A DNA stretch of 64,000 nt, taken from positions 45,207 through 109,206 of IMG/VR virus record IMGVR_UViG_3300042558_005120, one strand, 5' to 3'. Positions 1 through 64,000 of the stretch are shown here, one piece after another (the first letter of the stretch is position 1; the number at the start of each line of letters is the position of its first letter). Made by a program: the position numbers and the translations under genes. The notes under the pieces were generated by a model. That model searched no databases. It saw nothing but the letters and a program-made list of their open reading frames with translations, and was not told the origin of the DNA. The stretch is from a virus.

Positions 1-837
1 AGATTTTGGCCACATCAAAATCGAACCTATTTTACTCGTTACTGTAAATGTATCTTTAGGCAAGAAGTTAACATCCAAGTTTATTTTTTTTCCATCGAAG
101 ATAAATTCAAAATCTAGGTTTGAAATAACAGGGTCGTTCTTTTTTAAGTAGTTTCGGAAAACAAACATCGAGAAAAGATATTCAAAGTCCCATTCGCTGG
201 CTTTGAATGTGTCTTTTCTTGGAATAAATCGAACAGTCGTTCCAAGTGGTGTCCGATTTCTTTTGTTTAATTCTTCATGGAATTTTTTAAATTGCTTCCA
301 TTTGATTTGAAAAGAAACATCTAGGTTTACTGTATGGATTTCAAATTCATCCGAAAGCATATTTACTAATGCAGCACCCACGCCATTTGTTCCGATTAAG
401 GCATCTTCAGAAGTTTCATTATAAAAATTTGACCCGGCACGTAGCATTGACACTGCGGTCTCAACATTTGAAACTCCAGTTTTCGAGTTTTTCTTTTCGG
501 CATTGATAAATCCGTTTCCGGTATCAGTTACAGTAACTTCTCCGGATTGACTATCTATAGACACGGTAATTTTTTTCATTTCGCCATTAAGCCTTTTTGC
601 TTCATCAAAGGCGTTGTCTACTATCTCGTTAAGCATTTTATAAAAACCGACTGAAATTGTTTTACTTTTTTCAATCAATTTCCCGGATTCAATAATGTGA
701 ACTTTTTCTTCGCTCAGGTCGACAGAACCAACATACATAGTTGGCCTCAATAAAGTATGTTCAAAATCACTTAAAGAAACTATTTCCTTTGAGCTGCTTG
801 CGGACTTTTTAGATAAATTTTTTTCTTTCGTTGCCAT
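1..837 (-). CDS. 39: Type II DNA topoisomerase large subunit, N-terminal part (cut by window edge)
   Basis: This is the ATPase end of a T4 gp39-like type II topoisomerase, which relaxes or unlinks replicating DNA. The 279 visible codons carry the GHKL ATPase signatures in order: LRPTMYVGS near residue 30, NEIVDNAFDEAKR (the N-box with its catalytic Glu), DTGNGF (the G1 motif), and GTNGVGAALVNMLS (G2). The frame is still open at base 1, so the transducer and toprim parts lie outside. The ATG is one base from the TAA of the upstream gene, the tight junction seen across this operon. GyrB and ParE share the motifs; the T4-like context (nrdA/nrdB, polymerase, UvsW) favours the phage topoisomerase. 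Confidence 0.88.
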   Translation of the reverse strand, partial: MATKEKNLSKKSASSSKEIVSLSDFEHTLLRPTMYVGSVDLSEEKVHIIESGKLIEKSKTISVGFYKMLNEIVDNAFDEAKRLNGEMKKITVSIDSQSGEVTVTDTGNGFINAEKKNSKTGVSNVETAVSMLRAGSNFYNETSEDALIGTNGVGAALVNMLSDEFEIHTVNLDVSFQIKWKQFKKFHEELNKRNRTPLGTTVRFIPRKDTFKASEWDFEYLFSMFVFRNYLKKNDPVISNLDFEFIFDGKKINLDVNFLPKDTFTVTSKIGSILMWPKS

Positions 838-838
838 A

Positions 839-1495
839 TTAATAAGTAGTGTCAATAAAATCTTTTTTCAAAACAGAACATTTTTCGTATTCTTCGAGAA
901 TTTCAAAGTGCTTAATCATTTTACTAATTATATCAATTCTTTCTTTGGACGTTGCAAGTTTTATCTGCAAGAACATATCCGAAAAGATAATATTTTTTTG
1001 TTTAAACTTATCTGGATTTTTAATTATAAAGTTATAAACATTCGAATAAAATAATCCAATGTCGCCTTTGGTTTGAAGTTCATCTTCAGGATTAAATATC
1101 CATTCCTCAACGGGTTCTGTTGGTTCTATTCCTTCATTTACTTGTCTTTGATAATCAAGTGCCTTTTGGATTGTTAGCAAAACTCCATTATCTACAGCTT
1201 CTGTTTGATAGTCAGTCCTAACGTTTTCATCAAAAAGTTCAAGTTCATCAGGCATTTGTAAAACTGGGACTGTAACAACATCACCATAAAGTGGAACTCC
1301 AAAAACTAAAGATGCAATTTGATTTAATGGTTTTTTTCTAGCCATTCCGGTCTCATCGTAAATTAACCAAAAATGGTCAAAACATAAAGGGTCGATTGAA
1401 CTTCCGACTATATCATGGATTTCACCTAATGTAAATGATTCAGTTCTGGGATAAAGAACTGAAACCATGTGATCCACACTAATTTTTACTGCCAT
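839..1495 (-). CDS. Unknown protein, DUF3846-like N-terminal region
   Basis: A 218-residue soluble protein without signal peptide or membrane segment. Residues about 35-85 (around the HFWLIYDE, PLNQIASLVFG and YGDVVTVP stretches) look like the small DUF3846-type fold found in phage and plasmid proteins, but this is only a resemblance. The last 50 residues are helical and charged, with an EEYEKCSVLKK motif of the kind seen in UVR-type helix hairpins. It lies between nrdA and the topoisomerase gene, one base from the latter, so it is probably cotranscribed with early DNA-metabolism genes. I cannot assign a function. Confidence 0.7.
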   Translation of the reverse strand: MAVKISVDHMVSVLYPRTESFTLGEIHDIVGSSIDPLCFDHFWLIYDETGMARKKPLNQIASLVFGVPLYGDVVTVPVLQMPDELELFDENVRTDYQTEAVDNGVLLTIQKALDYQRQVNEGIEPTEPVEEWIFNPEDELQTKGDIGLFYSNVYNFIIKNPDKFKQKNIIFSDMFLQIKLATSKERIDIISKMIKHFEILEEYEKCSVLKKDFIDTTY

Positions 1496-1547
1496 AAATT
1501 AGACATTTTTTATTTTATATGCAAATTTTGCTATTGAGTTTTAACAA

Positions 1548-1579
1548 AAAAAGAAAGTCCGTTTCCAAACTTTCTTTTT
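1548..1579 (-). terminator. Rho-independent terminator after nrdA
   Basis: An 11-bp perfect inverted repeat (AAAAAGAAAGT / ACTTTCTTTTT, 10-base loop) sits six bases beyond the nrdA stop. On the minus strand the stem runs into a T tract, so it should end the nrdB-nrdA transcript; the A-rich other flank could make it work both ways. Confidence 0.72.
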
Positions 1580-1584
1580 ATTAA

Positions 1585-3984
1585 TTACGCCGAACATCCA
1601 AAACAGTCAAAAGGTGAATCTTTTGGTTTTTGTGGTAGAACATCGGGGTCTTTAGCCTTTTCAAATTTGCTAATATCAATGCCCAAATGCTTTGCGCCTG
1701 TCGAAATTGCCTTTCCTTTAAAGTAATATGAAAGTGTTTTTAATCCTTTTTTCCAAGAATAAAAATGTGCTGAAGAAAGTTTCGATAGCGTTGGTTTTCC
1801 AATATAAATATTCATTGATTGTGATTGGTCAATGAACGGCCCACGATCTGCGGCCATATCAATTAGTTCACGTTGCGGAATTTCCCAAATAGTTCGATAC
1901 TTTTGAATTAAGTGCTCTAATCTTTTAACTTTTGCTTCATACTTACGGTCGTCTGAGTCGAGATATCTATTGAAATTAATATTTTGAATTGAACCGTCAT
2001 TTAAAATGATTTCATCTTTCAAATCCTCGGACCAAATTCCAAGTTTTTCAAGGTCGCTGATTAAATACTTATTGATAATTGTAATTTCTCCACCAATTAC
2101 ACTGCGATTAAATATTGCTGAATGTGCTGGTTCAGTCATTTCATACGAACCAGTAATTTTTGCTGAACTCGCAACTGGCATTTGAGCTGTCACCAATGAA
2201 TTGGAGATTCCGTGCTCCATTATGTTCTTTTTAAGTTCTGCCCAGTCCCACATTCCTGACAAATCATCTTCTGTTAATCCCCACATATCCCATTGAAGTT
2301 TACCGTTTGCTACAGGTGAACCTTCAAAGTAGTGATATGGTTTATATTCTCCGGATTTGCACAATTCCATGCTTGCAGTTAATGCGGCAAAGTATATTGT
2401 TTCAAATATCTTTTTATTAAGCTGCTTAGCTTCAGGTGAAGTAAATGTTAAATCCAATAAATAGAAAACATCTGCGAGACCTTGTGTTCCAATACCGATT
2501 GCTCTTTGTTCTCGTCCACCTTTTTCTCCTTTTGCTGTTGAATAGTTGTTTATATCAATAACTAGATTCAATGCTCTGACTATTTTTTTAACTTCTTGAT
2601 ACAACTTATCAAAATCAAATCCATTGCCAGAAACGAAATTCTTTAACACAATAGACGATAGTGTACAAATCGCAGTTGTTTCCTCATCCGTTGCTTGGAA
2701 AACCTCAATACACAAATTTGATTGTTTTAAGACACCAATATTTTGGTGATTGGTTTTTCTATTTGCGCTGTCCTTTGCTGCTAAATAAGGAACACCCGTT
2801 TCAATCTGGGCTTCGATAATGCTGTTCCAAAGTTCTTGAGCTTTAACTTTAACACCAATTCCCGCATCGATTGCTAATTGATAATTTGCTTCATATTCTT
2901 CACCGTAACACTCGTGCAAAGGTTTAATCCCAGCTTTCAGAATATCATTTGGACAAAACAAATACCAGTCATCGTTAGACTCAACAGCTCGCATAAAGTT
3001 ATCTGGAACCCATAATGCTGTAAACAAATCTCGGGCACGTTGTTCATCCTTTCCTGCTTGTTTTTTGATTTCCAATAAATCAAAAATATCTTTATGCCAA
3101 GGCTCAATGTAAATTGCAGCAACACCCGGACGTCTGCCTTGTTGGTTAAAAAATCTTAATGACTCATTAACAATTTTTAAGTATTTCAATAGCCCACCTG
3201 CATAACCACCTGATGAAGAAAGCCGGCTTTCTTTACTTCTAATGTTTGACATACATAATCCAATTCCTGCAGCATCGGCTGAATAAACAGAGATATCTCT
3301 TAGCGTATTAAGCAATCCATCTCTGGAATCACCGTCATTATAATGCAAAACACAGGATGCCAATTGTGGTATCTTTGTCCCGGCGTTAATCATAATTGGT
3401 GTTGCCGGGGATATTAATTGATTTGATAAAGATTTATAATAGTCAATTGCTTCTTCAAATGTTTTTGTGACCCAAAGTGCAACTCTCATATACATATGTT
3501 GAGGACGTTCTACTACTACGCCTGTCGGCTTTCTCAACAAATACATTTCCCGTAAAGACTTCCAAGCAAAATAATCAAAATTAAAATCGTTATCATGGAT
3601 AAGTTCCGAGTCGATTTTTTCTGCTCCATACTTTTCAATAATGGCAATTAAACCAGGATTGATAATGCCGTCCTCAGCTAATTCCTTCATAGTTTCACTA
3701 AAGCTGGTTTTTGTTTCTCTGTGGTATGAAGAAATTGCAATACTTGCTGCAAGTTTAGAATAATCGTGGTGACTACCTGTATATGCTGCCGCCAACTCAG
3801 AAATAAGTTTGTCAATTTGAGAAGTTTTCAGAATACCATCAGTTGGTACTGATGTGATAACCTTTGCAAAAATCTCGACCGGGTTTGTTTTTAAGTTTTT
3901 GTTTGCTTTGTTAATACGAGTAAGGATCTTCTGTGGCGCAAACGAAACCACATCGCCGTTTCTTTTTTCAATTTTTAATGACAT
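1585..3984 (-). CDS. nrdA: Ribonucleoside-diphosphate reductase, class Ia alpha subunit
   Basis: Reduces ribonucleoside diphosphates to deoxyribonucleotides for phage DNA synthesis, with NrdB. It has 799 residues, normal for the family. An ATP-cone occupies roughly the first 90 residues. The redox cysteine pair is C211 (in ASCVL) and C440 (in AICTLS); the thiyl-radical site is N423-L424-C425-I426-E427. The C-terminal shuttle cysteines are C794 and C797 in DCFGCSA. All key residues are present and there is no intein. It follows nrdB after 16 bases and is followed by a terminator, so the two subunits form the end of one operon. Confidence 0.97.
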   Translation of the reverse strand: MSLKIEKRNGDVVSFAPQKILTRINKANKNLKTNPVEIFAKVITSVPTDGILKTSQIDKLISELAAAYTGSHHDYSKLAASIAISSYHRETKTSFSETMKELAEDGIINPGLIAIIEKYGAEKIDSELIHDNDFNFDYFAWKSLREMYLLRKPTGVVVERPQHMYMRVALWVTKTFEEAIDYYKSLSNQLISPATPIMINAGTKIPQLASCVLHYNDGDSRDGLLNTLRDISVYSADAAGIGLCMSNIRSKESRLSSSGGYAGGLLKYLKIVNESLRFFNQQGRRPGVAAIYIEPWHKDIFDLLEIKKQAGKDEQRARDLFTALWVPDNFMRAVESNDDWYLFCPNDILKAGIKPLHECYGEEYEANYQLAIDAGIGVKVKAQELWNSIIEAQIETGVPYLAAKDSANRKTNHQNIGVLKQSNLCIEVFQATDEETTAICTLSSIVLKNFVSGNGFDFDKLYQEVKKIVRALNLVIDINNYSTAKGEKGGREQRAIGIGTQGLADVFYLLDLTFTSPEAKQLNKKIFETIYFAALTASMELCKSGEYKPYHYFEGSPVANGKLQWDMWGLTEDDLSGMWDWAELKKNIMEHGISNSLVTAQMPVASSAKITGSYEMTEPAHSAIFNRSVIGGEITIINKYLISDLEKLGIWSEDLKDEIILNDGSIQNINFNRYLDSDDRKYEAKVKRLEHLIQKYRTIWEIPQRELIDMAADRGPFIDQSQSMNIYIGKPTLSKLSSAHFYSWKKGLKTLSYYFKGKAISTGAKHLGIDISKFEKAKDPDVLPQKPKDSPFDCFGCSA

Positions 3985-4000
3985 TATCTAATCGGTTTTT

Positions 4001-4951
4001 TTAAAAATCTTCTGTAAATGTGAGTGGCTCACCAATTCTCGCCTTTTGGTAGTCGATTGTTCTGCCTTCAAAGAAATTGTTTTTGGTTTCAATTGCTATC
4101 TGTTCCATAAATTTAAATGGATTACTAACTCCAAAATGTTTTGGTAATCCAAGTTTAACAAACAATCCGTCAACAACAAACTCTAAATATTGCTTCATCA
4201 AATTCGAGTTCATACCGATAAGTGAAACCGACAAAGATTCTGTAACAAATTCCTTTTCAATTTCCAAAGCGGAAAGTAGAATTTCTTTAATCTTTTCAGC
4301 AGAAGGACGTTGTTCGATATGGTTATTTAAAAGATTGATAGCAAAATCACAATGCAAATTTTCATCTTTAAAAATTAAACCATTTGCTTTTGCTAGTCCT
4401 AACATTAATCCTCTCGATTTTAACCAAAAAATTGAACAAAACGAACCGGAGAAAAAGATGCCTTCGACTGCGGCGAATGCAACTAATTTTTCTTGGAACG
4501 TCCCGTTCTTAATCCAATCAAGTGCCCAGTTTGCTTTTTTCTGAACGATTGGCATATTTTCCAAAGCGTTAAAGCATTCGGCTTTTTCTTTTGAGTTTGA
4601 AATATAAGTATCAATTAACTGAGAATAAGTTTCTGAATGCACGGTTTCCATAAAAATTTGTATCGAATAAAAAGAGCGAGCCTCAGGATATTGAACATCA
4701 TTATAAAAATTCAAGGCTAAGTTCTCATTAACGATTCCATCACTTGCTGCAAAAAATGCCAAGATATTTTTAATAAAAAAGCGTTCATTGTCTGTTAAAG
4801 ATTTCCAATCTCGGATGTCGTCTGACAAATCAATCTCGGCCGCGTGCCAAATTGCAGCTTCGTGTGCTTTATAAAAATCCCAAATATCGTGATGGATAAT
4901 TGGAAAGGTAACAAACCTGGCATTGCTCGGTTCTAAAATTTTTTCGTTCAT
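4001..4951 (-). CDS. nrdB: Ribonucleoside-diphosphate reductase, class Ia beta subunit
   Basis: Small subunit (316 residues) that houses the diiron centre and generates the tyrosyl radical used by NrdA. By comparison with the mouse and E. coli R2 proteins, the iron ligands are D71 (SDGIVNENL), E102 and H105 (METVHSE), E163 (VEGIFF), and E197 and H200 (DENLH). The radical tyrosine is Y109 (SETYS). The motifs are closer to the eukaryote-type R2 group, as in Bacteroidota. It starts one base beyond the stop of a 104-residue gene and precedes nrdA by 16 bases. Confidence 0.96.
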   Translation of the reverse strand: MNEKILEPSNARFVTFPIIHHDIWDFYKAHEAAIWHAAEIDLSDDIRDWKSLTDNERFFIKNILAFFAASDGIVNENLALNFYNDVQYPEARSFYSIQIFMETVHSETYSQLIDTYISNSKEKAECFNALENMPIVQKKANWALDWIKNGTFQEKLVAFAAVEGIFFSGSFCSIFWLKSRGLMLGLAKANGLIFKDENLHCDFAINLLNNHIEQRPSAEKIKEILLSALEIEKEFVTESLSVSLIGMNSNLMKQYLEFVVDGLFVKLGLPKHFGVSNPFKFMEQIAIETKNNFFEGRTIDYQKARIGEPLTFTEDF

Positions 4952-4952
4952 T

Positions 4953-5267
4953 TTATTCTGGTTTTTTTATTATATTTAAAATTTTCTCTACTAACGGGTA
5001 CTTTAAATGAGCACCTAATTCGGGTGTTAAGTATATAATCAGCAAAACAATAAATGAAAAATTATTTTCATCAACATAAGTAATTATATCAAAGTCTTCC
5101 CATTTTTCTGAATATGTCTCTAAATAGTCGACTATACTTTTTAATTTATTTTGGTCATCCTGAATCTCTTCTAGCGTATAATTTAGTTTTTTTATAATAT
5201 ACGGTTTGTTGGTACGGTTTTCTAATTTATTTATTATACTATCAATAATTTCAATTTTGGTTTTCAT
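4953..5267 (-). CDS. Unknown small protein between polymerase and nrdB
   Basis: A 104-residue protein, mostly helical, with a hydrophobic stretch FIVLLIIYLTPEL near residues 70-83 that is more likely a buried helix than a membrane anchor. It has no family I recognise. It starts one base after the TAA of the truncated polymerase gene and ends one base before nrdB. It does not resemble the missing fingers/thumb half of the polymerase (no KxxxNSxYG or DTDS motif). The tight packing argues that it is a real translated member of the operon. Confidence 0.65.
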   Translation of the reverse strand: MKTKIEIIDSIINKLENRTNKPYIIKKLNYTLEEIQDDQNKLKSIVDYLETYSEKWEDFDIITYVDENNFSFIVLLIIYLTPELGAHLKYPLVEKILNIIKKPE

Positions 5268-5268
5268 T

Positions 5269-6669
5269 TTAATTATTTAATTGTTGTTCTAAATATTGAA
5301 TTTCTGCTTCGATTGCTTCGTATTCTTTTTTTGCTGTTTTACGTTTATTATAATAATCAGTCAAAACTGTGCGAAAGATTGAATCTTCCTTTTTACTAAA
5401 AACTGCCCCGGATGCAGTCAAAATTTCCTTTTCAAAGTCAACAGTTTCCCCAACTTTAATGTTTCGCAAATAAGAGTCCGGAGAAATATTCCATTGGCGC
5501 ATAATAAATGGATATAGAGAAGCAAAGTCCAATGAACCCACCCATTCGTATAATCCAGTTTTCGGGTCAACAACAAAGGCACCTTCGTACTTGCCTTTTT
5601 TCTTTTCAACCTTTTCAGATTTTGGTATTACTTTATTTCGATTTAAACACTCACGGCACATCGCGGCTTCTGCCATATAGATTGGAGAAAATGCTCGATT
5701 GATTTCAACCTTGGTTATGTTTGCAAGTGTTAAAAATGTTTGCAATGTGTTGAGCTTTTCATCAATCAGTTCAACTAATTTGGTATCGACCACATTATAA
5801 AAAATATACGACTCAAAATCATTATTATATAATTCTTGTAGTGAACCGTTAAATTTTACTTTTTGTACACCCAATGCAGCACTTGCAACAAAGTCCAGGG
5901 TATTGTTTTCTTTAATGTCAACAACCCGATCCCATTTTTTATAGATATCCATATAGTCAACAATCAAACGGTGCATTGGCATCGGATTATCCTTTCCAAC
6001 TAATTTCCCAGAAACCGATGAAGGTTTCATATTTATATTAAGTCGCTTACAACGGTTTGTTAAATATTGCCAGTCAAATTTTGTAAAGTTCCAACCAGTT
6101 AGTAGTGGTAATTTTAAAATTGCTTTATGAAAAAAACTAACTAACATATCGTACTCACTTGAAAACTTCAAATAAGTAAATTCCATAACCATCCCATTCA
6201 ACTGCTTTTCCAAGTGTTGATTCATTCGGTTCTCAATACTTTTGATTTGTACTGCAGATAAATCCTTTAATCCCATACAGATCATTTTCTTGCCATTACA
6301 AAATGCAATTGCTGTTACTGGGTATTTTGCAGTTTCTGGTTTTGGCCATTCGTCTCCAATCTCGACCTCGATATCCATGAACCATTTCTTTGGAGTATTA
6401 AATTCGTAAATTTCATCTATGGTTCCTGACGGCAAAGATTCGATATATTCAATTACTCTAAAGTTAGAGATGTTCTTTGCCTTTTTCTTTTTTACTGGCT
6501 TGTCGTCCCACGATAAAGTACCAGGATAGGATTTTTCGCCGGACTTACAATACTCCCAATTATACATTTCCTCTTCAGGGATTCTTATGTTTTTTATCGA
6601 GATACCACCTTCTTTATTAAAAAAGGAAATGTTTAATTCTGAGTTTTCTTGTTCAATATCAATTATCAT
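5269..6669 (-). CDS. 43: Family B DNA polymerase, N-terminal half (gp43A-like)
   Basis: T4 gp43-type replicative polymerase, but only 466 residues against about 900. The N-terminal domain is followed by the 3'-5' exonuclease: ExoI in FMDIEVE, ExoII in GWNFTKFDWQYL, ExoIII in YNVVDTKLVELID. Next comes polymerase motif A, DFASLYPFIMRQWNISPDS, with one of the two catalytic Asp. The frame ends with TAA in a helix corresponding to the start of the fingers. Motif B (KxxxNSxYG) and motif C (DTDS) are missing and are not elsewhere in the window. Split gene 43 is known in T4-related Aeromonas phages. Here the next gene begins one base later, so the split looks settled rather than a recent frameshift. 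Confidence 0.92.
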   Translation of the reverse strand: MIIDIEQENSELNISFFNKEGGISIKNIRIPEEEMYNWEYCKSGEKSYPGTLSWDDKPVKKKKAKNISNFRVIEYIESLPSGTIDEIYEFNTPKKWFMDIEVEIGDEWPKPETAKYPVTAIAFCNGKKMICMGLKDLSAVQIKSIENRMNQHLEKQLNGMVMEFTYLKFSSEYDMLVSFFHKAILKLPLLTGWNFTKFDWQYLTNRCKRLNINMKPSSVSGKLVGKDNPMPMHRLIVDYMDIYKKWDRVVDIKENNTLDFVASAALGVQKVKFNGSLQELYNNDFESYIFYNVVDTKLVELIDEKLNTLQTFLTLANITKVEINRAFSPIYMAEAAMCRECLNRNKVIPKSEKVEKKKGKYEGAFVVDPKTGLYEWVGSLDFASLYPFIMRQWNISPDSYLRNIKVGETVDFEKEILTASGAVFSKKEDSIFRTVLTDYYNKRKTAKKEYEAIEAEIQYLEQQLNN

Positions 6670-6688
6670 ACTGTAAATTTTATAAAAA

Positions 6689-6721
6689 ATAGGATTTAAT
6701 TTTCTATGAATTAAACCCTAT
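6689..6721 (-). promoter_or_regulatory. Hairpin in the polymerase leader: terminator or translational operator
   Basis: Inverted repeat of 5 bp (ATAGG/CCTAT) and 7 bp (TTTAATT/AATTAAA) separated by one mismatch, with a 7-base loop. On the minus strand it is followed at once by TTTTTTAT, as in an intrinsic terminator for the genes upstream. It also lies only 20 bases before the polymerase ATG. In T4 and RB69 a leader hairpin is the operator that gp43 binds to repress its own translation, so either role is possible. Confidence 0.55.
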
Positions 6722-6743
6722 AAAGTTTTTTAAAAAAATATGA

Positions 6744-6807
6744 TAATTCTAAAACTTTTTTTCTGCTTTCTGCATAAAATAACTATGAGTAGTTTCGGAA
6801 GGTTAAG
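6744..6807 (-). promoter_or_regulatory. Conserved upstream element A (candidate early promoter of the polymerase gene)
   Basis: About 64 bases strongly resemble 59296-59358. A 17-base block (TAATTCTAAAACTTTTT on the + strand) is identical, followed by CATAAAA and AGTTT-x-GGAAGGT-x-AAG at matching spacing. Both copies lie upstream of minus-strand DNA-metabolism genes, here the polymerase and there the dUTPase-like gene, about 75-95 bases from the ATG. Which strand is used is inferred. Confidence 0.5.
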
Positions 6808-6816
6808 TATCTAAGC

Positions 6817-7425
6817 TTACCTTTGAGCAACATAACCAGACAAGATCTTTGCATCCTCAATCATTTGATCTTTATGAGTCATAACATCAGATTCTTTTTC
6901 TCCAATATGGTGCCCAACAATAAAACCAATTAAATACTTTTCAATTGAATAGATTGGAACAGTAACAAATTGAGTAACGCCCAGCTTTTCTAGCTCTTTT
7001 TTATCTTTGTAATCAATATCTTCAATATCAATAAGAAAGCATTTTTCAGACAGCATTCTTGTTACCCACTGCGGATATTCTGAAGTTAAAACGTTTTGTT
7101 GAAGTCTTTTGAGTTTTTCGTAACCGGGTGCAACAGATTCATAAGTCATTGAAAACTTCTTCATACTTTTGCCATGAAAGAATTTACCACCGTTATGAAA
7201 TTGAAATATTGAGGCCCTGTCAAAATGATAATTTTTTCTAAATGTTTCCAGCCATTCCTGAACTGCAATCATTTCAATAGCATCTACTTCATTAATTATC
7301 TCATCCTCTTTCTTTTTCTTCTGAGAAATTCTATAGTCTAATTTAGTTTTAACAACAACGGTAATTAATGCTACACAAATAGTACCAACTGTTGTAATTA
7401 GTGTCTGAATAACATCTACGCTCAT
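6817..7425 (-). CDS. Membrane-anchored GAF-like domain protein
   Basis: 202 residues. A hydrophobic segment at about residues 8-25 (TLITTVGTICVALITVVV) should anchor it in the inner membrane. It is followed by a basic linker, a helix, and a cytoplasmic domain resembling GAF: FDRASIFQFHNGG near residue 70, then FVTVPIYSIEKYLIGFIVG near 150-170. GAF domains bind small ligands such as cyclic nucleotides; none can be named here. It overlaps the next gene upstream by 4 bases (ATGA) and belongs to the same transcript. Phage proteins of this kind exist without a known role; a membrane sensor during infection is only a guess. Confidence 0.6.
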   Translation of the reverse strand: MSVDVIQTLITTVGTICVALITVVVKTKLDYRISQKKKKEDEIINEVDAIEMIAVQEWLETFRKNYHFDRASIFQFHNGGKFFHGKSMKKFSMTYESVAPGYEKLKRLQQNVLTSEYPQWVTRMLSEKCFLIDIEDIDYKDKKELEKLGVTQFVTVPIYSIEKYLIGFIVGHHIGEKESDVMTHKDQMIEDAKILSGYVAQR

Positions 7426-8021
7426 TTCATTTTGCTATTTTTCTTCATCCAACGTTTAACCCATTTTTTGTATTCCTCGTAGGACATAACTCCAATTTTA
7501 TCTTCTTTATTATCAATGTTGTTATCAAACCGGTCACCCGAACCAAGCGTGCCAAGTGTTGGCATTACCACATTACCAACACCGCTTGTATTATTCACAG
7601 TTGCAGGTGTACCAGGTGGAACTGGAACTGAGGAAACTCCAGATTCTGTTACTTCCTCCTCTTCATCTTCGATAAATTTCATAAATTTTTTCACTAATGG
7701 ATCTTTATTGTCTTTATTTGCGTATGGTAACATTGGCGCTACATTTGATACATAAGAATAAAATTGCGGAAAAGGCCCACCACTTAAAAAACCTGTTAAA
7801 TTTTCTTTAACTTTCTTTTTCGGTAAGTCTTTAATTTTTGTTTCAGCAAATCTTTTTAATTCGGCTTTTGACATTGAATCAGCAAGGTCAGAAATTTGAT
7901 CTCGGTATTCGGCGTCTATTTCTTTTGGGTCAGTACCTTCATCCCCGCCACTAAGCTTAAACTTTTTTACTTGATAGGCTTGTGCCATCAATTTCTGCTG
8001 AGATTGTGATACTGCTGGCAT
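7422..8021 (-). CDS. DUF3008-like phage protein
   Basis: 199 residues. The first 80 match the small phage family DUF3008: an opening MPAVSQSQQKLMAQAY, then a helical part ending in SMSKAELKRFAETKIKDLPKKK. A Pro/Gly/Thr-rich low-complexity linker follows (about 120-165), then a basic tail with MSYEEYKKWVKRWMKKN. The family's function is not known. It is translationally coupled to the GAF-like gene (4-base overlap) and begins one base after the preceding capsid-targeted gene ends, downstream of a candidate late promoter, so it could be a virion component. Confidence 0.62.
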   Translation of the reverse strand: MPAVSQSQQKLMAQAYQVKKFKLSGGDEGTDPKEIDAEYRDQISDLADSMSKAELKRFAETKIKDLPKKKVKENLTGFLSGGPFPQFYSYVSNVAPMLPYANKDNKDPLVKKFMKFIEDEEEEVTESGVSSVPVPPGTPATVNNTSGVGNVVMPTLGTLGSGDRFDNNIDNKEDKIGVMSYEEYKKWVKRWMKKNSKMK

Positions 8022-8022
8022 A

Positions 8023-8358
8023 TTAACCTAAATCTGTAATTTTGCTATGAACACGCTCACCAAGTTTTGAAAGAGAGTAATGCTTTTCTCCGTTTTTTTC
8101 AACAACATTAAAGTATTGCTCATTTCTTCTCACCCATTGCGGTGATGTTGTTCTTTGTGAGCCTTCGTTCATGCCTTTAATAAATTCGTATAGTGCAGCC
8201 TTTGTTACTGTTTTGTTTTCTTTAACAAAAGATAAAATTCTTTCACGAACAGGCGCATAGTCTGAAACAACTGTTGCTGGATGATTATCTGTGTATTTTC
8301 TTTTTACGGTTATAAGTGATTCACTTAAGAAAGTTTCGAAATCCATTATAAAACTCAT
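8023..8358 (-). CDS. Capsid-targeted protein with winged-helix-like domain
   Basis: 111 residues from the ATG at 8358. I chose this start because a longer frame would begin with GTG inside the GATATATACT promoter-like motif, and because the ATG gives a leader MSFIMDFETFLSE followed by S. That has the same 13-residue length and L-x-E end as the family leader. The remainder has a small helical domain resembling a winged helix: TKAALYEFIKGMN, WVRRNEQYFNVVEKNGEKHYSLSKLG. A DNA-binding protein packaged in the head and injected with the genome would fit, but binding is not shown. Confidence 0.6.
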   Translation of the reverse strand: MSFIMDFETFLSESLITVKRKYTDNHPATVVSDYAPVRERILSFVKENKTVTKAALYEFIKGMNEGSQRTTSPQWVRRNEQYFNVVEKNGEKHYSLSKLGERVHSKITDLG

Positions 8359-8370
8359 ATCTTTAATTTT

Positions 8371-8387
8371 TTTAGTATATATCACTT
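8371..8387 (-). promoter_or_regulatory. Candidate late promoter (GATATATACTAAA)
   Basis: Minus-strand AAGTGATATATACTAAA, centred about 20 bases before the ATG at 8358. The core GATATATACTAAA recurs exactly before the genes starting at 38346 and 56964. It is reminiscent in position and base content of T4 late promoters (TATAAATA). Confidence 0.6.
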
Positions 8388-8406
8388 AAGAGTTAGTGTA
8401 ATTTTA

Positions 8407-10218
8407 TCAAACATAAAAAACACTGTCGAATCTGGATTTTACTAAATACCAAAACGGGTGCATTTCCTCAGGTGTTAGTTTCTGAAACTCTGTTTCACTT
8501 GTTCCAATTTCAATTACCTCAAGTGCATCTTTGTATAATTTTTTTGAAATTTTCTCAAGTTTCCATTTATATCCTTTTTCGCCCCAGATCGCTTTGAAAT
8601 TTTTTGTTTCCATCTCAAATAATTCATAATTATTTACAGAACAATAAATGTGCTCTGGTATAAAATTATCACATTTAGTAATTACTTTCTGAATAAGTGG
8701 AATGTCTAATATATAATATCCAAGAAAAATTTCATTTCGATTGTTTACAAATCTAGACGCTATTTTCTCAACGTCTTGAGTTTGCATATGAAGAAAATCA
8801 TCCTTTACATCGTGGAAAAGAATAATTCTTTTCTTTGTCTGTTTGTGGATATTCTCTAATTGGTCAACTAATTTTTTCGTAATTAAAGAAAGATTACATA
8901 CAACAACAGTTACCGCTTCTTTTTGCTCGTATGACCTTTCGCCGTCGAAAAAGGATTCTAATAAAACAATCGACTTTTCAACTTTACTGTCATCTGAGCC
9001 AGATTCTTTTTTATCTTCTTTCTTTTGACCTTCTTTTTTGTCTTCTTTCTTGTCTTCTTTCTTGTCTTCCTTTTTGTCTTCCTTTTTGTCTTCCTTTTTG
9101 TCTTCCTCATTTAAAATAAAATTAAACTCTAAAAAGGAATAGTCACTTTCAACAAGCCTTGAAATTTCTTCAATTTTTGTATTAAAGTTATTAACAATAC
9201 TTTCACTTAATAGACCGCTTGGGTATTTTGGCTTCTTTAAATTTGCTAGAAATACAGTAAACAAATATTCGTATCTACTATCACTTTCGATAATTTGACT
9301 TGTTGTTTTGTTTGAAATCCACTGCGAGTTGAAATTTCCACTTTTCTCTAAAAATTTAGGACGCTCCAGACCGGAATCCAAAAAGTCAGGTCCTTTTGCT
9401 TCAACAAAGGAATTAAAAATTTCTGATACGGTTTCCAAATATGCAATATCCGTATCCTTTGTGTCCGATTTAATTTTATTAATGTTAATTGTATTGATGT
9501 GCTCGCAAATTTCTAAAAGTAAAATATCAAAAAGATGCCCTCTCGATTCCTTTTTACTTTCAATAACTGTATCACTTTCAAGTTTGAAAAGCAAATCCTG
9601 TTGTTCAAATACAATCGAATCTATTTGCTGTTGGGCTTCATTTAGTAATCCTTTAACTGGGAAAAAGGATTCATTGATTTGCTCAGATTCAGATTTTGCA
9701 ATACTTACTAATTGTTCTATGCTTTCTTCACTGAGTTCACCTTCGAAAAGAGGTTTATTCCATTCGCACCCAAAAATACTTGACCATCTTTCTAAGACCT
9801 TTGAATCTTTGATGTCTCTGGAAATGTCTGAATCTGGTTTTCTGATTGTGATATCCGTTAAGACTAATCCTTTTCTAGGTCGTCTTTCATAACGTGTGGA
9901 TAACGGTGCATTGGTTGGAAACCATGAAAACCCGAACCGATGGCGTGGAGGTATTGAGTTTTTAATTTCGGACGGCAAGCTTTGAATATGCGTAATAGCC
10001 TGTTCATATAAGTCATTAATTGTGCGGTCAATTTTATTGAGCGGAACCTTTCCGTTCTTTCCATAGAAATAAATTTGATAATTATCTTGGTTTTTTTCAA
10101 ACGCAAACCGATAAGCATCGAACTTTTCAGTGATGCGGGTTTCTCGTTTCAGAGTCTCACGAAGACCTTTTTCTCCGACTTTTTTGTAGAGTTCTCTAAT
10201 ATTTTTAATCCCAGCCAT
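8407..10218 (-). CDS. Ligase-like nucleotidyltransferase-domain protein with KKED repeat
   Basis: 603 residues. The N-terminal 150 residues resemble the nucleotidyltransferase domain of RNA/DNA ligases. There is a motif-I-like ITEKFDAYRF with K32, though A replaces the usual G of KxDG, and a later block RFGFSWFPTNAPL...RPRKGLVLTDI resembles motif III/IIIa. A long helical middle follows, then a Lys/Glu/Asp repeat near residue 370-405 coded by a 12-bp tandem repeat. The C-terminal ~190 residues are alpha/beta, with VVVCNLSLI and KKRIILFHDVKDDF, and are not recognised. It has its own promoter-like motif at 10238. Whether the altered motif I is active is unknown. Confidence 0.5.
   Translation of the reverse strand: MAGIKNIRELYKKVGEKGLRETLKRETRITEKFDAYRFAFEKNQDNYQIYFYGKNGKVPLNKIDRTINDLYEQAITHIQSLPSEIKNSIPPRHRFGFSWFPTNAPLSTRYERRPRKGLVLTDITIRKPDSDISRDIKDSKVLERWSSIFGCEWNKPLFEGELSEESIEQLVSIAKSESEQINESFFPVKGLLNEAQQQIDSIVFEQQDLLFKLESDTVIESKKESRGHLFDILLLEICEHINTININKIKSDTKDTDIAYLETVSEIFNSFVEAKGPDFLDSGLERPKFLEKSGNFNSQWISNKTTSQIIESDSRYEYLFTVFLANLKKPKYPSGLLSESIVNNFNTKIEEISRLVESDYSFLEFNFILNEEDKKEDKKEDKKEDKKEDKKEDKKEGQKKEDKKESGSDDSKVEKSIVLLESFFDGERSYEQKEAVTVVVCNLSLITKKLVDQLENIHKQTKKRIILFHDVKDDFLHMQTQDVEKIASRFVNNRNEIFLGYYILDIPLIQKVITKCDNFIPEHIYCSVNNYELFEMETKNFKAIWGEKGYKWKLEKISKKLYKDALEVIEIGTSETEFQKLTPEEMHPFWYLVKSRFDSVFYV
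9039..9107. repeat. 12-bp tandem repeat coding for Lys-Lys-Glu-Asp
   Basis: Five and a half copies of the unit TGTCTTC(T/C)TT(T/C)T, with a degenerate copy just before. On the minus strand it reads KEDK repeats within the 603-residue ligase-like protein. Three units are identical to each other, so copy number is likely to vary by slippage without frameshift (12 is a multiple of 3). Confidence 0.9.
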
Positions 10219-10237
10219 TTTAATATTTTGTTTAAAT

Positions 10238-10255
10238 TCTAATTATATATCAAAG
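10238..10255 (-). promoter_or_regulatory. Candidate late promoter (GATATATAATTAGA)
   Basis: Minus-strand CTTTGATATATAATTAGA, about 25 bases before the ATG at 10218. It matches the GATATATA(C/A)T motif family and lies in the short gap after the SNase gene. Confidence 0.55.
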
Positions 10256-10636
10256 TTAAATAAGGTAGCTTTCGGCGAAACCGGATGCGACCATTTTTTG
10301 GTTGATGTTTACATAGGTAACAGTTTTAATTCCTTCATTTAGTGTTGTAGTTTCCAAATAAATAGTGCCCAGGATCCTTCCGTATTTTTCAGATCGATCT
10401 TTGATACTTTCTAAAATAATTGATTTTCCCATTATCATTGATGCTAACCAAGATTTTGCTGCTAACCCAGACTTTCGAGTTTCGCCCTTAAGTTCAGGTG
10501 TATTAATTCCGTATAGTCTGATTTTTTGCTTGTGTAGTGTTGTCCAAAAACCAAGATCAATATCAACTGTAATAGTGTCGCCGTCATAGACATCGGTAAC
10601 AAATGCTTTGTAAAGATAAAAGTTATTTAGTTCCAT
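10256..10636 (-). CDS. Staphylococcal-nuclease-like (SNase, TNase) protein
   Basis: 126 residues, a compact SNase (OB-fold) nuclease. It carries VYDGDTITVDIDLG (calcium-binding Asp), IRLYGINTPE (catalytic Arg and Glu) and SEKYGRILGTIY (second catalytic Arg), all at the family's usual spacing. There is no signal peptide, unlike secreted bacterial homologues, so it would act in the host cytoplasm or virion. Possible roles are host-DNA breakdown or nucleotide scavenging. It ends just before the ligase-like gene's promoter motif and is preceded by a terminator at 10662-10685, so it may have a separate promoter that I cannot see. Confidence 0.85.
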   Translation of the reverse strand: MELNNFYLYKAFVTDVYDGDTITVDIDLGFWTTLHKQKIRLYGINTPELKGETRKSGLAAKSWLASMIMGKSIILESIKDRSEKYGRILGTIYLETTTLNEGIKTVTYVNINQKMVASGFAESYLI

Positions 10637-10661
10637 GGATAATTTATTTTTTGACTAAAAA

Positions 10662-10685
10662 AAGGTCACAATCAATTGTGACCTT
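10662..10685 (-). terminator. Rho-independent terminator after the holin candidate
   Basis: Near-perfect 11-bp palindrome AAGGTCACAAT / ATTGTGACCTT with a two-base centre, followed on the minus strand by a run of T. It lies 24 bases beyond the stop of the 57-residue holin-like gene and would close the transcript coming from the packaged-protein cassette. Confidence 0.75.
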
Positions 10686-10708
10686 AAAAACAAAGTTTAT
10701 ATGTTTTT

Positions 10709-10882
10709 CTATTTTCCAGCTTTGTCAATAATTGACCAAACGCCGCCGGTTAACGCAATTACTGAACCGCTGATTTCTGCCCATAACGGTTCGTCTAATA
10801 ATCCTTTCATAACAAGAATACCGCCAACGAATGTAAGTCCATGACGGACGATTCCTAAAATTTGTTCTTTTGTTAGTTTCAT
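10709..10882 (-). CDS. Small membrane protein, putative holin (Pam3-gp28-like)
   Basis: 57 residues. Two hydrophobic stretches, about residues 9-27 (LGIVRHGLTFVGGILVMKG) and 36-50 (ISGSVIALTGGVWSI), are separated by a short acidic turn, and the tail DKAGK is basic. The pattern matches the small putative holins of the Pam3-gp28 type, which sit in the host inner membrane and release endolysin. It is in the right frame for an A-rich leader (ATAATAATG) and ends just before a terminator. An overlapping frame in the same place is a shadow. The endolysin gene is 8 kb upstream on the same strand. Confidence 0.65.
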   Translation of the reverse strand: MKLTKEQILGIVRHGLTFVGGILVMKGLLDEPLWAEISGSVIALTGGVWSIIDKAGK

Positions 10883-10944
10883 AATAATAGAGTTTTTTTA
10901 AAATCCAAATTTCTTTGAACTGTATCAATTACTTTTCTAAATTT

Positions 10945-11601
10945 TTATTGTGCTATTTTAATATCTGTTGGTTTTATTATACTATCGAAAGTAACAACAG
11001 ACTTCATATCCTCTGGCATCAATGGGTCAACCCACCATGTATATCCCTTAGCGTTAATTTCCAATATAACCGGGTCGGGTATTTTAAAGTAATTAGTTAT
11101 TTTTCTTGCTGCTCCAATTGATGTTACGCCAAAAACAGCTGCGTATAATTGCATTGTAACATTTTCACCAGATAATCCTTTACTGAAAGTTGATGAGTGT
11201 GCCTGTGCCTCAGAAGCAATCAGCCCTTTTTGCATTATATTATCAAGATTTGCTTTTGCTGCAACGTGGAATACTTTTCTTGCTTTTACTGGTTTTGCAG
11301 CAATCATTGTTTTCATTTCGTTATCACTTGAATATCCTCTTAATGTTTTTAAAATAAGAATATTCTTATGCTGTCTACCATATTTTTCAATATCTGCTAA
11401 TGTTTGTTTGATTTGTAATTCAGTAGAGGTGTCTATATTTACTAACACTCCGTTATCGAATACTTTAACTTCGGCAAAGCCATTTTTTTTAAAAATAGCC
11501 GCAACATCTTGTTTGACTGCATTTGGATTGTAATTAGATTCATTGATTGAATCCAATTTAGACTCAAGCAAAAATTCATTAAATGTAAAAATTCTTTTCA
11601 T
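10945..11601 (-). CDS. Capsid-targeted protein, possible ADP-ribosyltransferase fold
   Basis: 218 residues. Leader MKRIFTFNEFLLE followed by S fits the packaged-protein family. Residues about 15-90 form an alpha/beta domain. From about 110 the block KVFHVAAKANLDNIMQKGLI, then an STFSKG segment and IPDPVILEINAKGYTWWVDP, resemble the core of ADP-ribosyltransferase-fold enzymes (H or Y in strand 1, 'I-x-x-GL' helix), including the KptA/Tpt1 RNA 2'-phosphotransferases. The comparison with T4 Alt, a packaged ADP-ribosyltransferase that modifies host RNA polymerase, is attractive, but the catalytic Glu cannot be placed with certainty. Last gene of the cassette before the holin candidate. Confidence 0.5.
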   Translation of the reverse strand: MKRIFTFNEFLLESKLDSINESNYNPNAVKQDVAAIFKKNGFAEVKVFDNGVLVNIDTSTELQIKQTLADIEKYGRQHKNILILKTLRGYSSDNEMKTMIAAKPVKARKVFHVAAKANLDNIMQKGLIASEAQAHSSTFSKGLSGENVTMQLYAAVFGVTSIGAARKITNYFKIPDPVILEINAKGYTWWVDPLMPEDMKSVVTFDSIIKPTDIKIAQ

Positions 11602-11609
11602 AATATTTT

Positions 11610-12047
11610 TTATTTTATTTCAACGTTGCGTTTTGCCTTAGCGGACAAATATTGAGGTATCAGTGTTTTGTAAAGTCTTCTGCGTTTTTCATCAGTTGCA
11701 TCAATGATTACAGTTTTGTCATAACCATATGAATCTAAAAATTTTTCTATGATTGTGGTTATGGTTTTAAATAAAGTTCTAACATTACCTTCACCGGTCA
11801 TCTCAAAAGTATCAATCTTATTAAAATCTCCTTTATCAAGTCCAAATGATAGATCAAATTTCCCTTCTTCTGCGCGGTATTCTCCTGAATAAAACACCAC
11901 TTTGTATTGTTGCGTTGGCGAATTAAAAGTATATTCAGCGGTAAGTAATTCATCTTCATCGTCATATTGTTCCTCTTCTTCTCGAAAAGGATATGGTTTT
12001 TCTAAACTTTCATTTATAAAGTCTTCAAATGTTTGGATGTGTTTCAT
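11610..12047 (-). CDS. Capsid-targeted protein, unknown (C-terminal GNAT-like hint)
   Basis: 145 residues, leader MKHIQTFEDFINE followed by S (I-x-E/S). An acidic stretch (EEEEQYDDEDE) follows the predicted cut. The body is beta-rich up to residue 90, then FKTITTIIEKFLDSYGYDKTVIIDATDEKRRRLYKTLI. A helix, a strand and 'D-E-K-R-R-x-L-Y' recall acetyltransferase-like domains in other phage proteins, but no acyl-CoA site can be pointed out. It lies nine bases upstream of the ART-like gene. Confidence 0.6.
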   Translation of the reverse strand: MKHIQTFEDFINESLEKPYPFREEEEQYDDEDELLTAEYTFNSPTQQYKVVFYSGEYRAEEGKFDLSFGLDKGDFNKIDTFEMTGEGNVRTLFKTITTIIEKFLDSYGYDKTVIIDATDEKRRRLYKTLIPQYLSAKAKRNVEIK

Positions 12048-12065
12048 TTTGTATTACTTAAATTT

Positions 12066-12968
12066 TTATTTACTGATGAATTTTTTGAATTTATCTAAAA
12101 ACTCAATAAAATCTTTATCAAATAAATTTATACTTATTCCAATATCTTTTAATGATTCGATATAGTCAGAGAAATATTTTTTATCATATATCGTAGATTG
12201 TTCCAGAGTTTTAATTCCTATATTTGGGTACATTTTTTTATAACCTATATAAGTTTTGTAGTCATTCTTCTCAACGTATTGTTTCAATTTATCCAAATTC
12301 CTATCAATTATGCCAACATTTTTTTTGTAATCAGAATCTTCTAAATTATCAAATGAATATTCATAAAATAATTTCTCTAAAGTATCGAAAGTTGTATTCC
12401 AATCATATATACTTTTGGCAAGATCATCTCCCTGAAATTTAGTTTTTACATATGGAAGTATTTCACTCTTTTTTAATTCTGAATCCTTAGCCCACTTAGG
12501 ATATTTCTTTTTTAATTTATCAAGTAATTTGGAAATCATTTCCGCAATCATGTCTGGCCAAATTATAGTATTATCTTTATAAAGCCCAACACCTTCGTCA
12601 TAAATCTCCTTGAAATCCCTTCCTTTATTTATATGCAAATAAACAGCGCCATACTCATTAGCATCAACATAAAATAGAGAAGTAATGTTTTTTCTATTTT
12701 GTGGGGTATTATCAACATCATAAAATTCAATGATTGAATCAATAATTGAATTTGTAACAACATCTATAATAATGCTGGACTTATTTATTCGAGCTACGTC
12801 AAATCTAATTTGCGTCTCATTCTTACCAATTTTAGTAAGACCTTTTTTATGACCCGTAATTTTGGTTAATGCATCAATTAAATTATTTGATATAAATGTC
12901 TTTGCATCGTAACTATCTAACGATTTCAATTCGTTTAAGAAACTTTCAAATGTTTGAATATATTTCAT
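12066..12968 (-). CDS. Capsid-targeted protein, unknown (300 aa)
   Basis: 300 residues, leader MKYIQTFESFLNE followed by L, so the P1' residue is unusual. The remainder is Lys/Asp/Ile-rich and mostly helical, with a central VYLHINKGRDFKEIYDEGVGLYKD segment and a long C-terminal helical part. It has no membrane segment, cysteine pattern or recognised motif. Its codons look even more A+T-rich than the neighbours. Sixteen to nineteen bases separate it from each flanking leader gene. Confidence 0.6.
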   Translation of the reverse strand: MKYIQTFESFLNELKSLDSYDAKTFISNNLIDALTKITGHKKGLTKIGKNETQIRFDVARINKSSIIIDVVTNSIIDSIIEFYDVDNTPQNRKNITSLFYVDANEYGAVYLHINKGRDFKEIYDEGVGLYKDNTIIWPDMIAEMISKLLDKLKKKYPKWAKDSELKKSEILPYVKTKFQGDDLAKSIYDWNTTFDTLEKLFYEYSFDNLEDSDYKKNVGIIDRNLDKLKQYVEKNDYKTYIGYKKMYPNIGIKTLEQSTIYDKKYFSDYIESLKDIGISINLFDKDFIEFLDKFKKFISK

Positions 12969-12983
12969 CTGTTTTTTGATATT

Positions 12984-13271
12984 TTATTCACCATACCAAG
13001 AATATCCATACTCTTCATATTTGCTATGGACTTCTTTTGGTGTTTTATCTTTATACCATGCAGAACCCAATTTTTGAGAAAGCCCTAATTTCACAGCTTC
13101 ACGTTCAATGGCATCCATTTTTTTAATTTCTGCCATGTTATAGTTAGAGTCCTTTACTTTTTGACCTTGTGCATACATATCATCAAGAAGTTTCTCTACT
13201 TTTTTAGGATCTAATCCCTCGTTTAGTTCTGCTTCATTCAAGAAGCTTTCAAATGTTTTGATGTGTTTCAT
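12984..13271 (-). CDS. Capsid-targeted small protein, unknown (95 aa)
   Basis: 95 residues with the canonical leader MKHIKTFESFLNE followed by A. A second possible protease site, ELNE before G, lies six residues on. The mature part is helical (KKVEKLLDDMYAQGQKV) and ends in a Tyr/Trp-rich tail EEYGYSWYGE. Function not recognised. It sits five bases after the stop-to-start gap with the next cassette gene; the leader DNA here is one of the best copies of the repeated anchor (see 13233-13271). Confidence 0.65.
   Translation of the reverse strand: MKHIKTFESFLNEAELNEGLDPKKVEKLLDDMYAQGQKVKDSNYNMAEIKKMDAIEREAVKLGLSQKLGSAWYKDKTPKEVHSKYEEYGYSWYGE
13233..13271 (-). repeat. Dispersed leader-coding repeat (39 bp), reference copy
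   Basis: The 39 bases coding MKHIKTFESFLNE recur with few changes at 13598-13636, 14290-14328, 52072-52110, 52416-52454, 54418-54456 and 54980-55018. Shared blocks include AAGCTTTCAAATG and ATGTGTTTCAT on the + strand. Conservation at the DNA level, beyond the protein need, suggests recent duplication or recombination between cassette genes. Confidence 0.8.
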
Positions 13272-13276
13272 AATAA

Positions 13277-13636
13277 TTATTTCTTTAATTTTTTAGCAAA
13301 GTTTATCAAATAATCATTAGCAAAGTCTTCTATTGTTTTTATATAGTCAGGTATTTTTTCAGTTCTAACTTTTATTGCTAATTTTCCCGCCTTTGTTAGA
13401 ATTAGAGCAACTTTGCCATCCTCATAACCTAATTTGTAATGACTGACATTTAATGTTTTATAAGTACCGAACTTATCGCCCATAGCTAATCCTAACCCAA
13501 CGTCTGCTTTTGGTAGATTCTGAGCTGGAATTTCGGAAGAAGGTACTGATGTAAGAATATAATTTAATGATTTACCTGTGGCTTCTATAATAGATTCTTC
13601 ATTTAAGAAGCTTTCAAATGTGTGGATATGATTCAT
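13277..13636 (-). CDS. Capsid-targeted small protein, unknown (119 aa)
   Basis: 119 residues, leader MNHIHTFESFLNE followed by E, then SIIE before A, a second site that fits I-x-E/A better. The body is alternating strands and short helices (KSLNYILTSVPSSEIP, GKVALILTKAGKLAIKVRTEK) and ends in a helix with KKLKK. No family is recognised. It is five bases from the downstream gene and 15 from the upstream one, so it is cotranscribed with the cassette. Confidence 0.62.
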   Translation of the reverse strand: MNHIHTFESFLNEESIIEATGKSLNYILTSVPSSEIPAQNLPKADVGLGLAMGDKFGTYKTLNVSHYKLGYEDGKVALILTKAGKLAIKVRTEKIPDYIKTIEDFANDYLINFAKKLKK

Positions 13637-13651
13637 CTGTTTTTTGTTATT

Positions 13652-13879
13652 TTATTCATCTCCGTAAAGTTCGTGATATTTTTTAGTGTGCTTGGACGTT
13701 TTTAGCAGTTTCTTGCCTTTAGTATCACCTGGCATTTCTTTGTATGCTTTGGGGTCATCGTCATCCATATCAGCTTGTTTTGCGATTTGTGCTTTCTTCT
13801 TGGCTGCAGTACTCTTTGAGATTCCCTTAAAGTAGCCGCCTTCTCTTACAAATTCTTCAAAAGATTGTGTATATTTCAT
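13652..13879 (-). CDS. Capsid-targeted small basic protein of a T4-like phage family
   Basis: 75 residues, leader MKYTQSFEEFVRE followed by G. The remainder (GGYFKGISKSTAAKKKAQ, DDDDPKAYKEMPGD, TSKHTKKYHELYGD) matches a short, Lys-rich protein I recall from many T4-like phages, usually called hypothetical. The basic mature part would suit a protein packed against DNA in the head. Four-base ATGA overlap with the receiver-like gene upstream couples their translation. Confidence 0.68.
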   Translation of the reverse strand: MKYTQSFEEFVREGGYFKGISKSTAAKKKAQIAKQADMDDDDPKAYKEMPGDTKGKKLLKTSKHTKKYHELYGDE

Positions 13880-14328
13880 TTTTCTACTACAAATTTTGGC
13901 TTGCCCTCTATGGCCTGTGTATATTTCTTACCTGTTTCCTTACTTAAAGCCTTTAAGTAATTGTTTATGTAACTAATAATGTTTTTGGCTCCAACCGGAT
14001 TGTCCGAATGTACTGTTATCTCAGGAAACTCTTCTCCACTAATGACTTTTTCATCACACAAGTCCATGTGATATTCCACCAGCCAGTCTGCTGCAGATTT
14101 ACCAGTCTTTTCAGAACCGCCTGTAAAATCATTAAGGTCGTGGTCAAAAGATATTTTGCTAATGTTGTCAAGGCCGTGTTTTTTGACCGCCTTTACAAAG
14201 TCTGAGTAGGTTCTAACAATAATCCACTTCTTGTCAATAGGAGTTCTCAGGTCATCCAGGTATATCCACACACCGTTAGAATTGCTGGATTCATTCAAGA
14301 AGCTTTCAAATGTTTTAATGTGTTTCAT
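13876..14328 (-). CDS. Capsid-targeted cyclic-phosphate-processing receiver (cREC)-like protein
   Basis: 150 residues: canonical leader MKHIKTFESFLNE followed by S, then a compact receiver-like domain. Motifs are WIYLDDLRTP (residues 21-30), ISFDHDLND (59-67), a KSAADWLVEYH helix, and ITVHSDNPVGAKN (104-116). The LDD-R, S/F-DHDL and HS-x-NP signatures are those of the cyclic-phosphate-processing receiver family (cREC), proposed from comparative genomics to act on cyclic phosphate ends, for example in RNA repair. All predicted active-site positions appear present. Being packaged would place it in the host before transcription starts. Confidence 0.7.
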   Translation of the reverse strand: MKHIKTFESFLNESSNSNGVWIYLDDLRTPIDKKWIIVRTYSDFVKAVKKHGLDNISKISFDHDLNDFTGGSEKTGKSAADWLVEYHMDLCDEKVISGEEFPEITVHSDNPVGAKNIISYINNYLKALSKETGKKYTQAIEGKPKFVVEK

Positions 14329-14337
14329 TATTATGCT

Positions 14338-14679
14338 TTATTTTTTAGGATTGAATCCAGAATCTCTTGCTTCTTTGGCTAAATCTTTATCTGCTTTCCC
14401 CCATGTTCCTTCACCGCCAGATAAAAAGCTGTTAACTCTGGCGTACGCCCACTGTTCCTGTCCTGCACCTGGACGGTGTCCGCTTTTCCATGCTGCCATT
14501 CCACGGCGAAAAACTGCACGAATTATCCCAATCGGACATCCGGATTCGTCGGCTTTATTCTTTACGCCGGTCTCCAGCTCTTCGCTGCCCAACGGTCCGC
14601 GGTCAGTAGACTTCTGTTCGTTATCATCGGCTTCGTGTAAATAATCCAGCAACCAGCTTTCAAATAATTTTATAAACAT
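14338..14679 (-). CDS. Capsid-targeted DUF5824-like protein
   Basis: 113 residues. The leader MFIKLFESWLLDYLHE followed by A is three residues longer than usual but keeps the F-E-x-W/F-L and L-x-E/A pattern. The body has the strongly conserved block of the phage DUF5824 family: a GIIRAVFRRGMAAWKSGHRPG run (about residues 51-71), then QEQWAYARVNSFLSGG, then KADKDL. This is one of the most conserved short phage sequences but has no known function. The Arg/His/Trp-rich motif suggests nucleic-acid contact (inference). Confidence 0.78.
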   Translation of the reverse strand: MFIKLFESWLLDYLHEADDNEQKSTDRGPLGSEELETGVKNKADESGCPIGIIRAVFRRGMAAWKSGHRPGAGQEQWAYARVNSFLSGGEGTWGKADKDLAKEARDSGFNPKK

Positions 14680-14680
14680 T

Positions 14681-15592
14681 TTATTTTCTTATTTTATTAA
14701 TATCCTCTACAAATACTTTAATTGCCTCTTCTGGGTCAAATATACTGAACTGTGGCGCTTGGTTAACTTCTAAAACATACCATTCACCTGTATCTTTATT
14801 TTGTACTAGATCAACACCAGACGTATAGAAACCCATAGAATCATGAGCACGTTTTGCTATATTCATTTCTTCAAATCCTAATGCTACTCTTTTGCCCGTT
14901 CCGCCTAATGAAATATTATTTCTAAATTCTCCGGCTTCTTGACTTGAGCGCTTAACTGTAAATACGTTTTTGTTTCCAATAAAGAAAACACGGTAATCAC
15001 AGTCATTCGGAATAAACTCCTGAATTAACAAAACATCATTTTTTAATTTTCCTGCTACTCGTTTTAATTCGGTTTCATTCTTAACAATTGTAACACCTCT
15101 TCCTTGTGAGCCGTGTGCGGGTTTTAAGACAATTGGAAATTCATAGTTAGTAGAAACAAAATCAACATTGCAACTTGAGCCTGTGCAGGTATATGTTTTA
15201 GGAATATTCACATTATTTTCAGATAGCACTTGTAGCTGTTTATATTTATTGCTAGTATATCTTGGTTGTCCGTAACAAAGAAGTGATATGTCCTTTTCTT
15301 TACAGTATTTTTCTACCAACAGAAAATTTTCATACGCATCTGTATCGGCACCATACGAATTAACCAATCCAATAAATACCAATGAATACTCATCTAATTT
15401 CGTTGTATTGTTGAATAGATGCCCATCAAAAAAGTGTATATTATCCAAACTTGAGAATTCTGAGTCGCTGATGTATTTTTTAGTTAACTTTTCTACATTA
15501 TACATCTTATCTTCCATATCACTACAGTCAAAGGAAAAATCTAAAAATAAAACAGGTTTACGTTTATCTAAAAAATCAAAATATGTAATCAT
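14681..15592 (-). CDS. ATP-grasp ligase, RimK-like
   Basis: 303 residues from the ATG at 15592; a longer frame starts with TTG inside a TGATATATAAAA promoter-like motif and is rejected. The N-terminal ~110 residues form a pre-ATP-grasp domain. The ATP-grasp fold follows: FPIVLKPAHGSQGRGV (nucleotide-binding Lys and Gly loop), LLIQEFIPNDCDYRVFFIG, and near the end DLVQNKDTGEWYVLEVNQAPQF (metal-binding Glu/Asn). Such enzymes join a carboxylate to an amine, as RimK adds glutamate to a protein. The substrate is unknown. It has no leader ending in x-E/A, so it is probably made in the host, although it sits within the packaged cassette. Confidence 0.82.
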   Translation of the reverse strand: MITYFDFLDKRKPVLFLDFSFDCSDMEDKMYNVEKLTKKYISDSEFSSLDNIHFFDGHLFNNTTKLDEYSLVFIGLVNSYGADTDAYENFLLVEKYCKEKDISLLCYGQPRYTSNKYKQLQVLSENNVNIPKTYTCTGSSCNVDFVSTNYEFPIVLKPAHGSQGRGVTIVKNETELKRVAGKLKNDVLLIQEFIPNDCDYRVFFIGNKNVFTVKRSSQEAGEFRNNISLGGTGKRVALGFEEMNIAKRAHDSMGFYTSGVDLVQNKDTGEWYVLEVNQAPQFSIFDPEEAIKVFVEDINKIRK

Positions 15593-15605
15593 ATGTAAGT
15601 AATTA

Positions 15606-15620
15606 TTTTTATATATCAAT
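15606..15620 (-). promoter_or_regulatory. Candidate late promoter (TTGATATATAAAA)
   Basis: Minus-strand ATTGATATATAAAAA, 14 bases before the ATG at 15592 of the ATP-grasp gene. It overlaps the end of the upstream gene and fits the GATATATA family. Confidence 0.5.
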
Positions 15621-16144
15621 TACCAAGGCTCATCGGATGTAAGACCTAATTGCTTATAAAAAAGCGATGGACCATAACACGCCCAGAACCCGGCCTTGTT
15701 TGGATCCATTTTTTTCTGTAAATCACATTGGTGTCTAGACCAAAAATTGGCTGCAGCACCAGGATCGCTATTTTTAATACTTAATCCAGAAGCATCGCCC
15801 CATTCTATCTTCTTTGCAATTATATTGCCTTTCTCATCCACTTTTCCGCTGTTTCGATATACAACGAATTTTTTGTTTCCACCTCTGCTAGGCGTATCTA
15901 ATTCAACTTGGCGGCCATCGTATATTGCCTTTTTTCCAACTTCTAAATTTTTTGCCATCCAGGCGGCTTTGTCATTAAGAATAATATTGCCTTCGTCCCA
16001 GTACTTTTTAGTCTCTTCAAAAAGGCTTTTGTATGCATCACTGCCTAAACGGTAAATGCTATTAGTAACGTCCAACCCATTGTCCATGTGGTACTGGAAC
16101 CCTTCACTAACCTGAAAGTCTTCAAATGTCTTTACGTATTTCAT
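15620..16144 (-). CDS. Capsid-targeted protein, unknown (174 aa)
   Basis: 174 residues, leader MKYVKTFEDFQVSE followed by G (V-x-E/G; one residue longer). The mature part has a central KKFVVYRNSGKVDEKGN beta stretch and then a conserved-looking block GAAANFWSRHQCDLQKKM...AGFWACYGPSLF. Two Cys and two Trp are spaced as in similar short phage proteins I recall but cannot name. It overlaps the preceding gene by 23 bases, so both starts are translationally coupled. Confidence 0.62.
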   Translation of the reverse strand: MKYVKTFEDFQVSEGFQYHMDNGLDVTNSIYRLGSDAYKSLFEETKKYWDEGNIILNDKAAWMAKNLEVGKKAIYDGRQVELDTPSRGGNKKFVVYRNSGKVDEKGNIIAKKIEWGDASGLSIKNSDPGAAANFWSRHQCDLQKKMDPNKAGFWACYGPSLFYKQLGLTSDEPW

Positions 16145-16505
16145 TCTTTAGTGCTTTTTCTATAGTTTTATCAACTCCCCATTCCGGTAAATCTGTATAG
16201 TCATCTTCACTCTTACCTTTTTCAAAACCACTATCTTCAATTTTTACCGCCATTCCTCGATATTTCTTTTCAAAATCTTTAAGTGATTTTTTCCCGGCAC
16301 CATCAAAAAACTTTCCGTCGTCTTCTATAAAGTAATGCTGTATTGTAGGACTTGGTTTATATGTTTTGTCAAGAATCCCCCATAGTTGTGACTCGGGATG
16401 TAAGGCTTTGTACGTAGCTGCATATGCCCCACAATAACCATCAACCGTCCAAGCAAGAGTTCCTGAATTGTCTGTAAAACTTTCAAATGTCTTTACGTAT
16501 TTCAT
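16122..16505 (-). CDS. Cassette protein with degenerate capsid-targeting leader
   Basis: 127 residues. Leader MKYVKTFESF is as good as any in the family up to position 10, but it continues TDNSG, so the L-x-E protease site is gone. Either the protein stays uncleaved in the head or it is no longer packaged. The body (WTVDGYCGAYAATYKALHP, QHYFIEDDGKFFDGAGKKS) resembles a small papain-like or toxin-domain start (C then H with G-rich turns), but no catalytic triad can be proven. It overlaps the next gene by 23 bases. Confidence 0.58.
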   Translation of the reverse strand: MKYVKTFESFTDNSGTLAWTVDGYCGAYAATYKALHPESQLWGILDKTYKPSPTIQHYFIEDDGKFFDGAGKKSLKDFEKKYRGMAVKIEDSGFEKGKSEDDYTDLPEWGVDKTIEKALKNEIRKDI

Positions 16506-16512
16506 ATATTAT

Positions 16513-16722
16513 TTATTTTTTATATTCTGGAGATTTTACTTTTTTACCTTTGTCGGGACCACCTTCTCTCGGTATCATACCTTGTGCAATCAATGAAGTT
16601 TTAACACCAAACGGAATATCCTTTCCGCTTTCATAATCCTTTTTATATTTATCAAGTGTTTCTTTTGCGTATGGCGAATCTTTTTCTTGTATAAAATATT
16701 CAAAGGATTTAATGTGTTGCAT
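16513..16722 (-). CDS. Capsid-targeted small basic protein, unknown (69 aa)
   Basis: 69 residues, leader MQHIKSFEYFIQE followed by K. The remainder has the IPFGVKTSLIAQGMIPREGG motif and a Lys-rich tail KKVKSPEYKK. The motif recurs in short phage proteins I have seen annotated as hypothetical. The mature peptide would be about 56 residues and basic, like T4 internal head peptides. It starts 13 bases after the neighbouring leader gene's end. Confidence 0.6.
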   Translation of the reverse strand: MQHIKSFEYFIQEKDSPYAKETLDKYKKDYESGKDIPFGVKTSLIAQGMIPREGGPDKGKKVKSPEYKK

Positions 16723-16735
16723 AAAAATAATTTAT

Positions 16736-16960
16736 TTAAAATTTAAGATTGCCACGTTCAACAGAATAGCCTTCCTTTGCTAAAATTGGTTCCACTGCTG
16801 TTGCGATTGCATTACCTAACTCTGTAAACAATGCCATATCAAAATTAACCAGACCCAATCCAATGACTGCGTTTTTAATATTATACCTTGATATAATCCT
16901 TTTTTCATTTATATCTTCTGATTCTGAAATCGAGAATTCTTCAAATTTTTTAATTTTCAT
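16736..16960 (-). CDS. Capsid-targeted small protein, unknown (74 aa)
   Basis: 74 residues, leader MKIKKFEEFSISE followed by S (I-x-E/S); a further DINE before K lies five residues on. The body has a Gly/Ala-rich amphipathic central part (IKNAVIGLGLVNFDMALFTELGNAIATAVEPIL) that could be a buried or membrane-active helix. No family is recognised. It lies two bases from the nucleotidyltransferase gene upstream, suggesting coupled translation. Confidence 0.58.
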   Translation of the reverse strand: MKIKKFEEFSISESEDINEKRIISRYNIKNAVIGLGLVNFDMALFTELGNAIATAVEPILAKEGYSVERGNLKF

Positions 16961-16962
16961 TT

Positions 16963-17568
16963 TTATAAGTATTTTTTTAATTCATTATAATATTTATGTA
17001 AAACAGGTGGCATCATTGAGTCAAATGTAGATTTATCATCAGCAGAAATTGCATTTCTAACTGCTGTTCCACTTGCGCCATCTTCATCTCTATTATTTAC
17101 TGACTTGACCATGAATTCCTCGGGTATGGAAATTCCATATTTTTCTTGAAACTGTTTAGCTCTCAGGATTTGCTTTTCATAATCAGATAAACGATCTGAA
17201 CCACACGCCATTCCAATGGGCTCGAAGCCGTCTCGCCTAATGAAATCTACCACGTTTGAAACAAAATTAGGATGCTCTCTGTCTGTCTTATAAATTATAA
17301 AATCAGCAATAAATGATCTATACTCCTTTGCGATATCTTTTCCTATTTTTGCTAAAAGCTGCTCTGGAAAAGGAGACTTACTGTTTTGTGAAAGTATTTG
17401 AACCGGAATAACCTTTGCGCCAAAAACTTCAGACGCTCTTTTGATTGAACCTAAGTGCCCATTGTGAAAAGGTTGAAATCTACCAGGGAAGTAAATTATC
17501 CTTTCTGAATTTGCTTCATATATTTGCGATTCGGCAAGAAATTCTAAAAATGAGTTAACGTATTTCAT
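16963..17568 (-). CDS. Capsid-targeted NMN adenylyltransferase-like (NadM/NadR-type) nucleotidyltransferase
   Basis: 201 residues: leader MKYVNSFLEFLAE followed by S, then a HIGH-superfamily nucleotidyltransferase. YFPGRFQPFHNGH (26-38) carries the (H/T)xGH nucleotide-binding motif in the form typical of NMN adenylyltransferases. MACGSDRLSDYEK follows in the middle, and ASGTAVRNAI near residue 168 is the ISSTxxR-like motif. Known NadM enzymes make NAD from NMN and ATP; related enzymes use other nucleotides, so the substrate is not certain. A virion-carried NAD-synthesis enzyme could offset NAD-depleting defences (inference). Its neighbour upstream is a packaged kinase. Confidence 0.78.
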   Translation of the reverse strand: MKYVNSFLEFLAESQIYEANSERIIYFPGRFQPFHNGHLGSIKRASEVFGAKVIPVQILSQNSKSPFPEQLLAKIGKDIAKEYRSFIADFIIYKTDREHPNFVSNVVDFIRRDGFEPIGMACGSDRLSDYEKQILRAKQFQEKYGISIPEEFMVKSVNNRDEDGASGTAVRNAISADDKSTFDSMMPPVLHKYYNELKKYL

Positions 17569-17577
17569 TTGAATTTT

Positions 17578-18492
17578 TTATTTAATATCCCAGTTTACTG
17601 GAGTATAGGCATTGATTTTTGCTAAAACATTATCAGCAATTTGCTCGGCCGCAATTGTTGGTTTGCCTGCTCTTTTTACATAAACGTAAAAAGACTCAGT
17701 TAGCATTACGGTTTTACCTTTTTTATGTCGAGACACAACTCCAATTTCGGCTGGAATAGTTTGTTGTTTTGTTACCACTTCAGTATCAACTCCGGCCTGG
17801 ACAAAAGTAAAGACAATATCGCCATTCATATATCTATTAATTTCTTCACCCATTGTAATAAGTTTTAGCATTGTTGCTGATGCACCTTCGTGGGTGCCAA
17901 ATAAAATATTACCCGGAACAACCCGAGAACGACTAAGGTTTTGTTGCTGTGCTACTGAAATATGATTAATAACCCATACAATATGAATGTGGTCCGGGTC
18001 ATATCCAAGTTCATTTGCAAATTGAGTAATCTCATTAAGTTTTTTGATGTTCTTTAAAGTAACATCAAAAATTAAATTAGGTTTTCGATCTGGAGCTGCT
18101 GCCAATACTGAAGCATACATTCTTTGCATCTTCTTTTCGTCTACGCCGTATTCATCACCAACCACTGCGTGTAACTGTGCAACATCTTCGGGTGTTTTGA
18201 GATTCATTTTTGTAATGTCTATTCCGGTTTCTGCTTTTGCTTTTGCCGCGAAATTCTTGCTTTTCATTGCGAGTGATTTCAGCTCATCAACATCAAACAC
18301 CCAGCCGTCAAGACCAATTAAATTATCTTTAATAAATCCTTTTCCGCTACCAGCACCACCTGCCATAATTACAATATTGCCAAACGGCTGATAAGGTTTG
18401 TTGTTGAAAACTATCAGTTTTTCTAATAGTTCATCTTTTGAATTGGATTCCCTAATAAATTCAGTAAGGGATTTTAAGTACTTTAAACCCAT
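17578..18492 (-). CDS. Capsid-targeted P-loop kinase (zeta-toxin/PNK-like)
   Basis: 304 residues: leader MGLKYLKSLTEFIRE followed by S, then a P-loop kinase fold. The Walker A motif is GGAGSGKG (45-52) in IVIMAGGAGSGKGFIKDNL, and WVFDVDELK follows as the acidic strand. PNLIFDVTLKNIKKL is the 'D-x-T' strand, and HIVWVINHISVAQQQNLSRSRVV is the lid with Arg residues. The order matches zeta-toxin and polynucleotide-kinase-like phage enzymes. The C-terminal 70 residues are beta-rich and not recognised. It is transcribed immediately before the NMNAT-like gene, nine bases apart, suggesting a joint nucleotide or RNA-end task. Confidence 0.75.
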   Translation of the reverse strand: MGLKYLKSLTEFIRESNSKDELLEKLIVFNNKPYQPFGNIVIMAGGAGSGKGFIKDNLIGLDGWVFDVDELKSLAMKSKNFAAKAKAETGIDITKMNLKTPEDVAQLHAVVGDEYGVDEKKMQRMYASVLAAAPDRKPNLIFDVTLKNIKKLNEITQFANELGYDPDHIHIVWVINHISVAQQQNLSRSRVVPGNILFGTHEGASATMLKLITMGEEINRYMNGDIVFTFVQAGVDTEVVTKQQTIPAEIGVVSRHKKGKTVMLTESFYVYVKRAGKPTIAAEQIADNVLAKINAYTPVNWDIK

Positions 18493-18506
18493 TTTAATAG
18501 TTTTTT

Positions 18507-19448
18507 TTATAAAGAAAGAAGCATATCAACAACCTCTTGTTGTGGAAACAAATCAACTTTTCCGGCTTGGACATTTGTATGTAACCATACGCCTGGGGTT
18601 TTATTACATAGTGCAACATCTACTTTGTCAAATGCGCTTATTCCATGTTTCTTGATTTGTTCAACAATACCTTTTCTTGGATCAATACCGTCACGGTTAG
18701 CAACCCAAAGAATCCAATCCTTTAGGACGGCAATCTGTTTGTCAGAATATCTGTGCCAATGTTTGAATCCTCTAAATGCCTGTGCTAATTCAACAATTTG
18801 TGATGGATGCGCTTCGGTTCCAACATAAGTATAATACGAATTTGGTTTTAGTGCAGTCCAAATATATTTTTTCTGAGCTGCATCGTATCTTTGATATCCA
18901 CCTTTTGTTAATTGTCCAAAATTACACACCTCAATACCCACACTTTCTCGGTGCATAGCATCGTTGCCCGTACCTAAGTGCCATCCGTATCCACCTTGTG
19001 GGAACACCTGAATTAGTTCGCCGTCGTGCTTAGTATTATTTCCAAGAATACTTTGTCCGCCTAAAACAAATTCAGTGGCAACAGCACCTCGATTATCATA
19101 GCCCCAAGTGGAAACCGCGCCGTTTGGATCGTGCCATCCTGCGGTGTGATGTAGAAATATCCAACGTTTATTTACAGGTCCTGGGAAAAATTCGCCTTTC
19201 GGTAAATAATTTTTTGCAAATGTTAAACCTGTGCTTGGTTCAGTAGTTTCGCTAATATCGGTTGTTGCGATTCCCATTGCAGCCCAAGTTTTTGGACCAA
19301 CAATCCCATCATCTACTAAACCATTTGCCTTTTGCCATGCTTTAACAGCGGCTTCTGTTTTTGGACCGAAATCACCATCAGCAGAAATCTTTAAAAACTG
19401 CTGAAGCAAAACAACTGATGCTCCAGTTGAACCTTTTTTCAAAATCAT
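18507..19448 (-). CDS. Endolysin: peptidoglycan-binding domain plus N-acetylmuramoyl-L-alanine amidase
   Basis: 313 residues. Residues about 3-58 are a PG_binding_1 domain (GSTGASVVLLQQFL, DGDFGPKTEAAVKAWQKANGL, DDGIVGPKTWAAMG). From about 90 comes an Amidase_2 domain that cuts the amide bond between muramic acid and the peptide: WIFLHHTAGWHDPNG gives zinc-ligand histidines H100/H101, then GYGWHLGTG, RESVGIEVCNFG, and a late WLHTNV. There is no signal peptide or SAR anchor, so release needs a holin; the 57-residue candidate lies further downstream on the same strand. A GTATATAATT motif lies upstream. Confidence 0.9.
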   Translation of the reverse strand: MILKKGSTGASVVLLQQFLKISADGDFGPKTEAAVKAWQKANGLVDDGIVGPKTWAAMGIATTDISETTEPSTGLTFAKNYLPKGEFFPGPVNKRWIFLHHTAGWHDPNGAVSTWGYDNRGAVATEFVLGGQSILGNNTKHDGELIQVFPQGGYGWHLGTGNDAMHRESVGIEVCNFGQLTKGGYQRYDAAQKKYIWTALKPNSYYTYVGTEAHPSQIVELAQAFRGFKHWHRYSDKQIAVLKDWILWVANRDGIDPRKGIVEQIKKHGISAFDKVDVALCNKTPGVWLHTNVQAGKVDLFPQQEVVDMLLSL

Positions 19449-19469
19449 ATTTTAAAAGTAATTATTTTT

Positions 19470-19483
19470 CGAAGTATATAATT
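19470..19483 (-). promoter_or_regulatory. Candidate late promoter (TTATATACTTCG)
   Basis: Minus-strand AATTATATACTTCG, about 25 bases before the endolysin ATG at 19448. A weaker relative of GATATATACT; a late lysis gene is an expected target. Confidence 0.4.
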
Positions 19484-19487
19484 ATTT

Positions 19488-20792
19488 TTATTTACTATAT
19501 ACGAGCATTCCTCTGAGTTGGTTAATGGGTGCAAATATCCCAGTATATTTATACTGCTTTCCTTTCCATACAAATGTAATACCTTCACTTGGTACAATTG
19601 AATCCAAACCGCCAACAGCAGCAATTCTTTCCAATTCTCTATTTAGTTTTTCGATTTTTACAGTATCATTACTTGCTTGGATTTGTTTAATTGCATTTTC
19701 AATTTCTTGGCGCATTGTTAAAGTTGCCTCGGTTGGATTTGCTGCTAAGAACGTATTGATATTTTTTAAAAACGTTGTTCCTACTTCTAAAAACAAATAT
19801 TCAACGGGTTTGATAATTTCCTTTTTTAATTTTGCCCCTTCTGTTTTTTCTAATTCGATATACCAATCTGCTGCGGTACCAAGATCTTTTTTGATGTTTG
19901 GTACTTTATAACTTTTGTCATCGAAATAAAGTCTTTTAACTAAAAGGTCAACAAAATCCGGTAAAATTGTATGCCCAGCATCTTTAATCATTTTGCTGAG
20001 TTGCATTTTACCCATTGCTGCAACATAGTCGCCAAGAGTTGAATCCCATTTTATTCCGGCATTCTGAACAAGTTCATTTATTTTTCCAATAAATTTTTTC
20101 TCTAACTCACCAGCATTTGGTAATGGAATTGACTCTATATTTTTAGGGCCACGGACATAGAATGTTGATTGGACATCTGCGTTTGCGGCTTTAATAAGAT
20201 TCCCTAATATATTTCCGGCTTCTTTGTCATTATCAATTGGCTCTCCAGCTTGATTGTAAGTTAGTATACCATGAAAAACTAACATATCCTGTCCATAAGG
20301 AATTACGTTTTGTGTTCTGGGCGTAATTACTTCAACTGAACCAAATTTTTCTCCATTATTAAATAATAGAATTTTGTCTTCATCTCTTAGTTTGCTAATT
20401 GCGCCCGAAAGATCTTCCATTGCTGTTCTAAACGCAACTTCAATTTCACCTCGACCTTTAAACATTTCGACTATACCATTGATGTCTAAAGCTTTTTCTC
20501 CAAAATTTTTCAAATGCCCTTTATTTCTCGCTCCAATCAACTCCCCATCCTTCCAAGAGAACATTAAATTTTGCCCATCTGTTTTTTCCGTAATAAAATT
20601 TTCTGGAGTAAAAAGACCATGGACGGTTGCAAGTATCATTTCCTTGAAATCTTCCATGGTCAATTCCATATCCTCAAAAGGATGATTGAGGTGCCCGTAG
20701 GCACCTCCTTCATTAAGTACGGATTCAAATATCCAAGAAGTATTGAATTGTAACTTCTCGTTAAGAAATTGTGTATATGATAGTAATGCCAT
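19488..20792 (-). CDS. Capsid-targeted KxDG ligase-like nucleotidyltransferase
   Basis: 434 residues. Two protease-type sites open the protein: MALLSYTQFLNE before K, and FESVLNE before GG (residues 22-28). The ligase-like core follows: FITEKTDGQNLMFSWKDG is motif I with K70, GELIGARNKGHLKNFG, and GSVEVITPRTQNVIPYGQDM resembles motif III. These are signatures of the covalent nucleotidyltransferase (RNA/DNA ligase, capping enzyme) superfamily. A matching GAYGHLNHPFED opening is seen in T4-like cyanophage proteins, as I recall. The C-terminal half is helical. Substrate unknown; end-joining of RNA or DNA is inferred. Confidence 0.65.
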   Translation of the reverse strand: MALLSYTQFLNEKLQFNTSWIFESVLNEGGAYGHLNHPFEDMELTMEDFKEMILATVHGLFTPENFITEKTDGQNLMFSWKDGELIGARNKGHLKNFGEKALDINGIVEMFKGRGEIEVAFRTAMEDLSGAISKLRDEDKILLFNNGEKFGSVEVITPRTQNVIPYGQDMLVFHGILTYNQAGEPIDNDKEAGNILGNLIKAANADVQSTFYVRGPKNIESIPLPNAGELEKKFIGKINELVQNAGIKWDSTLGDYVAAMGKMQLSKMIKDAGHTILPDFVDLLVKRLYFDDKSYKVPNIKKDLGTAADWYIELEKTEGAKLKKEIIKPVEYLFLEVGTTFLKNINTFLAANPTEATLTMRQEIENAIKQIQASNDTVKIEKLNRELERIAAVGGLDSIVPSEGITFVWKGKQYKYTGIFAPINQLRGMLVYSK

Positions 20793-20798
20793 TATTTA

Positions 20799-21809
20799 TT
20801 ATCCTTTATTTAACCTACCAATTGCAGAACCCCAATCGCCTGATTTCTCAGCATCCTTTGCAAGGCCGTCAATTACTTTATTAGCAATTTCTTCATCGAA
20901 ATTATCCGGGTGTTGTTTCTTTAGGATTTTCATTGCATATTCACGGAAATCTTCTTTGTTTTCGATTGTTCCTTTGCCTGCACGGTCCTGAGCTTTTTTC
21001 GCATCTTTGATAGCACCCTTTGATTCAGCTTCAGCATCCTTTGCCTTTTGTTCAGCATCTTTTGCCGCAGTTTCCGCCTTTTTGACTTTTGATTCTAATT
21101 CTTTAGTTTCGTCTTTAATCATTTTTTTGATGTCTGCTTTGTTGATTTCAGCTTCGCTAACTTCGTTTTGGAAAACTGGGTAAACCTTTCCGTTAAATTC
21201 GAATTCATCTAATCCTTCTTCGATTGCTTTTGCTCTTGCAGCCATCCAAGCGTTACCTTCGTTTAAAACAGTAAACTTAGTTCTATATTTTAGAAACGAC
21301 ATTATTTCACCGTATGATGTAGATTCTGGGTGTGAAGGTTTTCCAGTAGAATCTATGGTTCCTTTTTTCGTGTCAACGGTAATTGTAAAGCTTCCAGATT
21401 TAGGTTTAATCGTTAAGATATCCCCGGTCACATTAACAGCCATATATTTACCTTTCAAAAATGTAGCAAAATGACTTTGATTTTTATTTAAAAAGTCTTT
21501 AAGTTCATCAGGATGAGTCATTAAAATTTCTTCATTTAGATATAAATTATAATTGAAATTTCCTTCGGAGACACCAAATTCTTTTACATCCTTTTTACCG
21601 GACTCGCTTGCACCTTGGCCTTTCTCCCAGTCTTTGGTAATTTCGCTAAAGAATTCTGATTTTTTGTCAGCTGACAAATCAGCAGGAGATTCAACTCCAT
21701 ATTTTTTCAGTTTTGCAGAAAAGTATTCTTGATAGCTTTGTTGCAATTTTGATAGTTCACGCTTTTCAGCTTCGCGGACAGCATCTGCCCATTCTGAGAT
21801 TTTTTTCAT
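20799..21809 (-). CDS. Possible prohead-core or cleaved head protein with coiled coil
   Basis: 336 residues. The opening MKKISEWADAVRE before A has the same 13-residue spacing as the packaging leader, though it lacks the F-x-x-F core. Further protease-like sites are YLNE before E (about residue 93) and VLNE before GN (about 186). The segment after the latter (a GNAWMAARAKAIEEGLDE run, then FEFNGKVYPV) resembles a repeated phage motif. Residues about 220-280 form an Ala/Lys/Glu-rich coiled coil. Multiple cut sites and a coiled coil recall T4 scaffold-core proteins, but this is not proven. Another reading is a non-structural helper of the adjacent ligase-like gene. Confidence 0.5.
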   Translation of the reverse strand: MKKISEWADAVREAEKRELSKLQQSYQEYFSAKLKKYGVESPADLSADKKSEFFSEITKDWEKGQGASESGKKDVKEFGVSEGNFNYNLYLNEEILMTHPDELKDFLNKNQSHFATFLKGKYMAVNVTGDILTIKPKSGSFTITVDTKKGTIDSTGKPSHPESTSYGEIMSFLKYRTKFTVLNEGNAWMAARAKAIEEGLDEFEFNGKVYPVFQNEVSEAEINKADIKKMIKDETKELESKVKKAETAAKDAEQKAKDAEAESKGAIKDAKKAQDRAGKGTIENKEDFREYAMKILKKQHPDNFDEEIANKVIDGLAKDAEKSGDWGSAIGRLNKG

Positions 21810-21829
21810 TTTTTATTGATTTTTATTTT

Positions 21830-22207
21830 TTACATTTTCATACCATATTGGTTAAATCCGCCAAAATGGCCATTTACCATATCACTAACTTTTTTATTAA
21901 CGGCTTTTACTTTACGTTCAGATGCTTTTGCGAGACGTTCAATAATATCACTGTCAATTCGCATTCTTTTGTCCAAACAGTAAACAATAGTAGAAACGCA
22001 TTTGTTAACAGTATCAATTTTATCGTCCCCCATTCCTTTCATAAACTCATCGTATAGACTTCTTCTAAGCGGCTCAAGGGTTTCATCGGAAAAGTTAACT
22101 GAAACTTTAATATCTGAGATGTTATCTGTCTTCATAATACTTCCGGCGTTTGTTAATCCTTTTTTGCCTTCAATTAGAAAATCAGTATATGTCATAATCC
22201 ATCTCAT
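21830..22207 (-). CDS. Capsid-targeted small protein, unknown (125 aa)
   Basis: 125 residues. MRWIMTYTDFLIE followed by G gives the 13-residue leader; an internal ATG (Met5) would give MTYTDFLIE, close in length to the T4 leader MKTYQEFIAE. Because a TATATATT motif ends only a few bases before the first ATG, the second start is possible. The body is helical and basic (PLRRSLYDEFMKGM, ERLAKASERKVKAVNKKVSDMVNG) and ends with a Gly/Phe tail. The position of Arg/Lys helices recalls ribbon-helix-helix-like small proteins; no family is certain. Confidence 0.58.
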   Translation of the reverse strand: MRWIMTYTDFLIEGKKGLTNAGSIMKTDNISDIKVSVNFSDETLEPLRRSLYDEFMKGMGDDKIDTVNKCVSTIVYCLDKRMRIDSDIIERLAKASERKVKAVNKKVSDMVNGHFGGFNQYGMKM

Positions 22208-22220
22208 TCAATATATATTC
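22208..22220 (-). promoter_or_regulatory. Candidate late promoter (GAATATATATTG)
   Basis: Minus-strand GAATATATATTG immediately before the 21830-22207 gene, in the gap after UvsW. It is the first such signal where transcription passes from the recombination genes into the packaged-protein cassette. The core differs from GATATATACT, so support is moderate. Confidence 0.38.
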
Positions 22221-22227
22221 TTTTTTA

Positions 22228-23754
22228 TTAAGTAATATTTACATTATATATCTTATATGGAAAGCCTTGTTCTTGATAAACTTTAATTCTTTCATCGCTA
22301 TGGCGAATTAAATAGTTTTTGTTTTTCCATTTTTCACCTGTTGAGAAATCATCAACAAAGTCAATAATGTTAACTTTCTCTTTGCCTTCAAAAAGGCGAA
22401 GTCCGCGGCCTATTGATTGACGGATGATTTTTTCACTTTTGTATGACTCAACAAAAAAGATATTATAAATGTTATTAATTGAAATACCAGTTGAAAAGGT
22501 ATTAAAACTTGCCACGAGAATTTTGTTCTCGCCAACCTTCATATTTTCAATATAGTCATCTCGCAGATTAATTGAAGTACCACCATCAACATAGTATACA
22601 TTCTTATCAGTAGTTGATTCTCTAAGATAATCGTAAATCCTGCGGCCATAAGAGTCTTTAACATTTTGAAAAAGAACTAATGTGTTTTTTGTTGTTTTTG
22701 CAATAAAGTCACAAACAAATTTAAATCGAGCTTGGTTTTCAACTACCAATCGCTTTTCAATTTCCAACATTTTTGTGCCGTCGACTTCTTCTTTTCTGCT
22801 TCGTAAGTCCTCGAGTTTCATTCGCATCTCATCGTTTAAGTATTGCATTTTGACAACTTTAATAGCGACCGGAGTTGCGTACTTGTTTTCAATCAAAAAA
22901 GACGCCGGGATATTATTAACGAGAGGACCCAGATAAGCTTGAATTGTTAATGCCTCGGTTGAACCATTTTGTAAAAGTGTTCCACTAAGACCAAATGTAT
23001 ATCGAGCATTTTTACATTTCGATAAGATGTCTTTAATGCTCTTTGCTTGTGTATGGTGTGCTTCGTCAACGCAGACACTGTTGATGGATTCGTAAAATTC
23101 AGTATCTAATTTAATGAGTGATTGATATGTTCCAATAATGAAATTTGGATTTTTTACTTTACGGTCACTTCCGCCGTATATCATTTGCCGAACAAAATCA
23201 ATTTTATCTTGGTTGTAAAATTCAAAGTCTTCAATAGTTTGAAGAACCAAGTTTGTGTTTGGAACAATCATTAGGAATTTCTCAATGAGTCCTTTTGTGT
23301 AAAGATACCCAAAGATCATAAATATAATTAAAGTCTTTCCCGCTGATGTTGCAATCTCACTAATACTTTTTCGGTATTTAATAATTGGAATGCAAGCATC
23401 TATCTGATAGACCCTGGGAACCAATTTTGGATGGTCACTGAAAAATTCTGCAACCCAAGTTCGAAAATCTTCTTCATCAAATTCATAGTCAATGATTTTA
23501 TCAAGACCACTGAACTCAATTTGAAATTTATATTTTTCACAAAGTTGAGTGAGTTCACTCCAAAGACCAACGGGTAGTCGGTTAGTCTTATCAATAAATG
23601 AGATGTAGCCATCCCATAATCCTTTTTTTACTAATGGATGGAATCTCCAATTGCTAATTCTTTTATTAAATGAATGTCGGATTTGTTCGAGCTCTTCATT
23701 CGTAAAATCTATGAGTTGTAAGAAATTTAAACCTTTAACTTCAGCAGTAACCAC
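22228..23754 (-). CDS. uvsW: UvsW-like SF2 DNA/RNA helicase
   Basis: ATP-driven helicase of superfamily 2 that in T4 unwinds R-loops and branched recombination intermediates. An N-terminal domain resembling T4 UvsW (NWRFHPLVKKGLWDGYISF) leads to helicase motif I ATSAGKTLI, motif II VDEAHH, motif III LSGTL, and motif VI QSIGRGLRLF. I place the start at GTG 23754, one base after the TAA of the nuclease gene (TAA-C-GTG), because the frame upstream overlaps that gene by 110 bases and does not look like UvsW. That gives 508 residues, close to the T4 length. Confidence 0.9.
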   Translation of the reverse strand: MVTAEVKGLNFLQLIDFTNEELEQIRHSFNKRISNWRFHPLVKKGLWDGYISFIDKTNRLPVGLWSELTQLCEKYKFQIEFSGLDKIIDYEFDEEDFRTWVAEFFSDHPKLVPRVYQIDACIPIIKYRKSISEIATSAGKTLIIFMIFGYLYTKGLIEKFLMIVPNTNLVLQTIEDFEFYNQDKIDFVRQMIYGGSDRKVKNPNFIIGTYQSLIKLDTEFYESINSVCVDEAHHTQAKSIKDILSKCKNARYTFGLSGTLLQNGSTEALTIQAYLGPLVNNIPASFLIENKYATPVAIKVVKMQYLNDEMRMKLEDLRSRKEEVDGTKMLEIEKRLVVENQARFKFVCDFIAKTTKNTLVLFQNVKDSYGRRIYDYLRESTTDKNVYYVDGGTSINLRDDYIENMKVGENKILVASFNTFSTGISINNIYNIFFVESYKSEKIIRQSIGRGLRLFEGKEKVNIIDFVDDFSTGEKWKNKNYLIRHSDERIKVYQEQGFPYKIYNVNIT

Positions 23755-23755
23755 G

Positions 23756-24529
23756 TTATGGACTTTTGTAATATTTAGAAATGATAGACATTGGGTCCCA
23801 ACCTCTATGAAAGTCTGTAACCCAATGTATATATTCACTTCTTTTTTCGACCAACTCTTCTCCACTTAAAACGTGCTCGTCAATCCCATCTTTTGAACTA
23901 ATCCAAATTTCAATTCGGTCAATTGGTTTTCCATATAATTCTTCAAATGCAATACTATATGCTGCGCCTTGTAGAAAATATTTGTTTACCGTTTCACTAT
24001 CTCTTTTTGAACTTGCTGATTTGAAATCCGCGATAATCCAATTGTCCGATTGGTCAACAAATGCAAAATCCAATGTCCCAGAATATTTGTATTTTAATGA
24101 CCAAATAAATTTTTCCGTAAAAAGAACTTGTTTTACTCGATCCAAATAACCTTCATAATAGTAATTATAAAAAAGGTCTCGACCGACTTGAATTGCAGTA
24201 TCATTGAACACTTCTCGGTCCAGGTCTTTAATTGTTTTCTTTTGTGTATAAAGTAAACACTGTTCACCACTACCACCATTCCGCATACAGATAAAATAGT
24301 TCTCTAAGTAATTGTGCATTACCGAACCTCTTCTTGCTGCCTTTTTACTTATTTCATCCAATACTTCCTTTCCAAGTGCAGCTTCAATTTCCTCAAGGCG
24401 GCCAGACTTTATCCCTTTTAATACAGTTGTAACCGAAGGAAAAAGTAAAATGGACCCATCGGAAGCAATGGGTCCAGTTGTTGGGTAGTAGTACCTACCT
24501 TCAGGCGTATCGAGTCTAATTAATTGCAT
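23756..24529 (-). CDS. PD-(D/E)XK nuclease, RecB/Cas4-like
   Basis: 257 residues. Catalytic core YSGTLDFAFVDQSDNWIIADFKSAS supplies the D and D-x-K of the PD-(D/E)XK fold; a following LQGAAYSIAFEELYG is the Q-x-x-x-Y motif of RecB-type exonucleases, and an early RGSVMHNYLE supplies the conserved His. There is no Fe-S cysteine cluster, unlike Cas4. It starts one base from the UvsY-like stop and is coupled to UvsW, so it probably trims DNA ends for recombination or repair. Confidence 0.82.
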   Translation of the reverse strand: MQLIRLDTPEGRYYYPTTGPIASDGSILLFPSVTTVLKGIKSGRLEEIEAALGKEVLDEISKKAARRGSVMHNYLENYFICMRNGGSGEQCLLYTQKKTIKDLDREVFNDTAIQVGRDLFYNYYYEGYLDRVKQVLFTEKFIWSLKYKYSGTLDFAFVDQSDNWIIADFKSASSKRDSETVNKYFLQGAAYSIAFEELYGKPIDRIEIWISSKDGIDEHVLSGEELVEKRSEYIHWVTDFHRGWDPMSIISKYYKSP

Positions 24530-24987
24530 TAGTTTCTTCTATATTCTTCGAGTGAAATTCTGTGTTTAATCGCAAAGACAATATTATCAATAGTTTTAAT
24601 TGTGTCTCGCATATAATCGAAATGGTTTTGGACCACATCTTTTTTTTCTATGATATTTGAGATATCATTATTGATATAGCTTTCCTTGCTGTCTTTATCT
24701 AAGCGGACATCAAAATTATAAGTATAATATACATATCGCTCATGCCGCTTTTCTCTAACAATTTTATTGAGTTTGATTAAATGTTCCATTAACGTATGTG
24801 AGTACTCTAAAGCAATTTGTCTTTGTGAATAGACATCGGTCATTAGTTCACCAATTTGAGAAATATGTTTTAATTGATCTGAGAATTCTTGGATTTTATT
24901 AACCCAATCACGTCTTTCTTGTTCGAATCTTTTAGAAAGCGCATTCTCAGAAGAGTTTTGACTTTGATTTTCGACTTGTTGCGACAT
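24529..24987 (-). CDS. UvsY-like recombination mediator
   Basis: 152 residues, all-helical. It resembles T4 UvsY, which loads the UvsX recombinase on gp32-coated ssDNA: a basic helix IKLNKIVREKRHERYVYYTYNF, an acidic middle DKDSKESYINND, and a closing helix DTIKTIDNIVFAIKHRISLEE comparable to the UvsY end ALDAIKSRGFAIKHI. The match is by pattern only. Context supports it strongly: it lies with SSB, primase, RecB-type nuclease and UvsW. The first 40 residues overlap the small gene upstream. Confidence 0.65.
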   Translation of the reverse strand: MSQQVENQSQNSSENALSKRFEQERRDWVNKIQEFSDQLKHISQIGELMTDVYSQRQIALEYSHTLMEHLIKLNKIVREKRHERYVYYTYNFDVRLDKDSKESYINNDISNIIEKKDVVQNHFDYMRDTIKTIDNIVFAIKHRISLEEYRRN

Positions 24988-25141
24988 AACTTATAACGTT
25001 GATTTTATCTTTAATAGGTTCTTTTGCTTCAAAAAATATTTCAGGTTTTTTCAGGTCAGACTCAACTTTAAAATTTGCCAAGCCTTTAATTTTTTCGACA
25101 TCAATCAAACCTAAAAATTCATAGTCAATGTCAAAGTTCAT
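24947..25141 (-). CDS. Small protein between primase and UvsY-like gene
   Basis: 64 residues from the ATG at 25141 (MNFDIDYEFLGLIDVEKIKG). A longer frame runs inside the primase gene and is unlikely. The sequence is beta/alpha with ANFKVESDLKKPEIFF in the middle and a basic Ser/Lys tail. It overlaps the primase end by 11 bases and the UvsY-like start by 41 bases. No family recognised; a helper of primase or helicase loading is only suggested by position. Confidence 0.5.
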   Translation of the reverse strand: MNFDIDYEFLGLIDVEKIKGLANFKVESDLKKPEIFFEAKEPIKDKINVISYVATSRKSKSKLF

Positions 25142-26237
25142 AAACATCAAATTTATTTTTTGAAAAGTAATCTGCAAGTTTTGGTAATTTAAATCCTTTT
25201 CTTTTTGCCAAAACTAACAAATTAGTTAAGTCCATTTTCTTATTAGTATATATGCCTAAATCAGTCAAAAGTTTTTTCCACAAGAAAACCGGATAACCAT
25301 TATTTGCTTTGTCAATTGCTGCTTTAATACCTGCGGTATCGTAGTCATACATATATCTAATGTTTCCAAATTTAAATGGAATATCAATATTTGCCGAACA
25401 AGTTCCTACACTGTTTCGCATTAAAAACGAATCTAAAGGGCCTTCAAATACGGTTATAGGTTTATCCATATCAATATCCAAAATGCCAAAGATGGTCGAT
25501 ATTTCGTTATTTTCGACCACATCAGGCGTTACTTCCAAGTTAAATGTTTCATATAACTTAATTAAATCATAAGTCATATATTTTGGTTTAAACTTGAAAT
25601 TTCTAATTTGATAACCAATAACAAAATTTGTGTTAGGCACTAGATTAAATATATATAATTGCTGTTTGACCGGGTCCCAAGAAAAACGCTCTAAATTAGG
25701 CTGTCTTCTTTTAATTAAATATGTAGATATATCCGATTTATCAATTCTGATTAAATTGAATTTTTCCTCAATTGTTTCTCTGGGTATTGCAATTTTAGCA
25801 AGTTCTTCTTGGTTCCATAAAAATGAAATATTTAATGAATCATTTCTTTTAACATTTCTTTTTTCTAAAGATTTTGCTAATGTAATTTCGTCAAGTGACA
25901 ACTCAATATTGAATGACTTTAAAAAGCTATCAACACTTGCATATTTTCCACAGTTATAACATTTATAATAAAGAGATTCTCCAGTATATAAGTTTCCGCG
26001 CTTTTTATAATTGTCAGTGTGTGAGTCCCCGCAATAAGGACAAGCAAAATTGTATCGTCCTGGCTTAGAATCTATTTTGTGTTTTTCGTGCTGTGTAAAG
26101 CGGTTGCGTAATACCCTTTCTACTTTTCGAATTACGCTCAAAACAAATGACTCTTTATCTGCGGTTGACTTGTTTTCTGATAAAGAAAAAGAAAGACTTA
26201 CGGGTCTTTCTTTTTCAGGTAGATTAAAGTGAGTCAT
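25131..26237 (-). CDS. 61: DNA primase, gp61-like
   Basis: 368 residues from the ATG at 26237, which overlaps the SSB stop by 14 bases; earlier in-frame ATGs lie deep inside the SSB gene. It makes RNA primers for lagging-strand synthesis. The N-terminal zinc ribbon is CPYCGDSH (near 66-73) and YKCYNCGKYAS (near 91-101). A toprim core follows: ITVFEGPLDSFLMRNSVG with the catalytic Glu, and IRYMYDYDTAGIKAA with the D-x-D. A helicase partner is not in the window. Confidence 0.9.
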   Translation of the reverse strand: MTHFNLPEKERPVSLSFSLSENKSTADKESFVLSVIRKVERVLRNRFTQHEKHKIDSKPGRYNFACPYCGDSHTDNYKKRGNLYTGESLYYKCYNCGKYASVDSFLKSFNIELSLDEITLAKSLEKRNVKRNDSLNISFLWNQEELAKIAIPRETIEEKFNLIRIDKSDISTYLIKRRQPNLERFSWDPVKQQLYIFNLVPNTNFVIGYQIRNFKFKPKYMTYDLIKLYETFNLEVTPDVVENNEISTIFGILDIDMDKPITVFEGPLDSFLMRNSVGTCSANIDIPFKFGNIRYMYDYDTAGIKAAIDKANNGYPVFLWKKLLTDLGIYTNKKMDLTNLLVLAKRKGFKLPKLADYFSKNKFDVYEL

Positions 26238-27159
26238 ATAGCTCATCATCAAAATTAGATCCAAAGTCTTCATCAAAATTGAAATCATCTTCTTTTTTGC
26301 TGCTTGTTGCTGCGGTAGATGTTACAATTGGTTCGGGTTTAGATGTTTTTTTCTCTGATTGAGCTGTGTTTCCCTTTCCGGCTCGATTTGTATTTTCAAC
26401 TTCATTTTGAATTCTTCCACCAGGAACAACATTTGCAATAACTGCATTTACGAATGCTTCAGTTTCCGGGGTCCATTCTTGATAATCGTACATACTCAAA
26501 TCTGGAGATTCATTCAAATAGTTTTTGATTTTCTCCATATCGCCAGGTGTCTTTGACATTGTTTCTCCGTTAATTGTAATTGCAGTTCTTTCTTCAGCAA
26601 ATTTACAATTATCGTAGTTATTGTAACCTGCTACTTTTGTAACATGGACAATAAAAGGTTTGCTTTCAAACAAGTCAAATGGGTTATGTGGTTTTCCGTA
26701 TTCAGGTTTTAATTCAGCTTGAAGTTTGTTATAAACTTTTGAACCATAAGGCCAAGCCAAAATTTTACCAACGTTGTCTGGGTTATTATCGTCTTTAACG
26801 ATTTGAACAAGCGATGCATATTTTTCTCGGCGAGAGAAATTTTCTGAAATTTTTTGTTCGGCAACCGAATCGGATTTTTTAAACTTCCAAAAAAGATCTT
26901 GGATAATTGATTTTTTCCCAATTGAAGAAGGACAGTCAACAGATTTGCTGGTATTGTCTTCTGGGTTTGTCATCCAAGTGCTCCATTTTTTCATAATGGA
27001 TTTTTTTACATCCTTGTGCCAAGGTACAAATTTGACAACAGCTTTGTAAACTCCATCTTTACCAGAGTTTGCTTCGGGTTTGAAAGTTGAATACGTTTTT
27101 TTCTTGTCTTCTTTAAAGTCATCAAGTGAGAGATTAAAGATGTCATTAAGATCGTTCAT
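26224..27159 (-). CDS. 32: Single-stranded DNA-binding protein, gp32-like, without the zinc site
   Basis: 311 residues. It coats ssDNA during replication and recombination. The alignment with T4 gp32 is visible in VYKAVVKFVPWHKD, EKYASLVQIVKDDNNPDNVGK (T4 'ANILVVKDPAAPENEGK') and VHVTKVAGYNNYDNCKF (T4 'KVKQVSGFSNYDESKF'). The acidic C-terminal tail (DDFNFDEDFGSNFDDELYDSL, 21 residues ending the protein) is the partner-binding region. The T4 zinc ligands (His, three Cys) are absent: only one Cys, in VDCPSS, remains in that region. Upstream is a lipoprotein gene. Confidence 0.9.
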   Translation of the reverse strand: MNDLNDIFNLSLDDFKEDKKKTYSTFKPEANSGKDGVYKAVVKFVPWHKDVKKSIMKKWSTWMTNPEDNTSKSVDCPSSIGKKSIIQDLFWKFKKSDSVAEQKISENFSRREKYASLVQIVKDDNNPDNVGKILAWPYGSKVYNKLQAELKPEYGKPHNPFDLFESKPFIVHVTKVAGYNNYDNCKFAEERTAITINGETMSKTPGDMEKIKNYLNESPDLSMYDYQEWTPETEAFVNAVIANVVPGGRIQNEVENTNRAGKGNTAQSEKKTSKPEPIVTSTAATSSKKEDDFNFDEDFGSNFDDELYDSL

Positions 27160-27206
27160 AGTTTTTTAAGATTTTTTTAAGAATTGTTTAGAAATAAAAA
27201 TGTTAA

Positions 27207-27371
27207 TTAGTTCTTTGTGCTATCAACTTTAGCAGAGTCAACGCTTGGTGTTGTAACAGTTACATTTGAAGTAGAGTCACCAGTTTCACTGGTTGTTTCA
27301 GTTTTGCTTGAAGGTGTAGTACAAGCGATTGCTGTCATTAAGACAACCAAAAAGACGAAAAATTGTTTCAT
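27207..27371 (-). CDS. Small phage lipoprotein
   Basis: 54 residues, too short for usual gene lists. MKQFFVFLVVLMTAIAC is a classic lipoprotein signal with the lipobox TAIA-C, cut before C17. The mature 38 residues are Thr/Ser/Val-rich and unstructured, with alternating acidic residues. There is an A-rich leader before the ATG. Phage lipoproteins serve as outer spanins or superinfection blockers (such as T5 Llp); neither can be decided. No Bacteroidota surface-export signal (K-D/E-rich after Cys) is obvious, so it may face the periplasm. Confidence 0.75.
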   Translation of the reverse strand: MKQFFVFLVVLMTAIACTTPSSKTETTSETGDSTSNVTVTTPSVDSAKVDSTKN

Positions 27372-27409
27372 TGTTTTTAAAAAGTTTTTTTGATTAAAGA
27401 AAAATTGTT

Positions 27410-27658
27410 TTATTTATATTGTAAAACAGTTTGTGCCACTTGGTTTTGAATTGTTACTATATCAAGACTATATTTTTCCGAAAGTTTTTGATATAATAAT
27501 TCTTCAGAAGATTTAATTGTTTCAATTTCGGAAATTAAATACTTAACTTCCGCTTCAGCTTGTTTGATTTCATTGCCAATTCGTTGAACATCAGAAAATC
27601 TTTCTTTATATATCAGTGCTAATTTTAGTATTTCTTCTTGTTCAGATTGAGTAAACAT
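27410..27658 (-). CDS. Small coiled-coil protein, unknown
   Basis: 82 residues, almost entirely heptad-like helix (IGNEIKQAEAEVKYLISEIETIKSSEELLYQKLSEKY). No motif. It lies between the RuvC-like nuclease and the lipoprotein/SSB genes. The T4 late-transcription factor gp33 lies near gp32 in T4 but is longer and acidic, so I do not assign it. Confidence 0.6.
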   Translation of the reverse strand: MFTQSEQEEILKLALIYKERFSDVQRIGNEIKQAEAEVKYLISEIETIKSSEELLYQKLSEKYSLDIVTIQNQVAQTVLQYK

Positions 27659-27694
27659 AACATTTATTTTATATTCAAATAATTACCCATAGTT

Positions 27695-28351
27695 TTATGG
27701 ATTTAGATTTTTTTCTAAAGTTTTTACAATCCAATAAGCATCGCAAATGTCATCAATAGGTTTGAGCCATTTGCCGCCCTTTGATTGAAAAACCTCAGAA
27801 ATTTGATTTAAATTTATATGCAGTTGATGAGTGGAAAGTTTCAAATCAGTTGCAGAAATAAATCCTGCAATCATCTCTTCTTTACTGAAATTTCCTTTGC
27901 CGGCTGTTGACTTAACATTGTTTGGCGCAAAAATCCATAGGTGGTTGATGTCCAAACCAAGTTTTAGCAATTCATATCTCAGCAACCACTGATAACCACT
28001 GATTTGCGACAAGCGACTGCTTGTTGATGCAAAGGAAAGTCCTTCAATTGCAACCGCGAGCTCATCGCCAGGTTCCAAATGACTTGCCAAAAAACCGGTC
28101 AGATGTTTAATTTGCTGAACTGCATCAGACAATGCCCGGCGCTCAGTAAGTGTAATGATTGATTTTTTTGGAAGTTGTGCAGTCTCTGGAACATTTATAA
28201 TATTCACATTTGATTTTCTGAGTTCTTCACGCAGTTTATCAGTGACTGAGTTTTCTCTGGGAAATACAGCAAATGTATATTCACCATTTTTTAGGATTGT
28301 GATTGCCGGGGATGTAATTGAATAGTCAATCCCTACTAAAATTTTAGTCAA
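27695..28351 (-). CDS. RuvC-like RNase H-fold nuclease (Holliday junction resolvase type)
   Basis: 218 residues from a TTG at 28351, which overlaps the tail-tube-like gene stop by 8 bases. A longer frame overlaps that gene by 149 bases and carries no homology. ILVGIDYSITSPAITIL gives the first catalytic Asp, VAIEGLSFASTS the second acidic residue, a GYQWLLRYELLKLG helix, FAPNNVKSTAGKGNFSKEEM, and PIDDICDAYWIV the paired C-terminal Asp. This is the order in phage and poxvirus resolvases. It probably removes branches before packaging; T4 uses the unrelated endonuclease VII. Confidence 0.78.
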   Translation of the reverse strand: MTKILVGIDYSITSPAITILKNGEYTFAVFPRENSVTDKLREELRKSNVNIINVPETAQLPKKSIITLTERRALSDAVQQIKHLTGFLASHLEPGDELAVAIEGLSFASTSSRLSQISGYQWLLRYELLKLGLDINHLWIFAPNNVKSTAGKGNFSKEEMIAGFISATDLKLSTHQLHINLNQISEVFQSKGGKWLKPIDDICDAYWIVKTLEKNLNP

Positions 28352-28889
28352 AACGTTTTTTGAATTTAATGTAGTTATACTTAAAGTTTGCGCTGAAGGT
28401 TTTGAACTCTGCAGTGTTCGAGGAATAATTAAGCTCAAGTTCCGAAATACTTGTAACCAGAATTTGGTGCATTTCGACCGCAAAGAATTCAAACCCAGTA
28501 TTATCTAAAAAGGTTAATGAAATATCGGATAGGAATTTTTCACTATTATCCAAGTCATAGAATTCTCTGAAAAGATCAAACATTATCCAATAGTTTATAT
28601 ATCCTTCATACAATTTAAAGTTAATTGTAAAATCCCTGGACAAATATCTTTCCAAACGCAAACCGCCTTTTGATGAATAGTTATCCTCATATAGTATTTG
28701 CTCCACGGGTTCTGCTGTCAAAGACGGAAATGTAATTGACTGAACCGATGCCGTCATATAATCGTGGACTGATTGATATGGGATAGGTAATCTTTTTAGG
28801 TAAGTTTCGTATCTTTCAACAATACTTGGATAGAAAAAACCTTGATTGAACCGAACAATAAAATTATTATTCTTACTACTTAGTATCAT
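28344..28889 (-). CDS. Tail-tube-like or baseplate protein
   Basis: 181 residues. The layout resembles contractile-tail tube or tube-initiator proteins: SVQSITFPSLTAEPVEQ, then RDFTINFKLYEGYINYWIMFDLF, then DISLTFLDNTGFEFFAVEMHQILVTSISEL, alternating beta strands ending in NYIKFKKRFD. Comparable sequences in T4 are gp19, gp48 and gp54, but I cannot tell which. It overlaps the 711-residue structural gene upstream by four bases (ATGA). Confidence 0.6.
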   Translation of the reverse strand: MILSSKNNNFIVRFNQGFFYPSIVERYETYLKRLPIPYQSVHDYMTASVQSITFPSLTAEPVEQILYEDNYSSKGGLRLERYLSRDFTINFKLYEGYINYWIMFDLFREFYDLDNSEKFLSDISLTFLDNTGFEFFAVEMHQILVTSISELELNYSSNTAEFKTFSANFKYNYIKFKKRFD

Positions 28890-31021
28890 AAGTTATCGTC
28901 CTCCTTTTGTAATGCCGATGTTGAGACATTTTGTTTTGAAATTTGAGTCTTTGGATTTCCAGGTTTAACTACCGTTGGTGTTTTCGCACTATTGATATTT
29001 GCACCTCCATTGCTGCCTAATCCTGGAACATCAACTAGATTTAAAGATGTAATATTTCCATTTCCAGCTGCAGTTGTAATTGCCGATATTGTTCCTTGAT
29101 TGACCGCGGATGCGAATGTTTGAGCATTTTGCGCATTTGCGATTTGTTCAGACTGTGAAGTAATAAGTGCACTATTCCCGGATGATGCAGTTCCAGTCCC
29201 GCCTGTTGTTCCGGTAACAGGTACCACAACTGTTTGTGTAAGTGTTAATTGTGCTGCTCTTAATTCTGCAATACTTTTTTCTAATTCAGCAATCGTTTTA
29301 TTTGCTTTTTCTTTTAGAATTTTGGGACGGTCCTTTTGATCTGCAAATCCCCCACCATACATTAAAACCTCATCACCATTTGAATTTTTATTAACAATAT
29401 AATACTCTCGAGTTTTTCCGGCCAATAGACGAGTTGAAATACTGTCATCAATTCTAAATAGAATTTCACCCGCACCCGGATCTGCAGCAGTTTGATCTAA
29501 TAAAGGATCAATATAGATTTTACTTTGGTCATCATAAATAAATGCCAATTTAATGTCCATGCCCGTTGCATTTAAATCCAAAGAGACATTTTGTTTTTTA
29601 TCTGCAGATTTTGTAAAGATTTTAAACTTTACATAGTTATCAAATTTTGTAATAAAAATTGTATTATCGCCTTGGCCCCAAATAGTACCACCAAGTTTAT
29701 CACTTGTACTTGTTGTGCTATCCACACTAATCATATTAAAGTCATAATACGAATTAACAAAAACTGTTTGTGTCATAACAGTCGGCGAACCAATATACTG
29801 AACACTTTCTGTAAGATTATCTTCTGTTAATTTAACAATTTTGTTATAGACTTTTACCGGACGATAACCTTCAAGAACGTTAATTTTGTTGAGTTTTTCT
29901 CCATACTTTTTCGGATTGAATGAAGTGTATGTTGCTTGGCGAATAATCTCTTGTCCATTAACACGGTTCATTAGTCGCATTGTATAAACAATATTAAATG
30001 CAATAGCAAAAGCTGCATTTCTAATAACCGGTCGAAAAATTGCTGGTTGATTTAGATTTGTATCTTGTAATGAAGTCAAACTGTATGTATTGACAAAAAG
30101 TGTACCGATTTGCTCGTTTACTTCAATTTGATTAACAACAACCCAATCCCCACCATTACTATTTAAAATTGGAATATAGTCTTCAATAAATTGGCCATTC
30201 CAAGTTGGATAATATTCAATGTAGTCGTTCTCATCGTTTTCTTGGACATTCGCAGATATGTACGAATAGACATCTTCTGGATTAAAGGTTGCTGTGTAAC
30301 TTTCGCCAGTAATGAAATATCGGTTTCCTCTTTCTGGCAATGTTGTATTGATTTCAAAGAGTTGCGCCGTAATTTGCGAAGTCTGAGAAAAACCAATATT
30401 ATTAAATGTGTAATTGTACCCAAGTGTATTAGGTGCAGTTGGAGAATTCCAAAAATCAAAATTTGCTTCGGATAAAGAAGGAACTAAAAACTCAATGTAC
30501 TTATCGTATAATCGGTCACCAACAAAAAGTGGGTTTAGATTAAATTCAATTCTTTCTTCACCTTTAATGTAAACTTGTGATGCTGCATTAAAGTTCCGGC
30601 CGCCAATTCCGTTTTCATTCCATTCATTCCAACGAATTTGTAAAATGATGCCATCAAGTCCTGGGAAGTCAAATCCTGAAAGGAGATGGAGTTTTACTTT
30701 ATCGTATTGGATATTTGTGATTAACGAAGAAGTTAGATCCGTTAAAGAAAAATTATTATCAATTGTAATAACTGGAGCAACTGGGTCAATATCCATATAT
30801 GCCCATTTTGTACCTTCACGGCCCAAACGAGTTGCGGTATTATCCAAAACGTTTTGAGTGATACCGATTGACTGGGCATTGTTTACATAATAATACTCTA
30901 AACTGTAATTATTATATAAACGCAAAGGCCTTGCCTTTGTTGTTGGGATGATATCCGAATTATAGATGTACTCGATAAGTGCATATTCGGATATCTGAAT
31001 ATAAGATGAAGTTGTTGCCAT
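28886..31021 (-). CDS. Large baseplate/tail structural protein, unknown
   Basis: 711 residues. A beta-rich first 550 residues (RWNEWNENGIGGRNF, VYIKGEERIEFNLNPLFVGDRLYDKYIEFLVP) is followed by KILKEKANKTIAELEKSIAELRAAQ, a coiled coil near residue 575-595, and a low-complexity Gly/Ser/Thr/Gln-rich tail with many Ala/Asn. Such a beta body with coiled coil and flexible tail is typical of baseplate or fibre-attachment proteins. No enzyme motif. It lies between a tail-tube-like gene and a spanin-like gene. Confidence 0.6.
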   Translation of the reverse strand: MATTSSYIQISEYALIEYIYNSDIIPTTKARPLRLYNNYSLEYYYVNNAQSIGITQNVLDNTATRLGREGTKWAYMDIDPVAPVITIDNNFSLTDLTSSLITNIQYDKVKLHLLSGFDFPGLDGIILQIRWNEWNENGIGGRNFNAASQVYIKGEERIEFNLNPLFVGDRLYDKYIEFLVPSLSEANFDFWNSPTAPNTLGYNYTFNNIGFSQTSQITAQLFEINTTLPERGNRYFITGESYTATFNPEDVYSYISANVQENDENDYIEYYPTWNGQFIEDYIPILNSNGGDWVVVNQIEVNEQIGTLFVNTYSLTSLQDTNLNQPAIFRPVIRNAAFAIAFNIVYTMRLMNRVNGQEIIRQATYTSFNPKKYGEKLNKINVLEGYRPVKVYNKIVKLTEDNLTESVQYIGSPTVMTQTVFVNSYYDFNMISVDSTTSTSDKLGGTIWGQGDNTIFITKFDNYVKFKIFTKSADKKQNVSLDLNATGMDIKLAFIYDDQSKIYIDPLLDQTAADPGAGEILFRIDDSISTRLLAGKTREYYIVNKNSNGDEVLMYGGGFADQKDRPKILKEKANKTIAELEKSIAELRAAQLTLTQTVVVPVTGTTGGTGTASSGNSALITSQSEQIANAQNAQTFASAVNQGTISAITTAAGNGNITSLNLVDVPGLGSNGGANINSAKTPTVVKPGNPKTQISKQNVSTSALQKEDDNL

Positions 31022-31807
31022 TTAGAATCTAAATATTGTATATTGAAAGCTTGCGCCTACGCCAATGTAAAAAGCTGGACGCCATGAAGTTGTAGTTGTC
31101 CCTCCGCTTAATCCTAATCCAAGTTGAGGTCCAACACCGATGCTGAAATTTTTCTTTTTCTGTGCTGGGAAAAGTTTCTCTCTCGGAATAAATGCGCCGT
31201 CGATTTTTGTTGGTTTAAATCCAGGAAAATCGCTTCGGACAAAAATTTCAAAATTTCCATTTTTTTCAACCAATCCAGTTATTAGATTAAATCGAATTTC
31301 ATCTTTAAGAGTTTCAGTTAAGTTATCAACAATCTTTCCGTCTTTAACACCAATCATTGTTTTTGTTTTCAGGTGTCGAGAATTTAAACTGTCAAAATCT
31401 TGTTTTGCTTCCCACTCTACTGTAAATGTACCACCCAGGCTATCACATGGGTCCCCGGTCACAGAACCGGTTCCAGGACTTGCAGGAGGTTTCGGGATTT
31501 CAATCCCCGCAACCAATTCAGCAATATACGCTACTTGGCCTTGGGTCTTCTTAATTTCTTGATATAATCGAGAATTAAGTTCTCTAATGCCAGCTTGAGA
31601 GCTAAGTAAAACATCCTTCTCATATTGTAATTGTCCGGCTTTATTTTTTGATGTGGTTATTGTATCATTAAGTGCTTTAATGTTATTAGACGACATCTTT
31701 AAATCTGTGGTTAAGTCTCGAACTGCATCGCATTTCTGCATCAGCAAAAATATTAGAACAGCAATTGCTGCTATTAATAGAAGTCGAGTATCAAGTTTTT
31801 TCAGCAT
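31022..31807 (-). CDS. Membrane-anchored coiled-coil protein with outer-membrane-like C-terminus (spanin candidate)
   Basis: 261 residues. An N-terminal membrane anchor (LLLIAAIAVLIFLLMQ, 9-24) with basic residues before it puts the rest in the periplasm. Coiled coil follows (about 30-95), a Pro/Gly linker, a central domain with two Cys-rich or beta parts (VEWEAKQDFDSLNSRHLKTK), and a C-terminal FSIGVGPQLGLGLSGG plus AFYIGVGASFQYTIFRF. The last stretch has alternating hydrophobics and ends in Phe, as outer-membrane beta proteins do. Such a shape could bridge inner and outer membrane. The role of spanin is an inference. Confidence 0.5.
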   Translation of the reverse strand: MLKKLDTRLLLIAAIAVLIFLLMQKCDAVRDLTTDLKMSSNNIKALNDTITTSKNKAGQLQYEKDVLLSSQAGIRELNSRLYQEIKKTQGQVAYIAELVAGIEIPKPPASPGTGSVTGDPCDSLGGTFTVEWEAKQDFDSLNSRHLKTKTMIGVKDGKIVDNLTETLKDEIRFNLITGLVEKNGNFEIFVRSDFPGFKPTKIDGAFIPREKLFPAQKKKNFSIGVGPQLGLGLSGGTTTTSWRPAFYIGVGASFQYTIFRF

Positions 31808-31821
31808 AATAAGTTTTTGTT

Positions 31822-34800
31822 TTATGGCGTTATATTTCTGGCAATCGGATTCCCGTCAGCTAATGTTTCAGCATATCTAACAATAGATTGGCCGCTTACG
31901 GTTAGGTATTGGTAAAAACGATCCGTAGCAGTCGCGGTGCCAGTTCCAATAAATGCTCTTTCGCCTAAAGGCGTGTCAACGTGCAGCATTGGGTCACTGA
32001 ATTGTACTTCCAAAACAAATGTGTTGTTTTGTGTTAAAGTTGTTGCACTTGCACCTGCCTGGTATTTATAAGATTGTGCTGGCACCATTCTCCATTGGAT
32101 ATTTTTATTCCGCATATATGTATGATTATGCCACAGAGAATACGCGGCGCCCAAAAACTGAACAAACCCAGATTGCTTAGCACCAACTTCTGAACTAACA
32201 TCTACTTGATTAAACATTGCTTTTGCTATTTGAAGAATTCTTCGGTCATTTCCAAAAGCAGAGTAAACGCCCGAGCGACTTTGTCCCCCTGGAACCAATA
32301 TGGAAAAAGTAGGTGAAGAATAAATAGCAGTGATTGGTGTGATATTTCCTTCTGATTTATATATTGAACTTTCTCTAGCTGCTCCACCAAAAACATAATA
32401 TCCTAAGACGTCTAAATAATTACCAGTCCAAGTTCTAAATCCAACAGCGCCGGATTTAGGTGGTATTGTTGCCGGTTCGGTAAAGAAAGGACTGCCGTCT
32501 GATGTTGTTGTTTTAAAACCGGGTCCTAAATCTTCTCCAACATTTACAACATCACTATAATATGATCTTGCAGTAGTTTCATTTCCTACAACCGCGGTGC
32601 CCGCATACCATTGTTTATATGTACTCCAATTGCTAAACCACATTCCATTTCCGTAAATATCTTGTGCGATATCTTGACGGTATGTTGGTTCTGAACTGAA
32701 ATCTTCATCTGGGACATATATAAACCTTAAGTATTGAGTAAATCTTGGACTGCAGAAATCAATGTAATTAAAAGAATTAGTGGCAGTACCGCCAGGTAAA
32801 ACAGGATTGTTGACTTTAACGGTAATATTAAAGTCAACTAATGCAAATTCGCTATTGATTCGTTTGAAGCGAATTGCAGATGCTTGGTTATCGCCAAGAG
32901 TCGGATCAACTGTAAACGATTCAATACTGTAATAGTGGTCAATATTTCTTTGCACTGCTGATAAATTAGCACCACCTACGACTGGTAAAATATCTGTTTC
33001 TTGATTTCGAGTTTGTGTATCTGCTGGATTATAAACCTCTTCAAATTTGATTTTGAAGTTTGTGACTCTTAAAACATCTGTTGTTGTTAAAAAGTCAGCT
33101 GGATCAGATATTTGAAAATCTCCACTTTGTCTAAGCATCATACCAAGTTTCCAAGGAGAATTAGAATTTAGAGACCAATTCGTATTTGAAATATAAAAAC
33201 TAATTTGATTTTCAAACACAACACCCGAACTCGAATCAGGACCGTCGGTTGGCCATATTGTTCCAAAATAACCATTGGTCAGACAGGACGTGACCATATG
33301 ATCCATACTAAAGTTTCCGTCATCAGGTATTAAACCTATGTATAACGGTCCAAGATTTTGCCAATCTGTACCAGTGGCGCCGGCGGCGGCAAGATCAATC
33401 GTTACTTTAATACGGTCAGGAGTTATTAAGTCAGGCGAAGGCGAACTTGTTGGCTGAAACTGTAATTCGGTGGCGCCGACGGAGGATGTAACGGACCCAG
33501 TTCCGGTAGACGGCGTGTACGAATAGTCGCTGTCTTCTATTAAATCAACGTCAAAAGAGTTCAGACCACTGGTATCTGTTTTAATCAAAACAGCATTTGC
33601 TGCGGTTCGATCCGCAATGTTTGAACCGTTTTTGCTTGAATTGTTAATTATTTGATTAGTAGTTGGCTGTCCCGGATTGCTAATGTTAAAAATACTATAT
33701 TGGCCATCTCGAGTTGCACCAAGCTGCAGAATATCAGTTGTTGAATCTGCAACCCCAACAGCTAATTTTCGACCATATTGACTGGATGTAAATGCTGTAT
33801 CTTGTTGGCCGGGCCATGTATAGTCTCGGTTTGAATAGCGAACAAATCCAGGGTACATATTATCAAGAAGAATACTTGCATTTCCGTCAATATTAGTGGT
33901 TAAATCAGTTGTATTTGTAATATCGGCAATTGCACCTGTGTACCCTGCCAAAAATTCCATAGTAACAACTTGATCTAAGTGTAATCCATAATCTCCAGTT
34001 ACACCACCTGTACCGGTTGTTGTAACTTTAATACTTGTAGCATCAAACCCATCTGTTTTTTCTTTCGAGCCGAAATGATCTGTGAAGACCATAAACGTTC
34101 CACCCGTATTATCTGCTTTTGGAATCCAATATTCTCTTAAAGAAACTTCATCTTGTGCGGATTGAATAACTGTACTTACTTTTTTATACGGGTCCTGTCC
34201 TGCTACTACACCACGCAATGCAGCTTTTCCAGAATCAACATCACCTTCCAAGAAAGTAAATATCAATTTAGGCGATTCTTGGCGCTTTTGCTTCACGAGA
34301 TTTTTCGTAAAGTCAGCAACATCTGTGTCATCAGGTACAGCATCAGCAGTTTGACCACCAGGTCCTCCAAATCCGTAGCCTTCACCGTACACAAAATTAT
34401 TTAGTCGGATATTTGCACTTCCTCTGAGATCTGTAGTGGGGATAAATGTAACAATACTATTTCCACCAGACACCACTATTGTATCATTTAAATCTTCTGC
34501 TGGATGGTCAACACTCATTCCCCACCATTCAGCTGCGATTGCGCCAACTGGAGCAGTAAATCCAGGTGCTAATCCCGAGAGAGGCCCGCCTGCATTAAAC
34601 TCGGTTGGATGCGGATAAACAACTGCTGGGAAAAAGGTAGCATCTATTCCAGGATTTGCGACCGCTAAATTTAATACACTATCGATAATCCTTCCTTCAG
34701 AATCGGTTACTAATGACCAATTCGCTCCAAAGCCAGTTGATACTAAAGATAAATTAATATAGTCAGCTACTTCGACACCTACAGTTAATGAGATAGTAGT

Positions 34801-37800
34801 AGACGGCGGATAACCCCAACCTGTCTTCTGTGCCATACGTCCATCACGACTCCAAGCCTTTTCGGCAGCAATTTCCAAACGAATATATTCTGCTTGTGTT
34901 GCCTGACTATTGATGAGTGCAGCAGATGAAGTAGTTGCATTTTCTGCATATCCACTATAAGTCAATAAACCGTATTGGCCATTTGCTGTATTCCATCTTC
35001 CATCCCATGTGTATGTTAAACCACTACCCGCCGTTGCCGGAACAGTTGCGGTTGCTCCAACAGTTGGAACATATTGCAGATATCCATTTGCATCTCTATC
35101 CAAGCTTGGATAAGCATCCATATCCCAACCTGCAGCATTTCCGACTGCAATATTACCATTTTTGTCAAAAACAATTTTCATTTGATTAAGAACATCTCTG
35201 GTTCCTAATCCTCTTTGTTCCCATTGGGTGTAAGGGTGTCCTCCGTCTCTACCTCTCGGGATGTTAATAATTCCAAGTTCACCGTGTGGACTACTAATAA
35301 TCGCAGAACCACCGTTATTTCCGGTTGTGTCATTCGCATTATTATCTCGGCCGAGTAGCCATCGGGTATTATCTCGGTTGTCTCCACCCGTTGAACCAGT
35401 TCCAGCTTCAGATACATCTCGGATTAAATTAAATCCAATGTAACTCGTTGGTTCCCACCACGCATTTGTAGTACCTCCGTGACGGTACGAGTTATTGAAT
35501 GTAACGTTAGTTCCAGTTGCTGGGTATGCAAAATTGACATAATCAGGCTCAAATGGAACAGCATGGCGTGTTGGTGTTAGTTTATCTTTTGACGGATAAA
35601 CTGCTGCATTTGGCGAAAGAGTTCCTGTTGAACCAGGATTTGCTGTTGCACCATAGGCATAATATTGGTATTCATAGATTCCGACTGGATATGTATAAGA
35701 ATCGCCGAGATAGTCAATAGCTATTTGATTTTCTGATGGCGAGTTGATTCTCCCTTTGCCTGGATAATATGGATAACTATTCGTAACCCCACTTGGTGCA
35801 ACTACAACACCAGGTGTCCAATTCTCCTCACCCCAATCCACTTCATTATAGATATTTTTTCCAAAAAGGTGAATTCGAGTTCTTGGATATAAGTTATGGA
35901 GACCCACACCCGAAATAGATTGGTTGCTATCTGATTCATCTAAGGTGGTATCTTTAATCAGAGGATGAATAGATATTTGAAATTGGGTTTTAAAATATTC
36001 GGAATCCTCTTTACCAATGGCATAATTAGAAAGTATTGACTGTGCACCCAAATGCATAGTATTATGTCTTGAATATCTCCAAGACTCAGTACGAATTGCA
36101 TTTCTTAAAACATTTGCACCTGGCACAGTATCATTATCTGACATACGATTGACTACATCGCCAATTGCATTGGTTGGATTAACCCATTCTTCAGTTTGTG
36201 TATATAAGTTTCCTAATAAAATATCAGTTACTGAATTATCTGCAATTTTAAGGTAATCACCAGAGAATGCAGCAACTGTGAATACTTTATCTGGTAATTT
36301 GCTACCACCTGCCAATTCAACGTATGTGTATGTTGGATCGTCTTCTCTTAGTTTTTGTTTAACATGGACGTGTAATTGTCCTGCAGGTTCTAATGGTCCA
36401 GCGTCGGCCGTGTTAGAAGTATCGCCAACAAATGTTCCAATACCGATATTTCGATATGGCGACATATACATAACTGGCAAGCTTTTGTGGGAATTTTGAG
36501 TTGGATCAACTTCATTTTTTGTTAATCCAGTCCCACCCGCTAAATCAAATTTAAAATGTGAAGTATAAAAAACAAGTTCACTTAAAAAGTTAGTTCCAGT
36601 ACCAACACCTGCTACGTCTGTCAAGTCGTCAAAGCGTCTTCCTCGATCCATCATCCCTGCAACTCTAATATAGTTCCCTTCGCCCGGATTTAAACCGTCC
36701 CAGTTAGAAGGTAAATCATCAAAAACTGAGCTACCATACCATGTGTTTCTTGTCTGCATACCAGTTAATCCACTTGCTGTATCGTGTGTTCCACCAGTTA
36801 ATCCGTAAGTTGTTCCGTCACCTAATCCGTATTCCCAATAGTCAACAGCATTTGGATTTCCAGTTATTGATTTTCCATTAATTGAGCTAATGTACCCCTG
36901 GAATGTTCGATATCTGTAGCTATTATTAACATTTGATTCTTCATAATAAGCCTCGGGGCCAGTTATGTAATCAATCCAATCTCCGGATAATTTCATATCT
37001 GTTGGACTTGAACAAACATATTGATTAGATGCAATCAAACGTCTTGTGTCCATGATGAATTCACCATAGTTTTTAGTTGAAGCACTGTCAATTCCTGTAA
37101 ATCCTGCCGGGTACATTTCCACAGGGTCCGGTGAATATCTACTGCTCCATAAAAATAAACTTTTATTTAGATTGCTTTTTCCACCAGCATCCTGGGACGT
37201 GTGCATATACAAACCTAACGAAGAACTATTGTCAATAACTGCATCTATATTTCTTTCGCTTAAAAATATAAGTGGTGAAAATTTTTCAATTGTTGTTTCA
37301 TATTGTGGTTTGACCCAGTATGTATTTTCTAATGGGAACTGCATCGCAGTTCCATTAGCTGATTCTGGATAAGTAGAAGACTGTGAATATGCTGGGCCGG
37401 AAAGTCCAGTAAACCCACGAGCTGTGATGTTTCCTAAATAAGGAATCGTATCAATTGACATTTTAAATAGTAGTCTGTCAATACCAGAGTTTACTCTTGA
37501 CGGATTAAACCCAGCAGTGTTTCCTCCCCACGCTTCGATTGTAGTTGTTGGTAAATTATCATCGCCTCCGAGATCATTACCGCTTGTTATCCACACAGAA
37601 CCATATTTTGATTCCAAACGAGCATTTGGAATACTCAAAGGTATTGCTGTCGACCCAGGATAAGGGCCCGCAGCAGTAGGACTAAACAAATATGTTGTAA
37701 TATCATTTACCCAAACATTTCCGCCAAGTACGTTTGATATATCTTCTGTTGAATACCAATACCATCCGTTTCCTAAAAATCCAAATCCTGCAGAAAAATC

Positions 37801-38346
37801 TGGATACGAGCCAGTTCCAGCGACTCCATATATACCGCCGGATAAATATTCCGCTGGGTAAGTTCCAGTTCCAGGGTTATAAGCTCCAGTCGCATCTACT
37901 GCTTCTAAATATTTCCAATATCCTTTGTTTGCGTGGTCAACGTAAATATCACCTGGTTTTGCAGTTGCACCAGTTCCTCCAGAGAAGCCAGGAAAGGAAG
38001 AAGTTATCCCTGCACCGTGATAATTCATCAGCCACGTCCATGATGCTAACGGCCATTCACCTGCCGGTTGGCTGTTTGGCGCTAATTGACCAGATGTAGG
38101 TCCAACACCTGCGGTGCTTGCACTTATTTTTGCAAAGGGAATAATTCCTAAAAGAGTTCCAGTCGGTCCTTGCGCGCCTGTCGGACCGAGAGGACCGACT
38201 CTTCCAGGCAACCCAGGAATTCCTTGTTGACCTCTAATCCCTTGTGGACCACCGTTTGTGGCATTAAGAATTTGAAAATTATTATTTAGTTTTGCTACTA
38301 TGGTTGCAAGACTATCGCTTTCAAGTAATTGTTGTAGTGTTAGCAT
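31822..38346 (-). CDS. Giant tail-fibre/virion protein with N-terminal collagen-like repeat
   Basis: 2174 residues. The first 40 residues form a helical 'LATIVAKLNNNFQILN' head, followed by a collagen-like run of about 14 G-x-y triplets (GPQGIRGQQGIPGLPGRVGP and onward, about residues 33-67), as in trimeric phage fibres. The rest is Gly/Thr/Ser/Asn/Tyr-rich beta structure, with many loops such as YPYYPGKGRINSPSENQ. No enzyme or chaperone motif is obvious. It has the best copy of the late-promoter motif (GATATATACTAAAA) just upstream. Host-receptor binding or long fibre shaft is inferred. Confidence 0.7.
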   Translation of the reverse strand: MLTLQQLLESDSLATIVAKLNNNFQILNATNGGPQGIRGQQGIPGLPGRVGPLGPTGAQGPTGTLLGIIPFAKISASTAGVGPTSGQLAPNSQPAGEWPLASWTWLMNYHGAGITSSFPGFSGGTGATAKPGDIYVDHANKGYWKYLEAVDATGAYNPGTGTYPAEYLSGGIYGVAGTGSYPDFSAGFGFLGNGWYWYSTEDISNVLGGNVWVNDITTYLFSPTAAGPYPGSTAIPLSIPNARLESKYGSVWITSGNDLGGDDNLPTTTIEAWGGNTAGFNPSRVNSGIDRLLFKMSIDTIPYLGNITARGFTGLSGPAYSQSSTYPESANGTAMQFPLENTYWVKPQYETTIEKFSPLIFLSERNIDAVIDNSSSLGLYMHTSQDAGGKSNLNKSLFLWSSRYSPDPVEMYPAGFTGIDSASTKNYGEFIMDTRRLIASNQYVCSSPTDMKLSGDWIDYITGPEAYYEESNVNNSYRYRTFQGYISSINGKSITGNPNAVDYWEYGLGDGTTYGLTGGTHDTASGLTGMQTRNTWYGSSVFDDLPSNWDGLNPGEGNYIRVAGMMDRGRRFDDLTDVAGVGTGTNFLSELVFYTSHFKFDLAGGTGLTKNEVDPTQNSHKSLPVMYMSPYRNIGIGTFVGDTSNTADAGPLEPAGQLHVHVKQKLREDDPTYTYVELAGGSKLPDKVFTVAAFSGDYLKIADNSVTDILLGNLYTQTEEWVNPTNAIGDVVNRMSDNDTVPGANVLRNAIRTESWRYSRHNTMHLGAQSILSNYAIGKEDSEYFKTQFQISIHPLIKDTTLDESDSNQSISGVGLHNLYPRTRIHLFGKNIYNEVDWGEENWTPGVVVAPSGVTNSYPYYPGKGRINSPSENQIAIDYLGDSYTYPVGIYEYQYYAYGATANPGSTGTLSPNAAVYPSKDKLTPTRHAVPFEPDYVNFAYPATGTNVTFNNSYRHGGTTNAWWEPTSYIGFNLIRDVSEAGTGSTGGDNRDNTRWLLGRDNNANDTTGNNGGSAIISSPHGELGIINIPRGRDGGHPYTQWEQRGLGTRDVLNQMKIVFDKNGNIAVGNAAGWDMDAYPSLDRDANGYLQYVPTVGATATVPATAGSGLTYTWDGRWNTANGQYGLLTYSGYAENATTSSAALINSQATQAEYIRLEIAAEKAWSRDGRMAQKTGWGYPPSTTISLTVGVEVADYINLSLVSTGFGANWSLVTDSEGRIIDSVLNLAVANPGIDATFFPAVVYPHPTEFNAGGPLSGLAPGFTAPVGAIAAEWWGMSVDHPAEDLNDTIVVSGGNSIVTFIPTTDLRGSANIRLNNFVYGEGYGFGGPGGQTADAVPDDTDVADFTKNLVKQKRQESPKLIFTFLEGDVDSGKAALRGVVAGQDPYKKVSTVIQSAQDEVSLREYWIPKADNTGGTFMVFTDHFGSKEKTDGFDATSIKVTTTGTGGVTGDYGLHLDQVVTMEFLAGYTGAIADITNTTDLTTNIDGNASILLDNMYPGFVRYSNRDYTWPGQQDTAFTSSQYGRKLAVGVADSTTDILQLGATRDGQYSIFNISNPGQPTTNQIINNSSKNGSNIADRTAANAVLIKTDTSGLNSFDVDLIEDSDYSYTPSTGTGSVTSSVGATELQFQPTSSPSPDLITPDRIKVTIDLAAAGATGTDWQNLGPLYIGLIPDDGNFSMDHMVTSCLTNGYFGTIWPTDGPDSSSGVVFENQISFYISNTNWSLNSNSPWKLGMMLRQSGDFQISDPADFLTTTDVLRVTNFKIKFEEVYNPADTQTRNQETDILPVVGGANLSAVQRNIDHYYSIESFTVDPTLGDNQASAIRFKRINSEFALVDFNITVKVNNPVLPGGTATNSFNYIDFCSPRFTQYLRFIYVPDEDFSSEPTYRQDIAQDIYGNGMWFSNWSTYKQWYAGTAVVGNETTARSYYSDVVNVGEDLGPGFKTTTSDGSPFFTEPATIPPKSGAVGFRTWTGNYLDVLGYYVFGGAARESSIYKSEGNITPITAIYSSPTFSILVPGGQSRSGVYSAFGNDRRILQIAKAMFNQVDVSSEVGAKQSGFVQFLGAAYSLWHNHTYMRNKNIQWRMVPAQSYKYQAGASATTLTQNNTFVLEVQFSDPMLHVDTPLGERAFIGTGTATATDRFYQYLTVSGQSIVRYAETLADGNPIARNITP

Positions 38347-38365
38347 TGTTCGATTATTTTACCTT

Positions 38366-38378
38366 TTAGTATATATCA
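38366..38378 (-). promoter_or_regulatory. Candidate late promoter (GATATATACTAAAA)
   Basis: Minus-strand TGATATATACTAA lies about 25 bases before the ATG at 38346, beside the stop of the 2487-residue gene. The 14-base core GATATATACTAAAA is identical upstream of the genes starting at 8358 and 56964. Confidence 0.62.
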
Positions 38379-41300
38379 CTATATTCTTTTTAAAGTTGCT
38401 GCCAAGCTAAATCCTGCATCAACTTTAGGATCTAAAATTTTAGTTATTTCAAATTCAAAATCTGAAATCGTTGTTAGCTGACAGTTTTTATCAATTTTAT
38501 ATCCTGCTCTCGCTTTTTCCAATTCAGTAAGATTTAGATTTAAAATATCTAATCCTTTTTGATTTTTGAAATATAAAGAAATATTAAAAACTTCATATAA
38601 TTGAAGAATATTTTTTGTAAAATATTCTACTTTAAGTTCATCAATTTCTGTTTGCGTTAATCCTGATAATGTTGTATTACTTGTAATTGTTAAAAGTCTT
38701 TCAAAATCATTATTTGGTATAGAATCTATATCACTCAACAACTGTCGAAGAAGGCGATTTCTTAAGTTTAATCTGATAATTAACTTTGGACGATTCGCAT
38801 TGGGTTTACTTTGCTGCGCGGCATTTCCTGTACTTAATGTATCAATTCCAATTGAAAGACTTGGTTCAATGACTGTGAATGTTACTTCATCTGTATTATT
38901 GAATGTATGAAATTCGAAACTTTTAGGAACATTCATTGCCTTTGACGCTAAAAACGTTTTGTATTCTGTCATTTCATTTATCCCATCCTTTTGTGTAAAA
39001 TTACTCGTTGTTGAGTATTCACGGTAAAATCCACCATCCCATGTAGAACTAAATACAAAATAATCCGAAGCATCAACCGCAATTTCATTTACGAGTGGGT
39101 AAACACTTTTATAAGCAGAAGTTCTAGCAATTTGCATTATATTCCCTGCAGTTGCAACTTTATTGATACCATAATTTTTAACTATCCCAGTCAGCTGAGA
39201 TAAATTGTCAATTCTGGTATTTTTTAATAAAAAGTCAATTTCAAAATGATTACTCATTTCACTATCTTCTCGTAGCCAAAACGAAAGAACGTCTCTTGTC
39301 TTAGGTTCATATACACCTCGGTGTCTGAGTAAAAATTCCCGGCCGCCAGTATTTACAATGTTATACCCAACAGTTTCGATTGTTCTAAATTCATCTGGTT
39401 TATCTTGATCTGGTGAATAGTTTAGTACATTTTCTTTAATAATAGCATCTGGGCTTATAAATTTTAATTGATATGTATTTTCGCCTGGGTTGTACTTAGT
39501 TTCTCCGGCATCCGAAATATCAAAGTATTCAACAATCGGGTCAGAAGTATTAAATAGTTTAAATAAGTTTCCGTATGTTAAATAAAACTTAATTGACTGA
39601 AATCCAAGCGTCCCACCTTCCAAATGATATGTTTCCATTTCAGGTAGTGGAATTTGATTATCAACTTGATTTGTTAAATAGTTTGGACTGTTTGAACCAT
39701 TAAATCCCGGACTCAATAACGGAGTAAATAATGCAGAAAAACCGTTATAATATTCACCAGCACCTATTTTGATACTTGCCGTATTAAATACATTATCTCT
39801 GCTTTGATTATCCACGCTTGTTCTAATAGTGTATCTTAATGGTGAATCATTTTTATAAACAGTTAAGAAATTAAATGTGAAACCTTCTCTGCCATAGTTT
39901 CGTGCAACAACTTTGGAAAAATTTGTATTGATTGTATATATGGTCGGGTCAATTCGATAGTTATTTTGGATTGGATAAATCTCTTCAAGAACATTAAAGT
40001 TATATCTGTTATCAATATTATTAAATCCAAATTCCAACTGAGGACCTGATAAAGAAGGTGTGTATATTGGTGAAACCGAAGGGGTATCAGCTGCAATTCC
40101 ACCAAGTTTTTTATCGCCTAAATGGACATACCCACCGCCTAGCATTCCTTGTCTCGGACGAAGAGCTGCAGCATCTAAATAGTCATTAAATCCTAAACTT
40201 GGTTTTGAATTATAAGGATAAAAATTACGCAATTGTGAACTTGCTGCAAGAGGCGTTGGCGTGGCTAAATCCAATAAGAACTGATTCTGTTTGTGGTTAC
40301 TTAGAATATCGTTCATAAAATATTGGAACATAAACTCTCCACTACCAGATTGTGTTCGATAATCTTGGATTCTAACTGTGATAAGAAGAACAACCCATTT
40401 CCATTTTTTATTTCTAAATACTTGGATGTCTACAGGTTTTTGTTTTGCATACGGCTCGAACGGCTCAAATCTTGTAATTGCCGAGAATTTATAATCATTA
40501 AATTCTGAATTGTCCAGATTTAAAGGTCGGCCCGGTAACGTTTCGTTAAACGAAAGCAGCTGAATTTTTCCACCTCGGAATAGCGTTTGTGACTGTCCAA
40601 TTCCGTCATTATATTTAAAAAATGTAAATCTTTCATCTCTTGGTTTTGGAATAGGTTCACCGTTGTAATTTAAATCAGAAGGATAACCAACTGAGAAATA
40701 TTTTGTAAACCAATCGTTTGTGTTATCAGATGTAAATAACTCATACCAAGATTTACTTTTTGTCACCACATCTGAAAGTTTAGAAAAGAAATACCCTCGA
40801 GTCGATTCCAAGTTGGAAATTGGATAATCCTTGGGAACACTATCTAAATAAGGAAATTCCTGTGTTAGCAATGCTGTCTCTGAAAAGTCAACATTTTCTG
40901 CAGGTGAGATATTTGCAATCCCAAATGCCATTGAATTATTTAATCGGTAATAGTTGTCTCTGGCGTCAGTACCTTCTTGTGCCCATTTATTGATATAAGG
41001 AACTACTTTTGATTTTACTGCCCAATCTTTATTGTAATTTTCTCGAAGTCTATCATATTCAGAAAATAACAATTGATAAGTAAAGGCATTGATAAATTCA
41101 CCATTCTGTTTTAATTGCTCAATAACGTCGGCATCTCCAATACTTGTAATATCTTGAATCCCTGCAAATCCGTTAAACGTTGCAATATCTTGGTCAACTG
41201 TATAATTTGCATTTGTGATTGTAATACTATCAGCACCACTCGATTGATATCTCAATCTAAATAATGTTGGATAAATTATATCGCCATCCGGAGTATACAA

Positions 41301-44300
41301 ATATCTTCTGTCATAGTTTCTTCGTCCTGCTGCCGTGTACTGTTTTCCAGAAACAAACACAGTTTCAGATTTATACGGATATTCGTTAATATCATAATCG
41401 TAAAAAGGATAGAAAGTATTGAGTATAATACTTTTTGAAGTATCTAATCCGTCCATTACAATTGTATCAATATCGAGCCATTCCTTTCGATTTCCGTCAT
41501 AAGCTGAAATCACCATTGTGAATGTTGCAGTTGTAGTTTGAGTAATTTTGTAATTATTAAATGGATATAGTTCAATTGTGTCACCTGACTCGAGAGTTTC
41601 AGATTCAAAATATTTTATGGCTTCCAATGTTGGTGTATAAGCATAATCTGACAGAAAATAATCAAAGTCAAATGCTTTAATTGGATATACGCTAAACACA
41701 CCCATAGTTGGGCGATAGACGCTGTATGCAACTACTCTTTTATCCGGAGAATAAAAAAACTCTTGGGTTGGGTCATCCAACTGTATAATTGCTTTTGTCT
41801 GATAGTTGGCATATCCGTTCAAATACTCTTCAGCATCAAATGTCGGCTCTTCCAAATAAGGTAATGAATAAACAAGTTTTCCTTGAACTTCCCAGCCTTT
41901 CATTCGGCGATACATTTCCTTTAAGCACTGATACCATTGTTGATAGATTACTGTATCATTTAAAATACTGATTGAGCCAATTGTTAATTCACTACTTCCG
42001 GATATGGTTGCTGAATTGCTGATAGAAATTTCAGTTGCTCGAATGTCTGAAACAATTGTCCCAGCTGGGATTCCGTTTCCAGAGACAGTCGCGCCGATAT
42101 ACATCCCAGTTGGTGAAATGGAAATATTATTCGAGCCTGTAGTTAAATTAACAGATCTTTTAATCTGTCGGTTTTGGTAATACTTTTCAGCATCAGTAAT
42201 TTCTATTGCTGCACGATTTCTTATTCTTTTAATTCCACCAACAAATAATTGCTCAACCACCAACTCAGAAGTTATTGTGTAAACTTGTTCGTGAACAGTA
42301 TTAAATGGTATTTGTTTAATATCAATACTAAAAGGTAATCTCGAATCAAAATATCGGTCATCCGTTGTTGGGAATGTAAAATTGTAAACTGGCATTACCC
42401 CAGTTGCTATTGCGGTTGCATAAGTAGTTGGGTCCACATATCTTCTTACAAATACAGTGGTGAGGTTTACACCTCGTGAAATTCTAACAAAATAGCTACC
42501 AGCAATATTATAAGATGCCGGTTGGTCAACCATTTCAGGAAATACATTTGTTAAATAATAGTTAGGTCCACCTGTGCCGTTATAATCAACTAGGCTAAGT
42601 TTCGTTCCTCTATCAACATTTGCGTCTTCATAAAAACCAAGGTTTTCATAAATGCTCGTTTGTTTTAGATTTCGTATAAATGTAATACTATTTCCTTCTT
42701 CAAACTGTAATTTTGATTTCAAATAGACAACTCTTCCGTCAGCCCATGCCGTTACTGGTATGTTCTGAAAGGAATTTATACACATCGCTAATGCACCAGC
42801 AACATCCTCTGGGCTACCTTCATTACTAAATTGTGATATCCATTCAAAACTATTTGGATCATACTGTGGGTAATCCCACGCATCTCCAGCGGGTAATCCA
42901 ATTCCGCTAGCAATCATTTTCCATGTAAACTGCTCGTAACCGGTCTTATATTCCGCATCCAAAGCTGATGTAGTTAAAGTTCCCGGAAGGACGAATTTTT
43001 GAATTACTGGAAAGTCAACCTCAATTCTCCAAGAATCCAAAACAGAATATGGTGTAATTCCAAAGGAAAGTAAATTGATTGTTAGATAATTGTCTATATT
43101 TAACAAAAATCCAAGAGGCGACAGAAAATAAGTAGCCTCCCCGGTTAATGAATTTGCAAGTAAAGCATATTGTCCAATAGCGGTTGTCGGCAATGCGTTT
43201 TGCGGACCACCGATATTAACAACATCCATCTGAGTTGTTGATGTAATTGCAGTTATCTGATAATATCCACCCGTAACAATGTAAATTTTTTCCCCAACTG
43301 AGAACCCACTTGTGTTTCCAATTGTTAGTGTTACAGAACTACCTACTGCTGGTTGTGAAAAACCTGCAGCTAATTGGTCGACTGACTGATTAATAAAATA
43401 TTGAACAGATACAGATGTTGGGGTTACATTTGTTATTTGAACATAATAAGTATTAGCTCCACCAGCGTCATTGTACCTTTTGACTTTAATAAGTAATTCT
43501 TCATCTGTTTCAAAAACGCCTGTTCCGTTATTATCTAATAAATGCAATCTCAATTGAGAATTTCCACTTCCAAGCAAATTTGCAGGGAATTGTGAGACAA
43601 TATCATTAACACCACCGTATTTGCTAATATTCTCTGAATTATCAAAAAGTTTTAATTGTGTTATTCGGCGATAATCAGTAGTCCCCGGATATCCATAATC
43701 AACTTCTTTAATTTCAGTTATTCGTTTAAAAACATCATCCCGGTCTTTGATATAAAATAGACGTAATGGGTCATCTACCATTGTCGGCAATGGAAATTTC
43801 CCAACAACCAATCCTGGGTTCTCGGGAAGATTAGTTCCATTAACTGAATATGTACTGTTATGATAATAATTAACAGGTATCTCGATTCCGTTTGGATTAT
43901 TCTGTACGAATGTTCTAAGTGTGTACGGTTGTCCATCAACACCTGGCTTTGGTGCTGGTGTTTGCTCAAATATTTTTCCTAATACTGTTGGTTCAATTTC
44001 AAATTCTGCTAATTGATTTTCCGAAACATATAAACCAATATATCGGTTAATACTATATAAGTCTGCTTCTTCATCGTCAAACAAAAATTCTAAGTTCATC
44101 AGGTTTGTACTGATAATTCCATTTCGTTGGAATCCATCAGTTATGTACTCTTCGAACTCTTTAACAGGACGGTCTTGTGTATAGAAATCATATAAATACT
44201 CGCCCTTTCCGGTCATTGTTGCTTTTTGGTATGATATACCGTTCCAATAAGTTGCAGTATCTTGGTCCCAGGAAACATCTAATGGGCGTTCTTTATACCT

Positions 44301-45842
44301 TGGGTCATTGATAATTTTTCTCAGATATCCACCCAGCTTGCTCGTTTCTCGAATGTCGAATGATTTAATAATCCGAGCATCTTTAAAATATTCAGATATT
44401 GCATCCTTTTTGTTGAAATCTGAGTAATAGCTTTCTGGGTCAATTGGATGATTGACTCTTAAAATAATAAAGAAATCCGGCAACTTTTTACGAATCCACA
44501 AAGGAGCTAAAAATGAATAATTCTCATCATAAAATTTACTTTTTAATTGAGTTATTCCATAATTATAAAAATTATCAAACTGTTGATAGTACTCAGTTTT
44601 ATTATTTAAATACTGATTGTCAAATTGATAAAGACCAAAAACAGTTTCAGTTGGAGTATTTCCATTTTTAAAGAACGAGTATAAATCCTTTTGATAAGTT
44701 GAATTTGTGCTGATTGCAAATCTTTTATATTCACTTTTTGCGAGTTCTTCATTTGCATCAAATGAGTTTAACCAAATATCACCAACTGAGTCTGTTGTAA
44801 TTTTAACATTGCCACTTAACTTTGGGTTTGTTTTTAGTAATGAAAAACTCGTTTGGTCTTCGTATAACGGATCTGTGAAGCTATATTGAATGCCAACCAT
44901 ATCCCTTTGTGTTCGGGCATAATTTTCTGGGTACCCAAAGAAATGGATTTCTTGAAAATCCAAATTAGTTGCAGGTCCTGAGAAATCTTTGACACCGAAT
45001 GGACCCGAGCCTGCATACAAATTAACCAAATTTCTTAAATTTGAATTTGTTACAAGTGGCAATTCTGCAATTAGAATATTTAATTTAAGATGACTAGCTT
45101 CTGCGCCATTATAGTCAATTCGTATCGTTGCTCCTCTGGTTTCAAGATTGTTATTGCTATTAGATGCTATAAATGGTGAAATATTATTGGATGGTATGAC
45201 TATTAATTGATTTATTTTTCTTTCAACGTATCCCGTTCCAGCAATTCCGGGTGCGCCTAATGGAAGGTTATTAGTAGTTCCGTCAAACGGATTCGGCACC
45301 GTGGTGTCATATGTATAGTCAACAATAAAGGAGGGCGAATAAATATTTTCCGCTTGTGTCTGAGAATTTACGCAATTAATATTCCAAGAACCGCTGTCTT
45401 CTGAATAAACCCCAAAGGTAAATAGCCCAGTCGAACCTGTTGCCGCAACAGTAAAAGGATTATCAAAAGTAAGTTCAACTGCGGTACCGCCTTGTACTAT
45501 ACTTGTGATTTCCGTTGGAAGTTGTACTCCTAAATTCTCATAACTCTTTAACGTTAAATTAGTCCCAAGATGATTATATCCGCCGGAAAGTCCTGGAAAC
45601 GGATTACTAGGCTGTGAAATAATATTTCCAGTAGTATTTGAGGTTTTTTCAATCTCAACGTCAGCGATATGAGTTTCAAACGTATTTGGTTGCGGATATA
45701 ATACCAAACATAAAGAATTATTTGGATCAATTGCACCTGGTTCCGCACTGTCATTTCGGGTAATTGTTAAGAAATAACTACTTTTTCCCTGTAGAACTAT
45801 TTCTCGCTCACAGTCTATTTTATAAAAATTAGGACCTGTCAT
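38379..45842 (-). CDS. Giant virion protein (2487 aa), tail/baseplate or fibre
   Basis: 2487 residues, the largest gene in the window. All-beta with Tyr/Asn/Asp-rich repeats and no enzyme motif. Two kinds of small beta module can be read: SGFSVGEKIYIVTGGYYQITAI (near 860) and MYIGATVSGNGIPAGTIVSDI (near 1260). Their relatives occur in the 61400 and 62982 genes. C-terminal EKARAGYKIDKNCQLTTISDFEFEITK looks like a binding tail. The gene is two bases from the 1197-residue gene upstream. Size and position among structural genes suggest a baseplate-fibre component, but no known homologue is recognised. Confidence 0.62.
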   Translation of the reverse strand: MTGPNFYKIDCEREIVLQGKSSYFLTITRNDSAEPGAIDPNNSLCLVLYPQPNTFETHIADVEIEKTSNTTGNIISQPSNPFPGLSGGYNHLGTNLTLKSYENLGVQLPTEITSIVQGGTAVELTFDNPFTVAATGSTGLFTFGVYSEDSGSWNINCVNSQTQAENIYSPSFIVDYTYDTTVPNPFDGTTNNLPLGAPGIAGTGYVERKINQLIVIPSNNISPFIASNSNNNLETRGATIRIDYNGAEASHLKLNILIAELPLVTNSNLRNLVNLYAGSGPFGVKDFSGPATNLDFQEIHFFGYPENYARTQRDMVGIQYSFTDPLYEDQTSFSLLKTNPKLSGNVKITTDSVGDIWLNSFDANEELAKSEYKRFAISTNSTYQKDLYSFFKNGNTPTETVFGLYQFDNQYLNNKTEYYQQFDNFYNYGITQLKSKFYDENYSFLAPLWIRKKLPDFFIILRVNHPIDPESYYSDFNKKDAISEYFKDARIIKSFDIRETSKLGGYLRKIINDPRYKERPLDVSWDQDTATYWNGISYQKATMTGKGEYLYDFYTQDRPVKEFEEYITDGFQRNGIISTNLMNLEFLFDDEEADLYSINRYIGLYVSENQLAEFEIEPTVLGKIFEQTPAPKPGVDGQPYTLRTFVQNNPNGIEIPVNYYHNSTYSVNGTNLPENPGLVVGKFPLPTMVDDPLRLFYIKDRDDVFKRITEIKEVDYGYPGTTDYRRITQLKLFDNSENISKYGGVNDIVSQFPANLLGSGNSQLRLHLLDNNGTGVFETDEELLIKVKRYNDAGGANTYYVQITNVTPTSVSVQYFINQSVDQLAAGFSQPAVGSSVTLTIGNTSGFSVGEKIYIVTGGYYQITAITSTTQMDVVNIGGPQNALPTTAIGQYALLANSLTGEATYFLSPLGFLLNIDNYLTINLLSFGITPYSVLDSWRIEVDFPVIQKFVLPGTLTTSALDAEYKTGYEQFTWKMIASGIGLPAGDAWDYPQYDPNSFEWISQFSNEGSPEDVAGALAMCINSFQNIPVTAWADGRVVYLKSKLQFEEGNSITFIRNLKQTSIYENLGFYEDANVDRGTKLSLVDYNGTGGPNYYLTNVFPEMVDQPASYNIAGSYFVRISRGVNLTTVFVRRYVDPTTYATAIATGVMPVYNFTFPTTDDRYFDSRLPFSIDIKQIPFNTVHEQVYTITSELVVEQLFVGGIKRIRNRAAIEITDAEKYYQNRQIKRSVNLTTGSNNISISPTGMYIGATVSGNGIPAGTIVSDIRATEISISNSATISGSSELTIGSISILNDTVIYQQWYQCLKEMYRRMKGWEVQGKLVYSLPYLEEPTFDAEEYLNGYANYQTKAIIQLDDPTQEFFYSPDKRVVAYSVYRPTMGVFSVYPIKAFDFDYFLSDYAYTPTLEAIKYFESETLESGDTIELYPFNNYKITQTTTATFTMVISAYDGNRKEWLDIDTIVMDGLDTSKSIILNTFYPFYDYDINEYPYKSETVFVSGKQYTAAGRRNYDRRYLYTPDGDIIYPTLFRLRYQSSGADSITITNANYTVDQDIATFNGFAGIQDITSIGDADVIEQLKQNGEFINAFTYQLLFSEYDRLRENYNKDWAVKSKVVPYINKWAQEGTDARDNYYRLNNSMAFGIANISPAENVDFSETALLTQEFPYLDSVPKDYPISNLESTRGYFFSKLSDVVTKSKSWYELFTSDNTNDWFTKYFSVGYPSDLNYNGEPIPKPRDERFTFFKYNDGIGQSQTLFRGGKIQLLSFNETLPGRPLNLDNSEFNDYKFSAITRFEPFEPYAKQKPVDIQVFRNKKWKWVVLLITVRIQDYRTQSGSGEFMFQYFMNDILSNHKQNQFLLDLATPTPLAASSQLRNFYPYNSKPSLGFNDYLDAAALRPRQGMLGGGYVHLGDKKLGGIAADTPSVSPIYTPSLSGPQLEFGFNNIDNRYNFNVLEEIYPIQNNYRIDPTIYTINTNFSKVVARNYGREGFTFNFLTVYKNDSPLRYTIRTSVDNQSRDNVFNTASIKIGAGEYYNGFSALFTPLLSPGFNGSNSPNYLTNQVDNQIPLPEMETYHLEGGTLGFQSIKFYLTYGNLFKLFNTSDPIVEYFDISDAGETKYNPGENTYQLKFISPDAIIKENVLNYSPDQDKPDEFRTIETVGYNIVNTGGREFLLRHRGVYEPKTRDVLSFWLREDSEMSNHFEIDFLLKNTRIDNLSQLTGIVKNYGINKVATAGNIMQIARTSAYKSVYPLVNEIAVDASDYFVFSSTWDGGFYREYSTTSNFTQKDGINEMTEYKTFLASKAMNVPKSFEFHTFNNTDEVTFTVIEPSLSIGIDTLSTGNAAQQSKPNANRPKLIIRLNLRNRLLRQLLSDIDSIPNNDFERLLTITSNTTLSGLTQTEIDELKVEYFTKNILQLYEVFNISLYFKNQKGLDILNLNLTELEKARAGYKIDKNCQLTTISDFEFEITKILDPKVDAGFSLAATLKRI

Positions 45843-45843
45843 T

Positions 45844-48800
45844 TTATATTGTTAGTGTTTTAATTGTATTTTTGTTGTAAACAATATTTTGTAACTCTTT
45901 GTTAATTACAGGAGTTGCGGTAGCAACAACTTGGCTTAATGATGTTTTCTTATATGCTGCACTTACTTGGATATCAAATGAGAAAACAGATTCGTCTTGT
46001 GAATAAACGTCTAAACCAATTCTTCTACTATATTGTAATTGTTTCGGATATACTGTTGTTCCATTATAACCTCCAACATATCCATTTCCAGCGCCACCGG
46101 CGGGGCCGTAATAGTCTTCCATTCGGAATTGGAAAATAATTGGAATTAGGATTGCATTATTATCCCCGGTTTCAACTTCTTTCTTGGAACGAGCATCTGT
46201 TCCGTCTACGTTTAATTGATTGAAAGTTGATGGCCCAACAAATAGATATGAACCGCAAGTCTGTTCACCAATCAAATAACGGTCGTCTGAGATGAATCCA
46301 AATTTATCTGGTAATTCGTTTAAACTGCTTGGAGAGTATGGTGTTGCTGTTGTTGTATTAGCTAAAAATCTTTGATAATAAGCTAGTTGTGGTGACCATT
46401 TTCCAGTTGACGATACACTAGAATTTACACCAAAGGCGTGGACGAATCTTGATACTGCTTCATTTGCTAATGGAAATCCAGTTGTTGTATCAATTGTAAC
46501 ATCTGGTGTTTGGAAGCTGTTAACACCTGATAGGTTAATAGCCGTTCCGCCATTTAAAGCAGGATGGTCAGTATGAATACAAAATGCAGAAACTGTACCA
46601 TTTCCGTTTGGTAATGTTCCAGTATAGCTTCCTCGCCAAATAAAAGGTTCAGTCCCGGTTCCAGGAACAGTTGGAACCAGTTTTCTATCAATTAACGTGG
46701 GCGTTTCAATGTAAAGAGGATTTAATAAACCAATATCAGTAAATCGACTAAACATAAATTGTCCGGTTGTTTGTCCACTTTGATAATATGCGGTTGTGTA
46801 TTTATTCGCATTATTAGTATCAGACGCACCTATACTTGTTTGAACAATTGGTGTTCGGTCATATTTACGGAATTTATTATAGTCGCTATCATTACTTGGC
46901 GCAAAAAGAGTACTTGAAATTGCAGCGTATGGAGAGCCCACGCCAAATGTTGGAATTGGTGGAGTTGAAGTACTTGTTAAAGTTGTTGGCAACGGCCCTC
47001 CGATTCCACCTGGAAATACAGAAACTAATTGTAAAGGTGTTGCTTCGCTATTTTGTATTGCAATTTGATAAGTTTTATTAACAATTGCACCTCTTTGCTC
47101 ATTTGCCGGCAATAAATCAACATAGTCTCGGTAGTATCCAGCAAATAGTTGAACAACATCTCCGGTATTGATTGCTACTTTAGCATTATTGTCTGGGTCA
47201 ATAATAAAAACTGCAATTTTTCCAGTAACTCTATTTAAACGGTCTTCTAACGTGGCAATTCTTGTTTCATATTCTTTGAGTTTTTCATATAAAGAAATAA
47301 CATTTCCCTCAGATGTATAGAAATTTGAAGAAACCACATCAGCATTATGTGCATAATATCTTTCGGCTGCATTGAACGAACTGCTCAGGTGTGTATATAA
47401 TCCTTGAGCCTGAAGGTCGGTTTCAACTCTAACAATAATAGATTCACTTGATGCTTCTTGAAGTGCAACTGTTGCTTCGTCTTCAGTAATCAAATCGGTT
47501 GGGAACTCAATTGAAATTGTTGCTGATGGCTCAGACAAAAGTGGATTTAATGGCCATCCCGCTTCTGAAACTGAAACAATATAAAATTCAACGGTTTCAC
47601 CTTTGCTAATCGGAATGTCTACTTGATTGATATTAATAATATCTGCATCTTCAACGTTTTCTTCAGCCCAAACGTATTTACCGGTCCCAATGTCGTAAAC
47701 CTTAGGTCTGATTTCCGATTTGACCATTTGCAAATTACTGTATGTTCCTCTTTTTACTTGTCCATTTTGATCTGTATATTCGTATTGTTTGACATTACTT
47801 TGACTGCCATCCGGGCGAACATACCGATAATAAGTATAGAATTGAATTACACTTTGTGAACCAGTTTTAGGATCGAGTTTTGGATTTGGAATTCCAAAAA
47901 AACCTCGGATTCTATATTTAGGTGAATCCAATGCTGCAGGTGCATCTTTTCCAATTGCAGTTAATTCATTAACAATCGAAGAATAAAGTGAAGATTTTGA
48001 GCCAAGTTCACGGATCAAACTATCCAAGTCATTTTTTACTGCTCTTCTTTCAGTATCTGAATTAAACTTTTGAGAATTAAGAGTTTCTTTCTTTTTATCA
48101 ATTGCCTTTTCCAATTCAACAATTTCTGAAGAAAGTTTAACTTTATCAGATTGTTTTTTTCTGATACTTTGAACAGTTGCTTGATCCAATTTATGGTCGT
48201 TGACTAAAACTACACTAAAATTAGTAGCGTCAACCACCGGTGCATCTGGGGTCAATCCATCAACTGCAGAGATTTGATTTTCTTTTGCCTGACTTAATAG
48301 TAAATTTCCAAAATCTAAAACATTATCTTGGTAAAATTTTTGCATTGTTACCTGTCCAGTTTCACCGTCAATATTTAAATCATTTGTTGAGAACGAAATA
48401 CCAGGAGAGTAAATAGTTGAAATAAGATTTTCCTCATCATTCACGGTTCGGAAAAATACAACCAGACTTTCATTAAATCCAATACCTACATTTACCGTTT
48501 TGGGTGAAAAGGTCTCAGAGTAATATTCAATAGATTCTCCAACTACGATTGGGTCATATCCACTTAACCTGCGTAATCTAACAAATTTTGTACTTGCATC
48601 TATTTCGATAACTTCGTATAAAGATTCGGCTTTTATCATTCGGTCACCCGGACGTAAAACTTGTGTGTCCTTGGTCAATGATAAGTTATCTGTGTAAGTT
48701 AATTTGTTTAATAAATACCAACGTTTTGTTGAAGTTGTATTGTCCGGATTTGTAACGGTTCGGTCTTCAGAATTAACCACAACAAAATCACCCGAGAATC

Positions 48801-49437
48801 GAACAATTGAAAGCGGAAGGTCAATAACCTCATCATCTATAAAATAGTTGATACCGTTTTTCTGCAAGTCAACCATCAAAGAGACATAATCCAAGTTATT
48901 TCTACCTTTCAAATTGTCAGTATAATAAGCAACCTTTCGATCTGTATCAAGATTTAAAATCATTCTTTTAACATACACCTTTGACTCTTGCTGTGGTATA
49001 TAAGGTGTAACATCAAAACTTACTTTTAATGCCGGCGTATATAAACTTTCAAAAAACCAATTGTTCTCAGCAATAAATTTTGTCGGAACAGTAACTTGTC
49101 CAATTGGTTTTGGATTTTTAATGTATGCTGCTTGGTAGATTTTTTTAAACGAACCGTCCGGCATTCGGATGAAAGCGTCACTACCATCAAATCCCATCAA
49201 CTTCTGGATTGTTGTGTCAATTCGAGCAATGCTACTTTTTAGATATCCAAATGAAGGTATACTGTAAGTTTGCACCGTTCCATCGAGACCTGTTACACTT
49301 ATCTGTACGGTTTCTGAATTTGAAATCGTTGCAGTTTGAACTTGTTGAAGTGTAGTTAAAGCATTATTTTGCAATCGGATAAAATTTGCTAAAATCGTAG
49401 CAAAACTATTATCAGTTGTATTTGGATTTGTTGCCAT
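45844..49437 (-). CDS. Large baseplate-like structural protein with central coiled coil
   Basis: 1197 residues. N-terminal helical part, then beta sequence (FFESLYTPALKVSFDVTPYIP). A coiled coil at about residues 420-495 contains VKLSSEIVELEKAIDKKKETL and further heptads. Then come a fibronectin-like stretch (GETVEFYIVSVSEAGWPLNPLLSEPS), a second helix EKLKEYETRIATLEDRLNRV near 735-755, and a Thr/Gly-rich C-terminal beta domain. This modular layout fits a baseplate wedge or fibre-connector protein. The order (715-aa, 1197-aa, 2487-aa, 2174-aa genes) forms one structural operon. Confidence 0.62.
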   Translation of the reverse strand: MATNPNTTDNSFATILANFIRLQNNALTTLQQVQTATISNSETVQISVTGLDGTVQTYSIPSFGYLKSSIARIDTTIQKLMGFDGSDAFIRMPDGSFKKIYQAAYIKNPKPIGQVTVPTKFIAENNWFFESLYTPALKVSFDVTPYIPQQESKVYVKRMILNLDTDRKVAYYTDNLKGRNNLDYVSLMVDLQKNGINYFIDDEVIDLPLSIVRFSGDFVVVNSEDRTVTNPDNTTSTKRWYLLNKLTYTDNLSLTKDTQVLRPGDRMIKAESLYEVIEIDASTKFVRLRRLSGYDPIVVGESIEYYSETFSPKTVNVGIGFNESLVVFFRTVNDEENLISTIYSPGISFSTNDLNIDGETGQVTMQKFYQDNVLDFGNLLLSQAKENQISAVDGLTPDAPVVDATNFSVVLVNDHKLDQATVQSIRKKQSDKVKLSSEIVELEKAIDKKKETLNSQKFNSDTERRAVKNDLDSLIRELGSKSSLYSSIVNELTAIGKDAPAALDSPKYRIRGFFGIPNPKLDPKTGSQSVIQFYTYYRYVRPDGSQSNVKQYEYTDQNGQVKRGTYSNLQMVKSEIRPKVYDIGTGKYVWAEENVEDADIININQVDIPISKGETVEFYIVSVSEAGWPLNPLLSEPSATISIEFPTDLITEDEATVALQEASSESIIVRVETDLQAQGLYTHLSSSFNAAERYYAHNADVVSSNFYTSEGNVISLYEKLKEYETRIATLEDRLNRVTGKIAVFIIDPDNNAKVAINTGDVVQLFAGYYRDYVDLLPANEQRGAIVNKTYQIAIQNSEATPLQLVSVFPGGIGGPLPTTLTSTSTPPIPTFGVGSPYAAISSTLFAPSNDSDYNKFRKYDRTPIVQTSIGASDTNNANKYTTAYYQSGQTTGQFMFSRFTDIGLLNPLYIETPTLIDRKLVPTVPGTGTEPFIWRGSYTGTLPNGNGTVSAFCIHTDHPALNGGTAINLSGVNSFQTPDVTIDTTTGFPLANEAVSRFVHAFGVNSSVSSTGKWSPQLAYYQRFLANTTTATPYSPSSLNELPDKFGFISDDRYLIGEQTCGSYLFVGPSTFNQLNVDGTDARSKKEVETGDNNAILIPIIFQFRMEDYYGPAGGAGNGYVGGYNGTTVYPKQLQYSRRIGLDVYSQDESVFSFDIQVSAAYKKTSLSQVVATATPVINKELQNIVYNKNTIKTLTI

Positions 49438-49445
49438 CTTTATTA

Positions 49446-49460
49446 TTTATATATGTATTT
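49446..49460 (-). promoter_or_regulatory. Candidate late promoter (ATATATAAATA)
   Basis: Minus-strand AAATACATATATAAA, with TATAAATA close to the T4 late promoter word, about 12-20 bases before the ATG at 49437. Less certain, because any A+T-rich gap can contain it. Confidence 0.4.
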
Positions 49461-51607
49461 TAAAAAATATCAGCAGTAAACGTATAAGTTGCTGGGTCTA
49501 AGCAAACCAATTCAATCGTGGGTGCATTATTTCTGGATTCAAAATCTAAGTAAGAAACAAATGCAATTTCAGCTGAGTAAGGGAATCCCGTATTTAATTT
49601 GTCCAACGCATCTGAGTAGATAATAAAATTAAAACTTCCATTGCTGTTATCTAAATCGATTCCATTTGTAAATGAAATTCGAATTATTTGTCCTTTTTCC
49701 CAAGTCAATTGTGAGTCATCAATATAGACAATAACATCTCGGTCAACAATCAAAGGATTACCAGGTGAACCATCTGTAATTTTTAAATAATTACTAAATG
49801 TGTTTAGTTGATGTATATATGCGTAGTTAGTTGGGTTCGCTGCAAAGTCACTTAGGATACTTACTTGTGGACGAGTTCCAACATTAAACGCTTGATTGTT
49901 ATTAATTACCTTAACTTGTCCCGCTTGTGATTTGTCTAATGTAATTCCTTGTCCCGGAACTAAGATATCTAGGTTATAAGACATCTCAACCGAAGTTTTA
50001 TTTTGGTAAATGTTTGTGATTTCCTGGTAGTTTCTTTGGATTAAATTGAGTAAGTTTTGCGTGTTTGTATAAATTGCTGCATTGTCAGAAACCGAATCAA
50101 CTAATTCTGCAATTTGTAATTTAATCTCTTCTGCATTTTCATTTGTTAAGATAAATTCTTGAAGTTCACTGAATTTAATTTGCAAGTCACTAATTACTTG
50201 TTGATTTCCCGTTAATAAAGTAACAGCGGTCATCATCTCATTTAATGCCTCCATATACAATTCCAATGAATATGGATTGTAGTTATTAATGTTTGTCTCA
50301 ATTGCAGTATCTTGAGTATTGACATCAAATTTCAAATTAACTCTGAAAGAATACGAGTTTCCATTTTCACCTGTAAGTGAATTTGGTTTATATTTTGTCA
50401 AGCGTGGAATTACCCCGCCTCCTGCAGGTAGCGGATCAACATTGTCTAAGAAAAGAACACCAAACAAGTTGGTAGTACTGTTACTTGGATTTGCAGGGTC
50501 GTATAAATCATAATAGATTAGGACCGCATTAAAATCAAAAGTCTGAGCATTTGCAGTTTCGTTAAATGTTCCAAAATCTTTAGTTTGCAAACTACTGATT
50601 CCCGAATAAACTTCTGGTAAAAATTCAAGTGAAATACCGTCAAGTTTTGAGCGAGTATATTCAACTTCTTTATTGACACTTTCAATTTTAAATCGGTCAT
50701 TTGCCGAATTACCAAAAGAACTAGGTTCTAGGAAATAAGTATTTGCAATCGGATTACTAAACCACCATTGGAATCCTGGGTTACCGTTTTGCACCCAAGC
50801 GTTTAGTGTTGTATTGAAATAGTAATAATTGCCAGTTGCGCCAAATGGGTCGGTAACGGTAAAAGTAAACCCATCGCTATCATAAAACGCAAATGTGCTG
50901 AGTCCTGCAGGTTGGACTGAACTTGCATCCCTTCCAAAAAGATATTCAGCAGCTAAAGGATTTGCAGGTTGGTTTGTAAATATTTGCCCCGGACCGTAGT
51001 TGTTATCAGCAATTGCATTAAATAAAACTGTCGGCGTATTTCCGTGTGATGTCGGGATGTAAATATAAACTTCACTAAAAGCATTGATATTATTTTTAAC
51101 ATTGTTAATAATATTAATGTCTCCAATATAACGAACTACCTTTTTATAAGTCGGACTGTCGTTTTCTTCAACCCAACGAAGACCGTAAACACTTGATGAG
51201 ATTTCACCAGAAACTGCTTCACGGAAACGAATTGCGCCCATTTCCTTAAGCCACTTAAAGAAAACCCTTTCAGATACAGTTCTGTCTACTGTTGCATCAT
51301 ATTGTGGATTGCTGGCAATAATTGATTCCAGGTTCAAACAATAGTTTTGGAAACTTTCAGCAAAGTAATCGTTTTCAGTTTTTGAGCCGTCAATTTCGGT
51401 GTAAGCACCGGGTGTATTTGATAGCCCGATAAAGTTTTCGCCCAGAGCTGGGTTTCGAATATCTGGGATATTCAATAAAGAAAATTTTGAAAATTTAAAT
51501 TTCTTTTGCGAATTATTGAATGTTAATCCAAGATCTTCAGAAGCTGAAGAAAACGTGTAAAAAGTCCCACCCTGTAGGCGAATAGGTTTAATTAACGGTG
51601 CTATCAT
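49460..51607 (-). CDS. Baseplate/tail structural protein, unknown (715 aa)
   Basis: 715 residues. First gene of the large structural operon. Opening IKPIRLQGGTFYTFSSASEDL; a helical KWLKEMGAIRFREAVSGE near 115-130; beta-rich middle; long helix about 450-530 (LEEFILTN-type, KLQIAELVDSVSDNAAIYTNTQNLLNLIQ); and a C-terminal beta domain ending PATYTFTADIF. A mixed beta/helix structural protein; T4 gp6/gp7-type wedge proteins are possible relatives but not established. It has its own GATATATAACT promoter-like signal. Confidence 0.58.
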   Translation of the reverse strand: MIAPLIKPIRLQGGTFYTFSSASEDLGLTFNNSQKKFKFSKFSLLNIPDIRNPALGENFIGLSNTPGAYTEIDGSKTENDYFAESFQNYCLNLESIIASNPQYDATVDRTVSERVFFKWLKEMGAIRFREAVSGEISSSVYGLRWVEENDSPTYKKVVRYIGDINIINNVKNNINAFSEVYIYIPTSHGNTPTVLFNAIADNNYGPGQIFTNQPANPLAAEYLFGRDASSVQPAGLSTFAFYDSDGFTFTVTDPFGATGNYYYFNTTLNAWVQNGNPGFQWWFSNPIANTYFLEPSSFGNSANDRFKIESVNKEVEYTRSKLDGISLEFLPEVYSGISSLQTKDFGTFNETANAQTFDFNAVLIYYDLYDPANPSNSTTNLFGVLFLDNVDPLPAGGGVIPRLTKYKPNSLTGENGNSYSFRVNLKFDVNTQDTAIETNINNYNPYSLELYMEALNEMMTAVTLLTGNQQVISDLQIKFSELQEFILTNENAEEIKLQIAELVDSVSDNAAIYTNTQNLLNLIQRNYQEITNIYQNKTSVEMSYNLDILVPGQGITLDKSQAGQVKVINNNQAFNVGTRPQVSILSDFAANPTNYAYIHQLNTFSNYLKITDGSPGNPLIVDRDVIVYIDDSQLTWEKGQIIRISFTNGIDLDNSNGSFNFIIYSDALDKLNTGFPYSAEIAFVSYLDFESRNNAPTIELVCLDPATYTFTADIF

Positions 51608-51630
51608 ATTATTACTATTTTAACGAATAT

Positions 51631-51647
51631 TTAAGTTATATATCATA
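51631..51647 (-). promoter_or_regulatory. Candidate late promoter (TATGATATATAACTTAA)
   Basis: Minus-strand TATGATATATAACTTAA, 25-40 bases before the ATG at 51607. It heads the big structural operon and fits the GATATATA(C/A)T family. Confidence 0.58.
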
Positions 51648-51680
51648 GCCGCTACTCTATATCTTTTTTTAGAAACAAAA

Positions 51681-51711
51681 AAAGTTGACAAATTTCAAAT
51701 CTGCCAACTTT
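51681..51711 (-). terminator. Terminator after the second packaged-protein cassette
   Basis: Stem AAAGTTG/CAACTTT (7 bp, extended by CA/TG past one mismatch) with a ~17-base loop, followed on the minus strand by TTTTTTTG. It ends transcripts from the cassette before the structural operon's own promoter. Confidence 0.6.
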
Positions 51712-51771
51712 CGTTTGTTTTTTTATTTTTATTAGAGAGATGTTCTCATTCGTTTCACATCCGAGACAATT

Positions 51772-52110
51772 TTAACTATAAGATATTTCAATACCTTCTC
51801 CACCAGTACCATCTTCTAATACAATAGTTTCTCCATTTGAAAATTCTAACTGTACTTCATACAGATCTATTTTTACATTTTTAATAGCAGTATTTTTTAT
51901 TTGTGTTTCATCACCTGATGCAATATCTATATCTGCACCGCCAGCACACGCAAAAGATATATTTGTAGTAGGAGTTACTAAAACAAACTCACCTGACTTG
52001 GTTAAATATTGAGCCTTAATAATTTGCTTACCAGCGCTTATCAATTTTTTTTCTTCTGGTGAGTTGTTTGCTTCATTTAAGAAGCCGTCAAATGTTTGGA
52101 TGTGTTTCAT
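51772..52110 (-). CDS. Capsid-targeted protein, unknown (112 aa)
   Basis: 112 residues, leader MKHIQTFDGFLNE followed by A. After a short helical NNSPEEKKLISAGKQIIKA the rest is all beta: EFVLVTPTTNISFACAGGADIDI, KNVKIDLYEVQLEFSNGETIVL, and an end GGEGIEISYS. The N-terminal helix plus jelly-roll-like sheet could be a small binding domain, but no family is recognised. Last gene of the second cassette before a terminator. Confidence 0.62.
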   Translation of the reverse strand: MKHIQTFDGFLNEANNSPEEKKLISAGKQIIKAQYLTKSGEFVLVTPTTNISFACAGGADIDIASGDETQIKNTAIKNVKIDLYEVQLEFSNGETIVLEDGTGGEGIEISYS

Positions 52111-52121
52111 TATATGTTTTC

Positions 52122-54074
52122 TTATTTTTGTTTATAGAACCAGCCCTTTTTTATAAGATCCATCAATTCCTTATCAGTGGCAGACCAATATTGATAATCG
52201 CCGTACTTATCTGCGCCAGCAAATTCATGAGTGCCTCCACTTTTGCCTTGCCAAAATATACAAGCTATCCAAGCCTCAGACCATTCGTCATCGTAAAAAA
52301 TATATTCTTGCCCTGCTATAAATTCATTAGGACTCTTAATTGGGTCTCCAAAATCGCTTTGGTCATAACCCTCAGGATAAATTTCCTTTCCTTGGAATTT
52401 TGCAACACCAAATGCTTCATTTAAGAAGCTTTCAAAATCTTGTATGTGTTTCATATTGTTTTGTTTTTTTTCAAGTAATTTAGCATAATTTTCATTAGCT
52501 GTAGTTTTCATATCCCTTAAGGCTTTAGCTTTAATTCTTTCCTGGTAGTCTTTATTATCCTTCGCAAGTTCTACGTTTCTTTTAATGTATTCTTTAAATG
52601 GAATTAAATGCTTTAACTCATTATCAATTCGCATCTTATTAATTTTCATATACATTATTTCTTGTGCCTTAACCATGGCAGCTTCTTTTGGATCTTTTAG
52701 GTCGATTGGCACAAAATCCATAAGAGTACTTGTTAATATGACTTTCTTTTTACCATTTGGCATTGCCACCGGAACCGTTTCATCCGCAATCTGTTTTGCA
52801 ATCTTCGGGTCTATTCCTCTAAAAAGACTTTTTGATGTAGTATCCTTTATATCTTTGACCTCTTCTTCAGCTTTTTTAGATTCTTCGCCTACTTTCTTTT
52901 TGCCCGACTTTACTCTTTTTTCTTCTTCTTTAACAATATTTTTTAATGCGTCAAAAGTTTTTTGATTGTCTTTATCGGCGTTAATTATTATAGGTTCGTT
53001 TTGCTTAACGTACTCGTCTTTAACTTTCACATAATATGTTGAATTATCATCATCAAGACCCATACTTTTAGTAAAGTTTTCTATCCACTCGTCATCAATG
53101 GAAGTTTGTTTAAATACCTTTGGATCCATGGATTTTTTCAATAACGCCATTATATCTTTCTTCTTAATAGGCTTTCCTGGTTGACCTGCACTTTCTGATG
53201 GTTCTTTTTTTGTGAATTCAAATTTTTGTGCATAATCATCAAATACGTGCTTTGGATCTCTTGGGTCATCCTTCTCTCTTCTTTCAATATTTTCTACTAG
53301 CTTATCCATAGGAGCGTGTAAAAGAACCGTTTTTGTAGAGCCATCTGGTAGAAAATGAGAAACATCTCCAGATATATCATCGAAAATAATATTTTTATTC
53401 TTACTCTGCTTATACTCCTGCATCATAAAAAAACGATGTGGCTCCCATTCACGAAATTCTTGTCCCTTTTCTTTTGCTTTTTTCTTTGCAGTATCCCAAT
53501 CAGGATGGTTTCTCGCAGGCTTGGGCCATTCTTTGAGTTGAGCTCCATATCTTTCGGATTCTTTTCTTAATGCATTAATTCTTTCTTCTGTTAAATCGCT
53601 GCCGTCATCTTCCTTCCCAGATTTTAGTTTTTTATCGGCATCGGACTTCCACCCTGTAACTAATTCTTTATAATCTTTTCCAATATGAGCAAAAGTGTCG
53701 CCGTATTTCTTTGAGAATGCCCTTTCCTCATCTGTATAGAATGAATCATTCTTTTCTAATTCCCATCTAGCCTGATTTTCTGGAGAATTTGGATCATTAA
53801 GCTCAGCGTCACCCCAATAATCGTCAAGTGCAATAGTCTGATATTCATCATCGGCGTAATCTTCTTTTACAAAATTGCCGTCATTGTCCTTTATATAATT
53901 GCCGTCTTTGTCCTGTTTCCAGCGAGTTTTTGTTTTTATTCCTGAGTTCTTCGCAGTGTACGACTTTCCAGCAGAACTTGTACCATCCAAAGTTATGGCT
54001 ACTCTTTCACTATCGTCTATAGATTTTTTGTTCTTTTCTACAATATATTGCTCGAATAGTTTTACGTGTTTCAT
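52122..54074 (-). CDS. Capsid-targeted P-loop kinase fused to a second leader-bearing protein
   Basis: 650 residues. It opens with leader MKHVKLFEQYIVE before K. A P-loop nucleotide-kinase-like domain follows: Walker A in LDGTSSAGKSYTAK (30-43), a long Lys/Asp-rich insert, NKNIIFDDISGDVSHF, and VLLHAPMDKLVENIERREKDD, like the small-molecule phosphotransferase lid. At residue 541 a complete second leader, MKHIQDFESFLNE before A, begins, with its own A-rich upstream stretch and about 96 residues after it (EYIFYDDEWSEAWIACIFW, GDYQYWSATDKELMDLI). It is either a read-through fusion of two cassette genes or a protein cut into two by the prohead protease. Confidence 0.72.
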   Translation of the reverse strand: MKHVKLFEQYIVEKNKKSIDDSERVAITLDGTSSAGKSYTAKNSGIKTKTRWKQDKDGNYIKDNDGNFVKEDYADDEYQTIALDDYWGDAELNDPNSPENQARWELEKNDSFYTDEERAFSKKYGDTFAHIGKDYKELVTGWKSDADKKLKSGKEDDGSDLTEERINALRKESERYGAQLKEWPKPARNHPDWDTAKKKAKEKGQEFREWEPHRFFMMQEYKQSKNKNIIFDDISGDVSHFLPDGSTKTVLLHAPMDKLVENIERREKDDPRDPKHVFDDYAQKFEFTKKEPSESAGQPGKPIKKKDIMALLKKSMDPKVFKQTSIDDEWIENFTKSMGLDDDNSTYYVKVKDEYVKQNEPIIINADKDNQKTFDALKNIVKEEEKRVKSGKKKVGEESKKAEEEVKDIKDTTSKSLFRGIDPKIAKQIADETVPVAMPNGKKKVILTSTLMDFVPIDLKDPKEAAMVKAQEIMYMKINKMRIDNELKHLIPFKEYIKRNVELAKDNKDYQERIKAKALRDMKTTANENYAKLLEKKQNNMKHIQDFESFLNEAFGVAKFQGKEIYPEGYDQSDFGDPIKSPNEFIAGQEYIFYDDEWSEAWIACIFWQGKSGGTHEFAGADKYGDYQYWSATDKELMDLIKKGWFYKQK

Positions 54075-54087
54075 AATGTTTTGTTTC

Positions 54088-54456
54088 TTAAAATAAGTCT
54101 TCTATTTTAAGAAGGTCGTTTTGTGTTTTTGCAGATACTGCAGAAAAAGTCATTTTCTTTCCTGTCCTTGGATCTGGCTTTTCAAAACTTGTCATAAACG
54201 TAAACTTTGAACCGACAAATATTTCATCAATCTCATCGTTAGCACTTTCAGGAAGACTCTTTGATAAGTCGCCCATTGTACCACCTGTTGGATAATATCC
54301 AATCAATAATCTATGGTCCTCAACAAAAAGGGCTATTCTTCGTTTGCTTTTTGGTACAAGACTTTCAATAAAAGCCTGGAATTTTGGAAACTGGTTAGGC
54401 GTTATTGCACCAGCTGCTTCGTTTAAAAAGCTTTCAAATGTTTTAATATGTTCCAT
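54088..54456 (-). CDS. Capsid-targeted protein, unknown (122 aa)
   Basis: 122 residues, leader MEHIKTFESFLNE followed by A. The body has a FPKFQAFIESLVPKSKRRIALFVEDHRLLIGYYP segment, then SKFTFMTSFEKPDPRTGKKMTFSAVSAKTQNDLLKIEDLF: mixed helix and strands, no Cys. No family is recognised. It precedes the kinase-fusion gene by 13 bases. Confidence 0.6.
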   Translation of the reverse strand: MEHIKTFESFLNEAAGAITPNQFPKFQAFIESLVPKSKRRIALFVEDHRLLIGYYPTGGTMGDLSKSLPESANDEIDEIFVGSKFTFMTSFEKPDPRTGKKMTFSAVSAKTQNDLLKIEDLF

Positions 54457-54463
54457 AATTTTT

Positions 54464-54580
54464 TTAATTATTTGATATAGATTTTAGAACTTCAGAATTG
54501 CTTCTCATTCTTTTAAGTGTTTTGTTTGCTGATTTTTTGCTTTTAGTATAAAATTTTGCTTTTTTTCTATTTTTTGCCAT
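54464..54580 (-). CDS. 38-residue very basic protein
   Basis: A short gene starting MAKNRKKAKFYTKSKK with about 13 Lys/Arg in 38 residues (three early KK/RKK runs, then KRMRSN). It starts at an ATG 21 bases after the preceding gene's end and stops with TAA 7 bases before the next ATG. Its length and charge suit a DNA-condensing or RNA-binding peptide. It has no packaging leader. Small size makes the call less certain, but spacing and base use match the neighbours. Confidence 0.55.
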   Translation of the reverse strand: MAKNRKKAKFYTKSKKSANKTLKRMRSNSEVLKSISNN

Positions 54581-54601
54581 GTTTTTGTAAAAAGTATTTT
54601 T

Positions 54602-55018
54602 TTATTTAGCAGCAGAGCCCCATATATCGGTTCTGGTAATATCAATATCACCATCCCAACCCCAATCTTTAAACTCTTTTTCTATTTTTGCATAAATATC
54701 TGCATTGTTGACGTAGACTTCAGCTTTTTCCATTTTTGGATCATACGGTCCACCGTACTTATCAAATTCGCCATCTTGGTAAACGGATATTTTTTTTCCA
54801 TTTTTAAGAGTGCCTTGTACTGAAAAAGAAACAGCGTCAAATTCAATATCACCCGAAACAAGACCTAAGTCGTCAATTATTCCTTCAATATATTCTTGAA
54901 TAGTAGGGCCGGTTTGTGTAACCATAATTGGAGGATCAACCATATACGATACATTTCCAATTTTTCCTTGATTGCTTGACTCATTTAAAAATCCGTCAAA
55001 TGTTTTAATGTGTTTCAT
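54602..55018 (-). CDS. Capsid-targeted protein, unknown (138 aa)
   Basis: 138 residues from the ATG at 55018; the longer frame (start 55048) adds ten residues inside the upstream gene and hides the leader. Leader MKHIKTFDGFLNE followed by S. The body is a beta domain (VSYMVDPPIMV, IEFDAVSFSVQGTLKNGKKISVYQDG) and a C-terminal helix plus KDWGWDGDIDITRTDIWG. Trp/Asp-rich end. Function not recognised. Confidence 0.65.
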   Translation of the reverse strand: MKHIKTFDGFLNESSNQGKIGNVSYMVDPPIMVTQTGPTIQEYIEGIIDDLGLVSGDIEFDAVSFSVQGTLKNGKKISVYQDGEFDKYGGPYDPKMEKAEVYVNNADIYAKIEKEFKDWGWDGDIDITRTDIWGSAAK

Positions 55019-55031
55019 AGTTTTTATTTTT

Positions 55032-55724
55032 TTATTTATTTCTAGCATTTCCTAAAGCATCACCAAATTCTAATGCTACTCTCACTAATTTTTCAATTTC
55101 TAAATCAATTGATAAACATCTAAATTTCATTGTTGGCGCAAAAAGCATTGCAAAACCCCAACGGTGATGTCCGTCAATAATAAAGTTGTCATTTGATACA
55201 ACAGAATTTTTACTTTCAACAATTGCAATTGCTTTGGGTAAGCCATGCTCCAAAAATCCAATACATTCATCAAAATAGATTTGTTCTTGAATTGGTTTTA
55301 ATTTATTGGCAGGAATCGGTTCAAATTTTGCACTTACTTTATCGTCATCTTCAATACCATCCAATTTTCCGGCAGTCATAAAAACTTCAGCATTTGTTGT
55401 ATTGATAATCAAACCTTTTGTTGTGAAATCAGAATAAGGTTTATGGACATCTATCAACCCGTCAGTTAATTTATCTGCAAACAAACTCACATCTCCACCG
55501 GATAATACTGGCATATCCTTTCTTTTGGTTTTTCCTGTAACAACCCATTTTTGTAAAGTTAGAAAATTACGTTCAAATTCTTTTTGGTCAATCCATTCGA
55601 AATATCCTTTCTCTTCCATTAACTTCACAGCAGTTTTAAGGTCGATTTTTGCGACTTCATATTTACCAGCATCTCGTCCGCCGGCTTCCGCAATAAAACT
55701 TTCGAATGTTTTAATGTGTTTCAT
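55032..55724 (-). CDS. Capsid-targeted ParB/Srx-like domain protein
   Basis: 230 residues, leader MKHIKTFESFIAE followed by A, very close to the T4 leader core QEFIAE-A. The catalytic-looking motif NFIIDGHHRWGFAML (residues 180-194) belongs to the ParB/sulfiredoxin fold, whose members bind nucleotides (CTP or ATP); some are DNA nucleases or free-serine kinases. The preceding GLPKAIAIVESKNSVVSND is consistent with the fold's strand order. The exact activity cannot be told. It starts 14 bases from the next leader gene. Confidence 0.68.
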   Translation of the reverse strand: MKHIKTFESFIAEAGGRDAGKYEVAKIDLKTAVKLMEEKGYFEWIDQKEFERNFLTLQKWVVTGKTKRKDMPVLSGGDVSLFADKLTDGLIDVHKPYSDFTTKGLIINTTNAEVFMTAGKLDGIEDDDKVSAKFEPIPANKLKPIQEQIYFDECIGFLEHGLPKAIAIVESKNSVVSNDNFIIDGHHRWGFAMLFAPTMKFRCLSIDLEIEKLVRVALEFGDALGNARNK

Positions 55725-55737
55725 ATTTATATTTTTT

Positions 55738-56118
55738 TTATATGAGATGTAATGCCCACTGAGAACTTGTACTCATTTTCATATTTATTAAATAATTCTT
55801 TTTATACTTTTCATTATAATAGCCAGAAATAGCTAAAAAGGCATTAAGATGATGGTAGTTTTCGCTTTCTAACTCTTCGTGTATTGTGTCCGCATTGCTG
55901 CTGATATGTTTTTCGATTCCCGCTTTTTCTATTTCAGTATTCAACATATCAATATATTTTTTCTGTTTTGCCAAGTCTTCGTAAATATCGTCTGCGCTTT
56001 GGAAACCCAATGTAGCCCATCCTTTGTCGGCAATATCCATTAAGGTGCTAGCTATTTTCAAGCCGTATAAATTTTCATTTAAGAAATTTTCAAAATCTTT
56101 AATGTGTTTATGTTCCAT
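55738..56118 (-). CDS. Capsid-targeted protein, unknown (126 aa)
   Basis: 126 residues, leader MEHKHIKDFENFLNE followed by N: two residues longer than usual, with an inserted HK. The body is helical (YGLKIASTLMDIADKGWATLGF, DIYEDLAKQKKYIDMLNTEIEKAG, HEELESENYHHLNAFLAISG). No motif. First leader gene of the second cassette after a fibre-like structural gene. Confidence 0.6.
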   Translation of the reverse strand: MEHKHIKDFENFLNENLYGLKIASTLMDIADKGWATLGFQSADDIYEDLAKQKKYIDMLNTEIEKAGIEKHISSNADTIHEELESENYHHLNAFLAISGYYNEKYKKNYLINMKMSTSSQWALHLI

Positions 56119-56136
56119 TTGAATATAGAATTATTT

Positions 56137-56964
56137 TTAGTATGTAATATCACCAGCGGATGCTTGAGTAATATTTAGTACTCTCCATCCCGAAGCATCA
56201 GCAAAAAGTGTCACTGCCAGCTTTCGGATATCATTACTGTTTGTTGGAGTAAGATTTCCCATTTGAATTTGTGTTGAAACAGCACCAGGCGCAAAATTAG
56301 CTGCATCAATATAGAAAAATCCGGATGCTAATGAAGCTCCTGCTGCAGCATCAATAATTACTGTTAAGATTTGTCCAGGCGTACTACTTGCAACAGTTGG
56401 CAAAATGATGCCTTCACAATCATTAGGTGCTATGCCTGTGTACGTTGATAAATCCACTCGTAACACACTATGTCCAATAACACTCGTTACTTGTCGCAAA
56501 GGACCCGAACCGGCGAGTGATTGGAGATTAATTGCTGGTGCGCCAGTTATCCCTTGATATAATTGCTGGTTTGTTATTTCATTCGTAAACGTGCTTCGGA
56601 TGCCTGATGTAAATGACCAAGGCCCACCTACTGCAGAACCAGTAAAATTAACATTTCTACCGATTGTCGTATCTAATGCAACAGAAGCGCTTTGTGAGAC
56701 ACCCATATCCAAAAGAACATTCAAATTACCTTGAATTAGTGCAGTTGCTTCACAGTCAAATATTTGTGCTGTAGTTGGATTTGTATATCTTCTAATCAAA
56801 GCATTTCCAACATTCAAAGAACCACCAGGTGTAAACGAAGTATCTAATCTAGTTTCTAGCGTGTTGATTGCATTTGAAACTCTCTTAAAGTTATCATTGA
56901 TTGTAATCCTTGACCCAGCGATATTATCGCCTCCTAAAATTTCTGTTAATGTTATGACTGCCAT
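56137..56964 (-). CDS. Virion protein, fibre- or spike-like
   Basis: 275 residues with ITINDNFKRVSNAINTLETRLD (residues 19-40), a trimerising-helix opening resembling 'LATIVAKLNNNFQILN' of the giant fibre protein, then a beta-rich, Gly/Ser/Thr body (LNVGNALIRRYTNPTTAQIF, LDTTIGRNVNFTGSAVGG, LRQVTSVIGHSVLRVD). It ends WRVLNITQASAGDITY. The best promoter motif copy precedes it. It is likely a head-decoration or fibre protein. Confidence 0.6.
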   Translation of the reverse strand: MAVITLTEILGGDNIAGSRITINDNFKRVSNAINTLETRLDTSFTPGGSLNVGNALIRRYTNPTTAQIFDCEATALIQGNLNVLLDMGVSQSASVALDTTIGRNVNFTGSAVGGPWSFTSGIRSTFTNEITNQQLYQGITGAPAINLQSLAGSGPLRQVTSVIGHSVLRVDLSTYTGIAPNDCEGIILPTVASSTPGQILTVIIDAAAGASLASGFFYIDAANFAPGAVSTQIQMGNLTPTNSNDIRKLAVTLFADASGWRVLNITQASAGDITY

Positions 56965-56986
56965 TGTGTTTTATTTTTTAATTTAC

Positions 56987-57001
56987 TTTTAGTATATATC
57001 A
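56987..57001 (-). promoter_or_regulatory. Candidate late promoter (GATATATACTAAAA)
   Basis: Minus-strand TTGATATATACTAAA, about 25-35 bases before the ATG at 56964; third copy of the GATATATACTAAA core. It heads the second cassette together with a virion gene. Confidence 0.62.
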
Positions 57002-57018
57002 AAGCAAATTTTAGTTTT

Positions 57019-57879
57019 TTATTTATTTTTAACTTTTGAATACTGTAAGTCTGCGGACTCTTTCCATTTTGGGTCAAACCAAAACTTTCGTCCTGTACTA
57101 TCTTTTACCGATGCACTCGATTTTTTACTGTAACATTTCATCCATTCATTAAAATCTTTTGCACTTGCTCCAGTAGGGTTATGCCAATCTTTTAATTGTC
57201 CACCACCCATCTGATAAGTATCTCTAAATGCTAAGTGGATAATCGTTGTCAGCTGATTTAACTCACCAATTGTTAATTGATTTGCGGGTTGGAACGGATT
57301 GACATCTAAACGGTAAAGAACTTCTGCCCGAACATAATTCCCAATTCCATTAAACCATTTTTGGTTCATTAGCACCTCACAAAGTGGCTTATTGAAATCT
57401 TTATGTTTCCAAAAATGGTTTAGTAGATTTTCACGAAAAAGATCATATTCAGTAAGTGGACATGGACTTCTGTTTGAACTCCAGCCATCCGTCCATCGCC
57501 ATTTTGCAAATCGGCGCATATCAAAAAGCAGCAACCAATTCCCACGAGTTGATCTAAATCTTAAATGAGCATGCTTCATTGCTTTTTCTAATTGAGGTGC
57601 TGTCTTTCGCATATAGACCCAATTTCCGCTCATTCCCATATTGCATAGGAGCTTTTTTTGAATCTCGTCAGTCATTGAACCGCCAACTTGTTTAAGTGTT
57701 AGTAATAATTCCTTTCCGCGAGATTGCGCAGATACTGTAAAAACTCCACCTTTGAATGGGTCGTCTTCAGTTTGAATTTTTGTTTCTTGAGATTTTTTCA
57801 TATAATTGAAAAAACCTTCTTCTCTTTGGGCGTAATTGATAAAATCCGCCATAATTTTAACTTCACTTAATTCGGGCAT
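57019..57879 (-). CDS. Formamidopyrimidine-DNA glycosylase-like (Fpg/Nei) repair enzyme
   Basis: 286 residues. Base-excision glycosylase/AP lyase. MPELSEVK keeps the catalytic Pro2 and Glu3 (the family usually has MPELPEVE). HAHLRFRS, LLLFDMRRFAKW and the H2TH motif MNQKWFNGIGNYVRAEVLYRLDVNPF follow in the usual order. The C-terminal zinc finger (two C-x2-C) is missing: only one Cys, in KCYSKKSS, is left; zinc-less members are known (NEIL1-type). Why a phage carries it is unclear; repair of oxidised genome DNA is likely. Tight junction (two bases) with the exonuclease gene. Confidence 0.9.
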   Translation of the reverse strand: MPELSEVKIMADFINYAQREEGFFNYMKKSQETKIQTEDDPFKGGVFTVSAQSRGKELLLTLKQVGGSMTDEIQKKLLCNMGMSGNWVYMRKTAPQLEKAMKHAHLRFRSTRGNWLLLFDMRRFAKWRWTDGWSSNRSPCPLTEYDLFRENLLNHFWKHKDFNKPLCEVLMNQKWFNGIGNYVRAEVLYRLDVNPFQPANQLTIGELNQLTTIIHLAFRDTYQMGGGQLKDWHNPTGASAKDFNEWMKCYSKKSSASVKDSTGRKFWFDPKWKESADLQYSKVKNK

Positions 57880-57880
57880 A

Positions 57881-58561
57881 TTATTCGATATTTGACATTT
57901 TCTTTAATAGTTCAATCATGGTTTTAACGTCCTTCTCACAATAAGTGGTAATTCGGTCAATATTGCCTTTCCAAAACTCTGAATGAACTTGACTTCCATC
58001 AATATCGTCTTTAGGCGTTGGGACACCAATTGCGTATGCAGCTTCTTCAAAAGTGCATGGGAACGTTGAGAATCCTCGCCACATATCTCTAAGGTCAAGA
58101 ATTGAAACTTCCCATGGTTTTTTCTCAAAAGTATCCAATGAATTTGGAACACTTAAACCGTTTGCCATGAGCCTTCGATTGATCCATGGAATATCAAACT
58201 GTTTAATATTCCAGCCAATCGGTGTCATTCCACGTTCTCCGGCACGAGAAAAAAGCTGATAGATAAGTTTCATCATTTCAGATTCAGATTCGGAGCTAAT
58301 TGTCTTGATAGTCATCTCTCCATCTTTGTAAACGCCGTATGACAAACAAACAATTCTTCCGAACTCTGGGTAAATTGCAACACTTTTGGAATAGGATTCT
58401 TCTAAAGAATCCGTGTTTGGTTTAAGATAAAGTTCCCATTTTTTTTCCCAGATTTTTGCGCCCATTTGGTCATGGTTACTAAGTTCGAAATAGTCTTTGT
58501 ATTGTCCCGCAGTTTCAATGTCGAAAAAAAGTAATTTGTTAAATCTTTCTTTACTAATCAT
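57881..58561 (-). CDS. 3'-5' exonuclease of the DnaQ/PolB-exo2 type
   Basis: 226 residues. Exo I LLFFDIETAG (D-x-E), Exo II IGWNIKQFDIPWINRR, Exo III TTYCEKDVKTMIELL (Y-x3-D, DEDDy type). It resembles the predicted 3'-5' exonucleases related to B-family polymerase proofreading domains (PF10108 type). A free-standing proofreading or end-trimming enzyme. It lies between the dUTPase-like and glycosylase genes, so a DNA-quality operon is likely. Confidence 0.86.
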   Translation of the reverse strand: MISKERFNKLLFFDIETAGQYKDYFELSNHDQMGAKIWEKKWELYLKPNTDSLEESYSKSVAIYPEFGRIVCLSYGVYKDGEMTIKTISSESESEMMKLIYQLFSRAGERGMTPIGWNIKQFDIPWINRRLMANGLSVPNSLDTFEKKPWEVSILDLRDMWRGFSTFPCTFEEAAYAIGVPTPKDDIDGSQVHSEFWKGNIDRITTYCEKDVKTMIELLKKMSNIE

Positions 58562-58610
58562 TTGGATATTTTTTAATGTTTGATAATTTCAACAGTATAA
58601 ATATAACACA

Positions 58611-58644
58611 AAAATCCGAGACTCGCAAGGAATCCTCGGATTTT
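58611..58644 (-). terminator. Bidirectional rho-independent terminator
   Basis: Perfect 10-bp stem AAAATCCGAG / CTCGGATTTT with a 14-base loop and T runs on both sides, between the dUTPase-like gene and the exonuclease gene. It should end minus-strand transcripts from the dUTPase-like gene, implying a separate promoter for the exonuclease. Confidence 0.78.
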
Positions 58645-58715
58645 TTCTAAAAAAATATATCCATTTACATATAATCTCATCAAAAACCTAGTATTTATAT
58701 GTGGTTGCATATAAT

Positions 58716-59204
58716 TTAATAACCATTTTTTTGTCTAGCTCTATTTTCTTTGTTCTTGCTCATATAGAAATTATACATCTCCTGAGAAGTCATTCCAATT
58801 GACGCCGCATAGTTCATAAAGAAATGTAGCATATCCACGATCTCAAATTTGCATTCAATTTGATCTTCTTCAGAAAGATCTGAAAATTTCATATCTGTGT
58901 ATTTTGAATAGTCCTTTTTCCAACGTTTCCAAATCGCAGAACCTCCATTTGAAATTCCACCCAGCGCATCTGTTGCCTCGTGGATTTCATCAATCATTGC
59001 GTGGGTGTTCATATGCCAGAAATTCATTACATCCCGAAGTGACATATTTTCGAAATCATATCCATAAACATTTTTTTGAGTTTCAGCTTGAAGATTTAAA
59101 ATATCGCCAAGTGTATCGTTTGCAATATCATTTGGTGCTTCCATTAAACGAGAGTGCAAATCTTCAATTTCCAAGTGTGCGCATTTATTGTCTGTGTTTG
59201 CCAT
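58716..59204 (-). CDS. dUTPase/MazG-like all-alpha NTP pyrophosphatase
   Basis: 162 residues, all-helical. Motifs of the dimeric dUTPase/MazG fold are seen: THAMIDEIHEATDALGG (E-x-x-E type metal site), then EFEIVDMLHFFMNYAASIGMT giving E/D-x-x-D, and the closing YNFYMSKNKENRARQKNGY with K-x-x-N-x-x-R-Q-x-x-GY. This closing motif favours dUTP hydrolysis, which keeps uracil out of DNA. It has the conserved upstream element shared with the polymerase gene. Confidence 0.82.
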   Translation of the reverse strand: MANTDNKCAHLEIEDLHSRLMEAPNDIANDTLGDILNLQAETQKNVYGYDFENMSLRDVMNFWHMNTHAMIDEIHEATDALGGISNGGSAIWKRWKKDYSKYTDMKFSDLSEEDQIECKFEIVDMLHFFMNYAASIGMTSQEMYNFYMSKNKENRARQKNGY

Positions 59205-59295
59205 AGATTATTAGTTATTAGTTTTTAAAATAGTAATATAGATTTATATGTGATAAATAGATTATAGTTTTTATAATTATTTTTTAAATAGTCTT

Positions 59296-59358
59296 TAATT
59301 CTAAAACTTTTTAGCTATTTTAGTCATAAAAAGAATAAGTAAGTTTAGGAAGGTAAAG
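59296..59358 (-). promoter_or_regulatory. Conserved upstream element B (candidate early promoter)
   Basis: Second copy of the element at 6744-6807: identical TAATTCTAAAACTTTTT, CATAAAA, and AGTTT-x-GGAAGGT-x-AAG (+ strand). It lies between the divergent dUTPase-like gene (minus) and the plus-strand gene at 59406, so it could drive either. The polymerase copy suggests the minus direction. Confidence 0.5.
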
Positions 59359-59405
59359 ATTACTTAAAGAGCTTATTTTATTATTTCATTTTTAAAAACA
59401 ATTCA

Positions 59406-59696
59406 ATGAAAGAAATTTCTTTAAATGGTGGCATGATGTCACAACCCGAAAACTATCAACCTAGTTTTAATCCAAAGGACCTGCCTTGGATTGGCTGTGA
59501 AAAAGGACCACAGTTGTTTGAAGCTGCTTATGTCTTTAAACGTCTTTCTCCACTATTAAGCCCGACTGGTAAAGAAGAAGCTGTTCCTGCTGAGGTTGTA
59601 GTTTGCAAACAATGTGGAAAGGTTCCGGCTTTTATTTATGACAAGATCTCAGATTTCCCTGAAGACCTCAAATCAACGTGTGGTAGTGGAAAATAG
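59406..59696 (+). CDS. Small protein with Cys pair, unknown (plus strand)
   Basis: 96 residues. A CEKGPQLFEAAYVFKRLSPLL segment, then EVVVCKQCGKVPAFIYDK with a C-x2-C knuckle that could bind metal with the later Cys near the end (LKSTCGSGK). First of two plus-strand genes. It overlaps the SET gene by 17 bases and likely shares its transcript. Not recognised. Confidence 0.6.
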   Translation: MKEISLNGGMMSQPENYQPSFNPKDLPWIGCEKGPQLFEAAYVFKRLSPLLSPTGKEEAVPAEVVVCKQCGKVPAFIYDKISDFPEDLKSTCGSGK

Positions 59697-60117
59697 ACCG
59701 TTTATTGATGCTCGATTAGAAGTTCAATGGGTCCCAGAAATTAATGGATGGGGTGTTTTTGCATCTGCTGATATTCCGACTGATACAATAGTTGAAAGAG
59801 CTTCTTTAATCGTATATCCAGAAAAAATATCCGATATGACATTTTGGATGCTCCAAGCGGAAGGTGTTAAAAGTGAAGATATGATCTTAGACCGATATTT
59901 GTTAAAATGGGATGAATCATCTTCAGCAGTTCCATTGGGATGGGCCGGATTATATAATCATTCAAATCAAAATAATGCAACCTTTCAAAATTGCGGTGAA
60001 GATGTGTTGATTGAAATCCGGACCATCAAACCAATTCTTGCAGGTGACCAATGCTTAGTCAGTTATGGCGACCAATGGTTCAAAGCAAGAGGATATGTTA
60101 AGAAGGTTGATTTTTAA
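59680..60117 (+). CDS. SET-domain protein
   Basis: 145 residues from a GTG at 59680 (or 59686); the longer frame overlaps the previous gene by 83 bases. SET core: INGWGVFASADIPTDTIVERA (cofactor-binding G-x-G), AGLYNHSNQNNATFQNCG (the N-H-S motif of the active site), and IKPILAGDQCLVSYGDQWF. SET proteins methylate lysines on proteins; phage and bacterial members have mostly unknown targets. Post-SET Cys are lacking. It converges on PhoH with a 20-base tail-to-tail overlap. Confidence 0.82.
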   Translation: MVVENRPFIDARLEVQWVPEINGWGVFASADIPTDTIVERASLIVYPEKISDMTFWMLQAEGVKSEDMILDRYLLKWDESSSAVPLGWAGLYNHSNQNNATFQNCGEDVLIEIRTIKPILAGDQCLVSYGDQWFKARGYVKKVDF

Positions 60118-60823
60118 TATGGTTAAGAATCTTTTTAACAATTGGATTTCTAACGCTGTCATCTTCGGTAAACGAAACTACTCCAATCTCTGAAAAATCA
60201 CTGAAAGTGTTGATTAGCCATCCTAATCCACTTTCAGTTTTTTTCTTTAAATCAACTTGGTCACCGTCGCCCATTAAGATAAGTTTTGACCTTTCACCAA
60301 TACGGGTAAGAATTGTAATTAAGTGTTCCTTTTTTAGGTTCTGAATTTCATCAACTATGATAAAACTATCATCAATTGACCGTCCACGGATAAATGCAAG
60401 TGGAACAACTTCAATCAGTTCAGCTTTTTCAAGTTCGATTGTTAATGGCTTGCCAATAATTTTATAAAAGTTATCCATAAAGGAAAGCATAACAGGTTCC
60501 ATTTTTTCTTTAACGGTCCCCTTTAAAAAACCAATCTCTTCTCCGTCCAATACGGTGACGCTTTTTGCAACAATAATTTTTTGATACGTGCCTTTCGCCA
60601 ACATTGCTAATGCTTCAGCGCAAGCAACATAAGTTTTCCCGGTCCCAGCAGGACCTGCGCAAATTGTAATTTCATTTCCTTTAATTGATTCAATCAGTTT
60701 TTTCTGGGTTTCTGTTTTGCATTTTAATTTTACTGAAATTTTGTTTCTAAGCGCCTGTGAGGGCAGGAGTGGATCCATGTCGAAATCCTGAACTGTTTCT
60801 TTTTTCCTTCTAGCCATAAACAA
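60098..60823 (-). CDS. phoH: PhoH-like ATPase
   Basis: 241 residues. P-loop GPAGTGKT (57-64), Walker B FIIVDEIQN, and a sensor-like LILMGDGDQVDLKK. This is the single-domain PhoH family common in phages. Its role is unclear (RNA processing or helicase-like). It lies next to the plus-strand island and the HAD phosphatase gene. Confidence 0.92.
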   Translation of the reverse strand: MFMARRKKETVQDFDMDPLLPSQALRNKISVKLKCKTETQKKLIESIKGNEITICAGPAGTGKTYVACAEALAMLAKGTYQKIIVAKSVTVLDGEEIGFLKGTVKEKMEPVMLSFMDNFYKIIGKPLTIELEKAELIEVVPLAFIRGRSIDDSFIIVDEIQNLKKEHLITILTRIGERSKLILMGDGDQVDLKKKTESGLGWLINTFSDFSEIGVVSFTEDDSVRNPIVKKILNHIKNQPS

Positions 60824-60842
60824 GTTTTTTTTAATGTAGAAA

Positions 60843-61436
60843 TTACACCTTTACGGTTTTCACGGTAACACCTCGCTCATTTTCTACTTCTTTTGCGAGA
60901 ATTAAATTTTCATCGTGGTCATCAAAAAAGATAAATTCTTTATATCCGGCATCTACTAATTGATGGATTGCTTGTTTTTTTCGAGCTGGGATCGATCCTG
61001 TAAATCCAAAGGCAGGGTCATTAACCGCATAGATTAAATCTGTATGAATTCGGATACCGTTTTCATCAAAAAATTTCTTAATCATCTTTGCATCAGACCT
61101 TGCTGTGATAATCCCAACGTGCCAACCGGTATTATAAAAGTTTAATAATTGCCGCATTACTGTGAAAATCCAAGTCGAGTTTCTCAAAATATCAATATCT
61201 TCAAACTCTTTATACGAAAGCTTATAATTAGGCGTCTGTAGTTCTTTAAAGTGATTAAACTCTTCAGACGACATTTTTGCCACGACTTTTTGTGTATGTA
61301 CGTCTAATACTTGAACTTGTGCCGACGAAATAATTAGTGTATCATCTAAGTCAAAAACTGCAATTTTTTGACTGCTTTTCCCACTAATTATTGCTTCTGT
61401 TAACGGATGTTTTTTGTGTAGATTTCTTCGCTCCAT
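60843..61436 (-). CDS. HAD-superfamily phosphatase
   Basis: 197 residues. Motif I IAVFDLDDTLI (nucleophile Asp and acid/base Asp), motif II GIITARSD, a Lys in PARKKQAIHQL, and motif IV FIFFDDHDEN. It resembles the 3'-phosphatase half of T4 polynucleotide kinase (Pnkp) and other phage HAD enzymes, but there is no kinase domain in this gene. It may work with the separate P-loop kinases. The start overlaps the structural gene by 37 bases. Confidence 0.85.
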   Translation of the reverse strand: MERRNLHKKHPLTEAIISGKSSQKIAVFDLDDTLIISSAQVQVLDVHTQKVVAKMSSEEFNHFKELQTPNYKLSYKEFEDIDILRNSTWIFTVMRQLLNFYNTGWHVGIITARSDAKMIKKFFDENGIRIHTDLIYAVNDPAFGFTGSIPARKKQAIHQLVDAGYKEFIFFDDHDENLILAKEVENERGVTVKTVKV

Positions 61437-62989
61437 TGTGAAGTATTTTTTTGTAAATCATCAAATGTACTTGCAACACTAATTGCAAACTCAGATCTAG
61501 ACAACCAATCATTTTTTGTCCATTGCTCCCAAACTGGGTCTATATGTAATTGTGCTCCGGTATTTATTTCTTGAACTTTGGCTCTTGTTTTTCCTGTGTA
61601 ACCAATGCCTGATCCTAATATATCAAAAGTAGAACCACTTCCAGTTGTCCCTGCAGCACTAAATGTAATTTGATTTTTTGTAATTCCTGTAATATATGTA
61701 TTTGCCGGGAAATTACTCGATGCAATTTTACTGCCGACGAACCAATCCGATAAATACTGATTTGTTGGTAAATCAACTTTGGCTTCTCCGAGTACTGTGG
61801 TTATCGGCAACCCAGTAACAGTTACTCGTTGGCAACCATTATGAATTTTAATTGTACTATTGAGTACGGTAGTTGACCATCCAATAGGTATTGTAACACT
61901 AATTCCACTGTTTTCAGCGTAATCAAGAAATACTGTAAACAAGTTATCATTAACTTGAGCAACTGATGTGACTTTATAATTACTGAATGCGATTCCAGGT
62001 AAATCTTCAATATATGCTGAAACAACGGGAACGGGCCATCCCCAATCTGGGTATGTTTTTTTACTTCTAACTGAAATTGTGTTTGTGCCAACTCCAACCC
62101 CAACAACTTCATATTCGTGAATTGGCAAACTACCTGTAAACGAGTATGGCGTGGCCAGAAAAATAGAACCGGAACCTTCACCAATAAATTCAATTCTTCT
62201 TGGGTGGACAAAATCAACACCTGGGTCAACTATTTTAACTGTACTAATGTCCGTAGTATTTACATCAACAATCGGAACTAAACTTCCGGAAAAGTTCATT
62301 TTATTTCCATACGTTTTAATATACATTAACTGTAAAGTATCAGTAGTACTTATATCTCTGATTTTAACTATATGCCGTTTTGCATTCTGATTTGAGTCTT
62401 TCCAAAACAGTTTAGTTTCATACGTCCCAGGATTATAAGAAAATGTAATATCGCTCGGTGGCAGATTATCTAGATTTTCTGGACTATCAGCAATTTGCCG
62501 ATTCCAATAAAATGTACTCGTGTTTGCATTTACTTTTAAGGGGTCACCATCCACTATTGTAACAAATAATAAATATGTATAAGTATAGGTTGGTGGTCCT
62601 CCTGTATCTGATATAGTAATAATTTTATTAACAAATCCTTTAACCCAATCATGGCCTTGCCCTCCTATGATAAAATTGTCATTTGGCTTTATTAGATTAG
62701 AACCAAAGAACCCAGGATTTGTTCCGCCAGCTTGTAATGTTGCATCATAGTCAATAGTTATAAAATAATTCCAAGTTTTTCCAGAACCTTGAATAGCCGG
62801 CAAAATTATAGAAACAGATGCAGAATAATTTACTGAATATCCGTCTGCTACCGAAATATCTGATGTCCAAATTTTCCCTTGTGCGGAATCATTTACTGTA
62901 TTACCATTTTCGATATTTGCGTTCCTTTGCGATTGAGCTTGAAAACGTTGAAAAATAGCGGGTGTATTTTTATTTATTTTATCATTCAT
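61400..62989 (-). CDS. Beta-rich structural protein, unknown (529 aa)
   Basis: 529 residues from the ATG at 62989 (MNDKINKNTPAIFQRF), overlapping the next gene by 8 bases; a 15-residue longer start is unlikely. Body rich in Thr/Ser/Asn. The module TVTGLPITTVLGEAKVDL / NQYLSDWFVGSKIASSNFPANTYITGITKNQITFS (near 405-465) is related to the beta motifs in the 38379 gene. A fibronectin-like stretch DITFSYNPGTYETKLFWKDS lies near 200. Probably a fibre or decoration protein. Confidence 0.6.
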   Translation of the reverse strand: MNDKINKNTPAIFQRFQAQSQRNANIENGNTVNDSAQGKIWTSDISVADGYSVNYSASVSIILPAIQGSGKTWNYFITIDYDATLQAGGTNPGFFGSNLIKPNDNFIIGGQGHDWVKGFVNKIITISDTGGPPTYTYTYLLFVTIVDGDPLKVNANTSTFYWNRQIADSPENLDNLPPSDITFSYNPGTYETKLFWKDSNQNAKRHIVKIRDISTTDTLQLMYIKTYGNKMNFSGSLVPIVDVNTTDISTVKIVDPGVDFVHPRRIEFIGEGSGSIFLATPYSFTGSLPIHEYEVVGVGVGTNTISVRSKKTYPDWGWPVPVVSAYIEDLPGIAFSNYKVTSVAQVNDNLFTVFLDYAENSGISVTIPIGWSTTVLNSTIKIHNGCQRVTVTGLPITTVLGEAKVDLPTNQYLSDWFVGSKIASSNFPANTYITGITKNQITFSAAGTTGSGSTFDILGSGIGYTGKTRAKVQEINTGAQLHIDPVWEQWTKNDWLSRSEFAISVASTFDDLQKNTSQWSEEIYTKNIR

Positions 62990-64000
62990 ACGCCTCAATA
63001 AAATCTTCTTTTTTCGTGGTTTTTTTGTTACCATTGCTGTCAGTAATCTCTAATTCCACTGTATATTTTCCAGTTGCTGAAAAGGTCCATAAAATACTCG
63101 AATCTGTTATTTCAACTAAGACTCGTTCACTGTTTCGAATTCTCCAAAAATAACTTGTTTTCCCGGCGATTTTACTGGCATCTGCACTTAATAAAACAAC
63201 ACTTCCGGTTGGTATTCTTGCAGGGTCAATTCCAATATTTGTATCTTCCCAGCGCATTGCTCCACCAATTCCGCTTTCGTACGGCAATCTATTTGCATCT
63301 ATTTCTGCTTCATCTACATTATCAAAAACAGGTGGTGTAGGTAAAGTTGGATTTGGTAGCCATTGATATAATGCTGGAATCTGTGCAGCGGGATACCAAC
63401 CACCAGGTAAACTTAATGGGTTGATACCGTTGTATTGATAGATTTGATAAAAGCGATTCCAAAGTAAATAATCAGGTAATCCATTAAGAAACCCTCCTAC
63501 TTTTTCAATTCCATACCCAAACATATTTGCAGTATTTTTGAGAGGATATGTATGTCCAATTCCTGAACTAATAGGATGCAATGGATCTTTAAATTCAACA
63601 TTATTTTGTCCTAATAGCCAGCCTAAATGGTCAACACTTGGAGTTTTTGCCCAAGCATTTATTGCAAATGTTCCACCGTTCGCCATCCAGAAACTTGGAA
63701 TTAAATTATCTTGACTCCACCACTCTACGCTGAACGTTGTATTATTTGCTGTTGCTGTGGATGCAATTGAAATTTTTATTTGTCGGATATGTCCGCCAGA
63801 CTCAAAAATCTCCAAAACAGTTGCAGGTGTTGCTGGGGAAACAGGTAAACCGTTTCCTGTAAGAATTTCACCGACATACAAATCTTTTGTTAACAGACCT
63901 TGAATATTTTTAATATAGATACTTCCAGTTTGAATATCGCCTGTAAACGTTAATTTTTTTGGCAACGGATTATCCATTGTAATAATCGGTAATGCTACGG
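62982..64000 (-). CDS. Structural protein with C-terminal PKD-like domain (open at window edge)
   Basis: At least 331 residues from the ATG at 63977. The frame is open through base 64000 and no A-rich leader precedes the ATG, so the true start is probably outside. A beta module (ILTGNGLPVSPATPATVLEIF) like those in 61400 and 38379, then a Pro/Trp-rich middle, and a C-terminal PKD-like domain (SVVLLSADASKIAGKTSYFWRI, then WTFSATGKYTVELEITDSNGN). Carbohydrate or protein contact in a virion fibre is inferred. Confidence 0.6.
   Translation of the reverse strand, partial: VALPIITMDNPLPKKLTFTGDIQTGSIYIKNIQGLLTKDLYVGEILTGNGLPVSPATPATVLEIFESGGHIRQIKISIASTATANNTTFSVEWWSQDNLIPSFWMANGGTFAINAWAKTPSVDHLGWLLGQNNVEFKDPLHPISSGIGHTYPLKNTANMFGYGIEKVGGFLNGLPDYLLWNRFYQIYQYNGINPLSLPGGWYPAAQIPALYQWLPNPTLPTPPVFDNVDEAEIDANRLPYESGIGGAMRWEDTNIGIDPARIPTGSVVLLSADASKIAGKTSYFWRIRNSERVLVEITDSSILWTFSATGKYTVELEITDSNGNKKTTKKEDFIEAYE

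Follow-up and report, generated by a model that had tools for sequence, protein, structure and literature searches.

A leader-bearing nucleotidyltransferase and its neighbouring P-loop kinase are likely head-packaged proteins of a marine T4-like phage

Two adjacent minus-strand genes of a marine T4-like phage, one for a 201-aa nucleotidyltransferase of the HIGH superfamily (NTase; 16963–17568, MKYVNSFLEFLAESQIYEANSERIIYFPGRFQPFHNGH) and one for a 304-aa P-loop kinase (17578–18492, MGLKYLKSLTEFIRESNSKDELLEKLIVFNNKPYQPFGNIVIMAGGAGSGKG), encode proteins that we consider probable internal head cargo of the T4 type, injected and acting jointly in nucleotide, cofactor or RNA-end repair at entry. Our best reading is of a swappable, head-packaged kit for processing nucleotides or RNA that would be active as infection begins. 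Positions refer to the window, the whole 64,000-nucleotide stretch analysed, unless stated otherwise. Its source is an AT-rich viral record of 109,206 bases with a UvsW-like gene and other T4-type genes; by ORF inspection, without a family match, we also read sheath, tube, portal and terminase genes as probably lying elsewhere in the record. Outside the window (record positions 10543–14078 and 32951–38513), terminase, helicase and RecA-like genes are apparently split by intein- or homing-type insertions. The initial annotation had described two neighbouring leader-bearing genes, a GRFQPFHNGH nucleotidyltransferase and a GGAGSGKG kinase, and both ORFs are present as described.

The leader is common to about 20 genes of this phage, and chance is excluded by its strand distribution. 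A leader pattern occurs in 19 of the 133 minus-strand ORFs of the record (18 are real and one, in UvsW, is doubtful) and in none of the 107 plus-strand ORFs, while 500 shuffles gave an average of 1.3 and a maximum of 5. Its usual forms are MKHIKTFESFLNEA. The NTase opens with MKYVNSFLEFLAE (17530–17568, minus strand), which bears an L-A-E site and forms a separate helix of lower confidence in the structural model; the kinase leader, MGLKYLKSLTEFIRE (18448–18492, minus strand), was assigned from the pattern and from relatives. A stricter pattern is present in 56 of 70 kinases and 51 of 87 NTases, against a background of 8/215 opposite-strand ORFs and 179/952 other same-strand ORFs, the latter including other cargo. 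Kinase orthologues of Lw1, KP15, Morganella, Vibrio, Aeromonas and Cronobacter phages (45–49% identity) begin with short leaders, for example MKSFKDFVSLDEA. Within the clusters of L022 and L023, two loci with NTase relatives, most leader genes share a genome-specific leader (MKNIPTFEDFVNE and MKHVKLFEQFVNE). These two genomes and the window each have one nearly uniform leader of their own across cargo genes, as if leaders co-evolve with their receptor or are homogenised by gene conversion.

Between leader and mature domain, both proteins contain the motif [I/L]-x-E: LAE and IYE in the NTase, IRE and LLE in the kinase. The second candidate protease site of the NTase, I-Y-E|A (17515–17523, minus strand), directly precedes the folded domain; several cleavage sites per propeptide have likewise been reported for SPN3US head proteins. 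At the protease-type site of the kinase, L-L-E|K (18421–18429, minus strand), L22 and E24 are invariant in all 46 aligned relatives, to the same degree as the P-loop. With a more permissive pattern, [ILMVA]-x-E, a site is found ahead of the kinase domain in 70 of 70 distinct relatives.

T4 internal proteins bear a capsid targeting sequence, MKTYQEFIAEA, which the leaders of the record resemble. As reviewed in two papers, the T4 sequence guides proteins into the prohead core and is cut off by gp21, and the internal proteins have an anti-host function at entry (PMC5694885, PMC3012670). The present system is like the T4 internal proteins (IPI-III, Alt) in its short common N-terminal leader, its glutamate-ended cleavage site and its diverse cargo; it differs in having about 20 leader genes, several of which code for an enzyme domain (kinase, NTase, ligase-like or cREC), and in that a protease of its own genome is not within this phage's fragment. 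Both gp23 and a prohead protease of the S77 (gp21) type are present in 13 of 13 fuller relatives, whereas the S77 protease and Gp23 families gave no match in the 109-kb record or in a sibling contig, both of which are fragments.

A leader-bearing NTase of the same broad family, S-SCSM1_91 (MKSFLQFLKEA...), carries the annotation 'virion protein', which the neighbouring SSCSM1_89, 90 and 92 share. This annotation is consistent with published mass spectrometry, and a cytidylyltransferase was detected in S-CREM2 and S-SZBM1 virions as well. Virion presence thus rests on the experiments of others, for a relative, and the S-CREM2 authors note that co-purification could explain the detection of such enzymes. 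A literature search for virion detection of the kinase found no publication, and no mass-spectrometry record of it in virions, which weighs against the preferred reading, as does the fragmentary record with no detected protease or major capsid gene. Among cyanophage NTases the leader was seen in S-SCSM1_91 and S-RIM8; these proteins are only ~20–30% identical to the window NTase, which belongs to a GRFQPF clade. The accessible portions of the cyanophage virion papers on NMNAT-like proteins make no mention of a targeting leader.

Taken together, the leader, the conserved L-x-E, the protease in relatives and the leader-bearing relative in virions make packaging of both enzymes, as the initial annotation had it, very likely and strongly supported by relatives; we infer it from these comparisons, since it is not contained in the sequence itself. 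Because both proteins carry a cleavable head-loading leader, they probably enter the cell along with the DNA, by analogy with T4. It is highly improbable that the leader is some other localisation tag or a conserved translation or recombination element. The fragment without a detected protease or capsid gene would fit such a role, as would a recombination border marked by leader DNA (see below), but L-x-E is invariant ahead of the mature domain across phages and a leader-bearing relative is among virion proteins.

The other leader genes of the window lie on the minus strand in a first run (starting at 10945, 11610, 12066, 12984, 13277, 13652, 13876 and 14338; 10945–14679), a further group next to the NTase (15620, 16122, 16513 and 16736; 15620–16960) and a second run (51772, 52122, 54088, 54602, 55032 and 55738; 51772–56118). 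The product of 13876–14328 has a cyclic-phosphate processing receiver (cREC) domain (PF20274, E 3.9e-21), and 14338–14679 is a DUF5824 gene. Also within the cluster, at 14681–15619, is a RimK-like ATP-grasp ligase (PF08443, E 1.4e-31). ADP-ribosyltransferase-like stretches were seen in two leader genes, 10945–11601 of the window and s28938 of the sibling (L190/L191) (FHVAAKANLDNIMQKGL; YHGTNSIMADDILKNGF); Pfam and PHROG searches with 10945–11601 gave 0 matches. The 650-aa leader-bearing product of 52122–54074 has a P-loop-like motif, GTSSAGKS, and a second, internal leader (MKHIQDFESFLNEA), which suggests two joined cargo units with a putative protease site between them.

The NTase has the HIGH-type GxFxPxHxGH and S-x-T-x-x-R (SGTAVR) motifs and a nucleotidyltransferase fold. 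In its nucleotide-binding motif, GRFQPFHNGH (17455–17484, minus strand), G29, R30, P33, G37 and H38 are invariant across 52 aligned relatives. An alignment-based scan of viral contigs with the NTase gave matches where a single-sequence scan had returned 0. Pfam assigns it to CTP_transf_like (34.3 bits, cut-off 21) and PHROGs to phrog_3041/395, 'cytidyltransferase'. The AlphaFold2 model has a mean pLDDT of 91.6, and Foldseek places PPAT first by E-value, with NadD giving the best TM-score (0.60) and NadM reaching 0.47–0.49.

These data bear on the proposal of the initial annotation that the pair rebuilds NAD, with an injected NMN adenylyltransferase and a nicotinamide-riboside-type kinase restoring NAD+ ahead of NADase defences. 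An action of virion-borne NMNAT-like proteins on host NAD has already been proposed for cyanophages, whose authors name the relatives NMNAT (PMC9602691, PMC10665884). The GRFQPFHNGH and SGTAVR motifs agree with this identity, and the best match of the GRFQPF-clade profile is archaeal NMNAT (8e-13, versus 9e-7 for PPAT); with a narrow profile built from the four closest relatives of the NTase, the two tie. Every NMNAT equivalog score of the NTase itself is far under its cut-off: 22.4 bits against 181 for archaeal NMNAT TIGR01527, confined to the HIGH-motif region, and 25.4 against 127 for NF002243. The NadM-Nudix proteins of phages Moby and X1, scored by the same method, reach ~296 bits, a value below the strict model cut-off of 397. 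Moby and X1 carry a window-type NTase gene in addition to this separate, genuine NadM-Nudix and NadV pair, and in the partial 109-kb record no NadV or Nudix gene was detected. PPAT and NadD both stand above NadM in Foldseek. In NMNAT a tryptophan stacks against the nicotinamide, a role that another aromatic residue could take over; the NTase contains 0 tryptophans. The NMNAT identity, for which the motifs and the clade profile speak, is thus possible and unproven, set against the equivalog scores, the Foldseek ranking, the narrow-profile tie and the coexistence in Moby and X1. We regard NAD rebuilding as unlikely, and RNA or nucleotide repair as at least as likely as a NAD role. The 'cytidyltransferase/NMNAT' label on the family is corrected by this analysis.

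The kinase P-loop, GGAGSGKG, lies at 18337–18360 (minus strand). The protein belongs to phrog_5268 (E 4.9e-97, function unknown) and matches the Pfam family Zeta_toxin (PF06414) with 33.3 bits against a cut-off of 22.3, over residues 113–192 only. Its model is moderate (pLDDT 77); Foldseek with it ranks polynucleotide kinase first and lists Zeta, AvrRxo1 and Pnkp1, with low TM-scores (0.31). A PDB profile search with the window kinase returned nothing useful, while the kinase of L055 matched Zeta in PDB at E 1.2e-4. Judged from the model and these matches, the kinase resembles polynucleotide kinase and Zeta, and its part in the NAD scheme finds no support. Nicotinamide-riboside kinase was rejected as an assignment, there being no NadR-RNK or NRK match in Pfam, in NCBIfam or among the PDB matches listed. 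The family occurs in 208 records, including the cultured RB43, Lw1 and KP15 groups, whose phrog_5268 kinases, 45–49% identical to that of the window, have the same leader and L-x-E architecture and are annotated as hypothetical, zeta toxin or head morphogenesis proteins. In the neighbourhoods examined, the kinase of these phages has no NTase of the window family beside it, as is so in Straboviridae such as Lw1, a point against the preferred reading. In Tenacibaculum phage PTm5 (L008, 4891–6732), an intein-like insertion splits the kinase exactly inside its P-loop (GGAG|C...).

The Zeta likeness raises the alternative of host take-over, in which the kinase would act Zeta-like on UDP-sugars and the NTase would make or charge another activated metabolite or coenzyme of the CoA type. 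The above-cut-off Pfam match, the L055 result and PPAT as the top fold of the NTase all fit, but the Zeta profile is matched in part only and an unsystematic look for an epsilon-like antitoxin identified none; we think this role improbable.

In 7 loci the NTase and a homologue of the kinase lie side by side, and in 3 (L080, L095 and L096) they are fused in the order leader-NTase-kinase. The combination of a HIGH NTase and a P-loop kinase, and their order in these fusions, are those of NadR (NMN adenylyltransferase plus ribosylnicotinamide kinase), a point in favour of NAD rebuilding to which L095 adds a weak NadR match; the kinase here is Zeta/PNK-like, in contrast to NadR, and NadR scores are all far under cut-off. 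A common pathway for NTase and kinase is probable.

In a large group of loci (L016, L024–L029, L031, L033, L036, L039 and L042), the NTase forms the C-terminal part of a fusion with a protein showing the pattern KxDG...EGIVF...K, which is degraded in some members. The window has a relative at 8407–10218 (minus strand), a ligase-like protein that has no leader and ends in a recognisable but degenerate NTase domain. Its degeneracy is inferred from a multiple alignment with relatives of the L016, L024–L042 group, in which the motif is intact: GRFQPFTLGH has become CNLSLITKKL, and hhalign of this NTase end covered the last 22 residues only, with a probability of 0.4%. The active-type NTase of the window is a separate leader gene beside this degenerate end, and in L023 the ligase-like protein lacks the C-terminal NTase end and a separate leader NTase is present. 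The ligase-like fusion proteins have no leader, which counts against the preferred reading of head cargo. A second KxDG family, represented in the window by 19488–20792 (minus strand; EKTDG ... EGITFV ... K), has DUF6267 as its cyanophage form. In several phages it is found beside the NTase family, and its members in the window, L016, L023 and Melnitz carry a leader. The Melnitz NTase forms one polypeptide with domains matching the products of 14338–14679 (DUF5824) and 15620–16144, the latter by eye.

These partners speak for RNA-end repair, in which the PNK-like kinase, the KxDG proteins and the NTase would mend tRNA, of host or phage, that nucleases triggered by entry have cut, with the NTase supplying or recycling a nucleotide cofactor. 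Foldseek's polynucleotide kinase and Pnkp1 matches, the cREC gene inside the cluster and GDIDI-type Pol-beta-like genes near the NTase in Moby, X1, L022, L023 and L102 (by motif only) point the same way. Yet profiles of the ligase-like families gained no support from comparisons with PDB or with phage RNA ligase, so that 'ligase-like' is a motif-level label, a weakness it shares with the preferred reading; the Pfam RNA_ligase match (PF09414) is weak and limited to one fusion, in L024 (E 0.015). The Pol-beta label had no Pfam or PHROG match for L102 5527–6447 and its relatives, and the kinase likeness carries the low TM-scores and moderate model given above. This form of repair is a tentative possibility.

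Comparison with the sibling contig (L102/G001) indicates how such cargo may change hands. Over 14310–21849 the two are ~94–96% identical in DNA on both flanks, whereas the NTases are 47% identical in protein, and the block of DNA homology breaks off within the NTase leader, ~30 bases in. Where the siblings differ in gene content within the cluster, the genes concerned are leader genes: 12984, 13876 and 16122 in the window, and s28938, s29752 and s32735 in the sibling. This supports modular cargo exchange between phages, one sibling pair being a single case. The recurrent adjacency and fusion of NTase and kinase, the fusion of NTase and KxDG protein and the exchange of sibling NTases with a border in the leader are new here. 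A bolder extension, to which we give well under even chances, is a virion-delivered modular repair kit of kinase, HIGH NTase, KxDG ligase-like protein and cREC, in which a phage's own leader would be what makes a protein cargo, and recombination within leaders would swap alleles in an arms race at DNA entry.

Under the preferred reading of T4-type head cargo, the N-terminal leader would take NTase and kinase into the prohead core, the prohead protease would cleave behind [L/I]-x-E, and the mature enzymes would be packaged alongside the DNA and then injected. In the host, the kinase would phosphorylate a substrate and the HIGH-fold enzyme would add a nucleotide, most likely AMP, to the phosphorylated compound, with the leader-tagged ligase-like proteins working together with both. 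Most likely, the enzymes would serve to repair or restore, early on, a nucleotide, cofactor or RNA end that the host attacks at entry. The presence of the kinase in cultured, laboratory-tractable phages makes virion presence, N-terminal processing and a knock-out phenotype directly testable. If the reading is true, the signature of leader and L-x-E would predict, in T4-like, cyano- and jumbo phages alike, which proteins are the first to enter the cell, and would yield many candidate immediate counter-defence enzymes.
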